Positions 1-64,000 of a DNA stretch of 64,000 nt are shown here, piece by piece. Location of the stretch: the NCBI RefSeq assembly GCF_036488675.1, contig NZ_CP133148.1, positions 868,001-932,000 of the forward strand, written 5' to 3'. Within the stretch, counting starts at the first letter, position 1. Every line of letters starts with the position of its first letter. The notes beneath the pieces were generated by a model. The model did not search any database. It was not told the origin of the DNA and worked only from the letters and a program-made list of their open reading frames with translations. The position numbers were made by a program, and so were the translations under genes. This DNA comes from Sinorhizobium chiapasense. Its GTDB lineage: Bacteria > Pseudomonadota > Alphaproteobacteria > Rhizobiales > Rhizobiaceae.

Positions 1-341
1 GCCAATATGCGCCCGAGAAGATCGAATACGCGATCAATCGATACACCAACGAGGCGAACCGTCTCTATGGCGTGATGAACAATCGCCTCGCCGATCGGCC
101 GTTCCTGGCCGGCGACTACTCGATTGCCGACATGGCCTGTATCGGCTGGGTGATCCCGCACGAGAATCAGGGACAGGATCTGAACGATTTCCCGTATCTC
201 AAGCGCTGGTTCGAGGCGGTGCTTGCGCGGCCCGCCGTTCAGAGGGCGATCGAAGTGGGTAAGGAAGAGCGCGCCCGACAGAAGAGCCTCGCCGAGGACC
301 AGGAGGCGCAGAAGATCCTGTTTGGGCAGCGTGCCCGTTGA
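1..341 (+). CDS. Glutathione S-transferase, C-terminal part (5' end outside window)
   Basis: The reading frame is open from the first base and ends in TGA at 341; the start lies upstream of the window. The visible residues form the all-alpha C-terminal domain of a glutathione S-transferase: the stretch FLAGDYSIADMA is the conserved N-capping box/hydrophobic staple region of the family, followed by YLKRWFEAVLARPAVQRA typical of the last helices. Such proteins are cytosolic and conjugate or reduce with glutathione; the YfcG/GstB-like subgroup fits best, but substrate cannot be told without the N-terminal thioredoxin-like domain. It converges with the next gene across a hairpin. Confidence 0.85.
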   Translation, partial: QYAPEKIEYAINRYTNEANRLYGVMNNRLADRPFLAGDYSIADMACIGWVIPHENQGQDLNDFPYLKRWFEAVLARPAVQRAIEVGKEERARQKSLAEDQEAQKILFGQRAR

Positions 342-353
342 AACGAGAAACAA

Positions 354-379
354 GGGGCAGCCGCGACAAGCGGTGCCCC
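354..379. terminator. Stem-loop between convergent genes
   Basis: GGGGCA plus CCGC (with one bulged G) pairs with GCGG plus TGCCCC around the loop GACAA, giving about ten base pairs between two genes that face each other. There is no long T-run, so it may be a bidirectional or Rho-assisted terminator. Confidence 0.55.
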
Positions 380-396
380 TCGCGGTTTCCTGGCTG

Positions 397-738
397 TTAC
401 AGACGCGTCCAGATCTGCGATTTGCAAAGAACCTTCAGCAGGCAGCCTTTCATCTTCAGCGAATTGCCATTGACGGCGCCAGACCCGCTATAGGTCTTGT
501 CGCTTTCCGGATCGGTGATTTCGCCGCTGTAGCTGCCGTCGGTTCCGCTCAGATTGCCGATGCGCTTGCCCGCGTACTTTCCGGTTTTCAGAGTCACGCA
601 GTAAGCGCCGCCGCATGGTGCGATTTCGGCCGTGGCGCCACTCGCCGTCTTCCAGTTGCCGACGATCGGTTCTGCGGCAAGGACCGAGCCTGCGGTGCCG
701 CAGGCAATGGCCGCAGCGACGAGCAATGTGCGAATCAT
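397..738 (-). CDS. DUF2147 family small secreted protein
   Basis: A 113-residue protein with a clear signal peptide: MIRTLLVAAAIACGTAGSVLA followed by a mature N-terminus at AEPIVGNWK. The mature part has the DUF2147 pattern, GNWKTASGATAEIAPCGGAYC near the front and a later GSGAVNGNSLKMKGC segment, with four Cys residues that could form disulfides in the periplasm. DUF2147 proteins are common in rhizobia; their biochemical role is not established, though a small beta-barrel with ligand-binding ability is often assumed. It is a single-gene unit, convergent with the glutathione S-transferase. Confidence 0.85.
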   Translation of the reverse strand: MIRTLLVAAAIACGTAGSVLAAEPIVGNWKTASGATAEIAPCGGAYCVTLKTGKYAGKRIGNLSGTDGSYSGEITDPESDKTYSGSGAVNGNSLKMKGCLLKVLCKSQIWTRL

Positions 739-1327
739 TCAATTCCTCCCGATAAGAAAGTCGGCCGGCATAGTACCGTGCGCGGGCCCGACTGGAACTC
801 CTTCTGTCAAGCGGTCTCCCACCGCCCGCGACGAACCTATCTTACGCGCACGTAAAGGTAAATATCTGCCGCCCTGCCGGATCGCTGGTCTGCTCGGGTC
901 CCCGGAGCCGACGATAGGAAGCGAAAATCGATGCGTGGCCGGTGGATGCTGCTTGTGTGGTTAGCGATTGGTTGAAATCCGCGGCTGAATATTTCGTAAA
1001 TTTTGATGCAAATGCGCGCTGTTCCAGGCGATCCGATGCTTAATGAAAACTCAAGTTTACCAAGCGTTTGAACTTTGTTTGCGTCAAATTAAGCATGCAT
1101 TTTAAGCGAGCGTTGAAGGCCATTTGGCATACTCGGACCCATAAGACGAGCGGGTAGAACAACCCGCCGAACCGCCGAAAGCGACACTGCAAAAGACGGT
1201 GCTCTTTCGGAAAGCCCGCAAGAGGCACGGAGTGAACAGGGACCAATAAATGCTGATCTGGAGCAAGGCCCGCCTGAGAGGGAGGGCCGCTTCAGCCGGA
1301 TCAACCAGGCAGGACAGGGACAAGACA
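739..1327. other. Intergenic region with structured leader before the Sel1 gene
   Basis: This stretch holds no convincing gene; the short minus-strand frames at 1040-1392 are arginine/serine-rich and resemble no family. The left half carries the promoter region of the DUF2147 gene, and the segment 1020-1110 is unusually AT-rich for this genome, as expected for a promoter. The right half contains two tandem hairpins (separate entry) and leads into the Sel1 gene. Confidence 0.5.
1150..1210 (+). ncRNA. Candidate structured RNA or 5' leader (two tandem hairpins)
   Basis: Two stem-loops lie side by side: GCGGGT (1150-1155) pairs with ACCCGC (1162-1167), then CCGAAAG (1175-1181) pairs with CTTTCGG (1204-1210) with an inner CACTG/CGGTG stem. 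No gene covers them. They could be a small RNA or the leader of the Sel1 mRNA beginning at 1328. Strand is assumed from the downstream gene; no specific Rfam family is recognised. Confidence 0.35.
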
Positions 1328-1594
1328 ATGGCACGCTTTGATATGCAAATCGCTTCGGACGCCGCGATGGGCGGCGAAAACCGCGCGGACACGCTTTGTG
1401 AAATGGGCCTAGCCTATGCGACGGGCCGTGGCCGGCCGGTCGATCTCGTCGCTGCCCACAAGTGGCTCAACATTGCCGCCATCAAGGGGTCCGACCGCGC
1501 TGCGGACTTGCGCGCCGACCTCGCGGCAACCATGAGCAAGACCGATCTTGCCGCCGCGCTGCGTGCCGCACGCGAATGGATGACGGTACACTGA
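1328..1594 (+). CDS. Small Sel1-repeat (TPR-like) protein
   Basis: The product is 88 residues if it starts at the ATG at 1328 (MARFDMQIA); an upstream in-frame ATG at 1250 would add 26 residues of basic, low-quality sequence and is not preferred. Residues about 30-60 form one Sel1-like repeat, GLAYATGRGRPVDLVAAHKW followed by LNIAAIKGSDRAA. Sel1 repeats are helix pairs that mediate protein contacts; in alphaproteobacteria they often occur in signalling or envelope proteins. No signal peptide is seen, so it is probably cytoplasmic. It is preceded by a structured leader. Confidence 0.7.
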   Translation: MARFDMQIASDAAMGGENRADTLCEMGLAYATGRGRPVDLVAAHKWLNIAAIKGSDRAADLRADLAATMSKTDLAAALRAAREWMTVH

Positions 1595-1692
1595 ACACGC
1601 ATGCGGGCTCGCCGTTCGTCCAAGCGCCCAAAAGCCTAGCGAACGCTCCCTCAGGGTCCTTTTGCGCGTCCGACAAGGTGCGCGCCGCAGTA

Positions 1693-2817
1693 TCAGCTAT
1701 CGGCTGCCAGGCTCCGGAGAACGGCGGGCAGGGCTGCTTCGAGCAGGTCCATTTCAGCTTCCGGTCCGGTGCTGACCCGAATGCAGCGATTGAGCGGGGC
1801 AACGCCCGGCATGCGGATGAAAACGCCATGGTCGCTCATCAGCCGGTCGACGATCGCCCGCGCATAGGTCGCGTCCCGTCCGCAGTCGATGGCCACGAAA
1901 TTTGTGGCTGATGGCAATGGCTGCAGCCCGTTGTCACGCGCAATTGCGGAGATTCGGTCACGCGACGCCCCTATTCTCACAATGACTTCCTTGAGATAAC
2001 GCCGGTCGGCGAGGGCTGCAATCGCTGCGGCGACCCCGACACGGTTCATCCCGAAGTGATTGCGGATCTTGTCAAACGCCGCGGCCGTGCCGGGCGTCGA
2101 AAGCGCGTAACCGACGCGCGACCCGGCAAGTCCATAGGCCTTGGAAAAAGTGCGCGTGCGTATGACGTTCGGCTTGTCGATCAAGCTGGTGATCGCGGGT
2201 ATCGACTCGGGCGGTGCCGTTTCGCTGTAGGCTTCGTCGAGGACCAGGAGCGTCGTTTCCGGCAGTGCATTTGCGAATTCAACGATTCGATCGGCCGGCC
2301 ACCAGCTCCCCATCGGGTTGTCGGGGTTCGCGAAGTAGACGAGCGGTGCATTCTCGCGCTTCACTGCGGCAAGCAACCCGTCGAGGTCTTCTCGATCGTC
2401 GGCATAGGGAACCGTGACCAGACGCCCGCCGTGCCCGGCGACATGATAGTTGAATGTCGGATAGGCTCCGAACGAGGTCACGACCGGCATGCCGGGCTCG
2501 ATGATGAGGCGGACGATCTGGCCGAGCAGGCCGTCGATGCCTTCGCCGATCGCAATGTTGGCGGAAGAGATTCCGAGATGCCCGGCGAGGGCCTGTTTCA
2601 GTTCGTAACTTTCGGGATCGGCATATTTCCAGGTTTCTCCTGCCGCTTGCTGCATGGCGAGCAGCACCGAATTTGCCGGGCCGAATCCGCTTTCGTTGGC
2701 GCCGATGCGCGCCGCAACTTTGCGGCCGCGCTGGCGCTCGATCGCTTCAGGTCCGACGAAGGGAATGGTTGCTGGCAAAGACTGGACAAGCGGTGTGAAG
2801 CGGGAGAATGCGGACAT
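1693..2817 (-). CDS. HisC-like PLP-dependent aminotransferase
   Basis: A 374-residue fold-type I aminotransferase of the class I/II, HisC-like group. The PLP-binding lysine lies in RTFSKAYGLAGSRVGY; upstream are the substrate/cofactor elements FANPDNPMGSWW (the Asn contacting PLP) and LVLDEAYSE (the Asp pairing with the pyridine nitrogen). Length is close to HisC (about 350-370). It probably transaminates an imidazole or aromatic/alpha-keto acid substrate in the cytosol. The window shows no other histidine biosynthesis gene beside it, so histidinol-phosphate as the true substrate is uncertain; rhizobia carry several HisC paralogues with broader roles. Confidence 0.85.
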   Translation of the reverse strand: MSAFSRFTPLVQSLPATIPFVGPEAIERQRGRKVAARIGANESGFGPANSVLLAMQQAAGETWKYADPESYELKQALAGHLGISSANIAIGEGIDGLLGQIVRLIIEPGMPVVTSFGAYPTFNYHVAGHGGRLVTVPYADDREDLDGLLAAVKRENAPLVYFANPDNPMGSWWPADRIVEFANALPETTLLVLDEAYSETAPPESIPAITSLIDKPNVIRTRTFSKAYGLAGSRVGYALSTPGTAAAFDKIRNHFGMNRVGVAAAIAALADRRYLKEVIVRIGASRDRISAIARDNGLQPLPSATNFVAIDCGRDATYARAIVDRLMSDHGVFIRMPGVAPLNRCIRVSTGPEAEMDLLEAALPAVLRSLAADS

Positions 2818-2931
2818 GCGAGAAGCTGGACTCCGTGGAACAAAACGCAGCGGAACTTATCGCATATGTGCAAGAACCGGAATCGATTTTGCTGAAAGTC
2901 GACCTGCCTGCCTGCTTGCTTTGTCAGTGTG

Positions 2932-3357
2932 TCACTCGACGAAGCCCCAGTTGACAGACGCGGGACGACGCGAAGCCGATGCCGGGTTGGAATAGGTCTT
3001 CTTTTCTTGCCCGGTGAAAAATTCGTGGCGCACGATTTCGTGCAGGAATGCCTCGTCGATCGTCTTGATGAATTGCACGCCGATGCGCTCTCCCTTGCGG
3101 TAGACCTCGGCGCATCCGATGCGAAATCTCGTACCGACAATATGGAGATAGTAGTGCTGCGACAGTCCGATTGTAGTGGTCACGGAAAAGCTCGCGCCGC
3201 CCCGGGATATGTCGATCATTTTGCAGGCGCGTATCGAGACGCCGCCGAGAGCCGGTCGCACCGACATCAGCGTGCCAGCCTGGCCGATCGAAAAGCGCTC
3301 GTATTTCCGCTCGTAAAGCGGCGAGGGGACGAGCGAATACATGGTCGACTGCAGCAT
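2932..3357 (-). CDS. PilZ-domain protein
   Basis: A 141-residue single-domain PilZ-like protein. The N-terminal YERKYERFSIGQAGTL carries the RxxxR-type arginine motif, and MIDISRGGASF supplies the D/NxSxxG motif; together they form the c-di-GMP binding site of PilZ domains. The following GTRFRIGCAEVYRKGERIGVQF is the usual beta-barrel tail. It likely acts as a cytosolic c-di-GMP receptor affecting motility or exopolysaccharide. A diverged paralogue lies directly upstream on the same strand (3670-4026); both share the stretch IGCAEVYR/IGCAEVHR. Confidence 0.85.
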   Translation of the reverse strand: MLQSTMYSLVPSPLYERKYERFSIGQAGTLMSVRPALGGVSIRACKMIDISRGGASFSVTTTIGLSQHYYLHIVGTRFRIGCAEVYRKGERIGVQFIKTIDEAFLHEIVRHEFFTGQEKKTYSNPASASRRPASVNWGFVE

Positions 3358-3566
3358 GCGTCATACTCCGGAAGCGCCGCATGAAGCAGCGATTGTGATT
3401 CCACGAAGTCCGGACAAGTCATTTGCCGGTGCCTTCCAAAGCTTGCATGGGCAGGAAGGCTTCCTATCAGTATCCAGTGGGAAACTTGCAATCCCTTGAA
3501 AGCAATCGATAAGAATCTAATGAGCTTGCTTATTTGAACCCTGATGCCGGCGGTCTTCTAATCACG

Positions 3567-3670
3567 ATGATTTTAGGTCGGATCGACCTAAAATCATGAA
3601 CGTGATCGATTCTAATAAGTTGGAGCGGGATGCGGGCGGAAAACCGCACACACTTTTCCTCATCCCGCTC
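3567..3670. repeat. RIME-like intergenic mosaic element (two palindromes)
   Basis: First palindrome: ATGATTTTAGGTCG (3567-3580), spacer GAT, CGACCTAAAATCAT (3584-3597), all 14 pairs perfect. Second: GAGCGGGATG (3623-3632) pairs with CATCCCGCTC (3661-3670), with an inner GGAAAA/TTTTCC pair. About 104 bp with two large palindromes matches what is known of Rhizobium-specific intergenic mosaic elements (RIME). It abuts the stop codon of the upstream PilZ gene and could cap or terminate its transcript. Confidence 0.75.
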
Positions 3671-4026
3671 TAAACGCCACCGCTGGAAAACTGCAGGCGG
3701 ATCAGTCGGCGCAGAAAATCTTGGGCAAGCAGCATATTGAAGCGCACGCCTAGCTCCGTGCCGCTGCGATGGACCTCGGCGCAGCCGATCTCCTCTTTGA
3801 AGCCGTCGATCTCCAGAAAGAAGTGCTTCGGCAGCATGATCGCGGCATTGAAGTCGAGCATTGCGCCGCCAATCGAGATATGCCGAAGCAGGCATTGATA
3901 CTTGGTCTTCGCCTTCAGTTGCTTGCCGATGACAAGGATGCGGCACGGGCGCTCGATGAAATAATGCTGGTACACGGCCGCGGACTGGCCGGGCTTTGCT
4001 TGCGCGACATGCATGATCATCGACAT
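3670..4026 (-). CDS. PilZ-like protein, diverged paralogue
   Basis: A 118-residue protein related to the PilZ gene downstream. It keeps the second motif as LLRHISIGGAMLDF and the barrel segment FKEEIGCAEVHRSGTELGVRF, but the arginine motif is weaker (ERPCRILVIGKQLK), so c-di-GMP binding is less certain. Its stop codon overlaps the last base of the RIME-like element. The pair probably arose by duplication; separate transcription is likely because more than 300 bp and the repeat separate the two genes. Confidence 0.75.
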   Translation of the reverse strand: MSMIMHVAQAKPGQSAAVYQHYFIERPCRILVIGKQLKAKTKYQCLLRHISIGGAMLDFNAAIMLPKHFFLEIDGFKEEIGCAEVHRSGTELGVRFNMLLAQDFLRRLIRLQFSSGGV

Positions 4027-4334
4027 CGCAGCCTCCGAAAATGCCGTTTCCTCTGTCCACCACGCGGATGCCGTTACTTCGGCGGAATCACCGCCCTCGA
4101 CGGGTGGCTATCTTCCGCGCATGGACTTGCTTCGGCCTTGCGAAGGCGGTGTTATTGCGATTGTCCGGACCGTGGCGAGGACGAACATCGTCTCATTGGC
4201 AAATCATCTGTTTGCTGGGCCGGCGACTCGCGTGTGCAACCTCCGGCCCCTGTGCGCATCGCCGACAATGGCGCCGCCCGAAGCGCTGCCGGCGGATGAA
4301 AATCGTGTGATTTCCTGAAATCTGACAAAAAAAT
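4027..4334. other. Intergenic region, no gene seen
   Basis: About 310 bp between the start of the PilZ-like gene and the tRNA promoter. Overlapping frames exist in several phases but none has family-like sequence or a ribosome binding site. It must hold the promoter of the leftward PilZ-like gene; I see no other structure. Confidence 0.5.
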
Positions 4335-4363
4335 CTTGCATTGATGGCGCGGTGACACTAGTC
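4335..4363 (+). promoter_or_regulatory. Putative sigma-70 promoter of tRNA-Ser
   Basis: CTTGCA (4335-4340), a 17-bp spacer, then CTAGTC (4358-4363), ten bases before the mature tRNA 5' end. This fits the alphaproteobacterial CTTGAC-N17-CTATAT style of stable RNA promoters, with a weak -10. Confidence 0.55.
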
Positions 4364-4373
4364 AGGCGCTAAC

Positions 4374-4463
4374 GGAGAGGTGGCCGAGTGGTCGAAGGCG
4401 CTCCCCTGCTAAGGGAGTATACCGGAAACGGTATCGAGGGTTCGAATCCCTTCTTCTCCGCCA
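4374..4463 (+). tRNA. tRNA-Ser (anticodon GCT)
   Basis: The acceptor stem GGAGAGG (4374-4380) pairs with CTTCTCC before discriminator G and encoded CCA (4461-4463). The anticodon arm CTCCC-CTGCTAA-GGGAG shows GCT; a long variable arm (TACCGGAAACGGTA) confirms a class II serine tRNA, and the T-loop is TTCGAAT. The integrase gene follows directly, so this is the attachment gene: the phage rebuilds the tRNA 3' end when it integrates. Confidence 0.97.
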
Positions 4464-4495
4464 TCAACTCATCCCAAGGATATTGATAGACACTC

Positions 4496-4522
4496 ACGCG
4501 GCCTTGATTTGCCGCGTTTTTT
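4496..4522 (+). terminator. Rho-independent terminator after tRNA-Ser
   Basis: ACGCGGC (4496-4502) pairs with GCCGCGT (4511-4517) around an 8-base loop and is followed by a run of T to 4522. It should end the tRNA transcript. Confidence 0.8.
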
Positions 4523-4574
4523 GTTGCTTCTAGTCTCCTATCGGTTCCCATCGATCTCGACTGCTACCCGCGCA

Positions 4575-4618
4575 TTTGTGGGTATCTTTGTGGGTACCGG
4601 AATCGGAAAATGTGGGTA
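4575..4618 (+). repeat. Direct repeats upstream of integrase (putative arm-type or regulatory sites)
   Basis: TGTGGGTA occurs at 4577, 4589 and 4611; the first two copies extend to TTTGTGGGTA with exactly 12 bp between them. Short direct repeats beside the core site and integrase are typical of arm-type sites bound by the integrase N-terminal domain, and would also let it autoregulate. This is inference from position and pattern. Confidence 0.5.
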
Positions 4619-4623
4619 TCAGG

Positions 4624-4635
4624 GCGCATGAGTGC
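4624..4635 (+). promoter_or_regulatory. Copy of the repeated 12-bp box GCGCATGAGTGC, at the integrase start
   Basis: An exact copy of the box that heads the phage late units. Here it contains the ATG of the integrase. Unlike the other copies, no good -10-like sequence lies 9-14 bp upstream, so this copy may be fortuitous or act at the mRNA level. Confidence 0.4.
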
Positions 4636-5950
4636 TTTAACGGACAAGCAGATCAAGAACGCAAAGAAAGAGGAAAAGGACTACAAGCTCGCCGACGGCG
4701 GCGGACTTAACCTTTTCGTTCTCCGCACCGGCACAAAATCATGGCGGCTGCGGTATCGCTTCGACGGTAAGGAAAAGACGCTCGTCATCGGAAACTATCC
4801 CGACGTGTCGCTCGCCGACGCGCGGGCGGAGAGGGAGAGTGCCAAGGAGACGCTGAAAGCCGGACGTGACCCCAGCGTCGTCAAGAAGGTCGAAAAGCTC
4901 ATTGGCAAGAAACAGACGGCAGACACCTTTGAGGTTATTGCCCGAGAGTGGCACGATCTCCAAAAGCCTCACTGGGTCCCAAAGCACGCGGCCGACGTTC
5001 TGGACTCGCTAGTCAAGGACGTATTCCCGATCATAGGCAAGATGCCGATCCGCGACATCGATGCGCCGACCGTGCTGGCAGTTCTCCGGTTGGTGGAGAA
5101 GCGGGACGCAAAGGAAACTGCGCGACGAATCCGGCAGCGGCTTTCATCCATCTTCGTGTACGCCATCGCATCAGGCAGGGCGACACAAGATCCAGCCGCG
5201 GTCGTACGTGAGGCGTTGGCGCCCATGAAGAAGGGGCGGCAGCCCGCCATTACAGATATCGACAAGGCCCGCGAAATGCTGCTGGCGGCATGGTCTACTC
5301 CGGCGCATCCTGTGACGAAGCTCGGACTGCGGATGCTGGTGCTGACCGCAGTACGCCCCGGCACGCTGATCTCCACGCCCTGGACAGAGTGGAACGTTCT
5401 CGACGAGGATGATCCGGTTTGGGTGATACCGGCGGCCCGCATGAAGCTCAAGCTGCAGCATAAGGATGACGAAAACCGCGATCACCTCGTTCCGATGCCC
5501 AGCCAGGCGATGGAAACCATGAGGGTTCTGCGTTCACTCACAGGGAGGGGTCCGTTCGTCTTGCCGAACGGCCGTCACGCGCACAAACACATGTCTGAAA
5601 ATGGTCTCGGCTACCTTTTGAACCGCGCCGGGTACCATCACAAGCACGTGCCGCACGGGTTCCGCTCCACGTTCTCAACGGTGATGAATGAACGTTATCC
5701 TGTCGATCGCGCGATAATCGACCTGATGCTCGCCCATACGCCGAAGGACAAGGTGGAGGGCGCCTATAACCGCGCCGAGCACATCGAGCGCCGCAAAGAG
5801 CTCGCGCAGCTTTGGGCGGACATCATTTTGAAGGACATGCCATCAGCCGAGGAACTGCTTCACGGACCGCGGAAGAACCTCAAGCAAGTAGAGGCTGTAA
5901 CTTTAGAGCCAAGAGCCAGACGGCGAGGATCAGCGTCGCCGCTACAATGA
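4628..5950 (+). CDS. int: Tyrosine-type site-specific integrase (P4/DUF4102 family)
   Basis: A 440-residue recombinase, starting at the ATG at 4628 (MSALTDKQIKNAKKEEK); an upstream ATG at 4610 adds only six residues. The N-terminus has the DUF4102 arm-binding domain (DGGGLNLFVL, GNYPDVSLADAR), followed by a core-binding domain and the catalytic domain: the first Arg in TAVRPGTL (about residue 242), the HxxR box in HGFRSTF (about 342), and the nucleophilic Tyr in HTPKDKVEGAYNR (about 380). It inserts the phage at the adjacent tRNA-Ser 3' end. Repeats just upstream may be its arm sites. It converges with the lysis cassette. Confidence 0.95.
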   Translation: MSALTDKQIKNAKKEEKDYKLADGGGLNLFVLRTGTKSWRLRYRFDGKEKTLVIGNYPDVSLADARAERESAKETLKAGRDPSVVKKVEKLIGKKQTADTFEVIAREWHDLQKPHWVPKHAADVLDSLVKDVFPIIGKMPIRDIDAPTVLAVLRLVEKRDAKETARRIRQRLSSIFVYAIASGRATQDPAAVVREALAPMKKGRQPAITDIDKAREMLLAAWSTPAHPVTKLGLRMLVLTAVRPGTLISTPWTEWNVLDEDDPVWVIPAARMKLKLQHKDDENRDHLVPMPSQAMETMRVLRSLTGRGPFVLPNGRHAHKHMSENGLGYLLNRAGYHHKHVPHGFRSTFSTVMNERYPVDRAIIDLMLAHTPKDKVEGAYNRAEHIERRKELAQLWADIILKDMPSAEELLHGPRKNLKQVEAVTLEPRARRRGSASPLQ

Positions 5951-5991
5951 CTCGAGCTTGCGGCCGCGCCGCTTCTTGCAAGTGGCGTAGC

Positions 5992-6348
5992 CTAATTTTG
6001 CTCATGGCGGTCTCCCGCGAGCTCGTGTTTCCTCAGCCGCAGCGCCGTCAGGAAGGTTTCGACAATGATGATGCCGGATAGGCCGGTCACGAAGCCGCTC
6101 ACGCCGGCAGCCTGGTCCGGCGGTATGTCGATTGTGCCGAAGGCCCATTGGAAAAGCGGCACCCCCACCGGCGACAGGAAGAAGGCCGTCGTTGCTCCGA
6201 CGAAGAGGCGACGAAAGCCGCTCATGACGCCGGTCCACTCAAGGGCGACCGACACCGCCGAGCCGGCGATGCCAGCGATGGCGACCTCGCCCTTGCCGCT
6301 GCTGATGGCCCAATCCCACGCCTTGGACACAAAGTCCCAAAAGGTCAT
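5992..6348 (-). CDS. Small three-TM membrane protein, putative holin
   Basis: The product is 118 residues from the ATG at 6348 (MTFWDFVSKAWDW). Three hydrophobic segments are visible: VAIAGIAGSAVSVALEW, LFVGATTAFFLSPVGVPLF and AAGVSGFVTGLSGIIIVETF, ending with a charged tail (RLRKHELAGDRHEQN). Size, topology and position directly after a GTA-type holin and a muramidase suggest a holin or antiholin. It begins nine bases after the upstream stop, in the same leftward operon. No specific holin family is recognised. Confidence 0.6.
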   Translation of the reverse strand: MTFWDFVSKAWDWAISSGKGEVAIAGIAGSAVSVALEWTGVMSGFRRLFVGATTAFFLSPVGVPLFQWAFGTIDIPPDQAAGVSGFVTGLSGIIIVETFLTALRLRKHELAGDRHEQN

Positions 6349-6356
6349 TTCTGGAC

Positions 6357-6875
6357 TCACTTCTTGACCGAGCGCAGGATTGTGTTGCCGCCCATGTAGA
6401 GCCCGCAATAGGTCATGAAGATCGTCACGAACGAGGCGAAATCGACGATCAGCGTGATTGTCGTGTGCGCGCCGAGCGCCGCCAGCAGGGCGTTGAGCAA
6501 AGGAACGATCATCACGTACCATGCGACACAGACGAGCATCAGCCACATGCCGGCCGGGCGCCACATCCAGCCGAAATTGCTCTGTTTGTCCATCTCGGCA
6601 AGATACAGGCGGTTCGTCTCGCGCTGGCTCGCAGTGTAGGCCTGGATGATTTCCGGAGCGCGTGTCTCCACGTCGGCCACCGCCGCCTCGAGCTCCTTGG
6701 CAGGAACGCTCGGCAAAGCCTCCGGGGCGACCCCTGCGCTTTCCGCGATTGCATCAATCACTGCGCCACCGACCTCGCCAGCGGCACCGCCAACATGCTT
6801 TTCAAGGATGCCCTTGACGATGGGTGCTCCGACCTTTGCGGCGGCGAGAATGATGGAGGTGACGATCACGCTCAT
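6357..6875 (-). CDS. GTA_holin_3TM-type holin
   Basis: A 172-residue membrane protein. It opens with a glycine/alanine-rich amphipathic part (GGAAGEVGGAVIDAIAESAG), a charged helical middle, then WMWRPAGMWLMLVCVAWYVM and further hydrophobic segments near LLNALLAALG and VDFASFVTIFMTYCGLYMGG. This arrangement matches the three-TM holin family known from gene transfer agents and alphaproteobacterial phages. It would permeabilise the inner membrane to time lysis. Its start overlaps the stop of the muramidase gene, so the two are translationally coupled. Confidence 0.8.
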   Translation of the reverse strand: MSVIVTSIILAAAKVGAPIVKGILEKHVGGAAGEVGGAVIDAIAESAGVAPEALPSVPAKELEAAVADVETRAPEIIQAYTASQRETNRLYLAEMDKQSNFGWMWRPAGMWLMLVCVAWYVMIVPLLNALLAALGAHTTITLIVDFASFVTIFMTYCGLYMGGNTILRSVKK

Positions 6876-7621
6876 GCCGCTGCCTTTCCATAAGCTTCCG
6901 CCCGGGCATCGGCCGCCCGCTTGCGTGTGATCATCACGACGGCGCCGATCGCCAGGAAGAGGAAGAGGGCCCCGAAGAGCAACAGTGCCGTCGTGTCGGC
7001 TGCTGCCGGGGCGACAAGCGGGGCGCCACTGGAAGCCGCTGCGCCGCCGGCTGCCGTCTTAGCCTTGCTGCTGGCTGCCGCAGCGCTTTGCTTTGCCGCA
7101 TGCGCTTCCTTGGCCGCTTCAGCCTTGATCCGGCTCTCCGTCGCGCCCATGGCAGCGAGCGCCATGGCAACGCCTTTGACCTCGATATCAGCGACGCGCC
7201 GGCCCCAGCCCTTGCCGAAGGTTTTCCAGATCGTGAGCGACTGCATGAATGACAGCCGGGCTCGGCAGATGCGCTTGACCGTTTCGGAATGGTCATTGCT
7301 GCCGACCGAGGCGAGCAGCCACTTGCGACCGCGCGAGACACCGGAATTAACCGAGGCGTCATAGACGGCAAGATCGACTCCGGCGAAAAGATTGGAGGCG
7401 CCACAGGCTTCCCAAAACTCGCTGCGATAGAATTTCAGCGCCTGCGCCTTGGTGATATTCCTCACCGGCGTCCGCTTCATCTTCATTTTGTCCTGGTATT
7501 CGTGCCACCGCGTCTCGGTGACCCCGTACATCGTCTTGCCGCCGGGATCGTCTTTGTGGTCGCTCCAGCCGCCTTCATGGCCGGCTGTGATCGGGTGACA
7601 CTCGTCAAATCTGTCGCTCAT
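6872..7621 (-). CDS. GH108-type muramidase endolysin with C-terminal membrane segment
   Basis: A 249-residue protein. The start is the ATG at 7621 (MSDRFDECHPITAGHEGG), preceded by GGAG; a longer frame to 7705 would run through the promoter. Residues about 10-90 carry the GH108 signature: a catalytic Glu in HEGGWSDHKDDPGGKTMYGVT, then the putative peptidoglycan-binding part around FAGVDLAVYDASVNSGV. An Ala/Lys-rich linker leads to one transmembrane helix near residue 220 (TALLLFGALFLFLAIGAVVM). It cleaves the glycan of peptidoglycan at lysis; the tail anchor suggests holin-dependent or pinholin-like release. A short leader ORF from the 12-bp box ends in TGA overlapping this ATG. Confidence 0.85.
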   Translation of the reverse strand: MSDRFDECHPITAGHEGGWSDHKDDPGGKTMYGVTETRWHEYQDKMKMKRTPVRNITKAQALKFYRSEFWEACGASNLFAGVDLAVYDASVNSGVSRGRKWLLASVGSNDHSETVKRICRARLSFMQSLTIWKTFGKGWGRRVADIEVKGVAMALAAMGATESRIKAEAAKEAHAAKQSAAAASSKAKTAAGGAAASSGAPLVAPAAADTTALLLFGALFLFLAIGAVVMITRKRAADARAEAYGKAAA

Positions 7622-7645
7622 GAGGGGCAGCTCCAAGGAGGGGCC

Positions 7646-7697
7646 GCACTCATGCGCGAAGTTGATCTTCAATATCACGCGCCAGTTATTGCAACAA
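7646..7697 (-). promoter_or_regulatory. Leftward promoter of lysis operon with 12-bp box
   Basis: On the minus strand: TTGTTG (7697-7692), 17-bp spacer, TATTGA (7674-7669), 11 bp, then GCGCATGAGTGC (7657-7646). Its -35 overlaps that of the divergent capsid promoter by three bases. Same geometry as the opposite promoter. Confidence 0.65.
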
Positions 7698-7740
7698 TCC
7701 AGCAATTCCAGTATTTAGGCATGTGACTGCGCATGAGTGC
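7689..7740 (+). promoter_or_regulatory. Rightward promoter of capsid operon with 12-bp box
   Basis: TTGCAA (7689-7694), 17-bp spacer, TATTTA (7712-7717), 11 bp, then GCGCATGAGTGC (7729-7740). The box would fall a few bases after the expected transcription start. It heads the virion operon. Confidence 0.65.
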
Positions 7741-7769
7741 TGACCCCCATCAACCGGAGTTATGCACTC

Positions 7770-8870
7770 ATGTCTCAGACAGTTGTCGCCTTCGGCGATG
7801 CTAAGGCCCAAAAGAAGTGGTCTGGCGCGCTTTTCATCGACATTACGAAGAAAAGCTATTTCGACCGCAAATTCATCGGCACCTCTGACGAGTTCTGCAT
7901 CCAGCGCCTGACCGATCTCGAATCGGAAGCCGGCGACACGATCTCGTTCGACCTGTCTATCCAGCTTCGCAACAAGCCCACCTACGGCGACCAGCGACTC
8001 GAGGGCAAGGAAGAAAACCTGAAATTCTTCACGGATCAGGTTTTCATCGATCAGATGCGCCACGGCGTTTCCGCCGGCGGCAAGATGAGCCGCAAGCGCA
8101 CCGCCCACAACATGCGCCAGATCGGCAAGAACCGCCTTTCCGACTATTGGTCGAAGTTCAACGACCAGATGCTGTTCATCTATCTTTCGGGTGCTCGCGG
8201 CATCAACGAGGACTTCATCGAGGACACCACCTGGGCGGGCCACGCCGGCAATCCGATCCAGGCACCGGACAGCGGTCACATCATCTACGGCGGCGATGCC
8301 ACCAGCAAGGCGAGCCTCGACGCCACGGACAAGATGAGCCGTGCCGTTATCGAGCGCGCGCAGGTCCATGCCCGCATGATGTCGGCCAAGGACCCGAAGA
8401 ACGCGAACATGATGCCGCTGATGATCAACGGCGAGTCGCACTACATCTGCGTCATGAACCCGTTCCAGGAACATGACCTGCGCAACTCGGATCAGGGCGG
8501 CTGGCTCGAAATCCAGAAAGCGGCTGCGACGGCGGAAGGCAAGGCGAACCCGATATTCAAGGGCGGGCTCGGCATGATCAACAACACCGTTCTCCACAGC
8601 CATGAATGGGCGATCCGCTTCACCGACTACGGTGCGGGCAACAATGTCCATGCCGGCCGCGCTCTGTTCATGGGCCGGCAGGCAGGCGTCATTGCGTACG
8701 GCTCCACTGGTGGCCTCCGCTACACGTGGACGGAAGAGACCAAGGACCACGGCAACGAGCCTGTCGTCGCTTCCGGCGTGATCGATGGCGTCAAGAAGAC
8801 GCGGTTCAACAGCCGCGACTACGGTGTGATCTCGATCGACACCGCCGCGAAGGACCCGAACGCCGCCTGA
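7770..8870 (+). CDS. Major capsid protein, N4-gp56 type
   Basis: The product is 366 residues from the ATG at 7770 (MSQTVVAFGDAKAQKKWSG), which has CGGAGT upstream; the ATG-less extension to 7737 is rejected. The sequence shows the N4-gp56 capsid pattern: FDRKFIGTSDEFCIQRLTDL early, GDTISFDLSIQLRNKPTYGD, then GKMSRKRTAHNMRQIGKNRL and a C-terminal GRALFMGRQAGVIAYG. This family adopts the HK97 fold and forms the icosahedral shell. It is first in the rightward operon; its scaffold, portal and terminase partners are on the other strand about 29 kb away. An inverted repeat follows, probably reducing read-through. Confidence 0.9.
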   Translation: MSQTVVAFGDAKAQKKWSGALFIDITKKSYFDRKFIGTSDEFCIQRLTDLESEAGDTISFDLSIQLRNKPTYGDQRLEGKEENLKFFTDQVFIDQMRHGVSAGGKMSRKRTAHNMRQIGKNRLSDYWSKFNDQMLFIYLSGARGINEDFIEDTTWAGHAGNPIQAPDSGHIIYGGDATSKASLDATDKMSRAVIERAQVHARMMSAKDPKNANMMPLMINGESHYICVMNPFQEHDLRNSDQGGWLEIQKAAATAEGKANPIFKGGLGMINNTVLHSHEWAIRFTDYGAGNNVHAGRALFMGRQAGVIAYGSTGGLRYTWTEETKDHGNEPVVASGVIDGVKKTRFNSRDYGVISIDTAAKDPNAA

Positions 8871-8881
8871 TGACAGGCCGC

Positions 8882-8908
8882 AAGGCGGCGTGATTTTTGC
8901 GCCGCCTT
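8882..8908 (+). terminator. Inverted repeat after capsid gene
   Basis: AAGGCGGCG (8882-8890) pairs with CGCCGCCTT (8900-8908), loop TGATTTTTG. A strong hairpin but no T-run; probably a partial terminator or mRNA stabiliser that keeps capsid mRNA in excess. Confidence 0.5.
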
Positions 8909-8939
8909 CTCCGACTAGCTTCAACCAAGGGAACCGCCC

Positions 8940-9401
8940 ATGTCTGTCATTCAGAGTAACTATGCGAAGGGAATTATCGCCCTCGCGTATCCCTCCATCG
9001 CCGGCGCCGCCACGGCAGTGCGCTTTGCTCATCAACTTTCCGCCGCACCTTCCGCAGGCGACATCCTTGAACTTGCCATGATCCCGGCCGGCACGCGCGT
9101 CGTCGAAATGATCCTCGATTCCGACGATCTCGACACCAACGGCACGCCGACGCTCACGATGGATGTCGGTCTCATGAGCGGCTCGTTCGGTGACGAGGAC
9201 CAAGCACGTACCTGCGGCGCGGAGTTCTTCTCCGGCTCTAGCGTCGCTCAGGCTGGCGGCAGCGAACGACCGTCGCTCAAGACCGCGTTCCGGACTGGTA
9301 AGTCCAACGTTGACCGGTCGATCGGCATCAAATTCCCCAATGCCGCCGCCACCTTCGCCGCAGGCACGATCGGCCTGACTGTGATCGTCTCGACCGAGTA
9401 A
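8940..9401 (+). CDS. Putative capsid-associated (decoration-like) structural protein
   Basis: A 153-residue protein directly after the major capsid gene, with AGGGAA before its ATG. It is rich in small residues and predicted beta strands (GDILELAMIPAGTRVVEMIL; TIGLTVIVSTE at the end), with no signal peptide or membrane segment. I do not recognise a named domain; position between capsid and a terminator suggests a head decoration or stabilising protein made in amounts like the capsid. It is followed by a good terminator. Confidence 0.55.
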   Translation: MSVIQSNYAKGIIALAYPSIAGAATAVRFAHQLSAAPSAGDILELAMIPAGTRVVEMILDSDDLDTNGTPTLTMDVGLMSGSFGDEDQARTCGAEFFSGSSVAQAGGSERPSLKTAFRTGKSNVDRSIGIKFPNAAATFAAGTIGLTVIVSTE

Positions 9402-9430
9402 GCGGCATAAGTTTGCACCGTTGCAGACAG

Positions 9431-9452
9431 AGGGGGCCGCGCGCCCCCTTTT
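9431..9452 (+). terminator. Intrinsic terminator after capsid/decoration pair
   Basis: GGGGGC (9432-9437) pairs with GCCCCC (9443-9448) and is followed by TTTT. It separates the two highly expressed head genes from the tail genes downstream. Confidence 0.7.
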
Positions 9453-9468
9453 ATTCAGGAGAAGAGAC

Positions 9469-10059
9469 TTGAGCGACACACAGCAACTCATCGAATGCAC
9501 CGCCGGCTACGCCGAAACGTCCGTCATGGGCACTGATTACCAGTTCAGCCGCGACGCCTATGGGCGCTTCGTCGCCGAAGTCCACAACATCCGGCACCGC
9601 GAATGCCTTCTGTCGGTGATCCACTACAAGGCTGTTCCTGACGTTCCGGAACTGCTGCCTCAGTCCGATCTTGGGCTTGGTGGCCAGACCGGCGGGGAAG
9701 CCCTGCGCGATGATGGACCTACGGTGGAACAATACGTCGCCGCTGGCTATCAGGCCGTGAACTACCCGCCAGATGGCTATGCATCGCGCAGCACGGCGGA
9801 GGAGATCGAAGCTGCGATTGCCGCTCAGTCCTCGGCTAGCAACGTCACCAATACCGGTAACGAAGATTCGCAGGGCGAAGCCCAGCAGGGCGAGCAGACC
9901 GGAGGCGAAGAAGGCCAAGAGGGAGGCGAAGGCGAGCAGGGCGAGGTTCAGCAGATCACTCTCGGCCTCGGCGGCGAAGAGGCACCGGGCGGAGAGCCTG
10001 CCGCAACGGCTGCCGCACAGCTGGCCGATCAACAGCAGAACAACCGCCGCAGGAAGTAA
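9469..10059 (+). CDS. Phage protein with acidic Gly/Glu/Gln-rich tail
   Basis: The start is taken as TTG at 9469 because AGGAG lies six bases upstream; the frame opens earlier at another TTG inside the terminator. The product is 196 residues. Residues 1-60 look folded (LIECTAGYAETSVMGTDYQF, VHNIRHRECLLSVIHYK); the C-terminal third is low complexity, with many E, G and Q (GGEEGQEGGEGEQGE) and a basic end (NNRRRK). No family is recognised. It lies between head and adaptor genes and is probably a virion component. Confidence 0.6.
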   Translation: MSDTQQLIECTAGYAETSVMGTDYQFSRDAYGRFVAEVHNIRHRECLLSVIHYKAVPDVPELLPQSDLGLGGQTGGEALRDDGPTVEQYVAAGYQAVNYPPDGYASRSTAEEIEAAIAAQSSASNVTNTGNEDSQGEAQQGEQTGGEEGQEGGEGEQGEVQQITLGLGGEEAPGGEPAATAAAQLADQQQNNRRRK

Positions 10060-10062
10060 ACC

Positions 10063-10767
10063 ATGCCAAAGGCGAGCGAGTTGATGGCGCTGGCTGCGAT
10101 CCAGCTTCTGGACGAGGACCACATCCGTTGGACGCTCGCCGAGCTGGCCGGTTGGATCAACGAGGGCGTCAAGGCGATTGTGTTGGCGAAGCCTTCTGCC
10201 GCTTCAATGACGGCTGCGCTGCAGCTCGGGCAGGGGACGCGCCAGGCGCTTCCTGCCGACATTGACGGCAAAGCCCCCATCCAGCTTCTCGGGGTCAATC
10301 GCAACCTCGCATCAACCGCCACGCCCCGGCTTGGCTTGCGGGCGATCCGGACAGCCGCGCGCGACCAGATCGACGCCCAGGAGCCGAACTGGCATAACCG
10401 TTCCTACGTGCCCTATCGGAAGGAAGCCCGGCAAGTCGTCTTCGACGAACAAGTTCCGACCGAGTTCTATGTCTATCCGGGCAATGACGGTACCGGCATC
10501 GTCGAAGTGGCGTTTTCATACGTGCCGACGCCGGTGACGCTCGCCGAAGGGGCAGATGCGGAGCTGCTCGAGTCCTGGGCGATCGACGTCGGCTTGCCGG
10601 AGCCCTACAGCGTCCCGCTGCTCGACTACGTACTCTACCGGTGCCACTCCAAGGATGACACCGCGGCGGACACGGTCAAGGCACAGAGTCACTACCAGCT
10701 TTTCGCCGCGGCGGTCGGGATCAAGGTGCAGGTCGAAGGCGCCAACAATCCGAACAGGAGGCGCTGA
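10063..10767 (+). CDS. Head-tail adaptor-like protein (DUF6682-like)
   Basis: A 234-residue phage protein in the position where short-tailed phages carry the connector genes. The N-terminal helical part (ALAAIQLLDEDHIRWTLAEL, AGWINEGVKAIVLAKPSA) resembles the DUF6682-type adaptor family; the middle has beta-rich sequence (QVPTEFYVYPGNDGTGIVEV) and the end is helical (PLLDYVLYRCHSKDD). It likely binds under the portal to join head and tail. The family assignment is from memory of sequence pattern and is moderate. Confidence 0.6.
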   Translation: MPKASELMALAAIQLLDEDHIRWTLAELAGWINEGVKAIVLAKPSAASMTAALQLGQGTRQALPADIDGKAPIQLLGVNRNLASTATPRLGLRAIRTAARDQIDAQEPNWHNRSYVPYRKEARQVVFDEQVPTEFYVYPGNDGTGIVEVAFSYVPTPVTLAEGADAELLESWAIDVGLPEPYSVPLLDYVLYRCHSKDDTAADTVKAQSHYQLFAAAVGIKVQVEGANNPNRRR

Positions 10768-10769
10768 TC

Positions 10770-11393
10770 ATGGTAGCGATGACCGACATCGACGACTTTC
10801 TGCCGCAGGTCCTGCTCCACGCTCCGAACTGCTCTGATATCGTTGCCTACCGCTTCATCCGTGAGGCTGCCAGAGAGTTTTGCGACCGCACGCAGGCATG
10901 GCGCGAAAGCGAAAGCATGACAGTCATCGCGCCGGACGGCGAGGCGGTAAGCACGGTCAGCGATGCGGAAATCATCCTGATCCAGCGCGCCGAGCTGGAC
11001 GGCACGCCACTCAAACCGCAGACGGTTGCTTGGCTCGATGACAACGAGCCGGGTTGGGAAACAACGACCGACACGGGTACGGCGCGCTACATCACTCAGA
11101 CCGCGCCGAACACTGTCTCGGTCGTACCGAAGCAATCTGGCTTTCTCACCATGCGCTTGGTGCTAAAGCCGTCCCTGTCGGCGCTGACGCTGCCCAAATT
11201 CCTCCTCGATCAATGGGGAGTCGAGATTGGCAAAGGCGCCGCTGGTCGCGTTCTTCTGCTGCCGGGCAACGAAAACGCTGCCTTCGGTCAGGCGCTTCTC
11301 ACAGAGTTCAACGCATGCCTCGGCACTGAGGCCATTCGCGCCGCGAAAGGGCAGCAGGGCGCGCGTCTGCGCACAAAAGGGAGTTACTTGTAA
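10770..11393 (+). CDS. Putative tail tubular/adaptor protein
   Basis: A 207-residue protein with GGAGG nine bases before its ATG. Its N-terminal helices, HAPNCSDIVAYRFIREAARE with FCDRTQAW, and central beta part are typical of the small adaptor (gp11/tail-tubular-A-like) proteins in podoviruses. Three bases separate it from the preceding adaptor gene and its stop overlaps the next start, so the three are made together. Function by position and pattern only. Confidence 0.6.
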   Translation: MVAMTDIDDFLPQVLLHAPNCSDIVAYRFIREAAREFCDRTQAWRESESMTVIAPDGEAVSTVSDAEIILIQRAELDGTPLKPQTVAWLDDNEPGWETTTDTGTARYITQTAPNTVSVVPKQSGFLTMRLVLKPSLSALTLPKFLLDQWGVEIGKGAAGRVLLLPGNENAAFGQALLTEFNACLGTEAIRAAKGQQGARLRTKGSYL

Positions 11394-11809
11394 TGGCACT
11401 CAGCACCTATGCAGCGAACGCGGTGATCAACCTACTACTGCGCGGGGTTGCCTTTACTGCCCCGGCGCGCGTTTACGTTTCTCTCCATACCGCAGCGCCC
11501 GGGAACACTGGCGCGAACGAAGTCACCACCGTTCAATGGCCGTCCTACGCACGCCAGGACCCGGCACAGGGCGGCGCCGTCGCCAGCGGCTTCCTCGCTT
11601 CGACGGCGAAGGCTACGGAAAATCTGCTGGAGTTGCTTTTCGCCAACTACAACGGCGCCGGCACGTTGACGGTCACGCATTTCGCAATTTGGGATGCGGC
11701 GACCGCCGGAAACTGCCTTTGGACTGGTTCACTGACCGCATCCAAGACGTTGCAACCCGACGACGAGGCCATCACCTATCCCGGCGACCTCGATCTCTCG
11801 GTAGCCTAA
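11393..11809 (+). CDS. Tail fibre-associated protein (Gp80-like)
   Basis: A 138-residue protein opening with MALSTYAANAVINLLLRGVA, then YVSLHTAAPGNTGANEV. This beginning, with a YxxLHTxxPGxxGxNEV box, is characteristic of a small tail-fibre family found in many phages of Gram-negative hosts. The rest is beta-rich (TLTVTHFAIWDAATAGNCLW). It probably forms part of the distal tail or fibre attachment. The ATG overlaps the stop of the upstream gene. Confidence 0.7.
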   Translation: MALSTYAANAVINLLLRGVAFTAPARVYVSLHTAAPGNTGANEVTTVQWPSYARQDPAQGGAVASGFLASTAKATENLLELLFANYNGAGTLTVTHFAIWDAATAGNCLWTGSLTASKTLQPDDEAITYPGDLDLSVA

Positions 11810-11810
11810 T

Positions 11811-12320
11811 ATGTTCAGCCGCGGCGTTCTTGATGGCGCATCGATAAATGGCTTTGCGCTGAATGGAGGCAACTTCGTTCAGGAGGCAGCGGGTGCCGAC
11901 ACGGTCACCTTCAACGGGACGGCCAAGCTCAGGCGTCGCGTCGATGCTCGTTCCGCTGATGTCGTAGGCACGACCGCCACAGCGCGTCTCGTCATTCGCG
12001 GATTTCGCTTGGCTGGCACAGCATCGTTCTCTGGCACAGCGAAAGTAACCCGGAGACTGGTTCTGCCGTCAATCGACGAGGTTGGCATTTCCGAGCAGGC
12101 GAAAGTCACGCGCCGCGTCCGGATGATCTCCGCCGATGCTGCAGACGCGCCGGGAACCCTGCGCCTTGCCCTTCGCTACATGGCCCTGACCGAGATCAAG
12201 CGAGTGATGCGCGTCCATCAGCCGAGGACAATGCACCTGCCGCCCGCTGCTCGCACCATGTCGATTAGCCGCCCGGCAGCGCCGATGATCGCTCCGGCCA
12301 CAGGTGGAGACATGCCGTGA
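11811..12320 (+). CDS. Phage structural protein with short internal repeats
   Basis: A 169-residue protein without a recognised domain. It contains loosely repeated units of the form G-T-A-K-(L/V)-x-R-R: FNGTAKLRRRVDARSADVVG, FSGTAKVTRRLVLPSIDEVG and ISEQAKVTRRVRMISADAAD, spaced about 30-40 residues apart. Such short beta-type repeats suggest a fibre or baseplate component. It sits between two fibre/adaptor genes, and its TGA overlaps the next GTG start. Confidence 0.6.
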   Translation: MFSRGVLDGASINGFALNGGNFVQEAAGADTVTFNGTAKLRRRVDARSADVVGTTATARLVIRGFRLAGTASFSGTAKVTRRLVLPSIDEVGISEQAKVTRRVRMISADAADAPGTLRLALRYMALTEIKRVMRVHQPRTMHLPPAARTMSISRPAAPMIAPATGGDMP

Positions 12321-12595
12321 CAGACGTGATGCAGAAGGCCCCCGCCGACGTGCTCGACTTCGATATCGATTTCACCCGCTGGCTCAAGGACTCGGACCGG
12401 ATCATCAACGCAACGAGCACGATCGAGGGCGGGACCGCGGTTGTGGATCGAACCGACTTCGGGGACAGCCTCGCAAGGGTCTGGCTTTCAGGCGGCGCCG
12501 ATGGAGAAACGAGCCTCGTGACTACGATTGCGACGACCGAGCAGGGTCGCACCAAAGAGTTCTGCTTTAACCTCAAGATCCGGGAGTGCCACTGA
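12317..12595 (+). CDS. Fibre-tail adaptor protein (Gp77-like)
   Basis: A 92-residue protein starting at GTG (GTGA overlap with the stop of the upstream gene; GGAG upstream). The motif DFDIDFTRWLKDSDRIINAT and the ending RTKEFCFNLKIREC match the small phage fibre-tail adaptor family, whose members begin with an FDxxxWL-type stretch and end in a beta strand. It presumably links the fibre (next gene) to the tail. Confidence 0.7.
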   Translation: MTDVMQKAPADVLDFDIDFTRWLKDSDRIINATSTIEGGTAVVDRTDFGDSLARVWLSGGADGETSLVTTIATTEQGRTKEFCFNLKIRECH

Positions 12596-13905
12596 TGGCT
12601 GTCCTTCTGAGCAACAACGCGACCAGCACGCTTGCCGCGTCGATCAACACTTCGGTCACCAGCATTTCGATCCAATCCGCCGATGCATCGAAGTTCCCGT
12701 CACCGACGGGTGGGGACTGGTTCCCGATTACCGTGGTCGACAGCGCCGGCAACATGGAAATCATGAAGTGCACGGCGCGCAGCAGCGGCACGCTTACCGT
12801 CACCCGCGCCCAGGAAGGAACGACAGCGAAGTCCTTCGCTTCTGGCGCCCGTGTCGATCTGCGGCTTACGGTGGCCGCGGCAAACGAGCTCTATAAGGCC
12901 GGCTTGACGGCCGCGAATACATGGAGCCAGGCGCAGACCTTTAGCGCTACCGCTACATTCGAAGGGAACCAGATCACGATCAGCGGCACGTCGCCGAGGG
13001 TGTATCTGCAAGATACGGACACGGGCGCGGATGACTTCTGGCTCTTCGTCAATGCTAACAATTTCTATGTTCTCACTGACCGCGCCGACGACGGTTCGTA
13101 TGAGACACCATATCCACTTGAATTGCGGAATGATACCGCAGCCGGCTACCTGTACGCGTCGCGGCTGATCACGGAGGCCTACGCCTCTTTCACGACCAAT
13201 CTCACGATCACGAACACCGCTCCCATCATCACGCTGAAGGATACGACGACGAGTGCGTATGACGCCCGGATACGGGTCGATGCAAACAACTTTTACATCG
13301 ACGGCTCCTCTGACGGTTCGACGTACACCGAGACCCTGCGATTCGAGCAGGACACGAAGATCGGCTACATGTCGCAGTTGTTCCTAACCGGAACTTCCGA
13401 GTGCATTCGCCTCAATGCGACGTCTACGTCGACGACAGTCGATCCCTATATTTCGTTCTATCGAAACCTTGCGCGCGTCGGGTATATCATTGCCAATGAC
13501 GGCACCGGCGTCAACTCTGGCATGCGTATCATCAATGACATCGCCACCGGCGGGGATACGGGTCTGACGCTGCTGAACTCAGGCGGAGTTGATAGCCTCG
13601 AATGGTATGTTAACGGCACAGAGTACAAGGTACTGCACACCGGAAACATCGATACCTATGATATAGCGAAATATTATACCGGCTCCGGCGCGAATGATGT
13701 TTCGTTTCCTCTCGGCCACATTCTCGCGGTTTATATCAATGCCTCCTACGCCAACCGTAACGCGACGCCAGCGCAAACTGTGCGCCTTTGGGATGGTAGT
13801 TCCCACCAGTACGCTATCTCGGGATCGGGAGCAACGATAGCGGGAACGTGGCGTTCGCGAGGCACCGCTGGTGAATCTTATCAAATATTTCAAAGGGTGG
13901 CCTAA
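12595..13905 (+). CDS. Tail fibre/appendage protein with tandem repeats
   Basis: A 436-residue protein from the ATG at 12595, which overlaps the previous stop. An N-terminal attachment domain (about 1-100; AAANELYKAGLTAANTWSQA) is followed by tandem beta repeats of about 65-75 residues: PRVYLQDTDTGADDFWLFVN with NNFYVLTDRADDGS, then PIITLKDTTTSAYDARIRVD with NNFYIDGSSDGS, then a third diverged copy. The C-terminal part (SHQYAISGSGATIAGTWRSRG) resembles a fibre tip. It probably contacts the host surface and sets host range. Confidence 0.75.
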   Translation: MAVLLSNNATSTLAASINTSVTSISIQSADASKFPSPTGGDWFPITVVDSAGNMEIMKCTARSSGTLTVTRAQEGTTAKSFASGARVDLRLTVAAANELYKAGLTAANTWSQAQTFSATATFEGNQITISGTSPRVYLQDTDTGADDFWLFVNANNFYVLTDRADDGSYETPYPLELRNDTAAGYLYASRLITEAYASFTTNLTITNTAPIITLKDTTTSAYDARIRVDANNFYIDGSSDGSTYTETLRFEQDTKIGYMSQLFLTGTSECIRLNATSTSTTVDPYISFYRNLARVGYIIANDGTGVNSGMRIINDIATGGDTGLTLLNSGGVDSLEWYVNGTEYKVLHTGNIDTYDIAKYYTGSGANDVSFPLGHILAVYINASYANRNATPAQTVRLWDGSSHQYAISGSGATIAGTWRSRGTAGESYQIFQRVA

Positions 13906-14388
13906 ATGACCGTCACGACATCTCTCAACTCTGTCGCAAGCGTCACCGCAACGGCAGAGACCGGTGTTTTCATCGTCAACTGCAACATCACTGACCTTGA
14001 TGAGAACACATATGATACGGACTATTGCAGCCGGCCCGACGATCCGTTCGGGGTCAATCCGACAATACGTGCTTGGTTGGACGAAAATCCGGACTTCCCG
14101 ATTGCGCCCCACGTCCCTCTGACGCCGGAGCAAGTTCGCGCAGAGATGCCGCCGCTAAGCGCACGTCAACTTCGGCTTGGGCTGATAAACAACAGCTTCA
14201 CGCCGGCACAGGTGAGCGCCGTCATCGACGCTATGCCAGAGGGAACCGCCAAGGAAATCGCTCGAGTCGAGTGGGAATACGCGACGACGTTCAACCGTAC
14301 GCATCCGCTGATCGCGACCGTTGGCGGGGCTCTCGGGCTCGATGAGCTTGAAATCGACGCGATGTGGACCGCAGCGCTTTCTCTCTAA
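13906..14388 (+). CDS. Conserved phage protein next to tail fibre
   Basis: A 160-residue protein. The C-terminal half holds a conserved helical module: PPLSARQLRLGLINNSFTP, QVSAVIDAMPEGTAKEIARV and EWEYATTFNRTHPLIATV, ending with a DELEIDAMWTAAL helix. This module occurs at the end of many fibre-region proteins in alphaproteobacterial phages, including gene-transfer-agent-like ones, but has no assigned function. It directly follows the fibre gene and may assist fibre assembly. Confidence 0.65.
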   Translation: MTVTTSLNSVASVTATAETGVFIVNCNITDLDENTYDTDYCSRPDDPFGVNPTIRAWLDENPDFPIAPHVPLTPEQVRAEMPPLSARQLRLGLINNSFTPAQVSAVIDAMPEGTAKEIARVEWEYATTFNRTHPLIATVGGALGLDELEIDAMWTAALSL

Positions 14389-14400
14389 CAAGGATCGGCC

Positions 14401-16161
14401 ATGGTCGCGCTGAAAATCTCCGCCTTTGCCGGCGAACGTCCGCTCATCCTGCCGCGACTCCTGCCGGATACGTCGGCGAAGGCGGCACAGGACGTGCGGC
14501 TCAATGACGGCGGGCTGACGCCGATCAACAAGCCGACGGCAGCGGGCACGATTTCTAACGCGACCCATACCACAATCTACCGGCACCTCGGCACCTGGCT
14601 TTCGTGGGCCGGCACCGTTAATGCCGTTCCCGGGGCTGTCGCTCAGGACAGGCTCTATTTCACCGGCGACGGCGTCCCGAAGGTCAGGGTAAGCAGCACA
14701 AACTACAATCTCAAGGTCAGCCGCCCGACCGGAGCCCTGACGGCCACCCTTTCCGGCTCCGGATCGGGCGACACGCAGAGCCGGACCTATGTCTACACTT
14801 GGGTAACATCCTTCGGCGAGGAATCGGCACCAGCGCCGGCGAGCAACATCGTCAATTGGAAGCCGGGACAGACCGTCACGCTTTCCGGCTTCGCGGCCAC
14901 TCCTTCGGGCCGGTCAATCACGCAGCAGCGCATCTACCGCAGCCAGACCGGCCGCAGCGGCACGTATCTCTACCTGATAGCGGAGCGCACCGCTTCCACC
15001 AGCGACTTCACAGACAACATTGCCGTTGACCAGTTTCAGGAGGCGTTGCCTTCTGCGGATTGGACCGAGCCGCCGGACACGCTTGCCGGCCTCGTCAGCA
15101 TGCCGAACGGGATGATGGCCGCATTCGTCGGCCGCGATGTCTATTTCTGCGAGCCGTGGCGCCCTCATGCCTGGCCGGAAAAGTACATCATGAGCGTCGA
15201 TTCCGACGTGGTGGGGCTCGCATCGCTTGGCGGCATCCTTGTGGTAATGACGAAGGCGCAACCCTACTTGATGTCGGGCAGTCATCCCGACTCGATGCAA
15301 TCGCAGAAGCTCGAGGCGAACCTGCCCTGCATCAACGCGCGCTCAATTGCCGATCTCGGCCACGCCGTCTGCTACGCGAGCAACGACGGTCTGGTGGCCG
15401 TACGCGGTGATGGCTCGATCAATCTCGTCACTGAACAGATGATGAGCCGCAAAGACTGGCTCGCCCTCTCTCCGAGCACGATCGTCGGCGGCCAGATCAA
15501 TGGCATCTATATGCTGTTCTACGACAACATCGACAGTAACGGGGACCGCCTGGCTGGCGCGCTGTTCATCTATGTCAACGGCCAGCCGTTCCTCGTCAGA
15601 ACATCGGCGATCGCCTCAGCGGTCTATTTCGATGTTGCCGATACCGGCCTCTACTTCAAGGCCCCGAGCAGCGCGGCGGTACAGCGCTTCGACCCTCCGA
15701 TCGGGGCGCCGCATACCCTCTATTGGCGCAGCAAAGAGTTCATCACCACAAGACCAACGTCGATGGGGGCGATCCTCGTCGATCGGGGCCGGGACATCGT
15801 CCTGGAAGAGCTTGAGGCGCTTCAAGCAGAACGGGACGCAATCATAGCAGCCAACGCTGCAATCTTCGCGACTGGCGATCTCGGTGGCGATATCAACGCC
15901 AAGTATCTCAACCAATATGAGTTCGCCGGCGACGCCCTTGAGCCTGTGCCTCCTGAGCCGACCGCTGCGGACGCCACATCGATCACGATCGGCATCTATG
16001 CCGATGGCAAGCTGATCCAGACGCTCTCGACCACGGATCGCATCGTCCGCATCAAGGCAGGGCTCAAGGCGCGGCAATGGGAAGTCGATGTGTCGACGAA
16101 CACGCAGATCGCGCAGATCGTCATGGCGGGCAGCGTCGAAGAGCTGAAACAGGTGGTTTGA
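14401..16161 (+). CDS. Putative tail nozzle/tubular protein
   Basis: A 586-residue beta-rich protein. It begins with AFAGERPLILPRLLPDTSA and QDVRLNDGGLTPI, a pattern seen in proteins that build the tail tube end of podoviruses; a fibronectin-like part follows (YVYTWVTSFGEESAPAPASN), then propeller-like strands (GLASLGGILVVMTKAQPYLM; CYASNDGLVAVRGDGSINLV). A coiled insertion (LEELEALQAERDAIIAAN) lies near 470. Size and place match T7 gp12-like nozzle proteins; remote homology only, so the name is provisional. Confidence 0.6.
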   Translation: MVALKISAFAGERPLILPRLLPDTSAKAAQDVRLNDGGLTPINKPTAAGTISNATHTTIYRHLGTWLSWAGTVNAVPGAVAQDRLYFTGDGVPKVRVSSTNYNLKVSRPTGALTATLSGSGSGDTQSRTYVYTWVTSFGEESAPAPASNIVNWKPGQTVTLSGFAATPSGRSITQQRIYRSQTGRSGTYLYLIAERTASTSDFTDNIAVDQFQEALPSADWTEPPDTLAGLVSMPNGMMAAFVGRDVYFCEPWRPHAWPEKYIMSVDSDVVGLASLGGILVVMTKAQPYLMSGSHPDSMQSQKLEANLPCINARSIADLGHAVCYASNDGLVAVRGDGSINLVTEQMMSRKDWLALSPSTIVGGQINGIYMLFYDNIDSNGDRLAGALFIYVNGQPFLVRTSAIASAVYFDVADTGLYFKAPSSAAVQRFDPPIGAPHTLYWRSKEFITTRPTSMGAILVDRGRDIVLEELEALQAERDAIIAANAAIFATGDLGGDINAKYLNQYEFAGDALEPVPPEPTAADATSITIGIYADGKLIQTLSTTDRIVRIKAGLKARQWEVDVSTNTQIAQIVMAGSVEELKQVV

Positions 16162-16162
16162 T

Positions 16163-16420
16163 ATGGTTCAGAGGTTCGACCAGAGCAAAGCAATCGAAAC
16201 GCTCGAAATCCTCGCAGGCGAACGCCCCCGCTCTCGCGATCAGGCGGCGGTGCGGATCGAGGACCTTGCCGAGCTCTTGCAGATTGAGCAGTTTCAGACA
16301 TCGGAGGTTTCGGCCGCGCCGACCGCGGCGGATTTCAATTCGCTTCGCGGCGATATCCTCGAAATCCACACCCGGATCACCGTCATCGCCCAGGTGCTGC
16401 GAGACAGGATCATTCGATGA
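16163..16420 (+). CDS. Small helical phage protein
   Basis: An 85-residue protein, mostly predicted helix (FDQSKAIETLEILAGERPRS; DILEIHTRITVIAQVLRDRI). It has no signal peptide, cysteines or recognised motif. It lies between the nozzle-like gene and the acetyltransferase and overlaps the start of the latter by four bases (ATGA), so it is translated with it. Function unknown. Confidence 0.6.
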   Translation: MVQRFDQSKAIETLEILAGERPRSRDQAAVRIEDLAELLQIEQFQTSEVSAAPTAADFNSLRGDILEIHTRITVIAQVLRDRIIR

Positions 16421-16869
16421 AGGAAGTCGTCTACGAACCACACGACGAGATGGTGGCGTGGGCGGAGAGCCGGATACCGGGCTGTAAATTCCGGGCCGAC
16501 GCGAAGGCGATCGGCATCCGCTCTGATCTTGGCCTTCACGGCGTCGTAGTCTTTGACGCCTTCACAACAACCGGCTGCTGGGTAAGTGTAGCGTCCGACG
16601 GCGGCAGACAGTGGATCACCCGCGAGTACATCATCAGGGTCTTTGCCTATCCATTCATCCAGCTTGGCTATCCTCGTCTCAACTCCTTCGTCTCGGTGAA
16701 CAATGCGAACGCGATCCGCTTCAATGACAGCTTCGGCTTCACGCGCGAGGGTGTGATGCGCCAGGCGGGGCACGAGGGCGAGGACCTGATCATGTACGGA
16801 ATGCTGCGCAGCGAGTGTCGCTGGCTGCCAGAGCGATTCGCTGGAAAAACCGGCCGGACGCAGGTATAA
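16417..16869 (+). CDS. GNAT-family acetyltransferase of phage tail region
   Basis: A 150-residue GNAT-like protein. The acetyl-CoA fold is suggested by GVVVFDAFTTTGCWVSVASD (strands 2-4), then REYIIRVFAYPFIQLGYPRL and NSFVSVNNANAIRFNDSFGF followed by TREGVMRQ, the usual strand 5-helix 4 pattern with the Asn of the NxxAxxxxxxxGF motif. Small GNAT genes of this type are frequent among podovirus structural genes; substrate unknown. Its stop codon lies within the -10-like box of the next promoter. Confidence 0.75.
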   Translation: MKEVVYEPHDEMVAWAESRIPGCKFRADAKAIGIRSDLGLHGVVVFDAFTTTGCWVSVASDGGRQWITREYIIRVFAYPFIQLGYPRLNSFVSVNNANAIRFNDSFGFTREGVMRQAGHEGEDLIMYGMLRSECRWLPERFAGKTGRTQV

Positions 16870-16890
16870 CCGAAGCGTCGCGCATGAGTG
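16865..16890 (+). promoter_or_regulatory. Putative promoter with 12-bp box before ejection-protein genes
   Basis: TATAAC (16865-16870), nine bases, then GCGCATGAGTG (16880-16890; 11 of 12 bases of the box). No convincing -35 element is seen 16-18 bp upstream. It stands between the GNAT gene and the S74-containing gene. Confidence 0.5.
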
Positions 16891-16914
16891 TGACCTCAAT
16901 CAAGGGGTGACACC

Positions 16915-18057
16915 ATGAGCAAAGGCAGTTCCGACGCTCCCTCGCCGGATCCGAATATCGGTCTCGCGGCGCTTAAGCAGGCAGAAACGGGCGAAAAGTG
17001 GCTGACGTTCGCGCAAGACGCCTTCAAGGTGTCTACCGACCGTCAGAAAGAGCTCGACGCGCTCACGAAGAAGGTTACGGAGCAGCAGCTTGGCCTTGCC
17101 ACCGATCAGGCCGATTGGGCGCGCAAGGATCGCGATCGGTACGAGAAGACCTTTAAGCCGATCGAAGACGATTTCATTAAAGAGGCGACGAACTACGCCA
17201 CCGAGGACCGGCAGTCCGAAGCGGCAGCCGAGGCGCGCGCCGATGTGCAGACCGCCGCCGCGAACCAACGGGCGGCGAGCGAACGCGCAAATGCGTCCAT
17301 GGGCGTCACCCCGGGTTCCGGCAGGTTCGCCGGTGTCCAGGCATCGAGTGACATGGCCGCAACGCTGGCGGAAGCCGGAGCAGCCAACGGCGCACGTCAG
17401 GCCGTCAGGGACAAGGGCTTGGCGCTGAAAGCCGACGTCGCCAACATGGGCCGCGGGCTGCCGGCGCAAGCCGCCGGGAGCGCTGGCGGCAGCGTTTCAG
17501 CCGGTGCGACAGCACTCTCAGGCAGCCAAGCCACCAACGGCCAGTATCTCGCATCGACGAACATCATGGGGCAGGGCTTCCAGGGTGCCATGCAGGGCTA
17601 TGCCGGGATGGGTTCGACGCTCAACACGGAGTACGGTCTGCAGTTGGATGCATGGAAGGCCGAGCAGGAAATCGCCGCCAAAAACGCCGCCGGTATCGGC
17701 AATTTCCTTGGCACCGTGGTCGGCGCCATGCCGTGGACCTCGGACGAGAACCTGAAAGAGAACAAAGAGGAAATCCCCGAAGGCGAAGCGCTGGAAGCTG
17801 TCAAAAACATGCCGGTCGAAGAATGGGACTACAAGGAAGGCGTCGAGGACGCAGGCCACCACGTAGGCACCTATGCGCAGGACTTCCAGCGGGAAACCGG
17901 CCGCGGCGATGGCAAGAGCATTCTTCCTCAAGACGCGATCGGCATCACCATGAAGGCGGTGCAGGACCTGGACAAGAAGGTCGAGGGGATCATTGACGCG
18001 ATCGGGCTGGGTGATGCTGCCCCGGCGCCGAAGAAAAAACAACGGAGGGCTGCGTAA
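16915..18057 (+). CDS. Putative ejection/internal virion protein with C-terminal S74 chaperone domain
   Basis: A 380-residue protein, AAGGGG before the ATG. Residues 1-250 are helical and Ala/Gln/Glu-rich (AALKQAETGEKWLTFAQDAF; AADVQTAAANQ-type helices; GVTPGSGRFAGVQASSDMAA), as in podovirus internal core proteins. Residues about 278-355 form a Peptidase_S74-type intramolecular chaperone: the start SDENLKENKEEI, then EEWDYKEGVEDAGHHVGTYA and a final IGITMKAVQDLDKKVEGI. In known families this domain trimerises a fibre and then cuts itself off before its Ser. Its presence on an ejection-like protein is unusual. The stop overlaps the next ATG. Confidence 0.7.
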   Translation: MSKGSSDAPSPDPNIGLAALKQAETGEKWLTFAQDAFKVSTDRQKELDALTKKVTEQQLGLATDQADWARKDRDRYEKTFKPIEDDFIKEATNYATEDRQSEAAAEARADVQTAAANQRAASERANASMGVTPGSGRFAGVQASSDMAATLAEAGAANGARQAVRDKGLALKADVANMGRGLPAQAAGSAGGSVSAGATALSGSQATNGQYLASTNIMGQGFQGAMQGYAGMGSTLNTEYGLQLDAWKAEQEIAAKNAAGIGNFLGTVVGAMPWTSDENLKENKEEIPEGEALEAVKNMPVEEWDYKEGVEDAGHHVGTYAQDFQRETGRGDGKSILPQDAIGITMKAVQDLDKKVEGIIDAIGLGDAAPAPKKKQRRAA

Positions 18058-19472
18058 TGCTTGGTATCGGTCTCGGTGGTTTCATGGAGGGCTACAACAA
18101 GGCCCAGGACATGAAGCTCGATAGAGAGAAAGCCGACTTGGTGAAGCAGCGCTACGAGCGCCAGAAGGTGCTCGACGAGCGCGAGGACGCAGCGTTCGCG
18201 CGGACGGAAAAGCAGCGTACGGCGATCGAGGATGCAGTCACCAAGTCGCAGAACGAGTTCGAAGCGGCGGTTGACTCGGGAACTGCGAAGCCGGAAGACA
18301 GCGACGATTGGTTCGCGAAGCACACGGTCCCTGTGCTGAAAAACACTTATCTTGCGAATGGCGACGTCGACAACGCCGACAAGGTGCAGAAGTGGGCGGA
18401 TACCGCCGATGCCAAAACCGGGGCGAAACTGTTCAAATCGGCCATGTTGAAGGCGCAGACCGGCGACGGTGCGGGGGCGCTCGACGACGCTATCAAGGCG
18501 GGCCAGACCCAAGGCTACATCGCCCATGGCTACGAGGTGCAGAAGCACGACAAGATCGTGAAGCCGGACGGAACGCTGATGGGCTATCGCGTCTGGCTCA
18601 AGGACCCCGACGGCAAGGAAATCACGCAAGACATTCAGACCTCCGAGCTCCAGAAGACGATTGCGACGTTCCTCAATCCGGAAGCCGCATGGGAGAGCCA
18701 GGTTACCGCCTCGCAAGCCGAGACGAAGCGCCAGCAGGAACTCGCCGACTACCGGACGAAGAAGCAAATCGACAAGGAAGTCGGCCTTGGCGACGAGAAG
18801 CTTCGTGGTGATGCGATCACCAACCTGCGCAAGCGCTTGGACGGAGGCCTCGCCGGTGACGAACAGAAGTTCGATGATCTGCCTGCGGACCAAAAGGAAA
18901 AGCTGATCGCCGAAGAACTCCAGCTTCAGCGCGGCGGCAGCGGCACGCCATCGCCAACCCGTGCTGCGCCTGTCGCTCCCGGCCTCGCCGCTGGGGGCAC
19001 CGCCGACGCGCCCGCGCAGGACTCGAGTCCTGCGGCACCGTCCGGCCGCAAGGCGATCGTCGACACGGTGACGGGGCAGAGGGTGGCGACACGGCCGGTA
19101 CAGGGGCCGAACAAACCGCCGGAAAAGGACACGAGCGAGCCGGGGATCATCGACCGGATCGGACAAGGCGTCATCCGCGAGATGAATATCCTCTCAGGCC
19201 GGCAAGAAGCACCGAAACGCGAAGATCCGCGCGCAGCGGAAGCACCTCGAGGCGGTAAAGATCGGTCCCGCAAGAGCGACGGACTGCGCCGTCAGGAAAA
19301 CATGGAGTACCAGGTGGCTGCCGCAGACGCGGCGGCGCGTGAGGGCGTTCCTGTCGATCGCATCGTGCAGGAGTTGCTCGCTAACGGGATCTCGGAAGAA
19401 CAATGGCCCGCCTCGGTGAAGCAGGCCATCGTGAACAAGCGGAGCGGCGGAGTGATCGGACTCGGCCGTTAA
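18057..19472 (+). CDS. Putative internal virion (ejection) protein
   Basis: A 471-residue, highly charged, mainly helical protein: MLGIGLGGFMEGYNKAQDMK at the front, coiled segments around 20-80 and 230-290, a Pro/Ala-rich disordered part (300-370) and a C-terminal helical module (YQVAAADAAAREGVPVDRIV). Glycine-rich N-terminus followed by coiled coil, and place next to the S74 protein and before the giant polyvalent gene, fit an injected core protein. No catalytic motif is seen. Translationally coupled to the upstream gene (TAATG overlap). Confidence 0.6.
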   Translation: MLGIGLGGFMEGYNKAQDMKLDREKADLVKQRYERQKVLDEREDAAFARTEKQRTAIEDAVTKSQNEFEAAVDSGTAKPEDSDDWFAKHTVPVLKNTYLANGDVDNADKVQKWADTADAKTGAKLFKSAMLKAQTGDGAGALDDAIKAGQTQGYIAHGYEVQKHDKIVKPDGTLMGYRVWLKDPDGKEITQDIQTSELQKTIATFLNPEAAWESQVTASQAETKRQQELADYRTKKQIDKEVGLGDEKLRGDAITNLRKRLDGGLAGDEQKFDDLPADQKEKLIAEELQLQRGGSGTPSPTRAAPVAPGLAAGGTADAPAQDSSPAAPSGRKAIVDTVTGQRVATRPVQGPNKPPEKDTSEPGIIDRIGQGVIREMNILSGRQEAPKREDPRAAEAPRGGKDRSRKSDGLRRQENMEYQVAAADAAAREGVPVDRIVQELLANGISEEQWPASVKQAIVNKRSGGVIGLGR

Positions 19473-19483
19473 GCCGTCCACTA

Positions 19484-19858
19484 TCAGTAGCACGTCGTGT
19501 AGATCGGGTTCCCCGTGTAAGTGCTCGACGTGCAATTGACTGGCCGTCGGGTCGGCGAGAAGTCATAGCCCTGGGACATGCTGCTACCATAGGCACTAAA
19601 TCCCTGACCCATGGCCTGTGCGAACCGCTTCGCGTTTTCCCTGTTTGTATCTCGCAGTTCAACCTCTTTGGTGGCTTCTCTCCGCAGGCATTCTTGCGCG
19701 GCGGCAGAAACCTTTGTGTGACCTTGCCTGATGCACCGCTGCGCCACCTCCGCGGCCATCTTCTTCTGCTCCGCCTCGGTCATCTCGTCATAGGGCTTGG
19801 TCTGGCAGGCGGATAGCGACAGAGCGGCGATCAGCATCGCCGCGAGCTTGATCTTCAT
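19484..19858 (-). CDS. Phage lipoprotein
   Basis: A 124-residue protein with a lipoprotein signal: MKIKLAAMLIAALSLSAC, lipobox LSAC with the lipidated Cys at 18. The mature part is charged and helical (YDEMTEAEQKKMAAEVAQRC) with two further Cys, and ends in PVNCTSSTYTGNPIYTTCY, a Cys-containing tail found in other small alphaproteobacterial lipoproteins. It is the last gene of the leftward operon, after the giant gene. It could act in superinfection exclusion or lysis (outer-membrane step), but there is no direct evidence. Confidence 0.75.
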   Translation of the reverse strand: MKIKLAAMLIAALSLSACQTKPYDEMTEAEQKKMAAEVAQRCIRQGHTKVSAAAQECLRREATKEVELRDTNRENAKRFAQAMGQGFSAYGSSMSQGYDFSPTRRPVNCTSSTYTGNPIYTTCY

Positions 19859-19940
19859 GTTCCCCCCTCATGGGCTGATCTGCGGATGTACCACCTGTAG
19901 CCGCCATTAGCTTCCATTAGCTTAAAGCGGCTGGCCGTTC

Positions 19941-22900
19941 CTATCTGTAGATGGGATCGGCCAGCCGCTCGCGCAATTCCTTGCCGAGCGCCTCATTGCT
20001 GATCAGAACACCGTCCTGACGCTTGGCCGAGATGCCCGCCCGGGTCTTGATCGAACGCTGCAGTGTCTCTTTCGTGATCGCCACCGGTGCGTTGACCTTG
20101 ACCGCGTTGAACCGCTTGATGCCATCGACCGCCTCGGACATGGCTTCCTTGTCCTTCGCGAGCGCCGCCATTGCAAATCGGGTGATGAGGCGCTGGCGCT
20201 TCTGCTTCACACGGCTCTCCGCGTCCTTCAGGGCCGAGTTTCGATCCCATGTCTCTGCGACCTCTGCCGGCGTGAAGCCAAGCGCCTGGGCGATGATGTT
20301 CGAAATGCCGATCTCGTCCTGCGGCACGATCTCATCGCCACGGAGCGAGGTTACGCCCTCGTCGGCGTAGCGGTATGCCTTCATCAGGTCGCGCACAGCC
20401 TTCGGAGCCATCATCTCGAGTCCGCGGGCGACGTCGCCCTCGTCGGTGATGACGTTGAAGCCCCGGTAGAACTGCTCTCCAAGCGACACCGTGGCGCCGA
20501 GGGACTGCGACAGCCAATACTGGTACTCGTCCTTGCCTTGAAGCTCGCGCGAGGGCGAGCGGAACCACAGGTCCGGCATACCGATGCGCGACGTGAGGTC
20601 GATGCCGAGATAGTGCCCGGGAGCGCCATTGAGGACGATGCCGCCGAGCTGGGGGCCAAGAATATCGACGATGTTCGCCCGGAACCTCTGTTCGAAGCCC
20701 ATCGGATCATCGTCATCGCCGAGGATCATGCCGGCAAGGGCCATGGCGAGGCTGTAGCCCATCACGCCAGACACGCCCGACATGAGCGCCATCATGCCGG
20801 TGATGCCGGCGACCTGGTACCGCGCTTCGCGCCGAGCTGCCGGCGTCTCGCCCTTCACCGCCTGATGGATATCGCGGAAGACGCGATAGAGCATGTTGAT
20901 GTTGTGCTGGCGGAACACCAGCGCGACCTTGGCAAAGTCGTTCTGTAGCAGTGTCGGGCGCGAAGAGTTCGAATAGTCGAAGTGCGTCTTCCACGTGAGC
21001 TCGTGCGCGGTGTCGATCGCCTCCGACTGGTTCTGGCCGGCAGCACGCGCCAGGCGGTAGGCCGCCAGCGCCGTCACTTCACGGTTCCACACCTCGGCAC
21101 GGTGGAACGCCCACGAGATGACGCCCATGATCCTTGCCCGGAGCGGGGAATACTCGACACCGGTCTCGCCGACGCCGGCAAGATCGTGGCTCTGCGTGCG
21201 GTCGATCAAACCGGACTGGTAAAAGGCAGAAATCGCCTTCTTCTCGTCTTCCTTGAGGTTGGCATTGACGATCGACCCACGGCCCGCGACGGAATCGCGG
21301 GACGCTTGGGCGAGCGCCCTTCCAGCCTTGAGAAGCCCGCCGAATCGGGCGCCGAGCACCGGCAGCCCGAGCATGACAGTTTGTGTCATGTTGACCATCG
21401 CGGAAGCAGGCGAGGCGGCGAGGAACCAAACGAACGCCGTGCTCGTCATCGTCTGCGCAACCTTGCTCCCGGTCGGATTCATGACCCAGTCGTGACGCTT
21501 CGACAGTTCGTTGGCGAGCGTCATGGCGCGGGTCGGATCGTCGGCCTCCTTCGCCTGGTCGAAGGTCTGGTTCACGAGCTCCTGGAGCTCGAGGCCGAAT
21601 TTCACGCGCGCCATCTGGTGGGCGGCATGGAACATGTGTGACGAGAACACCCGCAGCGCGTCACCCGTAAAGCCGGCCGTGCCCTTGCGGTGGATGAACC
21701 GTTTGCGGGCGGAGAGGTCCGGCATCGACTCGAGGTATCGCTGCCACACGTGATCCATCAACTCCGGACTGACGCCGGAACCGCCAAGAAGTTCCTCGAT
21801 CTCGGCAACAATGCGGGGGTCCATGGCGCGGCGGAGGTCACTGCCGGCTTCCATCACGCCAACTTCAAACTTGGCGTTGGGGAGGTCCTTCCGTATCTGG
21901 CGCACCGCCCTGTCGCGATCGGCGACGGTCTCGAACTTGGAGAAGCTGAGAACCTTCCCGTCGATGTCGCGCACCGTCGCGAAATACCGGCCAAAGCGGC
22001 CGAGCGGGAAGTACGGTCCCTGCACGCGGCTCGCCTCAAAGGCGATACGCATGCGGGTAAGCCTTGCTTTCGCCGCCCACTGGCCCTTCGTTGTCGCGGA
22101 GCGATAGGCGCTGGCTGCGTCTTCCTCGGCATTCCTCTTGTCGACACCGGTAAGGCCAGCATCCTTGATCTGCTGCAGCGTCCGCTTGTAGCGTTCCTCG
22201 GCCTGCCGGAGGGCGATTTCCTGCGCCTTGCGAACATTATCGAGCAGGATTTCGTCCAGTTCCTCGGTCTGCTCCCAGTAAGCGTCACGGACCCTGTTGA
22301 ACAGCTCTCGGCCTTTTGGCGGCAGACTGGTGTATGCCTTCCGCAGCACCTCATATCCGGCCATCCCCTTGGTCTCCGCGTCAACCTTAGACGGGTCGAT
22401 ACCGGACAGCGTGGCGTCGTGCATGAGGTCGGCGAGCGCCTGGGCCTTCGCCTTGTCCTTCCCCATGAAGCCGAGCCGGGTGTATTTCAGCCATTCCTGC
22501 CCGATCGCGTCTGCCTCGGCATGCTTGGTGCCCCGGAAGGCATCCATCATGCGCTTGACGCGGAGATACTCGCCCACGGCCTTCATGTTGGGCCGGGCGA
22601 GCTCGGTGAAATAGTTGAGGGGAATGGTTTTGAGGATGGCGGGCTGAAGGTCGGTGAGCTTGCCGCGAAGATCCTCGACGATGCGGGCCTCGGTTACGCT
22701 TTTGAGCGTTTCTCGGCCTCGACCTTTTGCTTGATAATCTGGCGCGCTTGTTTCAGCGAGGCCGCTCGTGTCGGATCGCCTGCCGGCATCTGGTTTAACC
22801 GCAACAGGTGTTCGCGCCACTTCTGCAGCGTGTCGAAGGGGCTCGGCGCGTCGATCGGACCGCTTACCTGTATTTTTTGGCCCATTGAAGATTTCTCCAG

Positions 22901-25900
22901 CCAATTTCTCGGCGGCTGTATCGATCACGGCTTCAAAACCCGGGATCGCGGCAGCACCGTAAGGGGTGTTTGTGGTGAAGTCTATGACGTTTGCACGATC
23001 TGCAGCCATCAACTTGCCGACGCCGTGGGCCTCGGTGGCTTCCTCGACGGTGATCGCCCGGCTATCGAGCCGCGACTGCAGGAAGCCTTGGAGTGCGTAT
23101 TCGACACCGATCATGGCGTTCTTCAGCTTTGCCATGGTCAGTGCAGCAAGGTCCGGCGTTGCGCTGGACAGCGCGTCCCTTGCTGCTGCCGTCAGTGACG
23201 CGCGGGTGACTCGGCCATCGTGGCCTGCCGCCCAGATCGAATAGAGGCCGGGATAGACAAGAAACCCGATGTCGGCCGAACTGAGGGGGCCATTGCTCGG
23301 ATGGTTGTGGTACACGACAACCTTGCGGTCGGGGTTCGCCATCGCGGCCAGCAGTTTGTTGTTCATGCCGGTGTTGGCCTTGTCGCCCGCCGTGCCGTAC
23401 TCGACCACGGAGGCGTCGTCATCGATCGCCAGCAGGTATTCGTGGCCGGTTCGCAATCCGTCCTCGGTGACGCGCTCAATCGCCGCGTCGCGCAGCGGAA
23501 CGCCCTTCTTCAGGTCAGGCGCGCCCAACGAGCGCAGGGTTCCATCCGCGCCCGACATGGTCGGGTCCGGCCGCTTGTCCTGCTTTGCCGGCGCCGCTTC
23601 GGGCGAAACATCTGCGGTGACCTCTGCCGTCTGCCCCGGGGCAGGCTTCGGTTTCGGCTTGAGCGCATCCACCAGGCGGCGATGCCGGGCCGCAGTCTCG
23701 TCGAGTTCCTGCTGACCGGTCCACGCGGCGATCTGCTTTTCGAGGGCAGGGGTCTGCTTCTCGATCTCGGCGATACGCTCCTTGTCGGTGGCCGGCACGC
23801 GGGCAAGCCCCTTGATCGTGTTGACGATGCGCATGGCCGTGCCCGTCGGGTCCATATCGGCCGCATCCTCGACGCTGACATGGTAGTCGCGGTCGCCGGT
23901 CAACGTGATGTCGAACTGGCGGGAGTGCATGTGCTCGATCGAAATCTTGAAGGTGGCGTAGTCGCCGATCTCGGTCTCGCCCGCCTTGTCGATCAGATCC
24001 TTGCGGATCGCTGCAATGATGGCGGCACCGAACTCCTTGTGCTTGTCAAAGGATTCGCCCTTGATCGTCGCCGAGAAAGGCTTGCCTTCGATCGCCTGTG
24101 CCCGGCCAGCGTCGGCCTCGACTTCCGGCAGGCGATCACGCAGCGACTGCGCTTCCTCGTCAAGCGAGCGGATACGGCGCTTGATGCGGTGCTGTTCGCG
24201 ATCGTGTTCCGACGCCTGGCGTTCGAGCTGCTGCAATTTGCGCCGGGTCTCCATTTCCTCAAGGATGAGGGGATTGCCCGACGCCGCGGCTTTCATCTCG
24301 GCCGCGTTGGCTGCCTCGCCGCCGATATCCTCGATATCGCGCTTCTTGAGGTCGCCCTTGCGGATTTGCTCAATGAACTTCGCCTTTGCCTCGATCGTCT
24401 GCCACTGACGCGCATCCAGCGTGTTCTCGGTGGCATAGCGCATGATCTCGATCTCGAATCCTTCCGGATCCTCGGCATAAAGCTCGTTGCCCTGGCGGAT
24501 GCCGCGGCCGTCGCGCTGTTCGAGGTCGGACGGACGCCACGGCGCGTCGAGATGGTGCAGGCCCACAAGGCGGTTCTGCACGTTGGTTCCCGCGCCCATT
24601 TTCGCCGTCGAGCCGAACAGGAAGCGGATTTTCCCCGACCGGACCTTGCCGAACAGTTCCTCCTTCTGTGCCTCGGTGTTGGCGTCATGGATGAAGGCGA
24701 TTTCGCTCTCGGGAATACCGCGGTCGATGAGCTTCTGGCGAAGATCGTCATAGACCGAGAACGGGCTCTGCAGCGCGAGGAAGTCATCGGGCGACATTTT
24801 GTCCAAGGCTTCCTGCGCTGCCTCGTCACCGTCCTCGGCCTTGGCGATCAGGTCGCGCAGCCTGGCCTGTTCAGCTGCCATGGCCTTCTTCGGCGTGGAC
24901 AGGTCGATGAACACAAGCTGCGTGCCGCGCTTGTCGGTCCATTTCCTATAGATGCGAACCATCTCGTCGGCTGCCCGGTGCACCTTGGAGCGGCGATAGT
25001 CGCCATAGCCGGAATCGACGAGGCGCATGTCGAGCGCCGCCTTTCGCGCGTCCGACATGACTTTCAGCATGTTGTCCGCGCCCTTTTCCGCCTTTTTCGG
25101 CAAGTTTTCGGCGCGCCAGACGATCGATCCTTGGGGATAGATCAGGTTCCCGGCATCGTCGGCCCGGCCTTCGCCGATGTATTTCGCCTGATCCGGGGAG
25201 CGTTCGACGACAACGATGGTCGGCTTGCCGCCCTTGACCTTCGGCAGCGGCATAGTCCGGCCCAAGGCCTTCATCTGCGCCTTGATGTCATCGTTGGTGA
25301 TGACGTCGGCGAAGGACAGGTAGCGCTGCATCAGCTCGGGGACGTTGACGAACTTGGCGAACCTGGAATTCAGCTTGTATTGGCCCGACGGTGACAGTTC
25401 CCAATCGGTGACGACTTCGCCAAACACCTTCGCCCATGCATCGAAATGCGCGATGCCAAGGTCCGTCAGTGACTTCCGGTCGAGATACCGCTGCATGGTA
25501 TACATCTCGGCCATGGTATTGCTGAGCGGCGTTCCGGTAAGGAACGCGACGTTGTTCCCGCCGGTCTTTTCCAGCACGAACTGCGTCTTCATGTAGAGGT
25601 CGGCCGCGCGCTGGCTGCCGGCAGCGTTGCCGAGGCCGGCGACACGCTGCATGGAGGTGGAATAGGCGAGGTTCTTGAACTCGTGCGCCTCGTCGACCGT
25701 GATGTCGTCGATGCCGAGCTCGTCGAAGGTCAGACCATCGTCCTTCTTCCCGGCGTCGAGCAGCTTCTCCATCTTGGCCTTGAGATTGTCGCGCCATTTG
25801 GTGAGCTGCGCGACGTTCCGGCTTTTCTGGCCGGTCTCGCGGCGGAGTTCAGCGATGGAAGCCTCAAGATCATCCATCTGCTCCTGGATGAACCGGGCCT

Positions 25901-28900
25901 CATACTCAGGGTTCATGCCGATGCGGCCGAAGGACGAGTGGGCGACGATGACAGCGTCCCAATCACCGGTCGCGATGCGGGCGAACAGCCGCTTGCGGTT
26001 CTCCTTCTCGAAGTCCCGTTTGGTCGCTGCCAGCACCTTGGCGCCGGGATAGAGCTTCACGAAATCCGTCGCCCACTGGCCTACCAGGTGGTTCGGCACG
26101 ACAACCATGGGCTTGCGCGCCTGCCCGATGCGGCGCTTTTCCATGATGGATGCGATGGCGGCGAACGTCTTGCCGGCACCGACGGTATGATCGGCGAGGG
26201 CGGTGCCGCCTTGCAGCCGGCGCCAGATGAACGACTTCTGGTGAGGGCGGAGCTCGATGATGTCATCGCCAACCTTGCCCGGAAGCGTGAGGTGCGAGCC
26301 GTCAAACTTGCGAAGAACGTCGGTGTTGAACGTGTCGTTGTAGAGCCGGACGAGTTCCTCGCGACGGGCATCGTCCTGCCACAGCCACTTGTCCCACTCG
26401 GCCTTGACGCGCGCGGCCTTCTCGTTAGCCGCCTCCGTCGCAGGCTGATTAACCTCCGTCTTCCCGTCGCTGTACCGATCGTAGATGGTGATACTCTGGC
26501 CGTTCAGAACAGCGTGGAGCACGGCGTCGACGCTGGCGCGATCGGTACCGTATAGCGTCGAGGCTGCCGGGCTCGCCCGGGGAACGTCGATGGCCCACTT
26601 TGCGTTGGCCCGGGAATAGTACGCCTTGCCGCGGTCGCCGCTCTCCGTGATGTGCATCACGAAGTCTTCGACATGCTTCGCGGGCACCCACGGAGCGCCT
26701 GGCTTCACATCGATGTCAACGGCCTCGATGTCCGCCGGCTGCACATCGCGAAGTGCGGCGATGTTGCGACGGAAGTCCGGATCCTGCTCGGCGGCACGCT
26801 CCGCCTCGGCGAGCTTCTGCTTGACGTTGCCGGAGAGGTAGGCGGCGGCGGTCTCATAGGCACCGGATGGCGTCTTGTAGACCAGCGGCCCCAATTCCTC
26901 GACAATAGCCTCGGCGGGCTTGCCGTAGAGGAACGACATGGCATCGAGGTTGATGCGGCCGAAGTCGTTGAGCGATGCAGCCAGTGCATCCTTGGCACTG
27001 CCAACGCTCGTGACACGGCTGTAAGGCTGCTGCGTTCTCTTGGTGAAGATCGCCGCCTTCTGCGCGCTCGGAGCTCGAGCTGCCTCGCCCGTCTTCTTGG
27101 CGACGGTGGAACTGACGCCCTTGTCGAATCCTTGTTCGAGGGCGCTGATCTGCGGCCATGTCGGATCATCACGGAACAGCCGCTTATTGGCGTCCGAATT
27201 GATCGGCCCTTGCTTGGCGACAAAACCGTCGTAGAGCGTGTTCAGCCGCTTGCGCAGGTTCTCGATTTGCGCGTCGCTCGCCTTCTCGTCGATCTGGGCC
27301 CGGCGGAGTTTCGCGAAGGCGTCGCGGACACGGATCATGCCCTGCACGCGCGCCTTGGCGGCTTCGCTCGGATATTCGAGGACCTGGGAGACCGGCTGCC
27401 CGAGGTGATCGGGCATACGAAGATGCACCTCGCCATCCGGCGCGAGGAACGCGGTGCCCACCTGCACGTCGGCCACGGTTTCGGGCACGTTGACCGTTTC
27501 CGGCACCACCGCGGCGCCGGGTTCAGCCATGACATTCTGCGGCAGCGCGCGAATCGCCTTTTCGAGCGCCTTCGGCAGGTTCTCGCCTTCACGCGCAACC
27601 AGTGCCGGTTCGTCGGGCCCGTACATGGTGCCGTAGGCGCCGAAGTCGCCCAGCATCATTTCCGGCTTGTCGAGGAAATACTGGTTGAGCGGGACAGCCT
27701 TGCCGTCCTTGCCCTTCCACTCGCCAACCTTCGTCCAGGACGTCTCCGGCTTGTCTCCCTCGAGTCTTTTTCGAAGGATCACGATATCCGTCGTAACCTC
27801 GGTCCCGGCGTTTTTCAGGAAGGCGTTGTTCGGCAGCCGGATCGCGCCCACCAGGTCGGCCGTCTTGGCGATGTGCTCCCGCGCTGCGGCGTTGGTCCCA
27901 TCGAGGAAGCGGTTTGTCACCACCATCGCCAGCACGCCACCCGGGCGCAGCGCCTCGACAGACTTCGCGAAGAAGAAGTTATGGATCGAGAACTTGTTGA
28001 GGTGCCGGCGCTGCTTGTCGTAGAGCTTTTCGGAGCCAAACGGCGGGTTGCCGATGGCAAGGTCGAAATAGTCGTTCGGTACGGTCAGCTTCTCAAAGCC
28101 CATCGGCGCTTGAACATTGGCGCCCGGGTACAGGTTCTTGGCGATGCCGCCTGTGATATGATCCAGTTCGACGCCAGTGATGGCCGCGCCCTCGCGCAGC
28201 TCACCGGGCATCAGACCGAGGAAGTTGCCGGCACCGACGGACGGTTCCAGCACCTGGCCGCCCTTGAAGCCGAGCCGCCGGGCAATATCCCACACGGCGG
28301 AAACCACCTGTTGCGCAGTGTAGTGGGCATTGCGCGTTGAGGATTCGGCAGATGCGTATTCAGTCGAATCGAGAAGCTGTTTCAGTTCGGCCGCTTCCCG
28401 CTCCCATCCCTTCGCAACCTCGCCGCCCTCGCGATAGAAGGCATTGCGCAGTCCGCCCCAGCCCACCCATTTGGCGAGCACGCTCTGTTCGCTGCGCGTG
28501 GCCGGGCGCTTTTCCTCGTCCAGCTTCCGCAACAGTCGGATTGCTTCAACGTTGCCCCGGAACTTGGCCTTGGCGCCGCCTTCCCCGAGCTCGTCCGCAT
28601 CGGTGATGACATAGTCCGTCGGCCGCTGTTGCGCCGGGGTGGCTGCCGATTGGATGTCGCGAAGGCGATCGGCGGTGCGTGAACTGGCGACGCTGCCGGC
28701 ACTTACCTCTCTGGCGTCTCCGGCGGCAGCAGCAAGTAGGTCTCCCTGACCTGCTGCCACGCCTCGTCCGGCTTCACGCCCTGCTGCTCGAGCTGATCCG
28801 CTGCCTGATACGTCTGCTCGGCTGCGTCGGCCAGCGCCTGCTCCAGAAGGCCCGCCTTCTTCAGCTCTCGGTACTTGTTCGGCAGATGCTCTTTCCAGTG

Positions 28901-31900
28901 CTCCCGACCGAGATTGATCCAGTTCTGCAGAAACATCTTCCGTGGTTCCTTCTTCGGCACTGATGGCCGCGACGTCGGTGGTCTCGACTTCTGCGGCACT
29001 GGACATGCCCTCAAACGCGGCAGCACGTGGATCATATTTGACCCCCATGTACCACGACTTCAAGTAGGGGCGCACGTCGTCGCCAAGGTCCGCAAGCATC
29101 GCCTTGGCGTAGGCCGCGAACGTGCGCGCGCCCTTCTCGATATGATAGCCGGCGAGGGTGATGCCGGCCTGCAGTATCTCGGGGTCAATGCCGCTGTTGA
29201 GCGTGCTGCCGGACAGCTTCCGACGAAGCAGGGCGCGCGCCTTCTCCGCCGCATCCTCCGTGAACACAGTGTTGGCCGTGACGGGCAGTTTCGGCTTGGG
29301 TTCGGCCTTAGCCTTGGGCTTGCGCTGTGGCTCTGCGGCCGGCGAGGACGCAAGTCCGTCCTCGATCGCTTGCATGCCCTTCTCTGGCTCCAGGGTGACG
29401 CCGGGCTCCATGTCGCGATGGAAGAACCGTTCGACCTTCACCCATTCCTCGTCCGTGAGCTCCTGCAGTCGTTCTGCCAGAGCCAGCTTGCCTTCAAGCA
29501 GGGTATTGCCGCCTTGCTCCGCCCACGACTCGAGTCCTTGGCGCAGGTCGCGCATGAGATCGGTGTAGTCGCGGCGTTGGGCGCCTTTCTTCGGCTCGGG
29601 CTTCTCGACCTTCGGGGGTTCGGCTTTGACCTCTGTCGCGGGCTCGCTGAATTGTTTTTGAATATCTTTCGTCGGATTTGCAGATTTTTCGCGGATTTCG
29701 AAACGCTTGCCGTTCTCGATCACCTCATGCGTGGCGCCGAGCTTTTCGTTGGCGACATGGGCCTCGGCCTTCTCGCGTGTGCCGAACCATTTCGGCGCGA
29801 ACGGTTCTTGCGTCTTGCCGGATTCGAGCCAAGTCTTGAAGCCGTCCAGGGTGGTCTCGCTGATCGCGCCAAGTCCCTTCCAGCCGCTGGTATAGTTTTC
29901 CATGTAGGCGGCGCGAGCCTCATCCTCGCTGCCATAGCCGAACATGACCTTGTGCTCGTCGAATCGGCCCCGTGCGGGGTCGCGCTGATCGACGACGTAG
30001 ACGTTGGAAGAGCCGTCGAGCGTTTCCGTGCCCGGCTTCACGAACACGTCGATATGGTCCTTGTCACGGCCGACGGTGCCCCTGATGTAGCCGTAGTGGC
30101 TTTTCATCGTGACGGACCACGGCTTGCCGGATGGGCTCGTGCCCTTGCGCTCGGAACCGGCTGGGTTCTCGATCGAGATATCGAGGCCACCGAGGCGGAT
30201 GCGCCCCACCTTGTAGTTGCCGGCCTCTTTCTGCGCCTGTGTCGGCTCCGGCAGGTCGTTGGTCGGAGAGGTTGCGGCTTCGTTCGCCGCCTCGTCCACG
30301 GTCACAGCTGCGTCGCCAGCCTCACGCAGGTAGTTAAGGCCTTCACGGGTGGCTGATGTCCGCACAGCCTGCAACGTGGCCGCTGCTGCTTCCGAGATGG
30401 TGCCGTGTGCGTCCGCTCCGATCTGCTTCCCAAAGCTCGATATGCGGATGTAGCCGTGATTTTGCAAAGGCACTTCGCCGGTCTCGAACAGCCTGCCGAA
30501 GAACTCCGCATGATCGCCATTGGGGTTAGAGGTCGCGTTGAGCACCAGGAGCTTGCCGCCGGGCTCGATGATGGCCGACTCCTGGCTGTCCCTGCTCTGT
30601 GCAACGCGGCGGGCGAACTCGCCCGGCGAGACACGCTTCGCCATTTCCTTATGGATGGACGCAACGGACTGTCTGCTTTGCCATTCCGCCTTACGAGCTT
30701 CTGTATCGTCGCCCTCTGAGTCGAACGTCGGCGGTGCGGGCTTGGCCGCTTCACTTCCGGACATCTCGACGATCTGATTGCCGGCGCTATCGCCCGCGGC
30801 AGGTGCAGTGCCTTCATCCCGGGTCGCGAGAAGCTTCTTCTGGATGTTTGGGGTGAGGTGCTGCCACATGACGCGCTCGTTGCGCTTCACGCCAGACATT
30901 TCGAGCACCTGCTTGCGGCCGGCGGCGGTCAGTTCGACGTCCCACCACTGGCCGGCGTCATCCTTGACCGCTGGGGCCTCCGGTGCCTGCTTGGCCCGCG
31001 CCGCCTGGCGCTGCTTTAACAGGCGCTCGTTGACCTGATGCATCTTCACCGGAAGGGCGGATTTGGCCTCTTTCGACGCGCGCTCGACGCGGTACCGGTA
31101 GTCATCAGCCAACGTAGCGATGTCATCGACCGATATGCCGAACTCGTCAGCCAGCCGCTTGCGCTCCGCCGGCAGGACGGATGCCATGTCCACCTGTGAC
31201 GTGCCGCCAAGCTTCTTGGCGATGAGCTGCTCGCGAGCAAGATCATAGAGGTGCGCGTGCTTCTCGTCGGGCAGGACAACGGTGCGCGGACCAACGCGGC
31301 GGCTGTTCGGTCCGGCATCGGCCGGTTCGCGCTCGATCGGTGGATTGCGTTCGAGCTCCTGTTTCTCGACCTGCTGCGGCGTAAGCCCGCTGACGGAAAG
31401 CTGCTCTACGGGCACCTGATAGGGGTTGCCCTGATCATCGATGACAACGGCCTCGTTGCCATCTTCCTGATAGGTCTCGATCCGGGCGGGGAAGCGCTTG
31501 CCGTCCTCGGCTTCGACAATGACGCGCTGACCGGGGTCCGGACGCGTCGGCCGCTTCTCGGTCGCGGGCTTCTGCTCGCTGGCAGGCGGGATTTCCGTCG
31601 TGGTCTCGGCTGCCCTCGGCTCAAGCGGCTTCAAGGCCTCGTCGCTCGATTCCTCGGGCAGGACGTCGCGGACCGGCGGCTCCGCCTGTGCCTGGCGCAA
31701 CGCTGCAGCCTGCTGATCTACCGAATCGGCGATCTTCGTCACGTTGCCGATGGGCACCTGGTAGAGTTCGCCCGTGCCGCCATCGACGACAACAGCCTCG
31801 TCGCCTTCGTACCCCTCGATGCTACCAAGGATCGGGTCCATGCCTCCGGCATCGACACGCACGGTCGCGCCGATCTCCGGGCGACCGTCCTGCGGTACCG

Positions 31901-33917
31901 GAGCTAGGGCAGGGGCCGCTGTTGCTGCTGCCGGCTGGTCGGGCATGGTCCGCACTGCCCGTTCTTCGGCCTTCTCCTGCGAGTGCCTTACCGCGCGACC
32001 GAGCGGGCCACGCGGCTCCGGCTCTGCCGTCGGCTGGGGGTTGGCGTCGATTGCATGCGCCGGCGCACGGCTAACAGCGCCGCCGGCGCCACCCATGCCA
32101 GCGCCCATTGCGCCACCGGTCGCGAGACCGGCCGCTGCAGCTTCCTCAACGCCTTCGGTGATGCTCTGCGACGGGTTCACCTGCTTGACGGCGAGGTTTT
32201 CCGCCATGGTTTGAGTGACGCCCTGCGGCAGCTCTTCAAGCACGCCCTCGGCAAACGCGCCGCGGGCGGTGCTGCGGAGGATGCGCTGCGCAACATTGCC
32301 ACCGACGCCCTCTGCGAGGATCTTCGCAAGGGTCCTATCGCCCATACCGCCGAAAGCGCCCGTCGTCACACCTGCGATGATGAAAGCCTGCGTCGCCGCG
32401 TCCTGGGTCACTGCCTTGACAGCATCGCCCTCGGACATACCGCCCTCGACCATGTCGCGCACTGCTTCCGACTGCAGGAGCTGCTCGCGCGGGATAGCGG
32501 CGATGCGCTCACGGACGCCGCGCGAGGATTCGCCGCCGGCCAGCATGCCTTCCGACACGGCGCCGGCAATGGTTGCGGTCTTTGCCGCGGCTGCAGCGGC
32601 TGTTGCTGCCTCGGCACCGCCTGCCAGCATGCGCAGATAGGTCGCGCGGGCGAGGACGCCGCCCGGGAGCATGGTGATGATGGTGCCGGGGGCCGATTCA
32701 CCAACGCCACGGAGATAGCTGCGCGGATCGGACCACGCCGGGCCGAACGTCCCGCTTTCGGCGTTCCACCACTTCTTGGCGTCGGCTTCCTGCTGGCGAG
32801 GCGTGACGCTGGCATCAGCCGTGGTGGCGTATTCCTCGAGGCGTTGCTCGGTAGGCTTACCCGTCACCCACGTATCGATCGCGTCGAGAGTATTGACCAC
32901 GGTCGGGCCGATACCGGGGATCATGCCGACGGCTTCACGCGTGGCGAGACCGAGACGGGCATTGCCCGCGCCAAGAATGCGGCCAAGGTCGCCGAGCACG
33001 CCGCTCGACCGGTTCTCTTCTTCCCAACGCTGCTTCCATGCCGGAAGCTCGGCCTCGTCCAACACCTGGTACCGCCCGGGATCACTCGTTTCGAGTGCCT
33101 GCTGCGCGGAATCGACGCGAGCGTTGTCGGCCTGATCGCGGACAGCGATCTTCTCCCGCTCGGCCGCGGCTTGCGCTTCTGCCGCCGCGGCGACCTTCTG
33201 CTCGCCAATCGCCTTCGCTTCCTGCATGAACGCCGGATTGCTTGACGTGAAATTCTCGTCGATGACAATTCCGCCGCTTTCCTCGGCGCTGCCGCCGCCG
33301 AGCAATCCGCGCGCCTTCGCCCGGTGACCGTGCATCTGCTGCTCGACTTTGTCGCGGACGGTGCCCGGCGCCCCGCCGTTGCCCGCGTCGCTGGCGTCGT
33401 ACTTGCCGACACGGCCCGCATTGATGGCGGAATAGATATCGAGCAGCCCCATGCCCGGCTTAACGCCGGCATCCTTGAGGTAGTTGGCGACGGCGCCGCC
33501 TGCGCCGAGCTGCGAGCCGACGGGGTCATTCCAATCGACGCCATAGCGTGCGGCCTGCGGCTCTCCGAACTGGATCAAGCCACGATGGCGCCCCCATTGC
33601 GTTCTCGGCCCGGCTTTCGTCGGGTTGAAGGTTCCTGCCGTCTCGTAGGAAATCGCGGTTGCGAGGTCTTCGGGATCAATGCCGAGCTCGGCGGCGGTCT
33701 CGATGATGCCTTGCCGGATGTCTGTTGGCCCCGCGTGCTCGGTCATGACCGCGTCAAACGGCTTCTCCGCCTCGCGGCGCTTTTCCTGTTCGGGCACGTC
33801 TACCGCTGGCGTCGATCGGGTCTCGCCATCCAGCCCGAAACCGGACTTGGCGCCGCTGGAAAGGTTGAGGGGATTGCTCCACTCGATATCGGTATCGAGC
33901 CCAATGACGATCGGCAT
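19941..33917 (-). CDS. Giant polyvalent protein (4658 aa): transglycosylase-like, PPase-like, N6-adenine methyltransferase, SNF2 helicase, JAB peptidase, C-terminal LPD region
   Basis: The start is taken as ATG at 33917 (MPIVIGLDTDIEW, GGAG upstream); a GTG at 33944 lies inside the 12-bp box. Approximate domains by residue: 70-200 lysozyme/transglycosylase-like (LATAISYETAGTFNP); 400-610 hydrophobic, Ala/Gly-rich; two SH3-like copies at about 680-730 and 790-845 ending in YQVP; 1235-1370 pyrophosphatase-like (GYIRGTVGRDKDHIDVFV); 1770-2080 adenine methyltransferase with VLEPSVGAGNFLG and IGNPPFG; 2520-3180 SNF2-type helicase with Walker A HTVGAGKTF, DEAH in VDEAHEF and motif VI QRDGRGIRQGN; about 3540 JAB peptidase motif HNHPSNGPLSSAD; 3745-4658 a long helical region with hydrophobic stretches, like LPD38-type polyvalent regions. 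Phage polyvalent proteins of this kind (DarB-like) are packaged and injected to protect DNA from restriction. Two small genes are overprinted on its linkers. Confidence 0.9.
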   Translation of the reverse strand: MPIVIGLDTDIEWSNPLNLSSGAKSGFGLDGETRSTPAVDVPEQEKRREAEKPFDAVMTEHAGPTDIRQGIIETAAELGIDPEDLATAISYETAGTFNPTKAGPRTQWGRHRGLIQFGEPQAARYGVDWNDPVGSQLGAGGAVANYLKDAGVKPGMGLLDIYSAINAGRVGKYDASDAGNGGAPGTVRDKVEQQMHGHRAKARGLLGGGSAEESGGIVIDENFTSSNPAFMQEAKAIGEQKVAAAAEAQAAAEREKIAVRDQADNARVDSAQQALETSDPGRYQVLDEAELPAWKQRWEEENRSSGVLGDLGRILGAGNARLGLATREAVGMIPGIGPTVVNTLDAIDTWVTGKPTEQRLEEYATTADASVTPRQQEADAKKWWNAESGTFGPAWSDPRSYLRGVGESAPGTIITMLPGGVLARATYLRMLAGGAEAATAAAAAAKTATIAGAVSEGMLAGGESSRGVRERIAAIPREQLLQSEAVRDMVEGGMSEGDAVKAVTQDAATQAFIIAGVTTGAFGGMGDRTLAKILAEGVGGNVAQRILRSTARGAFAEGVLEELPQGVTQTMAENLAVKQVNPSQSITEGVEEAAAAGLATGGAMGAGMGGAGGAVSRAPAHAIDANPQPTAEPEPRGPLGRAVRHSQEKAEERAVRTMPDQPAAATAAPALAPVPQDGRPEIGATVRVDAGGMDPILGSIEGYEGDEAVVVDGGTGELYQVPIGNVTKIADSVDQQAAALRQAQAEPPVRDVLPEESSDEALKPLEPRAAETTTEIPPASEQKPATEKRPTRPDPGQRVIVEAEDGKRFPARIETYQEDGNEAVVIDDQGNPYQVPVEQLSVSGLTPQQVEKQELERNPPIEREPADAGPNSRRVGPRTVVLPDEKHAHLYDLAREQLIAKKLGGTSQVDMASVLPAERKRLADEFGISVDDIATLADDYRYRVERASKEAKSALPVKMHQVNERLLKQRQAARAKQAPEAPAVKDDAGQWWDVELTAAGRKQVLEMSGVKRNERVMWQHLTPNIQKKLLATRDEGTAPAAGDSAGNQIVEMSGSEAAKPAPPTFDSEGDDTEARKAEWQSRQSVASIHKEMAKRVSPGEFARRVAQSRDSQESAIIEPGGKLLVLNATSNPNGDHAEFFGRLFETGEVPLQNHGYIRISSFGKQIGADAHGTISEAAAATLQAVRTSATREGLNYLREAGDAAVTVDEAANEAATSPTNDLPEPTQAQKEAGNYKVGRIRLGGLDISIENPAGSERKGTSPSGKPWSVTMKSHYGYIRGTVGRDKDHIDVFVKPGTETLDGSSNVYVVDQRDPARGRFDEHKVMFGYGSEDEARAAYMENYTSGWKGLGAISETTLDGFKTWLESGKTQEPFAPKWFGTREKAEAHVANEKLGATHEVIENGKRFEIREKSANPTKDIQKQFSEPATEVKAEPPKVEKPEPKKGAQRRDYTDLMRDLRQGLESWAEQGGNTLLEGKLALAERLQELTDEEWVKVERFFHRDMEPGVTLEPEKGMQAIEDGLASSPAAEPQRKPKAKAEPKPKLPVTANTVFTEDAAEKARALLRRKLSGSTLNSGIDPEILQAGITLAGYHIEKGARTFAAYAKAMLADLGDDVRPYLKSWYMGVKYDPRAAAFEGMSSAAEVETTDVAAISAEEGTTEDVSAELDQSRSGALERASAEQVPRAEEGGPSGAGAGRRSRADVSGSGSARAAGREAGRGVAAGQGDLLAAAAGDAREVSAGSVASSRTADRLRDIQSAATPAQQRPTDYVITDADELGEGGAKAKFRGNVEAIRLLRKLDEEKRPATRSEQSVLAKWVGWGGLRNAFYREGGEVAKGWEREAAELKQLLDSTEYASAESSTRNAHYTAQQVVSAVWDIARRLGFKGGQVLEPSVGAGNFLGLMPGELREGAAITGVELDHITGGIAKNLYPGANVQAPMGFEKLTVPNDYFDLAIGNPPFGSEKLYDKQRRHLNKFSIHNFFFAKSVEALRPGGVLAMVVTNRFLDGTNAAAREHIAKTADLVGAIRLPNNAFLKNAGTEVTTDIVILRKRLEGDKPETSWTKVGEWKGKDGKAVPLNQYFLDKPEMMLGDFGAYGTMYGPDEPALVAREGENLPKALEKAIRALPQNVMAEPGAAVVPETVNVPETVADVQVGTAFLAPDGEVHLRMPDHLGQPVSQVLEYPSEAAKARVQGMIRVRDAFAKLRRAQIDEKASDAQIENLRKRLNTLYDGFVAKQGPINSDANKRLFRDDPTWPQISALEQGFDKGVSSTVAKKTGEAARAPSAQKAAIFTKRTQQPYSRVTSVGSAKDALAASLNDFGRINLDAMSFLYGKPAEAIVEELGPLVYKTPSGAYETAAAYLSGNVKQKLAEAERAAEQDPDFRRNIAALRDVQPADIEAVDIDVKPGAPWVPAKHVEDFVMHITESGDRGKAYYSRANAKWAIDVPRASPAASTLYGTDRASVDAVLHAVLNGQSITIYDRYSDGKTEVNQPATEAANEKAARVKAEWDKWLWQDDARREELVRLYNDTFNTDVLRKFDGSHLTLPGKVGDDIIELRPHQKSFIWRRLQGGTALADHTVGAGKTFAAIASIMEKRRIGQARKPMVVVPNHLVGQWATDFVKLYPGAKVLAATKRDFEKENRKRLFARIATGDWDAVIVAHSSFGRIGMNPEYEARFIQEQMDDLEASIAELRRETGQKSRNVAQLTKWRDNLKAKMEKLLDAGKKDDGLTFDELGIDDITVDEAHEFKNLAYSTSMQRVAGLGNAAGSQRAADLYMKTQFVLEKTGGNNVAFLTGTPLSNTMAEMYTMQRYLDRKSLTDLGIAHFDAWAKVFGEVVTDWELSPSGQYKLNSRFAKFVNVPELMQRYLSFADVITNDDIKAQMKALGRTMPLPKVKGGKPTIVVVERSPDQAKYIGEGRADDAGNLIYPQGSIVWRAENLPKKAEKGADNMLKVMSDARKAALDMRLVDSGYGDYRRSKVHRAADEMVRIYRKWTDKRGTQLVFIDLSTPKKAMAAEQARLRDLIAKAEDGDEAAQEALDKMSPDDFLALQSPFSVYDDLRQKLIDRGIPESEIAFIHDANTEAQKEELFGKVRSGKIRFLFGSTAKMGAGTNVQNRLVGLHHLDAPWRPSDLEQRDGRGIRQGNELYAEDPEGFEIEIMRYATENTLDARQWQTIEAKAKFIEQIRKGDLKKRDIEDIGGEAANAAEMKAAASGNPLILEEMETRRKLQQLERQASEHDREQHRIKRRIRSLDEEAQSLRDRLPEVEADAGRAQAIEGKPFSATIKGESFDKHKEFGAAIIAAIRKDLIDKAGETEIGDYATFKISIEHMHSRQFDITLTGDRDYHVSVEDAADMDPTGTAMRIVNTIKGLARVPATDKERIAEIEKQTPALEKQIAAWTGQQELDETAARHRRLVDALKPKPKPAPGQTAEVTADVSPEAAPAKQDKRPDPTMSGADGTLRSLGAPDLKKGVPLRDAAIERVTEDGLRTGHEYLLAIDDDASVVEYGTAGDKANTGMNNKLLAAMANPDRKVVVYHNHPSNGPLSSADIGFLVYPGLYSIWAAGHDGRVTRASLTAAARDALSSATPDLAALTMAKLKNAMIGVEYALQGFLQSRLDSRAITVEEATEAHGVGKLMAADRANVIDFTTNTPYGAAAIPGFEAVIDTAAEKLAGEIFNGPKNTGKRSDRRAEPLRHAAEVARTPVAVKPDAGRRSDTSGLAETSAPDYQAKGRGRETLKSVTEARIVEDLRGKLTDLQPAILKTIPLNYFTELARPNMKAVGEYLRVKRMMDAFRGTKHAEADAIGQEWLKYTRLGFMGKDKAKAQALADLMHDATLSGIDPSKVDAETKGMAGYEVLRKAYTSLPPKGRELFNRVRDAYWEQTEELDEILLDNVRKAQEIALRQAEERYKRTLQQIKDAGLTGVDKRNAEEDAASAYRSATTKGQWAAKARLTRMRIAFEASRVQGPYFPLGRFGRYFATVRDIDGKVLSFSKFETVADRDRAVRQIRKDLPNAKFEVGVMEAGSDLRRAMDPRIVAEIEELLGGSGVSPELMDHVWQRYLESMPDLSARKRFIHRKGTAGFTGDALRVFSSHMFHAAHQMARVKFGLELQELVNQTFDQAKEADDPTRAMTLANELSKRHDWVMNPTGSKVAQTMTSTAFVWFLAASPASAMVNMTQTVMLGLPVLGARFGGLLKAGRALAQASRDSVAGRGSIVNANLKEDEKKAISAFYQSGLIDRTQSHDLAGVGETGVEYSPLRARIMGVISWAFHRAEVWNREVTALAAYRLARAAGQNQSEAIDTAHELTWKTHFDYSNSSRPTLLQNDFAKVALVFRQHNINMLYRVFRDIHQAVKGETPAARREARYQVAGITGMMALMSGVSGVMGYSLAMALAGMILGDDDDPMGFEQRFRANIVDILGPQLGGIVLNGAPGHYLGIDLTSRIGMPDLWFRSPSRELQGKDEYQYWLSQSLGATVSLGEQFYRGFNVITDEGDVARGLEMMAPKAVRDLMKAYRYADEGVTSLRGDEIVPQDEIGISNIIAQALGFTPAEVAETWDRNSALKDAESRVKQKRQRLITRFAMAALAKDKEAMSEAVDGIKRFNAVKVNAPVAITKETLQRSIKTRAGISAKRQDGVLISNEALGKELRERLADPIYR
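22694..22885 (-). CDS. Overprinted small gene inside the giant gene (63 aa)
   Basis: A 63-residue frame on the same strand as the giant gene but in another phase. It has its own ATG with GGAG nine bases upstream, a well-formed sequence (MGQKIQVSGPIDAPSPF, then a helical LQKWREHLLRLNQMP and a basic end KQKVEAEKRSKA) and a TAA stop. In the giant frame the same DNA reads as an Arg/Ser-rich linker (TGKRSDRRAEPLRHAAEV) without family likeness. The location is the junction between the JAB region and the C-terminal region. The protein looks more natural than the giant-frame reading; function unknown. Confidence 0.6.
   Translation of the reverse strand: MGQKIQVSGPIDAPSPFDTLQKWREHLLRLNQMPAGDPTRAASLKQARQIIKQKVEAEKRSKA
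28703..28936 (-). CDS. Overprinted small gene inside the giant gene (77 aa)
   Basis: Translated from ATG at 28936 (AAGGA ten bases upstream) to TAA at 28703, same strand as the giant gene but shifted in phase. The product is amphipathic-helical and looks like a genuine protein: MFLQNWINLGREHWKEHLP, then KYRELKKAGLLEQALADAAE and AWQQVRETYLLLPPE. The giant-frame reading of the same DNA is a Gly/Ala/Ser/Arg linker (SGAGAGRRSRADVSGSGSAR). It lies just before the methyltransferase domain. Similar small proteins accompany polyvalent genes in other phages, as far as I recall. Function unknown. Confidence 0.7.
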   Translation of the reverse strand: MFLQNWINLGREHWKEHLPNKYRELKKAGLLEQALADAAEQTYQAADQLEQQGVKPDEAWQQVRETYLLLPPETPER

Positions 33918-33940
33918 GCGCGGTGCTCCATTCAGAGACC

Positions 33941-33994
33941 GCACTCATGCGCGGAACGACACCGCCGTTATAATTCGAGTGCCGGCAAAAACAA
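33941..33994 (-). promoter_or_regulatory. Leftward promoter with 12-bp box before the giant gene
   Basis: On the minus strand: TTGTTT (33994-33989), 16-bp spacer, TATAAC (33972-33967), 14 bp, then GCGCATGAGTGC (33952-33941). It follows a terminator, so the giant gene has its own transcription unit. Confidence 0.6.
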
Positions 33995-34025
33995 AGCCCG
34001 CCAAGCGTTTCCGTTGGCGGGCTTT
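33986..34025 (-). terminator. Terminator upstream of the giant gene
   Basis: AAAGCCCGCCAA (33993-34004) pairs perfectly with TTGGCGGGCTTT (34014-34025), loop of nine. On the minus strand the stem is followed by TGTTTTTG. It ends the leftward operon that includes portal and terminase. Confidence 0.8.
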
Positions 34026-34035
34026 GCAGTAAATT

Positions 34036-34088
34036 GGGGTGGCTTCATAGCAACCGGGTTAGCTACTCCCGGCCCCATCGGCCACCCC
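34036..34088. other. Structured intergenic element (nested hairpins)
   Basis: GGGGTGGC (34036-34043) pairs with GCCACCCC (34081-34088), enclosing CCGGG/CCCGG (34054-34058 with 34068-34072). A TAGC before and a GCTA inside the inner loop could also pair, suggesting a pseudoknot. It is too short for a tRNA and lies between the last small gene and the terminator. It may be a 3' UTR structure or small RNA; no known family recognised. Confidence 0.45.
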
Positions 34089-34141
34089 TTCTCGCTGGGT
34101 AATTCAAGATTGACGCCACCATAGTTGCGCCATTCGTCCTG

Positions 34142-34354
34142 TCAATCGCCTACAAGTGGCGACGGCGGGAGCGCCACCAACTGGCATTGCTCCTTGTAGC
34201 GGCCGAACGCCTTGTAGAATTCGTCCTTGCGACCGTAGTGGACCGTGCACCTCCGCCCGTCCAACAGCGTCACGGTGATGTCGCTGCCATAGTCGTCGAC
34301 ATGCCCGACGAAGGCGAAATTGAACTCGGAGAAGCTGTTGTAACGAAAGAACAT
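34142..34354 (-). CDS. Small phage protein
   Basis: The product is 70 residues from the ATG at 34354 (GAGGG seven bases upstream); a GTG at 34360 overlapping the previous stop is possible. It is compact and rich in aromatic residues (MFFRYNSFSEFNFAFVGHVD; TVTLLDGRRCTVHYGRKDEF), probably a small beta protein. No family is recognised. It is the last gene before the terminator. Confidence 0.65.
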   Translation of the reverse strand: MFFRYNSFSEFNFAFVGHVDDYGSDITVTLLDGRRCTVHYGRKDEFYKAFGRYKEQCQLVALPPSPLVGD

Positions 34355-34356
34355 GG

Positions 34357-34821
34357 TCACGCCCTCGCGCCTGGATCGATCGGCACCACAAGCCAGACAT
34401 GCTCCTGCTTCTCGATCCCCGCCTTGGATGGGTGCGGGTCATGGACGAGCTCACCACCCTTCATCAGGACCATGTGCAACGCGTCTCGGGGCGATTTGCC
34501 TGCGGCAAGATAAAGCACATCGGGGCACCATTCGCCAGGCATGTGCAATGCCTCGTAACCGCGCTCACGGAAGAAGCGATAGAAACTCGGCCAGAACTGA
34601 TCGATGCCACTGGCACGTAAGTCCGGAACATCTTCGAGCTTGAGGCCGAGAATGCTGGCGACCGAGGCCTCTGTGCAATTCCCCTTCTCGCTCCCCTCGG
34701 CGGGGTCATAGAGGATTGTCTGGTCGGCGAAGCGCGGTCGCATCAACCCCGCTCCGATCTCGTTGTCGCCTTCGCGAGCCGCCTTCTCTTCAAACCACTC
34801 TTTCGAGACGTTCAGCTTCAT
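34357..34821 (-). CDS. Putative papain-like cysteine peptidase of phage
   Basis: A 154-residue protein. A Cys near residue 49 in EKGNCTEASVASILGLKLED, placed at the start of a helix, and a later His in DALHMVLMKGGELVHDPHPS give the Cys-His-Asp order and spacing of C39/papain-like folds. Between them GYEALHMPGEWCPDVLYLA is compatible with the central strands. It may process a phage or host protein or act on peptide crosslinks. Catalysis is inferred only. The stop overlaps the next start. Confidence 0.6.
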   Translation of the reverse strand: MKLNVSKEWFEEKAAREGDNEIGAGLMRPRFADQTILYDPAEGSEKGNCTEASVASILGLKLEDVPDLRASGIDQFWPSFYRFFRERGYEALHMPGEWCPDVLYLAAGKSPRDALHMVLMKGGELVHDPHPSKAGIEKQEHVWLVVPIDPGARA

Positions 34822-34822
34822 A

Positions 34823-35059
34823 TCACCTCTCCCAAGACCGGCGACGATCTATCCACGTCCAGAACGCATGCCAGCGATACTGCGACGTGAACTCCGGCGG
34901 GTCAGCGATACGACCGCCGGCGATCCGCAATCCGTATCTGTCGCTGTAAAGATCGACGCCAATGCACATCGCGAACCATGGCGTCCGGAAACGAAACGTT
35001 GGAAGCGTTCGCAGCCCTGGGCGCCGGCCTGTCCACGCTGATGCGTCAAACACGTTCAT
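34823..35059 (-). CDS. Small basic phage protein
   Basis: A 78-residue frame whose ATG overlaps the stop of the preceding 38-residue gene (ATGA), which supports this start despite a weak ribosome binding site. It is aromatic and basic, with segments MCIGVDLYSDRYGLRIAGG and WHAFWTWIDRRRSWER. No family is recognised. The gene ends two bases before the cysteine peptidase-like gene. Confidence 0.5.
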   Translation of the reverse strand: MNVFDASAWTGRRPGLRTLPTFRFRTPWFAMCIGVDLYSDRYGLRIAGGRIADPPEFTSQYRWHAFWTWIDRRRSWER

Positions 35060-35172
35060 TTTCTAACGCTGCGCGGGTGAGGTACGGGCCAAGCCCGGGG
35101 CGGTGGTGCCTTGCGTTCCGGTTCCGTAGGCGCTGGCTCGTCCTCCGAGAGGTTGTCGCGGCCGTTATTCAT
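35056..35172 (-). CDS. Very small phage protein (38 aa)
   Basis: Starts at ATG 35172 with a strong GGAGG five bases upstream and ends in TGA overlapping the next ATG. The peptide is acidic then proline-rich: MNNGRDNLSEDEPAPTEPE followed by KAPPPRAWPVPHP. It looks disordered. Coupled start-stop overlap on both sides and the good binding site argue for translation. Function unknown. Confidence 0.6.
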   Translation of the reverse strand: MNNGRDNLSEDEPAPTEPERKAPPPRAWPVPHPRSVRK

Positions 35173-35185
35173 AGCCACCTCCATC

Positions 35186-35470
35186 TCACTCCCCTCCCGG
35201 AGCCAGCACCGAGAACACCGAATAGCTGCGTGCTCGCTTCACAATCACATCAGTCTGCGTGTAGGAGCGGACCCGCACTCGACCGCTGACGAGGACGCGG
35301 AAGCGATCGCGCCAATCGAGCTCGGTCGTCACATGGGTAGCCATCCAGCCAGGCGCCATATCCTCCGCATCGTCGGGCGGCCCGAGATGCCGCTCGCCGA
35401 ATCCGAGTTTCTTCCAAAGCCGCTGCGCAAGCGTTCGCTTCTCAACGGCGTAATAACCTTCAGCGCTCAT
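35186..35470 (-). CDS. Small phage protein
   Basis: The product is 94 residues from the ATG at 35470 (AGGGAA upstream): MSAEGYYAVEKRTLAQRLWK, then KLGFGERHLGPPDD and a beta-rich end DRFRVLVSGRVRVRSYTQTD. The longer open frame to 35815 is Arg/Ser-rich and rejected. It resembles conserved small proteins of rhizobial phages but has no assigned function; the W-K-K-LGFG stretch could be an amphipathic membrane-associated helix. Confidence 0.7.
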   Translation of the reverse strand: MSAEGYYAVEKRTLAQRLWKKLGFGERHLGPPDDAEDMAPGWMATHVTTELDWRDRFRVLVSGRVRVRSYTQTDVIVKRARSYSVFSVLAPGGE

Positions 35471-35499
35471 ACGCTTCCCTTTCGTGAAATTCGTGTGAT

Positions 35500-35527
35500 G
35501 GTGCGGGGGGCTAGTCTCCCCCGCACC
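35500..35527 (-). terminator. Strong hairpin between small phage genes
   Basis: GGTGCGGGGG (35500-35509) pairs with CCCCCGCACC (35518-35527). No T-run on either side; possible attenuator or mRNA processing signal within the leftward operon. Confidence 0.45.
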
Positions 35528-35544
35528 AAGCTTCGACGTGCAAC

Positions 35545-35943
35545 TCAGGCGAATATGCCGCCGTAACTTCGGCTGTAGTGGACGCGCAGGCCAAGGATCG
35601 TGAACAGGAAGGCCTTGCCGTACTCGCGCTCTCGCTCGAACAGCCGGGGTCGGAGACCTATTGCCAGCTTGGCGGAGTAGCCACCACCTGGGACACCTGG
35701 CGTGCCGCGCTCCCACATGAGGCGGAACAGGCGTAGATGCTTCTGGATCTCGTCGAAGCGCAGAACCGGCTTGAACCGCAGGGAAGGCGCGGTGACCATG
35801 AGATGCACCAGGCACACACAGGCGACGGCGAGAGCGATGGGGACGGGCGCGACGACGACGGGCGCCACGAACAGTGCGACGGATAGGGAGGCACAGGCGA
35901 ACAACGCCAGGCCGCTCATAATCAGACTTCGGGTGATGCGCAT
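35545..35943 (-). CDS. Membrane protein with two TM segments
   Basis: A 132-residue protein. Two hydrophobic helices at about 8-30 and 31-52 (IMSGLALFACASLSVALFVA; VPIALAVACVCLVHLMVTA) form a hairpin; the remainder is basic and cytoplasmic-looking (FDEIQKHLRLFRLMWERG; FEREREYGKAFLFTILGL). Might be an envelope-active phage protein such as a superinfection-exclusion factor, but no family is recognised. The two hairpins flanking it could set its expression relative to neighbours. Confidence 0.65.
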   Translation of the reverse strand: MRITRSLIMSGLALFACASLSVALFVAPVVVAPVPIALAVACVCLVHLMVTAPSLRFKPVLRFDEIQKHLRLFRLMWERGTPGVPGGGYSAKLAIGLRPRLFEREREYGKAFLFTILGLRVHYSRSYGGIFA

Positions 35944-35966
35944 GCTCTTTCCTTTCTGTTGTGGGT

Positions 35967-35991
35967 GAGACCGGCCCTTGGGGCCGATCTC
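35967..35991 (-). terminator. Hairpin in leftward operon
   Basis: GAGACCGGCCC (35967-35977) pairs with GGGCCGATCTC (35981-35991) with one mismatch and a 3-base loop. No T-run; likely attenuator or stabiliser after the 110-residue gene. Confidence 0.45.
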
Positions 35992-36006
35992 TCGTTGCGT
36001 GTTCCG

Positions 36007-36339
36007 TTAAGCGACGACGCGCGGTGGGATCTTCGGCGGCACCGAAGGCGTCGGATCGGTGCGCGCTTCGACCGGCGTGAAATCGACGTAGAAGGTGTCG
36101 CCTGTATTGAACTGGCCGAAGAGGGCCGGATTGGCGACGACAATGCTGAAATCAACGGAAGGCGAGAATTTCGAGAACGTGTTGTTCTCATCGCTTCCGT
36201 CTGCCGGATAGCCGCCGCTCTTGGCGACGCCGTAGAACCGAAGGGTCTCGTTGATCGTTTCACCCGTTTCCGGGTTCCGGTACGGGATGCAGGTACCTAC
36301 GTAGACCTTGGCCCGCATCTTCACATCAACTGCTGTCAT
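36007..36339 (-). CDS. Conserved phage protein in scaffold-portal operon
   Basis: A 110-residue beta-rich protein: VKMRAKVYVGTCIPYRNPET, LRFYGVAKSGGYPADG, then a polar proline-rich tail (DPTPSVPPKIPPRV). No signal peptide or membrane segment. The gene lies downstream of portal and scaffold, where minor head proteins are common, and could be a head completion or decoration protein. No family is named. Confidence 0.6.
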   Translation of the reverse strand: MTAVDVKMRAKVYVGTCIPYRNPETGETINETLRFYGVAKSGGYPADGSDENNTFSKFSPSVDFSIVVANPALFGQFNTGDTFYVDFTPVEARTDPTPSVPPKIPPRVVA

Positions 36340-36379
36340 TGGCGTTTTCTCCGCTGGTTAAAAATCAAAATTTTAGGAT

Positions 36380-36613
36380 TTAGCGCCGCGGCCCGGGCTT
36401 CGGTTTGAACAGGCTTTCGGCGTTCGCCCTCGCATCGGATGGCGCTGGGCGCGACGCTGCAGGAACACCCGCATCCGGCGATGCGATCGTGATCGGGCCC
36501 TGCTCGACGTCAAAGCCGAGGTTCACGCATCGGCCGGACTTCTCGCCGACGTGGATCGTTCCCACGCCGGCGATAACGACGGATTGCCCTACTTTCACAG
36601 TCAGTCGAAGCAT
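36380..36613 (-). CDS. CsrA-like small protein
   Basis: A 77-residue protein. Residues 1-45 (MLRLTVKVGQSVVIAGVGTI, then GRCVNLGFDVEQGPITI) follow the beta-strand pattern of the RNA-binding regulator CsrA: the MLxLTxxVGxxxxI start and an internal VxLGxxVxxGPITI in place of IGIxAPxxVxVHR. The arginine that CsrA uses for RNA contact at the end of the last strand is not present, and a disordered tail replaces the C-terminal helix. It may be a remodelled CsrA fold. It sits between scaffold and minor head genes. Confidence 0.5.
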   Translation of the reverse strand: MLRLTVKVGQSVVIAGVGTIHVGEKSGRCVNLGFDVEQGPITIASPDAGVPAASRPAPSDARANAESLFKPKPGPRR

Positions 36614-36627
36614 CCGGTCCTTGCCCT

Positions 36628-37575
36628 CTACTGCGCCAGATAGCGGTCGCGCTTCTCGTCGGAGAGCCTGCCAAGCTCCCGCTCGTAAGCCTCGATGTCC
36701 TTGTTCGCCAGCCGATCGAGATATGCGAACTCGCCACCGTCGTCGGTGTCGCTGATGTCGGCTGCCGGGACGTTCGCCAAGGTCGGCGGCACTTCCCGCT
36801 TCGGGGGCTTGCCCGTGTCCTTACCGGCCGGGTTGTCGGCCTTCTTCTGCACCGGTTGGCCGAGGGCCGCGCGCAGCTGCTCGTCCAGGACGGCATGCGC
36901 CTTCTGCAGGTGCTTCGGGTTCAACGGGTCCTTGGATGCCGATTGCAGCTTGCGCAGCTCGGTATCGAGCATGGAGTGGAGCACAGTGCCCGGCTTGTAC
37001 TGCGGGTGGTCCTTGAAGAAGGCGGGCACCGTCTGTGTCTTGTATGTCTCGATGGCGATGTTCTTCGTCACCGTCGCCGTGGTGCGCAGGTCTTTGAGCT
37101 CGTCGAGCTGCTGCTCGATCGGGCGCATCTTCTCGCGCATTTCCTTGGCGGTGAGGTCGCCGTCGTCGAACGATGCGACAATGCGGTCTCGCTCTTCATC
37201 GAGCGTCTTGATCTTGTCGTTGATGTCGGCAGGCAATATCCACGAGGCGGGCTTTTCTTCCTCCTCGTCTTCACCGGCTGCGACGTCATCGTCGGCGCCA
37301 GCTTCACCTGCATCGGCACCCGTATCGCCCGTGTCGCCGACAGCTGTGTCGTCTCCCGCGGCCTTGTCGTCGGAATCGGCGCCCGCCTTGTCATCGGCAT
37401 TGTCGTCGGCGCCATCATCGACAGCGCCTTCGCCAGCATCACTCTCCACATCGTCACCGGCCTCATCGCCGCCGGCTGACTCGAGTCCTTGGTCGACGAC
37501 TGTCTCGTCGAGCAAACCGTCGCGCTCTTCTTCGGTCAGTCCGTCAAGATCCGCATCACTGAATTTGGGAGGCAT
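36628..37575 (-). CDS. Putative scaffolding protein
   Basis: A 315-residue protein. An extremely acidic N-terminal region (about 10-105, with DDGADDNADDKAGADSDDKA) precedes a helical coiled part (KIKTLDEERDRIVASFDDGD; KMRPIEQQLDELKDLRTTAT) and a helical C-terminus ending in LSDEKRDRYLAQ, the usual capsid-binding tail. Acidic, helical, downstream of the portal: this is the hallmark of phage scaffolds, which template procapsid assembly. The matching capsid gene is on the other strand near 8 kb. Confidence 0.75.
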   Translation of the reverse strand: MPPKFSDADLDGLTEEERDGLLDETVVDQGLESAGGDEAGDDVESDAGEGAVDDGADDNADDKAGADSDDKAAGDDTAVGDTGDTGADAGEAGADDDVAAGEDEEEEKPASWILPADINDKIKTLDEERDRIVASFDDGDLTAKEMREKMRPIEQQLDELKDLRTTATVTKNIAIETYKTQTVPAFFKDHPQYKPGTVLHSMLDTELRKLQSASKDPLNPKHLQKAHAVLDEQLRAALGQPVQKKADNPAGKDTGKPPKREVPPTLANVPAADISDTDDGGEFAYLDRLANKDIEAYERELGRLSDEKRDRYLAQ

Positions 37576-37593
37576 CGTGCTTCCTTTCCTCTC

Positions 37594-39834
37594 TTAGCCA
37601 AGTCCAATCGCGCCCTGCTGCTGCGGCGGCGCGGGTTGCTGTTGCTGCTGCTGTGCCTGCTGGGCGGCTGCGGCCTGTTCGGCTGCGGCTCGCATGTTCT
37701 GCTCGGTCTCCGTGCGCGACACGAAACCGGCCTCGTGGAGCACCACGTCGGCAATGTCGGCGAGGCTCGGAATGGCAATGGCAGCGCCTGCCGCATCGAG
37801 CGCGGTTTTCTGTGCGGAGACGTTGATGGACGCGACCTTGGCCTCAATCTCCTTCGCCTGCGCGATGGTCTTGGCGGCGTCGGCCTCTTTCTTCGCAATG
37901 TCAGCAGTGGCGGCGCGCATCGTCATTTGCTGCTGCATGGCCTCGGCCTGCGCCTTCGCCTGTTCCTCCGGCCCGCCTTCTTCCTGATCCGGGTCCGTCA
38001 TGCCCGTAACCTTGCGGATGCGCTTCACGAGCTCGTCGCGGTTCGGGATGTCCATGCTCTCGATGATCAGGTCGAGCATGACGACAGCGATCTGCGGATT
38101 GACCGGCGCCAGCTTGCCGAGCAACTCCATCAGGGATTCGACCTGTGCCTGGCGGACGGTGGCGCGCCAATCTTCCTCGTCGATGACGAAATCCGCCTTG
38201 GTGCGAACGATGTCGTTCTCCGGCAGTCCGTCGTTGACCGTGACAAACTCCGGGCTGCCGCGCTTGTTCGTGATGCGGAATTTCTTCTCTTCGGACATGA
38301 ACTGCTCGACGTTCGCGAGCTCCTTTTCGCCGCGCACCTGCATGGCGAAGCGGAGGTTGTCGAACAAACCGGCCGTGGCGAGCGATCCCTGCTCCTGTCG
38401 CGCGATGATCGCCCGGCCTGACACGGCGTTGGTGGTGCGGCCAAGGTTCTCGTCCGTGACGCCGCCAACCTGCTGGAGCATGCTGATGTTGCGCGACATG
38501 AGCTCGAGGTGCCACTGGCCCAGCTCGCGATCGGCATTGATCTGAAGTTCTTTGCCTTGCTTCTTCACGATCAGGGAATCGGGACGGGCGACCTCGTCGA
38601 GCAGCCCGTTGACGTCCTCGACGGCGCCCTCGTCCATGATCACCTTGTTGGTGGAGAGGATGTGCAGCGCCTTCGACGCACGCTTGTTGATGTCGCTCTG
38701 GATATCGCGAATGTTGCGCACCATGCCGTAGGGCATGCCGTCGCGACCACGACGCTTGTTCCAGATCGGCGTGAAGGGGAAGCGATTGTGGCGGTAGGGT
38801 GAGGGGGACAGCCAGAGCATGCCGGCCGTGGTGAACAGCGCGACGTACATGCGCATGCTCACCTTCTCGATGACTTCGCCGTCGCCCTGCTCGACAGCAT
38901 CGACGTGGCCGGATGAATACGGGTCAAAGATTTCGCCCGCGAAGGTGCCGCCGGCGATCCTCGCCGTCTTCTCCGGGATGCGGAACCATGCCTCGATCAC
39001 ACGGACCCGCTGGCGCTGGTAGCCGTCAACACGGTCATTGGTGAAGGATGAGGTGGTCGTGCCTTGCCCGGTGTTCTCGATCTCCGGCGTGTCCATGGCC
39101 TCGTCGCCGTAGGCGTCAATCGTTCCGAAGTTGTTTGCATCGTCGACACTGCGTGCGAGCAGGGCCTTGCGCTTCGGGAACATGGCGAGTGCCACGTCGA
39201 TGTCGAGCCACTTGGAGCGGTAGATGTACCGGCCGTCGGAAAGGTCTTTCTCAATCGCCGTGCTGTCCCACAGCATGTTGCGCCAGTTCTCCCGGCGCGT
39301 GAACAGCGGCTCGCCTTCGTCATCGCCCTGGTAACCGTCCTCAAGCCAGCCGACGCCGACTTTTGCCGAATCCTCGAAAGCCTCACTGATGCGGAAGGGG
39401 GTCCGGTTCACGTCGGACAGGTATTTGAGCAGCTCGCTCTTGCGCTCCGCCGGCTTCGCGTCTTCCGCGCGCCGGGGCAAAATCTTGTAGTCTGTGCGGC
39501 TGCGCTTCTCGGTACCGATCACCCAATCTATGGTCGTTGCTGTGACGTTGAACACCAGCGGCACCTGGCCGCGATCTTCCAGCGTCTGCTTATCGTCCTC
39601 GGACCACTGGATGCTGTCGTAGAAGTCCTCGTCGATCGCCATGTCGCGGCGATTTTCGGCCTGCCGGTCGAGTTCCCCCGTGTACAGGCCCAGAAGACGA
39701 TGGTGCAGCGCCTGCATCTTGTTGCTGTCGAGGGCGTTCCCGCGAATGGGCCGCGTCGGAGCCGGAAGGTCCGGAATGGGGGACTGGTAGCGCTTGCGCC
39801 GAACGCTACCGTCTGTTGCCGCAAGATCGAACAT
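37594..39834 (-). CDS. Portal protein, P22-type
   Basis: A 746-residue portal. P22-portal features: FYDSIQWSEDDKQTLEDRGQ and VPLVFNVTATTIDWVIGTEK near 70-120, WRNMLWDSTAIEKDLSDGRY, then a long central domain with NKRASKALHILSTNKVIMDE and VGGVTDENLGRTTNAVSGRA. The C-terminus is a Gln/Ala-rich barrel helix and tail. Twelve copies form the DNA gateway at one head vertex and receive the terminase. It is one base apart from the upstream small gene and 18 from the scaffold gene. Confidence 0.92.
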   Translation of the reverse strand: MFDLAATDGSVRRKRYQSPIPDLPAPTRPIRGNALDSNKMQALHHRLLGLYTGELDRQAENRRDMAIDEDFYDSIQWSEDDKQTLEDRGQVPLVFNVTATTIDWVIGTEKRSRTDYKILPRRAEDAKPAERKSELLKYLSDVNRTPFRISEAFEDSAKVGVGWLEDGYQGDDEGEPLFTRRENWRNMLWDSTAIEKDLSDGRYIYRSKWLDIDVALAMFPKRKALLARSVDDANNFGTIDAYGDEAMDTPEIENTGQGTTTSSFTNDRVDGYQRQRVRVIEAWFRIPEKTARIAGGTFAGEIFDPYSSGHVDAVEQGDGEVIEKVSMRMYVALFTTAGMLWLSPSPYRHNRFPFTPIWNKRRGRDGMPYGMVRNIRDIQSDINKRASKALHILSTNKVIMDEGAVEDVNGLLDEVARPDSLIVKKQGKELQINADRELGQWHLELMSRNISMLQQVGGVTDENLGRTTNAVSGRAIIARQEQGSLATAGLFDNLRFAMQVRGEKELANVEQFMSEEKKFRITNKRGSPEFVTVNDGLPENDIVRTKADFVIDEEDWRATVRQAQVESLMELLGKLAPVNPQIAVVMLDLIIESMDIPNRDELVKRIRKVTGMTDPDQEEGGPEEQAKAQAEAMQQQMTMRAATADIAKKEADAAKTIAQAKEIEAKVASINVSAQKTALDAAGAAIAIPSLADIADVVLHEAGFVSRTETEQNMRAAAEQAAAAQQAQQQQQQPAPPQQQGAIGLG

Positions 39835-39835
39835 C

Positions 39836-40261
39836 CTATTCCTTCAGCACTGCCTCTGTGACCTTGCCGGTGTTCGGGTCGGTCATGGTGATTTCAGCGA
39901 CGGTTTCGTCGTCGCCGTGGTCGTAGGGTGGAATTGACAGGAGGTCGCCGAGGTGGTCCGCGATAAACATGGCGATGCGCGCAACGGTGGGACCGTGGAA
40001 CGCATTGAAGCCGAGCGCGTGTGCGAATTGGAAGGCTGTGCGGGCGGCTTGTGCGGGGTCTCCGACTTCCTCTGACCAAATCCACGCGCGATCTACCGTG
40101 ATCACGCATGGGATCAGCCTGTCGTCGTATTCCCTGTCCGCCGGAATAAGAACCATACACGGACGAAAGCGATCTTCGATCCGTATCCAGGTGCCAATAG
40201 CGGTAACTCCGCTTCGCCGAAAAGTCCATATGCGCTTCGTGAGGTCCAGTGCGGGCTTCAT
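39836..40261 (-). CDS. Conserved phage protein between portal and terminase
   Basis: The product is 141 residues from the ATG at 40261 (MKPALDLTKRIWTFRRSG), preceded by GGAG at six bases; a GTG/ATG extension upstream lacks a binding site. The sequence (TWIRIEDRFRPCMVLIPADR, AWIWSEEVGDPAQAARTAFQ, FNAFHGPTVARIAMFIADHL) is unassigned. It may be an accessory of terminase or a small head protein. It is tightly packed with the portal gene downstream. Confidence 0.65.
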   Translation of the reverse strand: MKPALDLTKRIWTFRRSGVTAIGTWIRIEDRFRPCMVLIPADREYDDRLIPCVITVDRAWIWSEEVGDPAQAARTAFQFAHALGFNAFHGPTVARIAMFIADHLGDLLSIPPYDHGDDETVAEITMTDPNTGKVTEAVLKE

Positions 40262-40292
40262 GAAATTCTCCATGTTGAGGGAAGGGAAAGGG

Positions 40293-41837
40293 TCAGGCGG
40301 CCATGCCGGAGCGGTTGCGACGCACGGCGCGCGTCGCCATTCCACCGACAGAGACGAGACGACGGACTTCGTCGCGGTATTGCGCCTTCTGCCGAATCGC
40401 GTCGGCGGCGTGCTGGTGGCCGTTCTTGTGCGGCTTGTCGGACCAGACGCCCATGTTGTCGTTCCAGCTCTTGCGGTAGTTATCGAGGTGCAGGATGCCC
40501 TGGGCACACTTCTCTTCGTCGAAGACGTAGTTGCCGAAATCCTCTTTCAGCGCCGGAATGCCGACGGCCATTAGGTCCGTCGTTCGCGGTACGATGTGGA
40601 CGTTCTTGAGGCCGAGCCCTTCCAGCATCTCCTTTGGCGTCTCGATCACGAGAGCGCCGGGCCGGCGCTGGTCCCCGTCATGCGGCAGGAAGTGGTGGCC
40701 GTAGACGTAGCCGCGCCGCTGGAACTCAGCCATGATGAAGGAGTAGGGCTCGCTGGAGCACTCGAAATAGTCGATGAAGTGATCGACGAGGCCCACCGCC
40801 TGGTGGAACCAGATGGCGATATCGTCGTCGACACCGAGATCCCAAAAAGTATTGACCGGGATCTCCGGGCGGTAGGGCACGCGGGTGATGCGGTTCTGCG
40901 AACGCGCGATCGACATCTGCTTGGCGAGAATGACGCCCTCGACGGAGACCTTGAACGCCTCGCGGACGGTGGAAGGGTATTCCTGCCACATCTTCTCGTG
41001 CTCGTCGGCGTAATCGCTTTTGCGGGTCGTTACGTACCAGGCGCGCTTTGCGTCGGATATCGGCCGGCCTATCTCCCGCTCGAGCTCATCGAAATACTTG
41101 GCATCCTTGGCATCGATGATGACGCCTTCCGGATCCATCTCGTATTCGTCGGCGTCCCACCAGCTTGCAAAGTGCAGGCGATACTGCAGGCGGTTCAGCC
41201 TCTTGCCAGCCTCGGCCAGCGCAAGCGCCTCCATGACCATCGTGTAGTAGGCGCCGTCGCGACCCTTGGCGGTCGATTCGATGAAGATCTTGCCCTGCGC
41301 TGCGGCTGCCAGCGCGCCGGTGACAATCTTCTCCGCCTTCAACGGGCTTTCGAAGCAGATGATGCCGAACTCGGAGATGTGCAGCCAATTCAGCGTGTCG
41401 CCGCGCGCCGAGGTCGAAACCTGTATCGACGAGCCGTTGGCGAATATCTTTTCCTTCACGTTGTCGGTGACGATCGGCACCTGCTGGCGCAACCAGGGCG
41501 GCAGGCGATCATAGGCAAACTCGATCTTGTTGCGCATGATCTTGGACGCTGTGTCCTGATCCTGCGCAATGATCGCGGCCTTCTGGTTGTCGTTCCAGAG
41601 GCATGCATCGAGGATGATGATCTGAATTAGGGTGGAGAAACCGCGCTGGCGCGCCTTTGGAACGATGTTCCGGTGCCACATCCGGCTGAGGAGCTTTCGC
41701 TGCGCCTCGTTCGGCTTGAAGAGCACCGTGCCGCCGTTCTTGTCGAGGATGTAGTAGAGGTTCTCGATGCGCCACAACACGTCGGCGCATTTTGCCTTCA
41801 GTTCCTCGACGGTCAGCCCGGCCAGATGCTCGTACAT
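40293..41837 (-). CDS. terL: Terminase large subunit
   Basis: A 514-residue packaging motor. ATPase: Walker A variant KARQRGFST (61-69) and Walker B/Glu in WLHISEFG (151-158); coupling segment FIESTAKGRDGAYYTM. Nuclease domain: FWDLGVDDD (331-339) holds the first acidic metal ligands, and the C-terminal HAADAIRQKAQYRD holds the last. It docks on the portal, cuts the concatemer and pumps DNA. The ATG overlaps the stop of the small subunit. Confidence 0.93.
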   Translation of the reverse strand: MYEHLAGLTVEELKAKCADVLWRIENLYYILDKNGGTVLFKPNEAQRKLLSRMWHRNIVPKARQRGFSTLIQIIILDACLWNDNQKAAIIAQDQDTASKIMRNKIEFAYDRLPPWLRQQVPIVTDNVKEKIFANGSSIQVSTSARGDTLNWLHISEFGIICFESPLKAEKIVTGALAAAAQGKIFIESTAKGRDGAYYTMVMEALALAEAGKRLNRLQYRLHFASWWDADEYEMDPEGVIIDAKDAKYFDELEREIGRPISDAKRAWYVTTRKSDYADEHEKMWQEYPSTVREAFKVSVEGVILAKQMSIARSQNRITRVPYRPEIPVNTFWDLGVDDDIAIWFHQAVGLVDHFIDYFECSSEPYSFIMAEFQRRGYVYGHHFLPHDGDQRRPGALVIETPKEMLEGLGLKNVHIVPRTTDLMAVGIPALKEDFGNYVFDEEKCAQGILHLDNYRKSWNDNMGVWSDKPHKNGHQHAADAIRQKAQYRDEVRRLVSVGGMATRAVRRNRSGMAA

Positions 41838-42763
41838 CAGCCGCCTTCCTCTTCGTCGATGATAGGCACGGTCCCACCGCCTAGACCGATTACGCCCGCC
41901 TCCGGATCGTCATCGACGGGCTGGATGGTGTTGCTGCTTCCTTTCGACAGCTCGCGCAGCCAACTTCCGAGCGCGCCTTCCTCTTCGACGTCATGCTTGA
42001 TGTGCTTCACGTCGCGCCACGTGCCCGGCCGGCGGTTCTGCAGCCACCACATGCCGGCCTTCACGTCTGGCGGTACGTGCTCGATGATCTCGACGCGCTG
42101 CGCCTCGCCCTCGATGACGACGATCTTCTCCGAATCGAACGAATAGCCGGTCGCGCGTTTGAACAGGCTGTCCTCGACCTTCCTGTCCGCCGCGTCCTTG
42201 CCCATCTCCAGCGCCTCGCGGAACTCGGGATACTGCAGCTTCCAGCGGTGGATGGTGCGGATGCTCACCTCGAACGCCTGGCTGATTTCCAGATCCGTCG
42301 CGCCCAGCTCGGCGAGCGTCCTGGCAATCGCGAGGTTGCGTTCGTCCCACTCGCTCGGCCGTCCGCCGTAGTTCCTCGGGTCCGGCCGGAACGAGGCACC
42401 AAACTCCGGGTGCTCCTCCTTCCACCATTCCAGCGTCTCGACGTCGATGCCGAACGATTCCGCGATTTCCCTGTCGCTGACCTTCGACAGGAACATCAGC
42501 CGGGCGATACCGATGAACCGCTTCTCGAACTTCACCGGCTTGGGCTTGACGGGCTTGTCGATCGCCTTGCGACGCGGCGCCCGTTTGCGCGGTTTCGCTG
42601 CACTCGCCTTAGCGTTGCTCTTGGCCTTCGTTGCACCCTTCGGCGATGCAGTAGCCTTGCCGCCCTTCGTCGCCGATTTCGGCTTTAGGGGTGACAAAAC
42701 CTCCTCGCTCTTCGCGGTCTTACGCTTGCTCGCAGGCTTCGTGGGCTGCTTCCGTGCCGCCAT
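41837..42763 (-). CDS. terS: Terminase small subunit
   Basis: A 308-residue DNA-recognition subunit. The first 75 residues are Lys/Ala/Pro-rich and disordered. Two helix-turn-helix units follow: RLMFLSKVSDREIAESFGID with VETLEWWKEEHPEF, and LAELGATDLEISQAFEVSIR with TIHRWKLQYPEFREAL. The C-terminal part (EDSLFKRATGYSFDSEKIVV; MWWLQNRRPGTWRDVK) is typical of phage TerS. It selects the pac or cos site and regulates TerL. Coupled to TerL by start-stop overlap. Confidence 0.88.
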   Translation of the reverse strand: MAARKQPTKPASKRKTAKSEEVLSPLKPKSATKGGKATASPKGATKAKSNAKASAAKPRKRAPRRKAIDKPVKPKPVKFEKRFIGIARLMFLSKVSDREIAESFGIDVETLEWWKEEHPEFGASFRPDPRNYGGRPSEWDERNLAIARTLAELGATDLEISQAFEVSIRTIHRWKLQYPEFREALEMGKDAADRKVEDSLFKRATGYSFDSEKIVVIEGEAQRVEIIEHVPPDVKAGMWWLQNRRPGTWRDVKHIKHDVEEEGALGSWLRELSKGSSNTIQPVDDDPEAGVIGLGGGTVPIIDEEEGG

Positions 42764-43395
42764 CAGTGCCTCCGTCTCCTCGTGGCGGAGATCAGGCTGT
42801 CAAGCTCGCTTCGCCCAGTCGCTCGGCGCCCAAGCGCTGCGACGAGGCGGGAATGATCGCCGTCAGGTGGTGGATTGAGCAGCCTTTGCGGTGGTCGAAG
42901 CGGATCCGGAGGAGGCGCGACCTGCGGCGATCGGCTCACTGCCATCTGCTCGCCCGCTGTCTCGGCATACGGAAACGTATGAGTATTTTTTTTATTATAT
43001 ATGGTATCTGGAAAATGCTGCGGCATAAGCATAGCATTTGCTAGAAGTGCTTTCTTATATTTCAATGACTTAGCCGTTCCTCCCTTCGACCCGGCGGCGG
43101 CTCTCGATTGCGATTTTCTCTCGCTTTTTTGGAGTTCCTCGGTAAGGCGCCCATGCACGATGTCGTCGCCATCGACGTCAAAAAACGGCATTAACTCGGC
43201 CGCCATGGACTTCCATTTCTTGAGCGATACGCGCGCTACCCGGGCCAACTTCGCGTCGTCAGACGGAAGCCGGCCACCAGCGTTCCACATCGCCATCAGC
43301 AGCAGCATGTAGGCGCCGATCTGCTCGGTAGAGAGATGGAGGGTGTCACCGATGAAGTCGGAGACGTAGAGCTGCATGAATGGGCGTGCGCTCAT
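42763..43395 (-). CDS. DUF1376 phage replication-type protein
   Basis: The product is 210 residues from the ATG at 43395 (GGAG six bases upstream). The N-terminal 90 residues are the DUF1376 domain: PFMQLYVSDFIGDTLHLSTE, GAYMLLLMAMWNAGGRLPSD, KLARVARVSLKKWKSMAAEL. This YdaU-like domain is found at the front of phage replication-initiation proteins. The rest is low complexity and ends in a basic tail. An AT-rich segment inside its coding sequence could be a replication origin, as in lambda O. It overlaps terS by one base. Confidence 0.75.
   Translation of the reverse strand: MSARPFMQLYVSDFIGDTLHLSTEQIGAYMLLLMAMWNAGGRLPSDDAKLARVARVSLKKWKSMAAELMPFFDVDGDDIVHGRLTEELQKSERKSQSRAAAGSKGGTAKSLKYKKALLANAMLMPQHFPDTIYNKKNTHTFPYAETAGEQMAVSRSPQVAPPPDPLRPPQRLLNPPPDGDHSRLVAALGRRATGRSELDSLISATRRRRH
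42975..43075. other. AT-rich stretch within DUF1376 gene, candidate replication origin
   Basis: About 100 bp with T/A runs (a stretch of eight T, then TTATATATGG) inside an otherwise GC-rich gene, plus the short dyad TAGCATTTGCTA (43032-43043). Lambdoid phages place ori in the replication initiator gene. No clear iterons were found, so this is only a candidate. Confidence 0.3.
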
Positions 43396-43592
43396 CTTGC
43401 ACTCCATTTGGACAGCGCATCGACGAGCGCCTTGACGTTGTCTGGCCGCACACAGATGCACTTATCCTCATCGTCGTAGCGCCCCTCCTGCCGTATGACA
43501 ACGTCGCCAGTTGTGTTCTCATAAACGGCGATCGCGGCTTGCCGTTCGACGACGATGTCTTCGTCTGAGTTCCAATCAAAATTGCCGGTCAT
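43392..43592 (-). CDS. Small phage protein
   Basis: A 66-residue acidic protein from the ATG at 43592, with GGAGG upstream. Sequence: MTGNFDWNSDEDIVVERQAA, then IAVYENTTGDVVIRQEGR and CICVRPDNVKALVDALSKW. Small beta sheet plus C-terminal helix; no family recognised. It overlaps the downstream DUF1376 gene and the upstream nuclease-like gene by four bases each. Confidence 0.7.
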   Translation of the reverse strand: MTGNFDWNSDEDIVVERQAAIAVYENTTGDVVIRQEGRYDDEDKCICVRPDNVKALVDALSKWSAR

Positions 43593-44317
43593 GAAGTCCC
43601 TCCTGGGAGCAACGAAGGCTGTGCCGTGGCCGCGCTGTGAGGCGTGGCTCCGGAATCGGGATAGATGGGTGGATCGGCCTCGGCGAAAGACCGCGCTCGG
43701 AGCTGCCGGCAGACCGCGTGAACGATCTCCCGACCGGTCATGTGCCAAACCATGTCTCGGATCATGTCGGGGCGTGTAGAGCGCTGCGTGGCCGAGATGC
43801 GATGCACCCAGCACTCAGTGCGGAGCTCCTCGGCCCACAGCATTTCGAGCATGGCCGAGGCCTGCGGCTGGGTCCTCACATCGCGGTGACGATCGAAGTG
43901 CCAGACGCATCGCCCGTATCGGGGCGGCTGATCCGGCTTTGGGAAGCGCCAGACGTGATCTCGGGCGCCCCACTTGCCGAAGAAAAGCGGATGGTTGAGG
44001 TCTATGTAGGGCTCAACATCATCCCGCCAGTGCGGATCGCGATATTCGGCGAAATGTTTCTCATGAGCGACGACGACGACGTAGTGACAGCAGCGGTTGA
44101 ACGCCGGCCACTGTTCATCGAGACGCTTGAGCACGTCCTTGCGGGACTTGATCTCAGCGCCGACGATCGCCGCTGTGTCGATCGCGGCCACGTCGATGCG
44201 GTTCGTTCCCTGTCCCGCGACGTTGAGCTCGTGCACGATCCTCGCCGCCGGCATGAGCTCGCGCAGTCGGGCGACAACAGCGTCCCGGATTTCCTGTTCG
44301 TCCGAGCTGCGGGTCAT
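43589..44317 (-). CDS. MmcB/PD-(D/E)XK nuclease-like protein
   Basis: The product is 242 residues from the ATG at 44317 (AAGGAG seven bases upstream). The N-terminal part holds a nuclease-type core: EIRDAVVARLREL helix, NRIDVAAIDTAAIVGAEIKS with the Asp and the E-x-K, then a KRLDEQWPAFNRCCHYVVVV segment. This is the PD-(D/E)XK pattern seen in MmcB-like and VRR-type proteins. The C-terminal 120 residues are unassigned and include basic, aromatic stretches. It likely acts on phage DNA with the RusA gene just upstream (four-base overlap). Confidence 0.65.
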   Translation of the reverse strand: MTRSSDEQEIRDAVVARLRELMPAARIVHELNVAGQGTNRIDVAAIDTAAIVGAEIKSRKDVLKRLDEQWPAFNRCCHYVVVVAHEKHFAEYRDPHWRDDVEPYIDLNHPLFFGKWGARDHVWRFPKPDQPPRYGRCVWHFDRHRDVRTQPQASAMLEMLWAEELRTECWVHRISATQRSTRPDMIRDMVWHMTGREIVHAVCRQLRARSFAEADPPIYPDSGATPHSAATAQPSLLPGGTS

Positions 44318-44922
44318 GCTGCAACTCCTTCCAGGCACTCGCGCACTTCCGCGATGCACTCGTGCCCGAGGTCCGCCTGCCACCGGATGGCGGCGCTTTC
44401 ACACCGATTATCGTTCTTGATGACCTTGTAGTGCTGCAGGCAGTCGAGGAACGGTTTGAGCCGGTTATCGACGTCCATCAGGCCGTGCGGCCGCTCCATG
44501 GCGATGACGATGTCGAACGGCTTAGTAATCGGCACCGCGGGAGGTTTGACGAACCAGCCGGCGTCGGTAACCCATCTCTTGTAGACCTTCGACTTGCGAC
44601 GGTTCTCACCCCATCCGGTATACATGTCCCAAATGGACGGCGGCAGCGGCAGGCGGAAGCGCAGCCACGGGCGATCGTCCCGCCGAACTGGTTGAAGCCC
44701 TGCGGCTTCCATGAAACGCTGCCACGCGTCGGTAACAGCCCACTTCGCCGAATCCTCGTCCAACGCCAAGCCACGCCCCGAGAAACCTCCCGAGGCGATC
44801 CATGTATGCCACTGCCACATGTTTCCGCCGGGCGAGGGCGGGTTGATGTAGCCGATCCTGACGGTGCCGACCCATGCGACGCGCCAGTCGAGGGCATAAT
44901 TGGGTTCCGACCAGACGATCAC
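44314..44922 (-). CDS. RusA-type Holliday junction resolvase with extra N-terminal domain
   Basis: A 202-residue protein starting at GTG (GTGA overlap with the upstream stop, GAGGG before it). The C-terminal 110 residues are RusA-like: LPLPPSIWDMYTGWGENRRK, KVYKRWVTDAGW, and the metal-binding MDVDNRLKPFLDCL (Asp 150, Asp 152, Lys 156) plus NDNRCESAAIRW. The N-terminal 90 residues (VGTVRIGYINPPSPGGNMWQ and WHTWIASGGFSGRGLALDED) form a separate small domain common in phages. It resolves branched DNA before packaging. Confidence 0.85.
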   Translation of the reverse strand: MIVWSEPNYALDWRVAWVGTVRIGYINPPSPGGNMWQWHTWIASGGFSGRGLALDEDSAKWAVTDAWQRFMEAAGLQPVRRDDRPWLRFRLPLPPSIWDMYTGWGENRRKSKVYKRWVTDAGWFVKPPAVPITKPFDIVIAMERPHGLMDVDNRLKPFLDCLQHYKVIKNDNRCESAAIRWQADLGHECIAEVRECLEGVAA

Positions 44923-46004
44923 TCTGCGGCCCTCCTCTCGCGCTCGGCGATGAGAGCCTCATAGCGGCTGTGTATGCTGCCTCGGGTGAGATAGTCGGCC
45001 TCGATACCGACGAGCTTCGAAACGCTACGGCGTACGAGCGCGAGGACATCAGCCTCGTCGTCTGTCAGCATACGTGTGGGCCAACCCTTCACGTAGCGCA
45101 TGTCCGAGGTGATCGCCTTTTCCAGGACTACTCGTTCCTCCGCTCTTGCCTTGGCTTGCGCGTGTGCCTCGCGCATCTCCTTGGAGAGAAGGTGTGGCGC
45201 CACATCCCCAAGCCAGCGACTGCCCTGGAATGCAAAGGTGCTATCGATCTCCAGCCCCACCATGCGGCGATAGAGCGGGTGAGCCTCCTCCTGTGCCGCG
45301 GCTGCGGTCAAATCGGCGATGCTCGACATGATGCAGAAGCGGCAGGAGACACGGCTCATGCCGAACTCGGCATAGGCGACATGTGGTTTGAGGCCGGAGA
45401 ATGCGATGTAGGAGAAGACGTCTGCCTCGCTCCAGTCAGAAATCGGACGCCAGTTGATCGTACCGTCACCATCCCGATCGGCAATCGAGCCTTTCGCACG
45501 GGCGGCGCTTTCCTGCCGGCGCACGCCGGTGACATTGATGATCTGCAAACCCTTGAAGCGTCGCCGCAACTCGGGACGGATAACCTGGGTCTTCAGTTCG
45601 GACGTGCAGAAACGAAGGGACGGGGTGGACCAGCAGGGCACCAGCGTCACCGTGCTAAGCTCCGAGTAACGCAGCTTACTGGATGCCCACCTGGCCTCCC
45701 AACGCTGCATGAGATCGCCGGCCTTGCGGCGCACAATGAGTAGTTCGGCGCCGAGATGATCGGCGAGCTTCTGGCAGGTGGGTAGCGAATCCTTCCATTC
45801 GACTGCGCCGAGATCGCTATGGATCAAAACGCGAGGTCCGACGTGCCCAGCCGAATCGAGCTTGGCGAAAGTGGCGAGAGCCGCAGCCTGGCTATCCTTG
45901 CCGCCAGAAACGCCGATCGCGACGGCAGCATTAAGGGCAATCGCGTGATCGACATCCGGCGTCGTTGCAATCGGAAACGGGAAACGGACGATATTGATGG
46001 TCAC
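44919..46004 (-). CDS. PAPS reductase-like / PP-loop ATP pyrophosphatase
   Basis: A 361-residue protein starting at GTG (GTGA overlap). The PP-loop GVSGGKDSQAAAL is near residue 33; HSDLGAVEWKDSLP is the next conserved block; Cys residues in SLRFCTSELKTQV and SCRFCIMSSIADL suggest an iron-sulfur or disulfide centre, as in DndC- and PAPS-reductase-like enzymes. VTGVRRQESAARAK is the substrate-binding loop. It may activate sulfur for base or backbone modification of phage DNA, or only scavenge sulfate; the next gene is a DNA methyltransferase, which favours a DNA role. Confidence 0.8.
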   Translation of the reverse strand: MTINIVRFPFPIATTPDVDHAIALNAAVAIGVSGGKDSQAAALATFAKLDSAGHVGPRVLIHSDLGAVEWKDSLPTCQKLADHLGAELLIVRRKAGDLMQRWEARWASSKLRYSELSTVTLVPCWSTPSLRFCTSELKTQVIRPELRRRFKGLQIINVTGVRRQESAARAKGSIADRDGDGTINWRPISDWSEADVFSYIAFSGLKPHVAYAEFGMSRVSCRFCIMSSIADLTAAAAQEEAHPLYRRMVGLEIDSTFAFQGSRWLGDVAPHLLSKEMREAHAQAKARAEERVVLEKAITSDMRYVKGWPTRMLTDDEADVLALVRRSVSKLVGIEADYLTRGSIHSRYEALIAERERRAAE

Positions 46005-47809
46005 TCTGCCGCCTCCGCAAACTCTTGGCGAACGTTGCAGGCTGCCAACAGGCGGATCATCTCAGGCGGCACGCTGTTGCCGACTAGATGATATTTCTCC
46101 GTCTTCGTGAGCTTCCGCTCGACACCATCGATCGTGATCTTGTCTGGCAACGATCCGCGCGCGAAACCGTGGGCAGCAGCGCCTTCCTCTGGTTCGAGCA
46201 TGCGCATGCCGATGTCGTTGATCACGAATGTCTCGCGACCGACGGTGGCGGTGACGAGACCATGACGGGCCTTCTGCGTCAGAGCGCCAAGCGGCGCCGC
46301 GATATCATCGTCCTGCTTGCCGTTGGAGTAGTAGTGTTGCAGGAACCCGAGGATCAGGTGCGCGTTGTCGTTGGCATCCTCGCCGAGGTCCGCTGCCATA
46401 ACGCCAGCATGGCACCCGCCGGCGGTTACCGTTGCAACAGGCTCCTGGATGTCGCGGCCGTGCCTGTTCGTGCCGCGCAAGGCCATCATGGACGCCGTCA
46501 CCACGCCCTGCGTCGATCCCTTGCTGACGATCGTCGACAAAGGCAGGTCTGCGGGGCGGCCGGGCTCACCGGAATTGTGCTGCGCCATGAATGCAGCGAC
46601 CAGCGCGGACTTCCCGCCTCCGCCAGGCGTCACGGTTGGGGCCGGTTCGTCGAGATTGGCCCCAATGCTGTTCCCGAAGTCGCGCTGCAGGTGCGCAGTG
46701 ACGAGGGCGTGACGCGGTTCGGTTACAAACGTTTGCAGAGGCTCTTGCGGGTCGCCACCACGCCGGAGGCCCTGTTCCCCGCCATAGTAGGCTTGCAGTG
46801 ACGGCGCGACGACGCTCAACTCGCCGCGGTGCGCGGTAGTGAGCGTGCGCAACGGCTCATCGAGCGAATGCACGCGATCGGCACCGGTGTGCGTGATTGG
46901 CACGATGAAGGGTCGAGCAGCGTTCACCACGTAGCGCATTACCCCCTTGGCGGTCCTGCGAAGCGTTGCGTCGGCGAGCGGCTTCCTGCGGTCGAAGATG
47001 GATTTGACCGGCAGCGACCAGTCAATGATCGTGTGGGCGCCCACCCACGGTTTCAAGCCGAGCTGCTTGGCGAGATGCCGGGGCGCATGCGTCCGTTCCG
47101 GCCATACGATGGGCCGGCCATCCGCCTGGGCGATGCCGAAGTAGCGTTTCCGAATCGTCGGAATGCCGTAGTCGGCGCAGACGAGGACCTTGCCCTCGAA
47201 ACTGTAGCCGAGGCCATGCATGTGCTTGAGCCAGGCTTTCCAGATGCGACCCCTCTTCTTCGGGTCCGGTACCAGCCATTGCTCTTGCACCGGTACGCGT
47301 TCCCCCTTGGCAGCAACGGTGCCGTCCAGCTTCATCACCCTGCCGGTCGCAGGATCGCGCTTGGCTATGAGCCCGCCCCACGTCTGGATCTCCGGCACGT
47401 TCTCAAGGGTGATCGTTTCCGGTCGGACGGTGCCGGCCCAGCGGCAGACCACCCACGCCAGCGAGCGGCGGCGCTTGCTGACCGGCTTCCCGCCCTTGGC
47501 GACGGAGAAGTGCGTGCAATCGGGCGAGGCGTGCAGGGCGCGAACGCCGCGGCCTTGAGTGACCTCGCGGGGGTCCGCCTCAAACACATCTTGGCAAAGG
47601 TGCTTGGTATGGGGGTGACGGCGCTCGTGCACTGCCACTGCCACCTTGTCGTGGTTCAAGGCCACGTGGACGTGAAAGCCTGCCTGCTCCAGACCGTCGC
47701 AGCTGCCGCCAAAGCCGGCGAACAGGACGATGGTCACACGATTGTCCAGGCCGAACGACAGCGGCACCGGCGACTTGCGGCGTCGGTTGATTGACGGCAC
47801 GTGGAGCAT
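46001..47809 (-). CDS. C5 cytosine DNA methyltransferase
   Basis: A 602-residue protein. Motif I VLFAGFGGSCDGLEQAGF binds S-adenosylmethionine; motif IV is SPDCTHFSVAKGG, with the catalytic Cys preceded by Asp rather than the usual Pro; motif VI ENVPEIQ follows. The middle repeats a segment of the kind DEPxxTVT (for example DEPLRTLTTAHRGELSVVAP and DEPAPTVTPGGGGKS, EPVATVTAGG), the expanded target-recognition region seen in phage enzymes. The C-terminus (YHLVGNSVPPEMIRLLAAC) holds motif X. It likely protects phage DNA. Confidence 0.88.
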   Translation of the reverse strand: MLHVPSINRRRKSPVPLSFGLDNRVTIVLFAGFGGSCDGLEQAGFHVHVALNHDKVAVAVHERRHPHTKHLCQDVFEADPREVTQGRGVRALHASPDCTHFSVAKGGKPVSKRRRSLAWVVCRWAGTVRPETITLENVPEIQTWGGLIAKRDPATGRVMKLDGTVAAKGERVPVQEQWLVPDPKKRGRIWKAWLKHMHGLGYSFEGKVLVCADYGIPTIRKRYFGIAQADGRPIVWPERTHAPRHLAKQLGLKPWVGAHTIIDWSLPVKSIFDRRKPLADATLRRTAKGVMRYVVNAARPFIVPITHTGADRVHSLDEPLRTLTTAHRGELSVVAPSLQAYYGGEQGLRRGGDPQEPLQTFVTEPRHALVTAHLQRDFGNSIGANLDEPAPTVTPGGGGKSALVAAFMAQHNSGEPGRPADLPLSTIVSKGSTQGVVTASMMALRGTNRHGRDIQEPVATVTAGGCHAGVMAADLGEDANDNAHLILGFLQHYYSNGKQDDDIAAPLGALTQKARHGLVTATVGRETFVINDIGMRMLEPEEGAAAHGFARGSLPDKITIDGVERKLTKTEKYHLVGNSVPPEMIRLLAACNVRQEFAEAAE

Positions 47810-48208
47810 TCACGCTTCCTCCGCGGCCGGGACCATGCCGAGCGCCTGCAGGTAAGTGTCGAGGATGGCTTCCTGCTCCATCCGCTCGTCCTGGTCCTGC
47901 TTGCGAAGCGAGATGACCTTGCGGAGGATCTTCGTGTCGAAGCCCATGCCCTTAGCCTCGCCGTAGACGTCCTTGATGTCATCGACGAGGGTCTTCTTCT
48001 CCTCCTCGAGTCGTTCAATTCGCTCGATGAAGGCGCGCAACTGGTTCCGGGCGATGCCGTGAACGGTTTCTTCGCCGGTCTCTTTCCTGCCGAAGGCTTC
48101 GATCTGCCTCGATGATCCCGGCGCGGTGGCGCGGCCCGCGGCCTCGTTGGTCACGGCGCGCGCCGCTCCCTTGAATTTTCCATCTGCAAGTCCGGCTTCC
48201 AACGTCAT
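47810..48208 (-). CDS. GapR-type (DUF2312) DNA-binding protein
   Basis: The product is 132 residues from the ATG at 48208; AGGGA upstream. The C-terminal 75 residues are the GapR/DUF2312 domain: [58 protein letters not shown]. In alphaproteobacteria, GapR clamps overtwisted DNA ahead of replication and transcription. The N-terminal 50 residues are unrelated and polar. A phage copy could help replication. One stop codon separates it from the methyltransferase. Confidence 0.88.
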
Positions 48209-48219
48209 GCTATGGTCCC

Positions 48220-48654
48220 TCAATCGTCTTCGTGGTGGTGGATGGCGCCATGCACCGCCGCGTCCGTGACGGCCGGACGGCGCTTTAGGCGTCGGGTCAT
48301 GCGCTTGTGGCGCTGCTTGAGCTCGCGTTCGGTGTAGACCTTCATGCGAGACTGGTTTTCGCGGGTGTGCGGCGCGCAGACCGTGGTCACGACGCCGGCG
48401 GGCTGCGAGATTTGAGCAAGGAAGTGCTGGTTGGCGACGCGGGTGAAACCGCACCGCACGGACAGTTCGACGCCACGTGTCCAGATGAGGGCGCGAACCT
48501 CGTCGATGGTCATTCCGGCGGCGGCGGCGTGCGCCTCGGCGCCGGCCTTCTCAGTCTGCCAAGTGCCCGGCACCGACAGGCCGATGATCCGCTGCACGTA
48601 GCGGGTCACAGCGTGATAGGTCACTCTGACGGGGGAGGGCTGCGGCGCACTCAT
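48220..48654 (-). CDS. Conserved phage protein
   Basis: A 144-residue protein, basic in its second half. N-terminal segment [20 protein letters not shown] and the middle [20 protein letters not shown] with [20 protein letters not shown] are conserved-looking; the C-terminus is Lys/Arg-rich ([20 protein letters not shown]) and ends in a His cluster. The AVTRYVQR helix resembles the start of small toxin/relaxase-like folds but I do not assign a function. Coupled to the upstream 42-residue gene (ATGA). Confidence 0.65.
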
Positions 48655-48779
48655 TCATCGGTCCGTTGCGCCTTGGGTTGACCCTTGCCCTTGCCGAAGG
48701 TCAGCGATGCGCCGGGCCGTGGGCCTTTCGGAGCCTCTATCGCTTGCTGCGCGGCGAGGTCGATCTCATCGAGCGTCAT
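48651..48779 (-). CDS. Very small phage protein (42 aa)
   Basis: A frame too short for most gene callers: MTLDEIDLAAQQAIEAPKG, then RPGASLTFGKGKGQPKAQRT, ending in DE. The TGA overlaps the next ATG and the start overlaps the end of the upstream gene. Helical front, basic tail. Its coupling on both sides supports translation; function unknown. Confidence 0.55.
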   Translation of the reverse strand: MTLDEIDLAAQQAIEAPKGPRPGASLTFGKGKGQPKAQRTDE

Positions 48780-49062
48780 CGGCTGCATTCGTGCCCCTTT
48801 CCTTGTCCTTCAACACGTCGAGCGTCTGGACGAGGACGGCCAGATGGTGCTCCTGCTTGGCGACGTCGTGCGCCGGCCGCCTCGGTCCGTGGGTTTGCAG
48901 CCACCAGACTTTCGAGCGGGCCATGCTCTCCAAGCTCTCGATTGCCTGCTTGCGGTCGACATCGATGTGCCGGGCGCGGTCAAAGAGATGCTTGACCGCC
49001 CGCTCTTCCGCTTCCTGAGCAAGCGCCGTGACTGTTGTTGCCCTTCCACCTGCTGGCATCAC
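48766..49062 (-). CDS. Small helical phage protein
   Basis: A 98-residue helical protein: VTALAQEAEERAVKHLFDRA, KQAIESLESMARSKVWWLQT and HHLAVLVQTLDVLKDKER. The start ATG overlaps the stop of the HTH gene upstream (ATGA). The KVWW motif is flanked by charged helices. No known domain; probably an early regulator or accessory in the leftward operon. Confidence 0.6.
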   Translation of the reverse strand: MMPAGGRATTVTALAQEAEERAVKHLFDRARHIDVDRKQAIESLESMARSKVWWLQTHGPRRPAHDVAKQEHHLAVLVQTLDVLKDKERGTNAADDAR

Positions 49063-49709
49063 GACGACCCACCGACGGCCATGCGCTCGCGTTCGAGCTG
49101 GGCAATCTGTTCGTCGATCTCGCGACGGCGCTCCAAGCGGGCGGCTTCATCGACCCACTCGGGCGGATCGGGGAAACAGGCGACGAGCAGCGAGGGGCCA
49201 TAGGTGCGAACGAGAATTGAAAAGTGCTGCACCGACGGGAGTGTCCGCCGGTGCAGCCAGTTCTCCACACTGGCGGCAGGTATGCCGGTCTCCGCCTCGA
49301 CGTGATGAATGGTCGAGCGCGGGTAGCGATCCTTTAGCCAGGTGACGAGCCCCGCGACGTCGAAAATGAGCGCGGAGCTTTTCCCGCGAACTTGCGGGAT
49401 TTTCCCTGCGGATACGTGCCGGCGATCCGGGCCACGGTAGTAGCGCGGGGTGTCGTCGTCACACAAACCGTTGAAGTGAAGCCCCTGAGAATTGCTGGCA
49501 GGCAAAAGGGGTTGGGCAGACGTGAACAGGGCAATCAGGCGATGTTGTTTACGGACAGGGGTCGCGATCATGGCCGTCCACGCCATCCGCAGGGATGCGG
49601 AAAGGCTCAGTCCCTCGGTGAGGCGGGTAAGGACCTCATCGAGGGGCTGCGGCAGGGTCAGGTAAGAAGAACGAGAAAGAGCAAGTTGCAGGGAAGCCGT
49701 AGAGCTCAT
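49059..49709 (-). CDS. Phage regulatory protein with C-terminal helix-turn-helix-like part
   Basis: A 216-residue protein directly after the Cro-like gene (ATGA overlap). The first 100 residues are polar and variable. The second half holds VAGLVTWLKDRYPRSTIHHV followed by EAETGIPAASVENWLHRR, a helix-turn-helix-like pair, then QHFSILVRTYGPSLLVACF and a coiled end (RLERRREIDEQIAQLERER). It may be a second early regulator of the leftward operon. No named family. Confidence 0.6.
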   Translation of the reverse strand: MSSTASLQLALSRSSYLTLPQPLDEVLTRLTEGLSLSASLRMAWTAMIATPVRKQHRLIALFTSAQPLLPASNSQGLHFNGLCDDDTPRYYRGPDRRHVSAGKIPQVRGKSSALIFDVAGLVTWLKDRYPRSTIHHVEAETGIPAASVENWLHRRTLPSVQHFSILVRTYGPSLLVACFPDPPEWVDEAARLERRREIDEQIAQLERERMAVGGSS

Positions 49710-49948
49710 TGCGTCGACTCCTCGTAGCGATGGTGCTTTGCACGGGAAGCGGACAGCGATGGCGCGGGCTGGAATGCGGCCGGAAGGAGTTGTTCACGGG
49801 GAATGCCGGTGAATTCCTCGACCTCGGCCAAGTAATCGACCGGCACCTGCTTCCACTGGCTGATAGTGGACGGCCATCTGCCAAGGCGTTTAGCCAGGGC
49901 GCTTTGGGCACCACGATTCGCTTTGAAGTATTTGATGAGCGCTTCCAT
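49706..49948 (-). CDS. Cro-like helix-turn-helix regulator
   Basis: The product is 80 residues from the ATG at 49948; a TTG at 49957 is an alternative. A compact HTH occupies residues 1-50: MEALIKYFKANRGAQSALAK, then RLGRWPSTISQWKQVPVDYL, with the YdaS/Cro spacing (AQSALAKRLG as first helix, STISQWK as recognition helix). It is divergent from the CI-like repressor and separated by three operator repeats, so it should be the Cro of the leftward operon. The rest is a polar tail. Confidence 0.82.
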   Translation of the reverse strand: MEALIKYFKANRGAQSALAKRLGRWPSTISQWKQVPVDYLAEVEEFTGIPREQLLPAAFQPAPSLSASRAKHHRYEESTQ

Positions 49949-49956
49949 GGCGCTCA

Positions 49957-50001
49957 ACTTCAGTCAAAACGAAATTTCAGTCAACAAAAACTTTCAGTCA
50001 A
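49957..50001. promoter_or_regulatory. Operator array between Cro-like and repressor genes
   Basis: TTCAGTCAA occurs three times at 49959, 49976 and 49993, exactly 17 bp apart, in the gap between divergent regulator genes. The middle copy extends to AACGAAATTTCAGTCAA, which recurs in the second control region at 51052. It should bind the phage repressor and/or Cro. Confidence 0.75.
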
Positions 50002-50043
50002 ATGCTATGGTTTAACCACCCCACTTGGCGTCATTTTGTAGCA

Positions 50044-50460
50044 ATGGGTACGAGATCAAAAATCCAAATGAGCCCCGAAGGAAAGCCGCGGCACTTCATC
50101 AAAGAGTGGCGCAAATACCGGCGCCTGACACAGGAACAGATCGCGAGCTCACTGGGCTACGCGGTCTCCTCACTCTCACAACTGGAAAACGGCAAGCAGG
50201 GCTATAGCCAAGCCATTCTTGAGGCCTTGGCCGAGCTGTTGCAGTGTACGCCCGCCGACCTTCTGTCGGTCAACCCGATTGAAGAACGTCGGGAAGATCA
50301 ATCTCGGGAAGCTGTGGTGTCTCTACTGTCCCTGCTCGATAACGTGCGCAATCTAGCAGGCGCTCATCCAGAACGACTCGCTCTAGCGCTCGAGGCTCTC
50401 GAACGATTGACTGACCAGCCTGGCAGCTCTCAAACTTCCGGCACGACAGACAATCAATAA
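50044..50460 (+). CDS. CI-like XRE repressor
   Basis: The product is 138 residues from the ATG at 50044. An XRE helix-turn-helix at about 15-70: FIKEWRKYRRLTQEQIASSL with GYAVSSLSQLENGKQGYSQA, followed by ILEALAELLQCTPADLLSVN. The C-terminal 60 residues are helical and could dimerise; no S24-type peptidase domain is present, so RecA-driven autocleavage is not expected. It is the most likely lysogeny repressor, acting on the adjacent TTCAGTCAA array. Confidence 0.82.
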   Translation: MGTRSKIQMSPEGKPRHFIKEWRKYRRLTQEQIASSLGYAVSSLSQLENGKQGYSQAILEALAELLQCTPADLLSVNPIEERREDQSREAVVSLLSLLDNVRNLAGAHPERLALALEALERLTDQPGSSQTSGTTDNQ

Positions 50461-50680
50461 CACGATTGAAAGTGGCGAGATCGGAGTGGGACAGGCTCGA
50501 CAGCCGCCCAAGCCATAAAGCGTCGTTAAACAAGATATTTCGACCTTGCTATGAGGGGAGAACGGGTATGCCTCCAGCGCGTCCCGTAACAACCCCTCTT
50601 CGCGCATATTCTACCAACAATAGCAAGCGCAAAGTATAGCGGTGGCTTCAACTTTCTCTTTTGAAGGCAATAAGTGTTAT

Positions 50681-50714
50681 TATTGCAGTTATTTAACTGC
50701 ATCTATTGCAGTTA
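50681..50714. promoter_or_regulatory. Dyad operator-like element between convergent regulators
   Basis: TATTGCAGTTA at 50681 and 50704 (23 bp apart) with an inverted copy between them: TGCAGTTA (50684-50691), two bases, TAACTGCA (50694-50701), all eight pairs perfect. The 265-bp gap 50461-50725 holds nothing else that I can support. It could be a binding site or a replication-associated iteron. Confidence 0.5.
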
Positions 50715-50725
50715 ACCTGTGTATA

Positions 50726-51007
50726 TCAGCCTTGGCTAAGGAGCCAGTAGCGGTTGCCTTTGTGACGTTTACGTTCAATGCCCAAGTAACCCTGGCCTTC
50801 CAACTGCCCGAGGGCAGAGATCACGCCTCTTTGACTGGCATGAACGGCGGCGGCAATCTCTTCTATTGACGCCATCGCGTCGCGCCTGTGCGTCTCTGTC
50901 ATCTGCATCGCCAAGTAAATCCCGACGCGTGTGGCGAGGTGAGGCAAGTCTGGCGACTGCACCACCTCCCTGATCCACGTGTCTCGATCCTCAACGAATC
51001 TTGGCAT
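50726..51007 (-). CDS. Small winged-helix regulator
   Basis: A 93-residue protein with a winged helix: RVGIYLAMQMTETHRRDAMA, SIEEIAAAVHASQRGVISAL (recognition helix), GQLEGQGYLGIERKRHKGNR (wing). It is divergent from the rightward early operon with operator sites between, so it probably regulates that promoter and itself. The wing basic residues fit DNA binding. Similar small wHTH proteins occur in phage replication/control regions. Confidence 0.75.
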   Translation of the reverse strand: MPRFVEDRDTWIREVVQSPDLPHLATRVGIYLAMQMTETHRRDAMASIEEIAAAVHASQRGVISALGQLEGQGYLGIERKRHKGNRYWLLSQG

Positions 51008-51037
51008 GACCGACCTTCGGCTTCGCCTTCAATCCGC

Positions 51038-51112
51038 TTGACTGTACGTGAAACGAAATTTCAGTCAAAGCGAAATTTATGCGTTGACTGAATTTCAGCC
51101 AGACACTAAGTT
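51038..51112. promoter_or_regulatory. Second control region: early promoters with shared operators
   Basis: Rightward promoter: TTGACT (51084-51089), 17 bp, TAAGTT (51107-51112), with the dyad TTGACTGAA-TTTCAGCCA covering the -35. Leftward promoter: TTGACT (51068-51063), 16 bp, TACAGT (51046-51041). TTCAGTCAA at 51060 is the same operator as at 49959-50001. Confidence 0.7.
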
Positions 51113-51163
51113 TTCCCGAGTTGGTTTCATTTCTTAGCTGAATTCAATCTCGGGGGAGACGTT

Positions 51164-51298
51164 ATGAGGTGCTGCGCGCTTCTATTCGTAATCGCTACTA
51201 TTAGTGTGCTGGCGCTTCGCGCTGGTTCAAGTAGCGCAATGCAGGTTTGCCAGCGGGCTCACAGCTTTGACGCCTGCCACGCCGCGATGAACCGATAG
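51164..51298 (+). CDS. Small secreted peptide (44 aa)
   Basis: First gene of the rightward operon. ATG at 51164 with GGGGGAG upstream. A signal-like hydrophobic start (MRCCALLFVIATISVLAL) with a cut near SSA precedes MQVCQRAHSFDACHAAMNR, a Cys-containing tail with a C-x8-C spacing. Comparable peptides occur in rhizobial genomes as short periplasmic proteins. Its function is not known; placement first in an early phage operon suggests an envelope role. Confidence 0.65.
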   Translation: MRCCALLFVIATISVLALRAGSSSAMQVCQRAHSFDACHAAMNR

Positions 51299-51307
51299 GG
51301 GGCAACG

Positions 51308-51637
51308 ATGGCCCTCTGGACTTGCATCTCTTGTGGCGCCACCGAGCGCCTCACGTTTTACCCCGATTGCTGCTCGTCCTGCGGCGGCAGTCTGACCGAC
51401 GAGAGCCACAGGACGCTCGTCGATGATGACGAGGATCTGCCTGCAGCGCTTTACCATGATGCCGAGATGGGCGACCGCGCCGCGATCGTCGCCTTGTGGC
51501 AGGCCGGCGCGCTCGACTGGTCATATCCGTCGGCTTCGATCGAGACGATGCGCAGCGTCATCGACGACATGCTCCTTGAAAACCGCGTTTCAGTGATGAT
51601 GGCGGTCTACTCGGCACCGGAGCGCGAGGCCGCGTAG
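51308..51637 (+). CDS. Zinc-ribbon phage protein
   Basis: A 109-residue protein. The front holds two CxxC pairs: WTCISCGATERL and PDCCSSCGGSL, a zinc ribbon. The rest is acidic and helical (DDDEDLPAALYHDAEMGDRA; RAAIVALWQAGALDWSY). No family is recognised beyond the ribbon. Adjacent to a methyltransferase (next base starts it), it may act on nucleic acid. Confidence 0.65.
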   Translation: MALWTCISCGATERLTFYPDCCSSCGGSLTDESHRTLVDDDEDLPAALYHDAEMGDRAAIVALWQAGALDWSYPSASIETMRSVIDDMLLENRVSVMMAVYSAPEREAA

Positions 51638-52201
51638 ATGGGAAAGCATTCGAATTTCCCGCGCCGCAAGGAAGATGAATACCTGACGCCGTATGAGGCG
51701 GCACTGCCGCTGAAACCATTCCTGAGCGGCATCAGGACGTTTTCGGAGCCTTGCTGCGCGGATGGCCGTCTTATCAGGTGGGTCGAGAGCTTTGGCCCCC
51801 TGTGCATCCATAGCGGCGACATCCAGACCGGCACCGACGCTCGCACCGATCCGGTTCTGGAAAGCACCATCGTCGATGCGATCATCACGAATCCGCCCTA
51901 CACGTGGGACGTGCTGGCGGCGCTGGTTGATCGCTTCATGAGGATCGCGCCTACGTGGCTGCTGCTCGAAGCGGACTTCAAATACAACCTGCGCACCCAA
52001 GACTTCATGCGCCATTGCAGCGACGTGGTCCCCGTCGGCCGCGTCCGTTGGTTCATCGAGACTACCGATGACAGCAAGGCCAATTACGCCTGGTACCGCT
52101 TCCACATCCAGCACACGCGCGGTCCGGTCTTTCATACTGTCCAGGAAATCGACAAGCGCGGCATTCGCAAGAAGCAGCGCGAGGGGGTGCCCGTTGTTTG
52201 A
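51638..52201 (+). CDS. Small N6-adenine-type DNA methyltransferase
   Basis: A 187-residue class I methyltransferase. A tight fold: DEYLTPYEAALPLKPFLSGI, motif I FSEPCCADGRLIRW, motif IV AIITNPPYTWDVL (NPPY, the adenine N6 type). C-terminal strands follow (APTWLLLEADFKYNLR). Similar small phage enzymes methylate DNA or nucleotides. Being among the first genes of the early operon, it may mark incoming phage DNA against restriction. The stop overlaps the next gene. Confidence 0.75.
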   Translation: MGKHSNFPRRKEDEYLTPYEAALPLKPFLSGIRTFSEPCCADGRLIRWVESFGPLCIHSGDIQTGTDARTDPVLESTIVDAIITNPPYTWDVLAALVDRFMRIAPTWLLLEADFKYNLRTQDFMRHCSDVVPVGRVRWFIETTDDSKANYAWYRFHIQHTRGPVFHTVQEIDKRGIRKKQREGVPVV

Positions 52202-52442
52202 CCCTACCCAACTTCCCCCGTCGCTCATCATTCAAGGCACGTTCGCCATTTGCCTCGCCATCTACTTCCTCGGCTGCGGCATCGGCACCCTGCATCGCCT
52301 CATCGAAGAGCGCCGCTCAGAAAAGATGGTCCGCGACATCATCGCCGACATCGATCGCTGCGACGCGGCCGTCGCCGCACTCATCAAGTTCCGAGAAGCC
52401 CAATCCGGGCACAACCAAGAAGGAGAGTACCATGCTTGCTAG
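52194..52442 (+). CDS. Small membrane protein
   Basis: The product is 82 residues from TTG at 52194, which has GAGGGGG upstream; the frame opens earlier but antisense to the methyltransferase. One transmembrane helix (PSLIIQGTFAICLAIYFLG), then a charged helix (RLIEERRSEKMVRDIIADID) facing the cytosol. No family recognised. It overlaps both neighbours. The single-TM plus coil shape is common in phage proteins with inner-membrane function. Confidence 0.55.
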   Translation: MFDPTQLPPSLIIQGTFAICLAIYFLGCGIGTLHRLIEERRSEKMVRDIIADIDRCDAAVAALIKFREAQSGHNQEGEYHAC

Positions 52443-52845
52443 AACCAACCCCGCACCGAAGAAGCCGAATCCGGTCGATGTGCAGGTCGGCGCTCGTATC
52501 CGGTTCCGCCGCAACATCCTCGGCATCAGCCAGGAGACGCTCGCGGCGCATCTCGGCATCACCTTCCAACAGGTCCAAAAGTACGAAAAAGGCACGAACC
52601 GCGTCGGCGCCAGCAGGCTTCAAGCCATCAGCGAAGCGCTCAAGGTTCCCCCGTCGCACTTCTTCGACAACGCAGAAGGCGTAGCAGACACCAGCGGGGG
52701 CGAGGCGAACGACGTCATGTCGTTTGTCGCCAGTGCCGAGGGCATTGCGCTCAACCGCGCCTTTGCCCGCATCGAAGACGCCACCACTCGCCAACGGATC
52801 GTCAGCCTCGTGAAGGCAATCGCCTCTGCGGCAGTCGCGGCTTAA
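52432..52845 (+). CDS. XRE-family transcriptional regulator
   Basis: The product is 137 residues from the ATG at 52432; AAGGAG upstream. HTH at about 20-80: VDVQVGARIRFRRNILGISQ, ETLAAHLGITFQQVQKYEKG, TNRVGASRLQAISEALKVPP. This is the rhizobial PraR/SinR-like arrangement. The C-terminal part is helical. It is not divergent from another gene, so it is a regulator inside the early operon rather than the main repressor. Confidence 0.85.
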   Translation: MLARTNPAPKKPNPVDVQVGARIRFRRNILGISQETLAAHLGITFQQVQKYEKGTNRVGASRLQAISEALKVPPSHFFDNAEGVADTSGGEANDVMSFVASAEGIALNRAFARIEDATTRQRIVSLVKAIASAAVAA

Positions 52846-52866
52846 CCCCAAGCAACGGAAAACCCC

Positions 52867-53754
52867 ATGAGAGCCATTTTCATTACATCGGCAGCGCTCG
52901 CTGCCGTGCTTCTCACCACTCCCGCATCCGCCGGCCAAGCGGTCCGGCTCTGCACCGGCGCCGAGAACGGCGTCTACTTCGCCGCCGGCGATGCCATCGC
53001 CAAGATGGCAGGTCGTTCGCTCGAGGTGGTCAATGTCGCGACCGAGGGCACGATCGACAACCTTGAGCGGCTTCTCGATCTGCCCGCGACCGATCCCAAC
53101 GCTTGCGACGCGATGATCGGGCAGCCCGACGGGCCGGTTTACGTGGCGCGGTCCTCACCAGCCAAGGTGAAGAAGCTCCGCCAGGTCGCATCACTTCACC
53201 GGGAATACCTGCACACGCTTTGCGGCGCGAAGAGCGGCGTGGACGATCTGTCCGACCTCGAATCCGACCCGGGCAAATACTCGATCGCCATCGGCGAGCC
53301 AGGCAGCGGCGCTTGGTTGATCTGGCAGAACATCATCGCCGAGGACGAGGACTACGGCAAAGTGCCGGTCCGCAACGAGGGCGGCATCCTCGCTTTGTCC
53401 GCCGTGTCGAGCGGTGAGACCACCTGCATGCTTGTGCCGGCGGGCCTCAAGAACGGCACCGTGATGGAGGCCGATCAGACCTATGGCGACACCGTCATCC
53501 TCGCCGGCGCCAATGATCGCGACTTCAACGATGCGACCGACATCAAGGGCGATGCGCTCTACCAGTATCAGGACATTCCGGCCGGCACCTATCCCAAGGC
53601 GCTGCAGTCGGGCTGGTTCACGTCGAGCAGCACCATCACCTGGAACGCCGCCGTCTTCGTGAACACCGATCGCATCGACGCGAAAACCCTTCCTGCCTTT
53701 GTTCAGACCGCAGCGCGCGCCGCGGCTGGCATCAAGGCGGAGTACGGCAAGTGA
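52867..53754 (+). CDS. TAXI-like periplasmic solute-binding protein
   Basis: A 295-residue protein with a signal peptide (MRAIFITSAALAAVLLTTPA, cleavage near ASA). The mature part has the TAXI-type binding-protein pattern: LCTGAENGVYFAAGDAIAK (the GxxxGxY start), VVNVATEGTIDNLERLLDLP, and DAMIGQPDGPVYV, then YSIAIGEPGSGAWLIWQNII. Such proteins serve TRAP transporters, but no transporter subunit is next to it. It may be lysogenic-conversion cargo or have a new role at the cell surface; the assignment is moderate. Confidence 0.65.
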   Translation: MRAIFITSAALAAVLLTTPASAGQAVRLCTGAENGVYFAAGDAIAKMAGRSLEVVNVATEGTIDNLERLLDLPATDPNACDAMIGQPDGPVYVARSSPAKVKKLRQVASLHREYLHTLCGAKSGVDDLSDLESDPGKYSIAIGEPGSGAWLIWQNIIAEDEDYGKVPVRNEGGILALSAVSSGETTCMLVPAGLKNGTVMEADQTYGDTVILAGANDRDFNDATDIKGDALYQYQDIPAGTYPKALQSGWFTSSSTITWNAAVFVNTDRIDAKTLPAFVQTAARAAAGIKAEYGK

Positions 53755-53915
53755 GCCGGCGGGCAAAACTCGCAATCGGCGGCGGGCTTGTCCTCGCCGT
53801 CGCTGGCCCCATCGCGTTCAAGATCACGGGCACCCTGATCAACATCGCGATCGGCGCAGCGCTCATGGCGATGATCATCGCCGCTCACAAGATCGGCAAG
53901 CGCCTCGGCCGCTGA
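53751..53915 (+). CDS. Small membrane protein (54 aa)
   Basis: Starts at GTG overlapping the TGA of the TAXI-like gene (GTGA). Two hydrophobic segments: LAIGGGLVLAVAGPIAFKI and GTLINIAIGAALMAMIIAA, with a basic tail (HKIGKRLGR). It looks like a two-helix membrane peptide translated with the binding protein; function unknown. Confidence 0.6.
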   Translation: MSRRAKLAIGGGLVLAVAGPIAFKITGTLINIAIGAALMAMIIAAHKIGKRLGR

Positions 53916-53974
53916 TCCGCTCCGGTTTCCGCCCCTGCTTGGGGCGGGTTCCCGAACGGATGAAGGAGAGACCC

Positions 53975-54352
53975 GTGAAATCTACACCAGAACCAATGCC
54001 CCTCGATCGCGCCCTTGCGATCGTCAGAGCGATCAATCAGCGAGCGTTTTTCGCGATGGGGATCGCCGATAAGGTCGATGCGCTGACCGAGATTTCTCTA
54101 CGCGACATGATCACGGCGACGGATCGAGTGAGGCAAGCGGACGGCGAGGCACCGAGCGACGGCGGCAAGCGCACATTCCACGTCGTTCCCGACGATCGAT
54201 TGATTGCCGCTGCATACGCGCTGGAGCACTACGACGGTGACGACAGCGCCGTAGTGGTCATGCCTGGACGCAACATGTTCGGCGAACCGTGCCGCAAGGC
54301 GCTCGGCGTGGTCCTGCTCGACGGGTTGAGTGATCCGGAGAGCGAGGAATGA
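53975..54352 (+). CDS. Conserved phage protein
   Basis: The product is 125 residues from GTG at 53975 (AAGGAG six bases upstream). Helical front (LDRALAIVRAINQRAFFAMG; VDALTEISLRDMITATDRVR), then a strand-like VVMPGRNMFGEPCRKALGVV. No domain assigned. The TGA overlaps the next ATG. Confidence 0.6.
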   Translation: MKSTPEPMPLDRALAIVRAINQRAFFAMGIADKVDALTEISLRDMITATDRVRQADGEAPSDGGKRTFHVVPDDRLIAAAYALEHYDGDDSAVVVMPGRNMFGEPCRKALGVVLLDGLSDPESEE

Positions 54353-54972
54353 GCGTCACCAATCACCCCTTGCATTGGCCCGCGGCCCGGCCGCGGACCA
54401 AGACGCCGATCCGGGCGGCCTTCAACAAGAAGGTGATGAAGCCGGGCAAGTCCTACACCGAGGCGCAATCACTCTCTGTCGCCGACGCCATCAGCCGCCT
54501 GCAGCGTGAGCTCGATCTGCTGGGGGCGAAACAGTACGTCCTCTCGTCCAATCTTGAACTGCGGCTCGATGGCCTGCCGCGTTCGGGCCAGGCGGAGCCG
54601 GCGGACCGTGGCGTCGCCCTCTATTTCCACCTCGGAGACAAACCGCACTGCCTCCCGTGCGACCGCTATGACCGCGTCGCGGACAACATCGCCGCCATCG
54701 CGAAGCACATCGAGGCAACCCGGGCCATTGAGCGCTACGGCGTTGCCAACATGGCCGAGATGTTTGCCGGCTTCGAAGCGCTGCCGGCACCGGCGGCAAA
54801 GCGCCATTGGTCCGACGTGCTCCGCGTTTCGCCGAATGCCAGCATCGATGAGATCGAGGCCGCGTTCCGTACGCGCGCATCCAAACTCCACCCCGACATG
54901 CCCGGCGGCAACCACGCCGCCATGGTCGAACTGAACCGCGCCCGTGAGGAGGCGCTGAGAGAGGCACAATGA
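54349..54972 (+). CDS. J-domain protein
   Basis: A 207-residue protein with a C-terminal J-domain: HWSDVLRVSPNASIDEIEAA, FRTRASKLHPDMPGGNHAAM with the HPD signature at about 179-181, then NRAREEALREAQ. The N-terminal 140 residues (YTEAQSLSVADAISRLQREL; RGVALYFHLGDKPHCLPCDR) are a separate phage-specific domain. J-proteins bring clients to host DnaK, so this may recruit the host chaperone for phage replication or assembly, as lambda P does by other means. Confidence 0.85.
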   Translation: MSVTNHPLHWPAARPRTKTPIRAAFNKKVMKPGKSYTEAQSLSVADAISRLQRELDLLGAKQYVLSSNLELRLDGLPRSGQAEPADRGVALYFHLGDKPHCLPCDRYDRVADNIAAIAKHIEATRAIERYGVANMAEMFAGFEALPAPAAKRHWSDVLRVSPNASIDEIEAAFRTRASKLHPDMPGGNHAAMVELNRAREEALREAQ

Positions 54973-55367
54973 CAAGCATTACCGAAGTCCTGAAGCAGCG
55001 CTGGCACGAGGCCAGCAAACTCGTCGATCTGATCGACGCCGAACGCATGAAGCTGCTCGAACCAACCGAGAAGCGCTGGCACGCCGCCCTCGATGCGCTG
55101 CAGCTCGTCAACCACCAGCTCGACGCGCACGAGCATCTGCGATGCGACTGCTGCGAGGCGCCGATCTTTGACGGCGAGCCGCGCCTCGGCGGCAACTCGA
55201 TGCTCTGCGAGGATTGCGCCCCCACCGTCCAGGCGCTGCTCGACGAGCCGGAGGCGTTCGTCGATGGCAATGGCGACCCCGCCACGCCAGAACAGTGCCG
55301 CCAATGGTACGACGAATACATTGCCGCCGGCGCATCGCCGACCGACAGCACGGCGAGGGCGGCATGA
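54969..55367 (+). CDS. Phage protein with zinc-finger-like Cys cluster
   Basis: A 132-residue protein. N-terminal long helix (EVLKQRWHEASKLVDLIDAE), then a Cys cluster LRCDCCEAPIFDGEP with SMLCEDCAPTV, C-x2-C and C-x2-C, likely binding zinc. Acidic tail. The start overlaps the J-domain gene (ATGA). Function unknown. Confidence 0.65.
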   Translation: MTSITEVLKQRWHEASKLVDLIDAERMKLLEPTEKRWHAALDALQLVNHQLDAHEHLRCDCCEAPIFDGEPRLGGNSMLCEDCAPTVQALLDEPEAFVDGNGDPATPEQCRQWYDEYIAAGASPTDSTARAA

Positions 55368-55804
55368 TCTACCCCGACCTTCCCCGCAAAGCTCTTTCTA
55401 TCATGCAGCCGTGGGCTTGGCTGATTGTCAACGGTCACAAGGATATCGAGAACAGAGACTGGCCCACCCAATATCGGGGCCTGGTCGCCATCCATGCCGG
55501 CAAGAAGCTGGACGAGACGCCGGCCATCTCGCTTGACCGGGCTTATCACCCGGTTTCTGGCCGTCGCGTCCGGTTCGCTCCGGAAGGTTTCAGCTACCCG
55601 CGCGGAGGCATCGTCGGCGTCGCCGAGATCATCGGATGCGTCGATGCCACCGATAGCGAATGGTTCGTTGGTGGCAGGCGGACAGACGGGACTTGCGGCT
55701 ATGGCTTCATCATCCGCAACGCCCGCCCGGTCGAACTCATCCCCGTGCGCGGCCATCTCGGCTTTTTCGACTGGCGCAAGAACATCGACCAGGTGGCGGC
55801 TTGA
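55364..55804 (+). CDS. ASCH-domain protein
   Basis: The product is 146 residues from the ATG at 55364 (ATGA overlap). The ASCH pattern is clear: ALSIMQPWAWLIVNGHKDIE with NRDWPTQYRGLVAIHAGKK, then YPRGGIVGVAEIIGCVDA and CGYGFIIRNARPVELIPVRG. ASCH folds (PUA-like beta-barrels) bind RNA and occur in phage genomes as putative RNA regulators. The role here is unknown. Confidence 0.85.
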   Translation: MIYPDLPRKALSIMQPWAWLIVNGHKDIENRDWPTQYRGLVAIHAGKKLDETPAISLDRAYHPVSGRRVRFAPEGFSYPRGGIVGVAEIIGCVDATDSEWFVGGRRTDGTCGYGFIIRNARPVELIPVRGHLGFFDWRKNIDQVAA

Positions 55805-56010
55805 ACACACGCTCCGTCGGCCTTCTCCGCAACGCGCTCGCGATCCTCCGCAGCATTGATCGGGACGATCTCGATCAGGCCGGATTCGTGCCGACGGACG
55901 CGCAGTGGATCGCATTCCGCGACGATCCCTACAGCTTCTATCTCCGTGCCACTGCCGATCGGCAGGCGGCAATTTTCAACATCATTAAGGCAAGGATGCA
56001 CAGCAGGTGA
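55801..56010 (+). CDS. Small helical phage protein
   Basis: Starts at TTG overlapping the previous TGA (TTGA). 69 residues: SVGLLRNALAILRSIDRDDL, FVPTDAQWIAFRDDPYSFYL, RQAAIFNIIKARMHSR. Mostly helix; the WxxFRDDPxxFYL stretch looks conserved. No family known. Its TGA overlaps the next GTG. Confidence 0.6.
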   Translation: MNTRSVGLLRNALAILRSIDRDDLDQAGFVPTDAQWIAFRDDPYSFYLRATADRQAAIFNIIKARMHSR

Positions 56011-56435
56011 GCAACAATCCTCGTGTAAACCGCTACCTCAAGGATAAGGCGTTCGACCACATCGACCATGCGCTCGGCCGCCCGGTCGATCCGCTCGGCG
56101 AGACCTATCGCAACCATTTCGCGACAGGTGCTGACGGCAAAGACGCCCAACAGTTCGCCGCATCCCCGAATTGGGAAAAGGTCGGGCAGCGCGACGACAT
56201 GGCATTCTTCGCCGTGACTGACATCGGCAAGTGGGCACTGAAAGATCACCTCAAGGCCATCGGCGATCCTTGGCAGCCGTACAGCGTCACATGGGGCGGC
56301 CACACCGTCGTCATCGCTGCGAAGTCCCTCGGCAACGCGAAATACAGCACGTACCTCGATGTCAGCGACAGCTATTCCGAATTGCGGTTCGTGGATTTCG
56401 TGCGCGAGGCCATGGTGCGGAGGGTCGCAGCATGA
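56007..56435 (+). CDS. Conserved phage protein
   Basis: A 142-residue protein from GTG at 56007 (GTGA). Opens with YLKDKAFDHIDHALGRPVDP and TYRNHFATGADGKDAQQF, then KVGQRDDMAFFAVTDIGKWA and YSTYLDVSDSYSELRFVDFV. The first part is shared by many rhizobial phage proteins; function unassigned. Its TGA overlaps the next ATG. Confidence 0.65.
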   Translation: MSNNPRVNRYLKDKAFDHIDHALGRPVDPLGETYRNHFATGADGKDAQQFAASPNWEKVGQRDDMAFFAVTDIGKWALKDHLKAIGDPWQPYSVTWGGHTVVIAAKSLGNAKYSTYLDVSDSYSELRFVDFVREAMVRRVAA

Positions 56436-57046
56436 TCATCGACACGCTTCTTGACCTCTCCTGGCAGGAGCTCTTGGACAAAGACGATCGCACAAGCCCG
56501 GAAGAGTACCCGAACATGTGCCTGATCACGCGCGGTGAGCTTTCTCAGTTCCTTGTGGACGCATCTTTCACCTGGAAGGGAGCCCGGAGGCACGGCATCG
56601 AGATCGAGGAGTCGCGCGAGCTCGACAGCGGCGATGTCATGGGCTTCTTCGCCCGCGGTCACCACGACCGGCACAAGTTCGCCGAGGCCTGCAACGAGTA
56701 CACCGGAGCCGATGCCTATTATGACCGTCGCCATGTCAAGCCGGATGACTGCCGGCATGAATGGTGGCGCACCGTTCCGGTCAGCGGAGAGCCTGGCGTC
56801 GTCTCCTATCACGCCGCAGAGCCGCGTTCGCGCGGCGCATTCGCTGTCACCGTCACGACCGTTGTCGAAGACTACGAGCGCAAGCGCACTCAGCGCTGGA
56901 TCGACGAGCACCACAAGGGCCGCGCCGCCGGTTTCGCCGACGGCCTGAACTGGGCGCTGCGCATGCTCGATCGCATCAGTCCGGAAGCAAGCGAGGAGCT
57001 TCTGCGCCTGTACCGCGAGCAGGACAAGAAGGGCGGTGCGGTATGA
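56432..57046 (+). CDS. Conserved phage protein
   Basis: The product is 204 residues from the ATG at 56432 (ATGA). The N-terminus (LDLSWQELLDKDDRTSPEEY with PNMCLITRGELSQFL) shares the WQELxxxxDxTSPEEYPxxxLIT pattern with the end of the 61472-62947 product. The middle has a His/Arg-rich region (FFARGHHDRHKFAEACNEYT), and the rest is helical (FADGLNWALRMLDRISPEAS). No family known. Confidence 0.65.
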   Translation: MIIDTLLDLSWQELLDKDDRTSPEEYPNMCLITRGELSQFLVDASFTWKGARRHGIEIEESRELDSGDVMGFFARGHHDRHKFAEACNEYTGADAYYDRRHVKPDDCRHEWWRTVPVSGEPGVVSYHAAEPRSRGAFAVTVTTVVEDYERKRTQRWIDEHHKGRAAGFADGLNWALRMLDRISPEASEELLRLYREQDKKGGAV

Positions 57047-57420
57047 CCAGAGACGAAGCACGCGCCCTCTGGGCCTCCTCCGGCCTCACCTATGCAGTTC
57101 TGACGCTCGGTCGACTGCAGGACCTCCGCGACCTTATCGGCGCCGAGATGAAGGCGAGCGGACTTTTCAGTCCCTCCAACCGGACCGCCGGAACGTACCG
57201 CATGCATTCGAAGATTGACGCCAACATCGGCGCCGACGGCTGGTGGGCCGGACTCCAGTGCCGCTCCTACTATTTCAAGAACCGCGAGGCCGTGTCGTTC
57301 AACGGAAATGGTTTAATCGGTTTTGCCGGCTGGTCAGATGAAACGAACGTCCAGCCGATCTTGGCTGGCTTTTCCAAGTGGGTCGAAACGCTCGTCGAAC
57401 AGAGGAGTGTCGCCGCATGA
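57043..57420 (+). CDS. Conserved phage protein
   Basis: A 125-residue protein from the ATG at 57043 (ATGA). MTRDEARALWASSGLTYAV and LGRLQDLRDLIGAEMKASG are helical; GWWAGLQCRSYYFKNREAVS and NGLIGFAGWSDETNVQPIL form beta strands. Not assigned. Coupled by start-stop overlap to both neighbours. Confidence 0.65.
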   Translation: MTRDEARALWASSGLTYAVLTLGRLQDLRDLIGAEMKASGLFSPSNRTAGTYRMHSKIDANIGADGWWAGLQCRSYYFKNREAVSFNGNGLIGFAGWSDETNVQPILAGFSKWVETLVEQRSVAA

Positions 57421-57683
57421 GCTACAGCCTTCTCAGCCGATCGGCGACCAGAGCCCGGAAAGAGCATCGATGCATCTGGTGCTGCCACCGCATCCTGATC
57501 GGCTCTCAGTACGTCCGGGAAAACTCCACCTACGACGGCCACTTCCAGAACTTTGCATGGCACGAAGCCTGCCGGAAAGACGCCGACAATCATTTCGATG
57601 AGTACGGAGACAATGAGTTCACCTCCGGAAACGAGATGCCGTTCCAAGCTCTGTACCAATTGGAGATCAGCGCCAATGTCTAG
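57417..57683 (+). CDS. Small zinc-finger phage protein
   Basis: An 88-residue protein. KEHRCIWCCHRILIGSQYVR contains C-x2-C and the later WHEACRKDADNHF supplies H-x3-C, a treble-clef-like zinc site as in small HNH-type or DNA-binding proteins; no catalytic HNH His pair is seen. Start at ATG 57417 (ATGA). Confidence 0.65.
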   Translation: MSYSLLSRSATRARKEHRCIWCCHRILIGSQYVRENSTYDGHFQNFAWHEACRKDADNHFDEYGDNEFTSGNEMPFQALYQLEISANV

Positions 57684-57936
57684 ACTTTTTGGACCCGACT
57701 TCGTCACTCAGAAGTACCTCCGCCGCTACCCGAACAGCCAGCGCGCCAAGTCATGGGCCGGCGTCATGGTCCACATCCAGACCGAGAACGGCGTCTGGCG
57801 GACAGGCGGACATGGCTACACCTGGGCCGGGAAGCCTGACGCGTGGATTATCCCGTTCGAGGATGCCGTGCGGCAGATCGATCATTGCGGCCCGGAGAAG
57901 ATGGGGAAATTCATCCGCGCTGCGGCGGCCGCCTGA
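57676..57936 (+). CDS. Conserved phage protein
   Basis: An 86-residue protein starting inside the end of the previous gene. LFGPDFVTQKYLRRYPNSQR, WAGVMVHIQTENGVWRTGGH and GYTWAGKPDAWIIPFEDAVR are conserved-looking. It may form a small beta fold; function unknown. Its TGA overlaps the next ATG (TGATG). Confidence 0.65.
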   Translation: MSRLFGPDFVTQKYLRRYPNSQRAKSWAGVMVHIQTENGVWRTGGHGYTWAGKPDAWIIPFEDAVRQIDHCGPEKMGKFIRAAAAA

Positions 57937-58724
57937 TGCCAATCCCCCTTTGCGACATGACGCTCGACGAGCTGCGCGACGAACGTCGCCGGCTTCACAA
58001 GTTGGTGCGCCAGGCACCGGCTTGGAGCGCACGTCTCGAAACCTCGAAAATGGCGCTCGACGAATGCGACGCATGGATACGTCGGCGCTCCCAACAACAG
58101 GAGACTGCCATGTCTGACGCCGTCGCCATTGAGCGCATGCGGGAAAGCACGATCCGCCGCGCCATCGGCCCCACTATCTTGCTCGGTTCGGGCACCTATT
58201 TCGACTTCCTCGATCCCGAGAACAGCGAGATCACCATCGAAGACGTTGCCTATGGGCTTGCCTATGAGGGCCGTTGCGCCGGCCAGTGCTACAGCCGCAT
58301 CTTTGGCCGAAGGGCCTTCTACTCGGTTGCGCAGCACTGCGTTCTCATGAGCCATGCTGTTGAGCCGGCGCTCGCCCTCTCTGCCCTCTGCCACGAGGTC
58401 GGCGAGGCGGTTTGCGGTGACATGACGGCACCGCTCAAATCCCTGAACCCGGAGTTCAAGGCGATCGAGAAGCGCTGCGAGGCGGCCATCCTCAAGCGGC
58501 TCGGCGTCGAAATCATCGACCCTGTTGCGATCAAGCGCGCCGATGTCCGTATGCTGGCGACGGAAAGGCGAGACCTGCTGCCATGGAAGGGTGAACGCTG
58601 GACCGTCGAAGACTGCGCGCTGCCCTATGATTTCGAGATCATACCGTGGGAGCCGTCGGTCGCCGCGCATGCCTTCCTGCACCGCTGGAACGAACTGCAG
58701 GGCGGCGAGGCCTCCCATGGCTGA
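57936..58724 (+). CDS. HD-domain phosphohydrolase-like protein (possible fusion with a short N-terminal ORF)
   Basis: The product is 262 residues from 57936. Residues 1-58 form a small helical unit (MTLDELRDERRRLHKLVRQA); a second ATG at 58110 with AGGAG six bases upstream starts the HD part. That part reads RRAFYSVAQHCVLMSHAVEP (first His), SALCHEVGEAVCGDMTAPLK (HE, GD) and continues to AIKRADVRMLATERRDLLPW (last Asp), a YfbR/HD phosphohydrolase pattern. It may hydrolyse nucleotides. The two starts imply either a fusion or two products from one frame. Confidence 0.78.
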   Translation: MPIPLCDMTLDELRDERRRLHKLVRQAPAWSARLETSKMALDECDAWIRRRSQQQETAMSDAVAIERMRESTIRRAIGPTILLGSGTYFDFLDPENSEITIEDVAYGLAYEGRCAGQCYSRIFGRRAFYSVAQHCVLMSHAVEPALALSALCHEVGEAVCGDMTAPLKSLNPEFKAIEKRCEAAILKRLGVEIIDPVAIKRADVRMLATERRDLLPWKGERWTVEDCALPYDFEIIPWEPSVAAHAFLHRWNELQGGEASHG

Positions 58725-59706
58725 GCGAAGCGCAATCGAGTGGTGCGACGCCACCGTGAATTTCTGGTGGGGCTGCACCAAGGTCTCGCCCGGGTGCGAC
58801 AACTGCTACGCCGAGGACTGGAACCGCTTCCGCGGCAACGGTGTCTGGGGCCTCGGCGCGGAGCGGCGCAAGATCAAGGGCGCTGTTGCCCTGATCCGGA
58901 GGTTGCAGCGCAGCGCCGCCAATTTCAGGGCGGTCCATGGCCGGACGCTGCGCGTCTTCATGCAGTCGATGTCCGACACGTTCGACAACGAGGTGGATGA
59001 CGCCTGGCGCGCCGAACTGTTCGCCGAGGCGGAAGCCGCCGATCATCTCGCCATCATCCTCCTGACCAAGCGAGGATCGAACGTGGCGAAGATGGTGCCG
59101 GCACACTGGCTCGACGGTGGCTGGCCCAAGCACATCGGCCTCAAGTTCACCATGACGGACCAGATTGAGGCGGAGCGGGATGCCGAGCGGCTGGCAAAGC
59201 TCAAGAAGCGCCTCGGTATCCCTTGGACCGGCGTCAGCATCGAGCCGATGCTTGGACCGATCAACCCGCGCCGGCTGCGTGTTAGTCGCGATCTCTACTT
59301 CGACGCACTGACGGGTGTTTATTCGGTCAACCCATGTCGTGCGCACCGGCCGCCGGCTATCCCCGAACCGCTCCCCGGTCTGGATTGGGTTATTGTGGGC
59401 GGCGAGAGCGGCAAGAAGGCGCGTCCGCTGCATCCGGCGTGGGCGAGCAATCTGCGGCGCCAATGCCGCGATACCGGCACCGCCTTCCTGTTCAAGCAGT
59501 GGGGCGAGTGGCTGCCGGCAAGTGCCGTGGATCGCGACGACATGCAGTGCTTTCGCAAGGTGGAGACGATCGAGCTCCCCGCCGATCCCAGCCCTTTCGC
59601 CGTGATGCATCTCGACATCATGACCATGTACCGCGTCGGCAAAGCAGATGCCGGCCGTCTCCTCGACAGTCGCGAGTTTCTCGAATTTCCAGAGGCATTG
59701 AGATGA
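58717..59706 (+). CDS. DUF5131 phage Gp37/Gp68-type protein
   Basis: A 329-residue protein from the ATG at 58717. The DUF5131 opening is clear: SAIEWCDATVNFWWGCTKVS followed by PGCDNCYAEDWNRF, a C-x6-C-x2-C cluster like a radical-SAM or metal site. Then RTLRVFMQSMSDTFDNEVDD and LIILLTKRGSNVAKMVPAH-type strands, and VIVGGESGKKARPLHPAWAS at the end. These proteins are common in phages; enzymatic role is unknown though a SAM-radical-like fold is suspected. Confidence 0.85.
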   Translation: MAERSAIEWCDATVNFWWGCTKVSPGCDNCYAEDWNRFRGNGVWGLGAERRKIKGAVALIRRLQRSAANFRAVHGRTLRVFMQSMSDTFDNEVDDAWRAELFAEAEAADHLAIILLTKRGSNVAKMVPAHWLDGGWPKHIGLKFTMTDQIEAERDAERLAKLKKRLGIPWTGVSIEPMLGPINPRRLRVSRDLYFDALTGVYSVNPCRAHRPPAIPEPLPGLDWVIVGGESGKKARPLHPAWASNLRRQCRDTGTAFLFKQWGEWLPASAVDRDDMQCFRKVETIELPADPSPFAVMHLDIMTMYRVGKADAGRLLDSREFLEFPEALR

Positions 59707-60149
59707 ACATTGATTTCGCATTGGCGCAGAAAGCCGCGTCACTCGCCCGCAAGGGCGTCACCGGGAAGGACCTCGGCGTCAAGCTGGGCGTCAAGACGAT
59801 GGAAGCCAACACCCTGGCGGCGATCGGCGCCAAGGAGGAGGCGCGACACTCCCACCGCCTGACCGTACCTGAAATCGAGCTCCTCAACGCGCTGGCTGCC
59901 GAGCATGCGTACCTGCTCCGCGCTGGCGAAACTCGTGGCCCGAAATCAAAGGATGTCGCATGGCGTGCCCGTCGTTCTGATGGCTGGGCGGCGGCGACCG
60001 CGCAGAAGCGCATCTTCGACGAGAGGCCCGACGAGACGCAGAAACGGACGGTTCGCGGCATGGGCTTCGTGCACGTCGCCGGCAACGGCTATATGTGGCT
60101 CACCCCGGCCGGCTGGGCGCTGATCCATTTCATGGGAGGCGCAGAATGA
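59703..60149 (+). CDS. Conserved phage protein
   Basis: A 148-residue protein (ATGA overlap). FALAQKAASLARKGVTGKDL and GVKLGVKTMEANTLAAIGAK may be a helix-turn-helix-like start; then LLNALAAEHAYLLRAGETR and a C-terminal FVHVAGNGYMWLTPAGWALI strand region similar to the wing of small regulators. It might bind DNA, but no family is assigned. Confidence 0.6.
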   Translation: MNIDFALAQKAASLARKGVTGKDLGVKLGVKTMEANTLAAIGAKEEARHSHRLTVPEIELLNALAAEHAYLLRAGETRGPKSKDVAWRARRSDGWAAATAQKRIFDERPDETQKRTVRGMGFVHVAGNGYMWLTPAGWALIHFMGGAE

Positions 60150-60436
60150 AGTTCGGGGAAGAAAAGATCGGGCGCAAACGGAAGCTCCCTTCGGATGCTC
60201 AGATCATTGAGCTCTTCAATGCCGGACTAAGCAACTCCCAGATTGCAACCCGGTTCGCATGCACCGCTCAGGCGGTTGGCAACTGCGTGAGACGCCTCAA
60301 GCTTACCCGGGCAGAACCGGCGCCGGTCGATCCGGCACCGGCCGTGGCCCGACACGTGGTCCGCCGGCATTTCGCTTCTGGCTATGTCAGTCTGCCGTTC
60401 GTCGCCGGTTATTACGAGACCGATCGGCATGACTGA
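60146..60436 (+). CDS. Small helix-turn-helix protein
   Basis: A 96-residue protein. LPSDAQIIELFNAGLSNSQI with ATRFACTAQAVGNCVRRLKL is a typical HTH (GcrA/resolvase-like spacing). The tail is Pro/Ala-rich and ends in HFASGYVSLPFVAGYYETDR. It may be a phage transcription factor of the early operon. Coupled to the previous gene by ATGA. Confidence 0.7.
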   Translation: MKFGEEKIGRKRKLPSDAQIIELFNAGLSNSQIATRFACTAQAVGNCVRRLKLTRAEPAPVDPAPAVARHVVRRHFASGYVSLPFVAGYYETDRHD

Positions 60437-60773
60437 CCGAATTTCCTGCATCAATCCGTCATGCCGGCGCACGGCACCGCGCGAGAAGTTTCCTGACTCG
60501 AGGTACATCATCTGCCGCGGCTGCTGGAACAAGCTGCCGTCGCGCATCAAGGATCGTTGGAACGCGATCAAGACGCGGCGGCGCATCTTCGACCGCCTCG
60601 TCCGCAAGCCGAAGTTCACCGTCGACGTGCGCCTCGAGCAATGGCGCCGGATCGATCGGCGCATGACGATCGCCGAATCCGCGCTCGATGCTTCCATCCT
60701 GCATTTCTTCACCGCCGGCGAATCCCCAGCCGGACTCGAGTCGTTCATGAAGGAGATTGGAATTGACCGATAG
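60429..60773 (+). CDS. Phage protein with zinc-binding start
   Basis: A 114-residue protein. RISCINPSCRRTAPREKFPD and YIICRGCWNKLPSR give two CxxC/Cx4C pairs, a zinc ribbon; then a basic helical part (KTRRRIFDRLVRKPKFTVDV; RRIDRRMTIAESALDASIL). This looks nucleic-acid-binding. No named family. Confidence 0.65.
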   Translation: MTDRISCINPSCRRTAPREKFPDSRYIICRGCWNKLPSRIKDRWNAIKTRRRIFDRLVRKPKFTVDVRLEQWRRIDRRMTIAESALDASILHFFTAGESPAGLESFMKEIGIDR

Positions 60774-61014
60774 CGCTCCATCCAGCCCGGTCTACGTTGG
60801 CTTCGATCTCGCCACACAGCCGGATGTGCATGTCATCACGCTCATGCTCATGGTCGACGGCAGGATGCATACTTTTGCCTCTCCCAACACCGGAAAGGAC
60901 CCCATGGAAATGACCCTGCGAGAATGGGCGTCATACCCGTTTCTCTCATCGCTCGCGATGCTCGAACAGACGTTCGCGAAGAAACCGGCCGACACCAACG
61001 AGGTATCCAAATGA
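60763..61014 (+). CDS. Small phage protein
   Basis: TTG start at 60763 chosen because AGGAG is seven bases upstream; another TTG lies at 60757. 83 residues: VYVGFDLATQPDVHVITLML with a conserved-looking GFDLA start, then MTLREWASYPFLSSLAMLEQ. It resembles the start of an RNase H-like or Hol-type fold but is too short to assign. Coupled downstream within three bases. Confidence 0.55.
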   Translation: MTDSAPSSPVYVGFDLATQPDVHVITLMLMVDGRMHTFASPNTGKDPMEMTLREWASYPFLSSLAMLEQTFAKKPADTNEVSK

Positions 61015-61475
61015 CCGACGAACTCCTGCCTTGCCCATTCTGCGGTGGTAAGGTCACGCTTGAGCAGCCGATGCGCGCGCGCAGCAACGAGTGGTGGGGC
61101 GTCGTCTGCCGCAACACCGAAAACCTCGGTGGCACATGCGCCATTGAGCAGCGGCCCAGCCGAACGAAAGAGGCTGCCGCCGAGCGGTGGAACCGCCGCA
61201 GCGGCACCGGCGAGCGCTTGGTAGTTGAGAAGATCGCCCAGATAGCGAGCGCCGTTGGCTTCCAGGCGAACGAGCCCGCAATGGAACTCGCCGGCCAGAT
61301 CGTTTCGGTTCTCGCCGCGAACCCCGAGCACATCGACCGCTTTATGAGGGAGGGCACCGGCCTTTTCCTCGACGGCACGCTCAACCCGGAAAATGGCTCT
61401 CTGACCTATCGCGCCATCAATGGCTCGATCCTGTCGCCCGCCGTCCTTCGCCAGCAGAAAGGAACCCAGCAATGA
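61011..61475 (+). CDS. Lar-type restriction alleviation protein
   Basis: A 154-residue protein. The N-terminal zinc ribbon has the Lar pattern: LLPCPFCGGKVTLEQPMRAR, then NEWWGVVCRNTENLGGTCAI and ending AAERWNRRS. Lar proteins modulate host type I restriction to protect phage DNA. The C-terminal 80 residues (VVEKIAQIASAVGFQANEPA; MELAGQIVSVLAANPEHID) are helical and not part of Lar. A second Lar-like ribbon begins the next gene. Confidence 0.8.
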   Translation: MTDELLPCPFCGGKVTLEQPMRARSNEWWGVVCRNTENLGGTCAIEQRPSRTKEAAAERWNRRSGTGERLVVEKIAQIASAVGFQANEPAMELAGQIVSVLAANPEHIDRFMREGTGLFLDGTLNPENGSLTYRAINGSILSPAVLRQQKGTQQ

Positions 61476-62947
61476 ACGAACTCGAATTGAAGCCGTGCCC
61501 CTTCTGCGGACGCCCACCGCACCCCACGAAAGAGATCCCTTCAGCGCACCTCGCGGCTCTCATTATATGCAGCGAGAACGGCTGCGCCACGATCGCGCGT
61601 TCTACGCTCTCCGAAGCTGCCGCCGCCTGGAACCGCCGCGACGGGGGGGTGAAACTGTTCGGTCCCTATGGCCATCTCAACGGCCATCGCGCCCTAACAG
61701 AGGACACATGGGATGTCGAAGCCGATCCGATCGAAAACAATGAAGAGTATTTCTCTATTCCGCTGTTTGCCAAGGTCGAGCCGATCTATCCGGTCTCGTA
61801 TTCAAAACCAGAGCCGGTAAGCGTGGTGGAGGGGTGGCGGCCGATCGAGACCGCCCCAACTGACGGCACTGAGGTGATCGGCATCAACGCCAAAGGAACC
61901 ATCGCGAGGACCTGGTTTTTCGCTCCATCCAGCCGGACAAAGAATTGGTTGAAGATCCCTAATAATACTGCGTGGAAGCCAACACGTTGGATGCCCATCC
62001 CTGAAATCTGCGCCGAGCCACCCCCACCAGAGAGCCGAGCCGTGACAGGGCGTCATCCGGTAGAAACGCTTTGGCGGCAATGTTTGCTGCCTGAATATTT
62101 TCTCGGCAATGACGGCAGCAACCACAAGCTCTACCGTCTTTACGACGCCATCCGCGCCGCCGTTCCTTCAGCCCCAGCAGCGCGGGTCGGAGTCCCTTCC
62201 GACGCTACGCCAAAGATGGTGAAAGCGGCTCTTTCCGTCGATTGGTCGAACGAGAACGAGGAAGCAACCGTTCACAACGTCTGGCACGCGATGATTTCCG
62301 TGTTGCCGACGCCCACGCCAGCCCCAGACGCGCCGGAGCCGGTCGCGTGGATGCCGATCGATAGCGCTCCGAAAGACGGCACAATTGTTGACCTTTGGCA
62401 CGAGGAGTTCGACCGCCAGGCTGACATGTATTGGGGCAAGCCGCAACACTGCTGCGGTGAAGACGGACAATATTGCGACGGCGAATGGCATTCAGAGCCG
62501 GAAGGGTGGGTTTGCTCTTCGGTCAACCAAACCATTTTCAGTGACGGCTACACGCATTGGAGATTGCCTCCGGTCGGCCCCGCCGTCTCTCCGAAGTCGT
62601 GCCTCGATCGTGCGCAGGGTGACAATCAGCCCCGCTACACCACCAAGCGGCTGCACGACGAGATCGCTAAGGCGAAGGAATACGCTCGTCGGGAAGCGCT
62701 GACGGAAGCCGCTATCAAAGCGCACTCACTGATCGCCATGGACTACGTCGCCGACAACGTGCGCGACCAGATACTGTCTCTCAACGGAGAGCCTTTGGAC
62801 CTGCTTACGCCAGCGCAGGCGTGGCAGGAGCTATGCGAAACGCCTGACATCACGTCGCCAGAAGAATACCCGGACCACGCGCTGATCACGATGGAGCAAC
62901 TGGCCGATTACATGCGCCGTGCCACCACTGTGGAGGACACTCTATGA
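61472..62947 (+). CDS. Composite protein: Lar-like zinc ribbon plus DUF551-like repeats
   Basis: A 491-residue protein. Residues 1-60 repeat the Lar-like ribbon (LKPCPFCGRPPHPTKEIPSA, AAAAWNRRD). Two DUF551-like units follow: GWRPIETAPTDGTEVIGINA at about 120 and AWMPIDSAPKDGTIVDLWHE at about 290, each ending with a tryptophan-containing strand (THWRLPP). The C-terminus shares the TSPEEYPxxxLIT pattern with the 56432 product. It appears to be an assembly of small phage accessory modules. Coupled to both neighbours. Confidence 0.7.
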   Translation: MNELELKPCPFCGRPPHPTKEIPSAHLAALIICSENGCATIARSTLSEAAAAWNRRDGGVKLFGPYGHLNGHRALTEDTWDVEADPIENNEEYFSIPLFAKVEPIYPVSYSKPEPVSVVEGWRPIETAPTDGTEVIGINAKGTIARTWFFAPSSRTKNWLKIPNNTAWKPTRWMPIPEICAEPPPPESRAVTGRHPVETLWRQCLLPEYFLGNDGSNHKLYRLYDAIRAAVPSAPAARVGVPSDATPKMVKAALSVDWSNENEEATVHNVWHAMISVLPTPTPAPDAPEPVAWMPIDSAPKDGTIVDLWHEEFDRQADMYWGKPQHCCGEDGQYCDGEWHSEPEGWVCSSVNQTIFSDGYTHWRLPPVGPAVSPKSCLDRAQGDNQPRYTTKRLHDEIAKAKEYARREALTEAAIKAHSLIAMDYVADNVRDQILSLNGEPLDLLTPAQAWQELCETPDITSPEEYPDHALITMEQLADYMRRATTVEDTL

Positions 62948-63678
62948 CCGAGAAGCTACAGCAGGCAGTCGCTGCCTACCTTTCCGCCATAGACTCTGAA
63001 CCGGAAAAAGACATATGGGACACTTGGGACGGCAAGCCGGCGAAAGGGGCTGAAAAGACATCTTCGGATGCCGCATGGGCAGACCACGGGCAGCGCGTAG
63101 AGGCATGCTTGACTGACGTGCGCGCCGCTCTCGCCACTCCCCCGTCAGCCCCACCAGAGAGACGAGACGAGCAAGAAGACATCGAGCATTTGCGAGAGCG
63201 GCTGTTCGAGGCCGAGGAAATCATCAAGGAACGAAATGATCGCCTCGCACTCGTTGACCGCATCTCCGACCTGCTCGGATTGCCGCAAGATCAAGAACTG
63301 GATCAGGTGGCATTCGAATTGTGGTTCTCGAAAACTATCGGCCCAGAGAGACGAGACGCGCCAGAGCCGGTCGCGTGGCGGTTGGTAGGCTCTTCAGCCG
63401 TGACCACCGACAAGGACATTATCGAGCGGTGGCGCTTGGCTTGTCCTGACCGTGAGATCATCCCCCTCTACGCCTCCCCGCCTTCAGACGGCGAGTTGGT
63501 GCGGATGCGGGAAGCCGCGATACGAAAGGCCGGTCAGGTCGCGATCGACGGCATCATTGACGGCTGGTCCGACCGTATCAGCATGCCTGACAATAACGAA
63601 CTGGCTGACTACCTGACCCGCATCGTTGATGCTTGCGCCCGCGCCGCCCTTTCCGCGAAGGAGACCGACCGTGGCTGA
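62944..63678 (+). CDS. Accessory phage protein, coiled-coil plus DUF551-like leftovers
   Basis: A 244-residue protein. Helical front (LQQAVAAYLSAIDSEPEKDI), coiled stretch (DIEHLRERLFEAEEIIKERN), then PEPVAWRLVGSSAVTTDKDI with IIPLYASPPSDGELVRMRE, a pattern of composite phage early proteins. The C-terminus repeats the IRKAGQVAIDGIIDG helix. No function known. Coupled to both neighbours. Confidence 0.6.
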   Translation: MTEKLQQAVAAYLSAIDSEPEKDIWDTWDGKPAKGAEKTSSDAAWADHGQRVEACLTDVRAALATPPSAPPERRDEQEDIEHLRERLFEAEEIIKERNDRLALVDRISDLLGLPQDQELDQVAFELWFSKTIGPERRDAPEPVAWRLVGSSAVTTDKDIIERWRLACPDREIIPLYASPPSDGELVRMREAAIRKAGQVAIDGIIDGWSDRISMPDNNELADYLTRIVDACARAALSAKETDRG

Positions 63679-63985
63679 TACCGACGAACTCCGCTGCCTC
63701 GTGCCATTCCCGGATCAGAGCCACAGCTTTGTCCACGGATTTGAGGCCGGGATGATCTCACAACAAATGACGAACGGCGAGCAGCTGATCGGCGGCAAGG
63801 AAGGGTTTCCTAAGCACGTCGCCAACACGGAAGTATTTCGCCGGATGGCTGCAGCGCGTGGCTATGACCTCGAAATAGAGCCGTACGATGACCAGTACGC
63901 CTATTTTACGTTCACGAAGTGGAAGCAGCGCTTCAAGGTCGTTGGCGGCACTGACGCCGCCCTTTCCGCGAAGGAGGGCGAGTGA
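63671..63985 (+). CDS. Conserved phage protein
   Basis: A 104-residue protein from GTG at 63671. CLVPFPDQSHSFVHGFEAGM and MTNGEQLIGGKEGFPKHVAN are conserved-looking; then EVFRRMAAARGYDLEIEPYD. The HxFVxGFExGMI pattern occurs in other small phage proteins. Function unknown. Its TGA overlaps the last ATG of the window. Confidence 0.6.
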   Translation: MADTDELRCLVPFPDQSHSFVHGFEAGMISQQMTNGEQLIGGKEGFPKHVANTEVFRRMAAARGYDLEIEPYDDQYAYFTFTKWKQRFKVVGGTDAALSAKEGE

Positions 63986-64000
63986 TGGCCTACGGCGACT
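63985..64000 (+). CDS. Start of next gene (truncated by window)
   Basis: ATG at 63985 overlaps the stop of the previous gene (TGATG) and reads MAYGD to the window edge. It continues the coupled early operon. Confidence 0.5.

Follow-up and report, generated by a model that had tools for sequence, protein, structure and literature searches.

Overlapping genes are usually thought to be young and bound to single lineages. The question raised by this locus is whether a short open reading frame lying within a very large gene is a gene in its own right and, if so, how the overlap came about. The window, meaning the whole 64,000-nucleotide stretch of Sinorhizobium chiapasense DNA that was analysed, contains a giant open frame, and a 77-codon ORF is read inside it in the +1 frame relative to the giant frame (Table 1). 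A first-pass annotation had described this ORF as a gene overprinted on the giant gene, which was thought to have arisen by fusion of neighbouring genes across it. Tests of homology, start site, wobble variation and large-frame openness all confirm the overprinting, and the ORF is a genuine, conserved gene. The reading we favour, with a probability of about 0.9, is an ancient same-strand overlapping pair in which a TnpV-like gene lies inside a DarB-like methyltransferase/SNF2-helicase gene and both products are under selection.

Table 1. Coordinates of the nested pair and its surroundings in the window
Feature	Position	Strand	Remarks
Giant polyvalent gene	19941..33944	minus	4667 codons; InPase, Eco57I-type methyltransferase, SNF2, helicase C and LPD39 domains
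Nested small gene, TnpV-like four-helix protein	28703..28936	minus	77 codons plus stop; ATG 28936, stop 28703
Giant-frame reading of the small-gene DNA, a hydrophilic linker	28703..28936	minus	
Shine-Dalgarno-like motif AAGGA	28947..28951	minus	AGGA ends 10 nt 5' of the ATG
Small-frame open stretch upstream of the ATG	28937..29035	minus	33 codons; excluded from the gene
Methyltransferase region, N-terminal part, directly downstream	28011..28625	minus	Query for the second survey

The giant protein matches the Pfam families Eco57I, SNF2-rel_dom, InPase and LPD39 above their cut-offs and Helicase_C barely above. It therefore has the composition that defines a DarB-like polyvalent protein, with an adenine methyltransferase, an SNF2-type helicase and other mobile-element domains in one polyprotein. 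Passages of earlier papers describe the same type of host gene, the methylase-helicase dyad within multi-domain phage proteins (PMC5512222; P1 DarB, PMC9024508), and the giant protein of a relative, JC1 gp69, is reported within PMC9144972 as a virion protein with 51 unique peptides. Across the small gene the giant frame consists of 78% Gly, Ala, Arg, Ser, Glu and Pro, against 47% over the whole protein, so the segment does read as the linker that had been proposed. Nor is the giant frame reopened between the small stop and the methyltransferase region, as had also been noted: with methyltransferase homology taken to start at 28625, the giant frame next offers TTG 28532 and GTG 28481 as starts, both within that homology, while one giant-frame GTG (28760) lies inside the overlap.

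The lack of any homologue had been named in advance as grounds for giving up the small gene. Searches with the small protein alone instead identified 12 phages (11 fetched), 75 viral contigs and 21 bacterial contigs, giving 108 small ORFs with the window and with duplicates counted. In 101 of these the ORF is nested in the +1 frame, flanked on each side by at least 60 open codons of the large frame, and a methyltransferase match is present at 99 of the 101, the other two (L044 and L068) being contig ends. Near-copy rows were removed from the sets of 63 (start signals), 70 (openness) and 95 (methyltransferase tree) used below. The carriers include phages of Pseudomonadota and of a cyanobacterium, actinobacterial plasmids, a Fibrobacter bin and a human-gut element. 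TnpV-like ORFs are nested likewise in all eight plasmid loci fetched; a tblastn search of plasmids with the window protein gave no match, and these loci were reached only via the diverged homologue L085, with L106 leading to only 2 records. In the fetched records the annotation shows the small gene in some, the large gene in others and neither in Itty13, so that a conserved protein of DarB-like systems has been overlooked.

In an alignment of 12 sequences (A1) the small protein has 21 invariant columns, and conservation of its frame, judged by eye, begins at ATG 28936. The helices that had looked natural in the translation are supported by an AlphaFold2 model of four helices with a mean pLDDT of 89.2, and the proposed ribosome binding site is present as an AGGA 10 nt before the ATG. 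Shine-Dalgarno motifs precede 60 of the 63 nested starts, while of 5120 ATGs that lie in the same frame at other places in the giant genes only 611 (12%) have one. These start signals bear on the strongest of the alternatives, in which a +1 slip out of the giant frame takes ribosomes to the small stop, producing the N-terminal half with a helical tail. Such a product would resemble PBC5 (L002), where the upstream half reads on into the small ORF without a frame change and ends there, and PHROG 938, whose 2185-position profile carries the small domain at its C-terminal end. In A1, however, PBC5 is a single sequence out of 12, and its indel may be natural or a sequencing error, while 23 of the 101 nested loci, duplicate phages among them, have a small-frame stop only 2–7 codons ahead of the point where the profile match begins. 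Together with the onset of conservation at the start codon and the motifs before it, this makes slippage improbable.

Selection on the large frame was assessed in the 70 representatives, which were chosen by small-protein homology only and independently of large-frame openness. The large frame is open over the small ORF in 65 of them where 4.9 would be expected (P ~2e-106), and the third frame in none; the five closed cases are stand-alone copies. This test supersedes a stop-avoidance count of 0/2025, which was set aside as circular since its set had been picked for an open large frame. For the same reason the zero stops in the linker-residue set are there by construction. Within the nested set the linker contains no Cys (1.3% expected) and 0.2% His (2.2% expected), and G occupies 61% of small third positions against 35%, with stop-making contexts excluded. 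The synonymous choices of the small gene thus leave the large frame nearly without Cys, Trp, His and Tyr, and the giant protein therefore seems to be under selection here as a hydrophilic linker. Two replicates gave comparable values (L112, a near copy of L111, was left out of this comparison). The large frame is open at 7 of 7 plasmid loci (0.9 expected), with Cys, Trp, His, Tyr, Phe and Ile together at 0.34 of expectation, and at 12 of 12 loci of a diverged second family (1.0 expected), with the same residues at 0.17; the five stand-alone copies have 0.81 and 28 stops. In stand-alone copies, too, His (0.68) and Tyr (0.42) are somewhat low and Glu/Asp (1.32) and Gly/Ala (1.23) are raised; these residues therefore discriminate less well than stops, Cys and Trp.

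A slightly less probable alternative than slippage is that only the small gene is real here, the large frame being open through composition and the methyltransferase gene beginning downstream. Several annotations place it there: in 5 of the 8 fetched actinobacterial records the large gene starts at or past the point where the small ORF ends, and in GC-rich DNA stops are few. Composition would nevertheless give far fewer open large frames than were counted, and the residue depletion of nested copies is much weaker in stand-alone ones. In addition, the window has no start between the small stop and the methyltransferase region, and a single open frame holds domains both upstream and downstream.

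Codon-level comparison of the two frames was made with 27 pairs that share no sequences. Upstream of the small gene the giant wobble positions are the most variable (0.31–0.34); inside it the small wobble positions vary at 0.14–0.23 and the giant ones at 0.05–0.11; after the small stop the giant wobble is again the most variable (0.30–0.33). The small third position is the highest in 26 of the 27 pairs. Stronger conservation of the giant frame over this segment had been proposed as evidence against the small gene, and the comparison came out the other way, with the small frame the better conserved. The locus is thus a same-strand nested pair, a small ORF wholly within an open larger one with selection in both frames. 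An accidental protein-like frame in GC-rich linker DNA would often be open, since synonymous resampling that preserves only the giant protein keeps the small frame open in 73% of cases for the window, and 36.1 of the 63 nested representatives would be expected to have it open, but this last alternative is refuted by the invariant columns, the wobble switch at the boundaries, the start signals, the stand-alone homologues and the Pfam TnpV relatives. Openness of the small frame by itself is weak evidence; the other tests lie far above chance.

The window protein matches TnpV (PF14198) at 17.7 bits (E 0.0037), below the Pfam curated cut-off of 27 bits, and is therefore filed as TnpV-like, not as TnpV. 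Homology to TnpV was found through intermediates. Members found from the window family score 35.5 bits (L106, over the cut-off), 26.7 (L085) and 23.3 (L083), and those reached through L085 score 28.4 (L109, over the cut-off), 24.9 (L113) and 23.9 (L111). TnpV was detected at E < 0.1 in five of ten diverged members scanned and not in the other five, and a full TnpV of 129 bits is nested likewise in the human-gut element (L235). An insert in L085, L109, L111 and L113 is absent from the window protein. A scan of 20 relatives for PF14198 gave no match, and its controls were silent. An hhalign probability of 68% is only suggestive that the diverged second family is related to the first. NCBIfam gave no match, and PADLOC assigned none of three proteins to defence or counter-defence families. 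The window protein had no relative by fold in the PDB at E <= 0.001; by sequence the only PDB matches were three designed helical proteins (best E 8e-5), which were taken as chance and rejected as natural relatives. No title or abstract opening among the TnpV papers surveyed mentions nesting or shows a role for TnpV.

In the survey that began from the methyltransferase region, the small-protein profile matches 83 of 89 loci (67 at E < 1e-3 and 16 weaker, the weak ones including the diverged second family), and all 83 are nested in the +1 frame. Nine phage and plasmid loci picked by hand gave no strong match, five weak and four none. The small ORF is absent from five methyltransferase loci (L227, L228, L233, L234 and L244), and P1-like DarB (L244) thus differs from the window giant in having no nested ORF at this place. 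Conversely, no methyltransferase match was found at the loci of the five stand-alone copies (L094, L097, L100, L101 and L107), and in one Streptococcus phage TnpV follows the SNF2 gene instead of lying inside it. Because of the stand-alone copies and this phage, the partnership is not strict.

The proposed fusion of neighbours across a small gene holds in part. The small gene is genuine and has a frame of its own, and the giant gene is open through it as linker and does not restart before the methyltransferase; the overlap itself, however, probably did not come from assembly of the giant. In L106, L111 and L112 the same pair occurs in the same relative frame, with the methyltransferase-helicase gene starting ~25–27 codons before the small start, and the nested pair is found across most of an unrooted methyltransferase tree. 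Methyltransferase-helicase genes with hardly anything upstream also carry the pair, which therefore most likely predates the giant gene; the upstream domains more likely joined a gene already holding the overlap. As stand-alone copies exist, a plausible first step is upstream growth of the methyltransferase gene through a TnpV-like gene that was already there.

The nesting, its frame, the start signals, selection on both frames and the spread of the pair are shown by the tests above, and the ancient overlapping pair could work as follows. The small gene lies wholly inside the DarB-like adenine-methyltransferase/SNF2-helicase coding sequence, +1, usually immediately upstream of the methyltransferase region. 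From one mRNA some ribosomes would traverse the large frame and turn the segment into a hydrophilic linker, while others would start at the internal Shine-Dalgarno/ATG, yielding a helical protein, mostly of 75–135 residues. From the Shine-Dalgarno motifs, the selection and the mass spectrometry of a relative's giant, we infer that both products are translated. The small product is selected by its amino acids, and the large one for openness and poverty in Cys, Trp, His and Tyr, encoded via the small gene's synonymous positions. Linkage tentatively suggests that the methyltransferase-helicase has in the small protein a dedicated partner, made from their common mRNA. Its role might lie in folding, loading or controlling a protein that passes into the new cell together with the DNA. 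An equally tentative extension is a trans-phylum ancient dual-coding unit common to phages and plasmids, in which the small protein would be an obligate co-translated subunit of DarB-like methyltransferase-helicases and its gene would encode, through synonymous positions, the flexible hinge of the enzyme; a small gene that writes the hinge of the enzyme it serves could not easily be lost, moved or re-paired alone, and nor could its host gene. If correct, such a unit would rank with the most widespread nested same-strand gene pairs known from bacteria and their mobile elements.

One pair in one fixed relative frame across phyla suggests how dual coding can persist, as the large frame needs only a hydrophilic linker, which the synonymous sites of the small gene can supply. 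TnpV gains a usual neighbour and a testable function. The nested gene goes unmentioned in the portions of PMC5512222, PMC9024508, PMC10269572 and PMC9144972 that were covered. Rz1, embedded in Rz and named in PMC9144972, is likewise a small gene wholly inside another with its own start, but it belongs to other families, has another position and is a lipoprotein of the lysis module, whereas the window protein is helical. A second viral scan (A2) gave 30 loci, nearly all on contigs found before, and these were left out of later counts. A search of 151 genomes of the family with A6 gave a match in 4, the genome of the window included. The viral structure search returned a single match, Q8W6J4, at 69% identity, which the tool leaves unnamed and we take to be the PBC5 protein.

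The first-pass annotation had described a 77-residue gene overprinted on the giant gene of the window, and the observation was true in every detail that we checked. The giant is a DarB-like methyltransferase-helicase polyvalent gene. Pfam recognises InPase, Eco57I-type methyltransferase, SNF2, helicase C and LPD39 domains in the giant. Several of ten other window ORFs scanned match PHROG portal, terminase and virion protein families, so a prophage lies within the window. Also within this prophage, a PAPS-reductase-like ORF adjoins a DNA-methyltransferase ORF (44922-47809). At other loci, QL-type stretches of the large frame close to where the small ORF begins resemble sliding-clamp binding motifs, for which they are candidates.

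Coordinates of the nested pair in the window and of candidate motif stretches in other nested-pair loci (L-numbers)
Feature	Position	Strand	Remark
Small ORF, ATG start, 77 aa	28703-28936	minus	wholly within open giant frame, +1 to giant
Giant open frame, 4667 codons	19941-33944	minus	ORF reading
QLNLF-, QLLLDF- or QLSF-like stretches	L106 7919-8000; L109, L110 around 9000; L111 1129-1205		large frame

The small protein has one match across the 6.87-Mb genome. By tblastn it matched 21 of 50,697 phage records, each with at least 92% coverage and 40-74% identity, and none of the plasmid records. These 21 records represent 12 named phages, of which 11 were examined as loci, SJM3 being left out. 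A profile alignment of 12 sequences with 21 invariant columns (A1) then yielded 75 viral-contig loci, a set that overlaps the phages because certain viral contigs are phages already among the examined records, and 21 bacterial-genome loci. The small ORF is present in all 107 loci and the window, with starts chosen by us as ATG in 101 and GTG in seven. Judged by profile score the family is TnpV-like, with relatives L106, L109 and L085 above or near the Pfam TnpV cut-off (35.5, 28.4 and 26.7 bits); the window protein, at 17.7 bits, misses this cut-off and is therefore not classed as TnpV.

The small frame is a gene on four grounds: a ribosome-binding motif, third-position variation, a wobble switch, and stand-alone homologues together with the fold. 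Of 63 nested representatives, 60 have a Shine-Dalgarno motif 4-12 nt ahead of the small start; among same-frame ATGs at other places in the giant genes, 611 of 5120 have one (binomial p ~1e-51). Small third positions are the most variable in 26 of 27 pairs without shared sequence, and differences summed over the 27 pairs are 270, 260 and 561 at positions 1, 2 and 3. Along the DNA, the phase that varies most is the giant wobble upstream; it gives way to the small wobble where the small ORF begins, and the giant wobble takes over again past the small stop. More than 300 nt upstream the phases are nearly alike in variability. In the AlphaFold2 model the small protein has four helices, predicted with confidence (mean pLDDT 89.2, pTM 0.71). 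Openness of the small frame is by itself no evidence, since resampling that preserves the giant protein alone is expected to leave it open in 36.1 of 63 cases (probability 0.73 for the window).

The large frame is under selection too, as seen in its openness and residue bias over the small gene. From all 108 loci we took 70 representatives (<50% shared 8-mers), picked solely by the small ORF, and resampled synonymous codons keeping each small protein and local codon usage. The large frame is open in 65 of 70 where 4.9 are expected (P ~2e-106, ignoring residual kinship among rows), which is not due to chance; the five closed frames are the stand-alone copies, and the third frame is open in none. 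Compared with resampled sequences, giant-frame Cys falls from 1.3% to 0, Trp from 0.4% to 0, His from 2.2% to 0.2% and Tyr from 0.8% to 0.1%; stop avoidance leaves His unaffected. With possible stop-making contexts excluded, G occupies 61% of fourfold small third positions versus 35% of the giant's own wobble. Cys, Trp, His, Tyr, Phe and Ile together reach 0.34 of expectation in seven actinobacterial plasmid loci (open in seven, 0.9 expected), 0.17 in 12 loci of a second small-ORF family (open in 12, 1.0 expected) and 0.81 in the five stand-alone copies (stops 4.2% vs 4.9%; Cys 1.04), which are also low in His (0.68) and Tyr (0.42), with higher Glu/Asp and Gly/Ala. From this composition, we read the bias as selection for what would be a hydrophilic linker. 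A genuine small gene and a giant frame serving as linker, both proposed earlier, stand; the accompanying idea that the overlap arose by fusion is probably wrong, because the pair also occurs without the giant's upstream domains. As far as literature searches go the nested pair is new, overlapping genes in general being well known.

In 101 of 108 loci no stop interrupts the large frame along the small ORF or the 60 codons that flank it on each side, and 99 of these have a methyltransferase match, the other two (L044, L068) running to contig ends. One uninterrupted large frame with the small ORF in its +1 frame is found in 10 of 11 phage loci. In the eleventh, PBC5 (L002 14733-15309), counted as nested, the first half of the giant reads on into the small ORF without a change of frame, and the rest of the giant, a separate open frame downstream, overlaps that ORF. 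L014 shows the same arrangement, which is either a natural indel or a sequencing error. Of the seven loci not counted, one (L106) has a large gene beginning about 27 codons ahead of the small one, one (L039) has a partial methyltransferase match and is apparently a remnant, and five (L094, L097, L100, L101, L107) are stand-alone copies with no methyltransferase match within their loci. In Pseudidiomarina (L107 7962-8750) the stand-alone domain bears a long, membrane-like C-terminal extension, and about 4 kb downstream lie what are presumably type I restriction genes.

A survey anchored on the methyltransferase (A3) retained, out of 445 viral loci, the best 80, which are also the closest to the window. 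To these were added nine phage or plasmid loci, hand-picked among the 96 phage and 1971 plasmid records that gave a match. A broad small-protein profile matched 83 of the 89, 67 at E < 1e-3 and 16 more weakly (E 0.007 to 5), and all 83 matches are nested in frame +1, where chance would place about a third of spurious ones. The viral loci gave 67 strong, 11 weak and two absent matches, the hand-picked ones none, five and four; 37 of the 80 are contigs missed by the small-protein search (24, 11 and two). The two viral loci without a match (L190, L219) nevertheless have a Shine-Dalgarno-led +1 ORF at the same place, and no nested small ORF was seen in L227, L228, L233, L234 or the P1-like L244. 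The weak matches include a second, diverged family (A5), linked to the first solely by an hhalign probability of 68%. A diverged second group of small ORFs at the same place and frame, nearly all Shine-Dalgarno-led, comprises L190, L193, L195, L198, L203, L211, L218, L219, L223-L226, L229, L231 and L232.

In a tree of 95 methyltransferases, 92 form a group (support 98/97) that leaves out L244, L233 and L228, and 90 of the 92 carry a small ORF of either family, labels being assigned by hand and those of L196 and L230 based on weak matches (E 0.007 and 0.009). Because the tree was rooted for display only and has three long branches, the age of the pair is something we infer. Relatives of the diverged member L085 occur in 22 records of actinobacterial plasmids; all eight loci examined carry a TnpV-like ORF with the same nesting and relative frame, annotations showing the small ORF in five and the large one alone in three. 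In a human-gut element (L235), a methyltransferase-helicase frame that runs for 1982 codons until the record ends encloses a full TnpV (129 bits).

We infer that both products are translated: the small protein would come from the giant's mRNA via internal initiation, and other ribosomes would read through the linker. A tentative reading, by analogy, is that the nested protein may be a folding, loading or control partner of its methyltransferase-helicase. A Bcep22-like relative of the giant, JC1 gp69 (4515 aa), is reported as a virion protein, identified by 51 unique peptides (PMC9144972); BcepMigl (L230), of the same group, has a weak +1 match 41 nt ahead of the methyltransferase. In P1, DarB is reported to enter the capsid with the aid of other proteins, Ulx (17 kDa) and DdrB (109 kDa) (PMC9024508), helpers to which the nested protein is likened solely by analogy. 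The plasmid copies suggest a role wider than capsids.

In the Streptococcus phage phi-SsuZKB4_rum (L228 9199-9532) TnpV matches lie directly after the SNF2 gene, not nested, as two pieces that overlap, one of them containing an in-frame stop, and a tetracycline-resistance gene follows. In the Pseudomonas phage Itty13 (L006 10905-22163) the giant open frame is unannotated, and the opposite strand is annotated there with three large hypothetical proteins.
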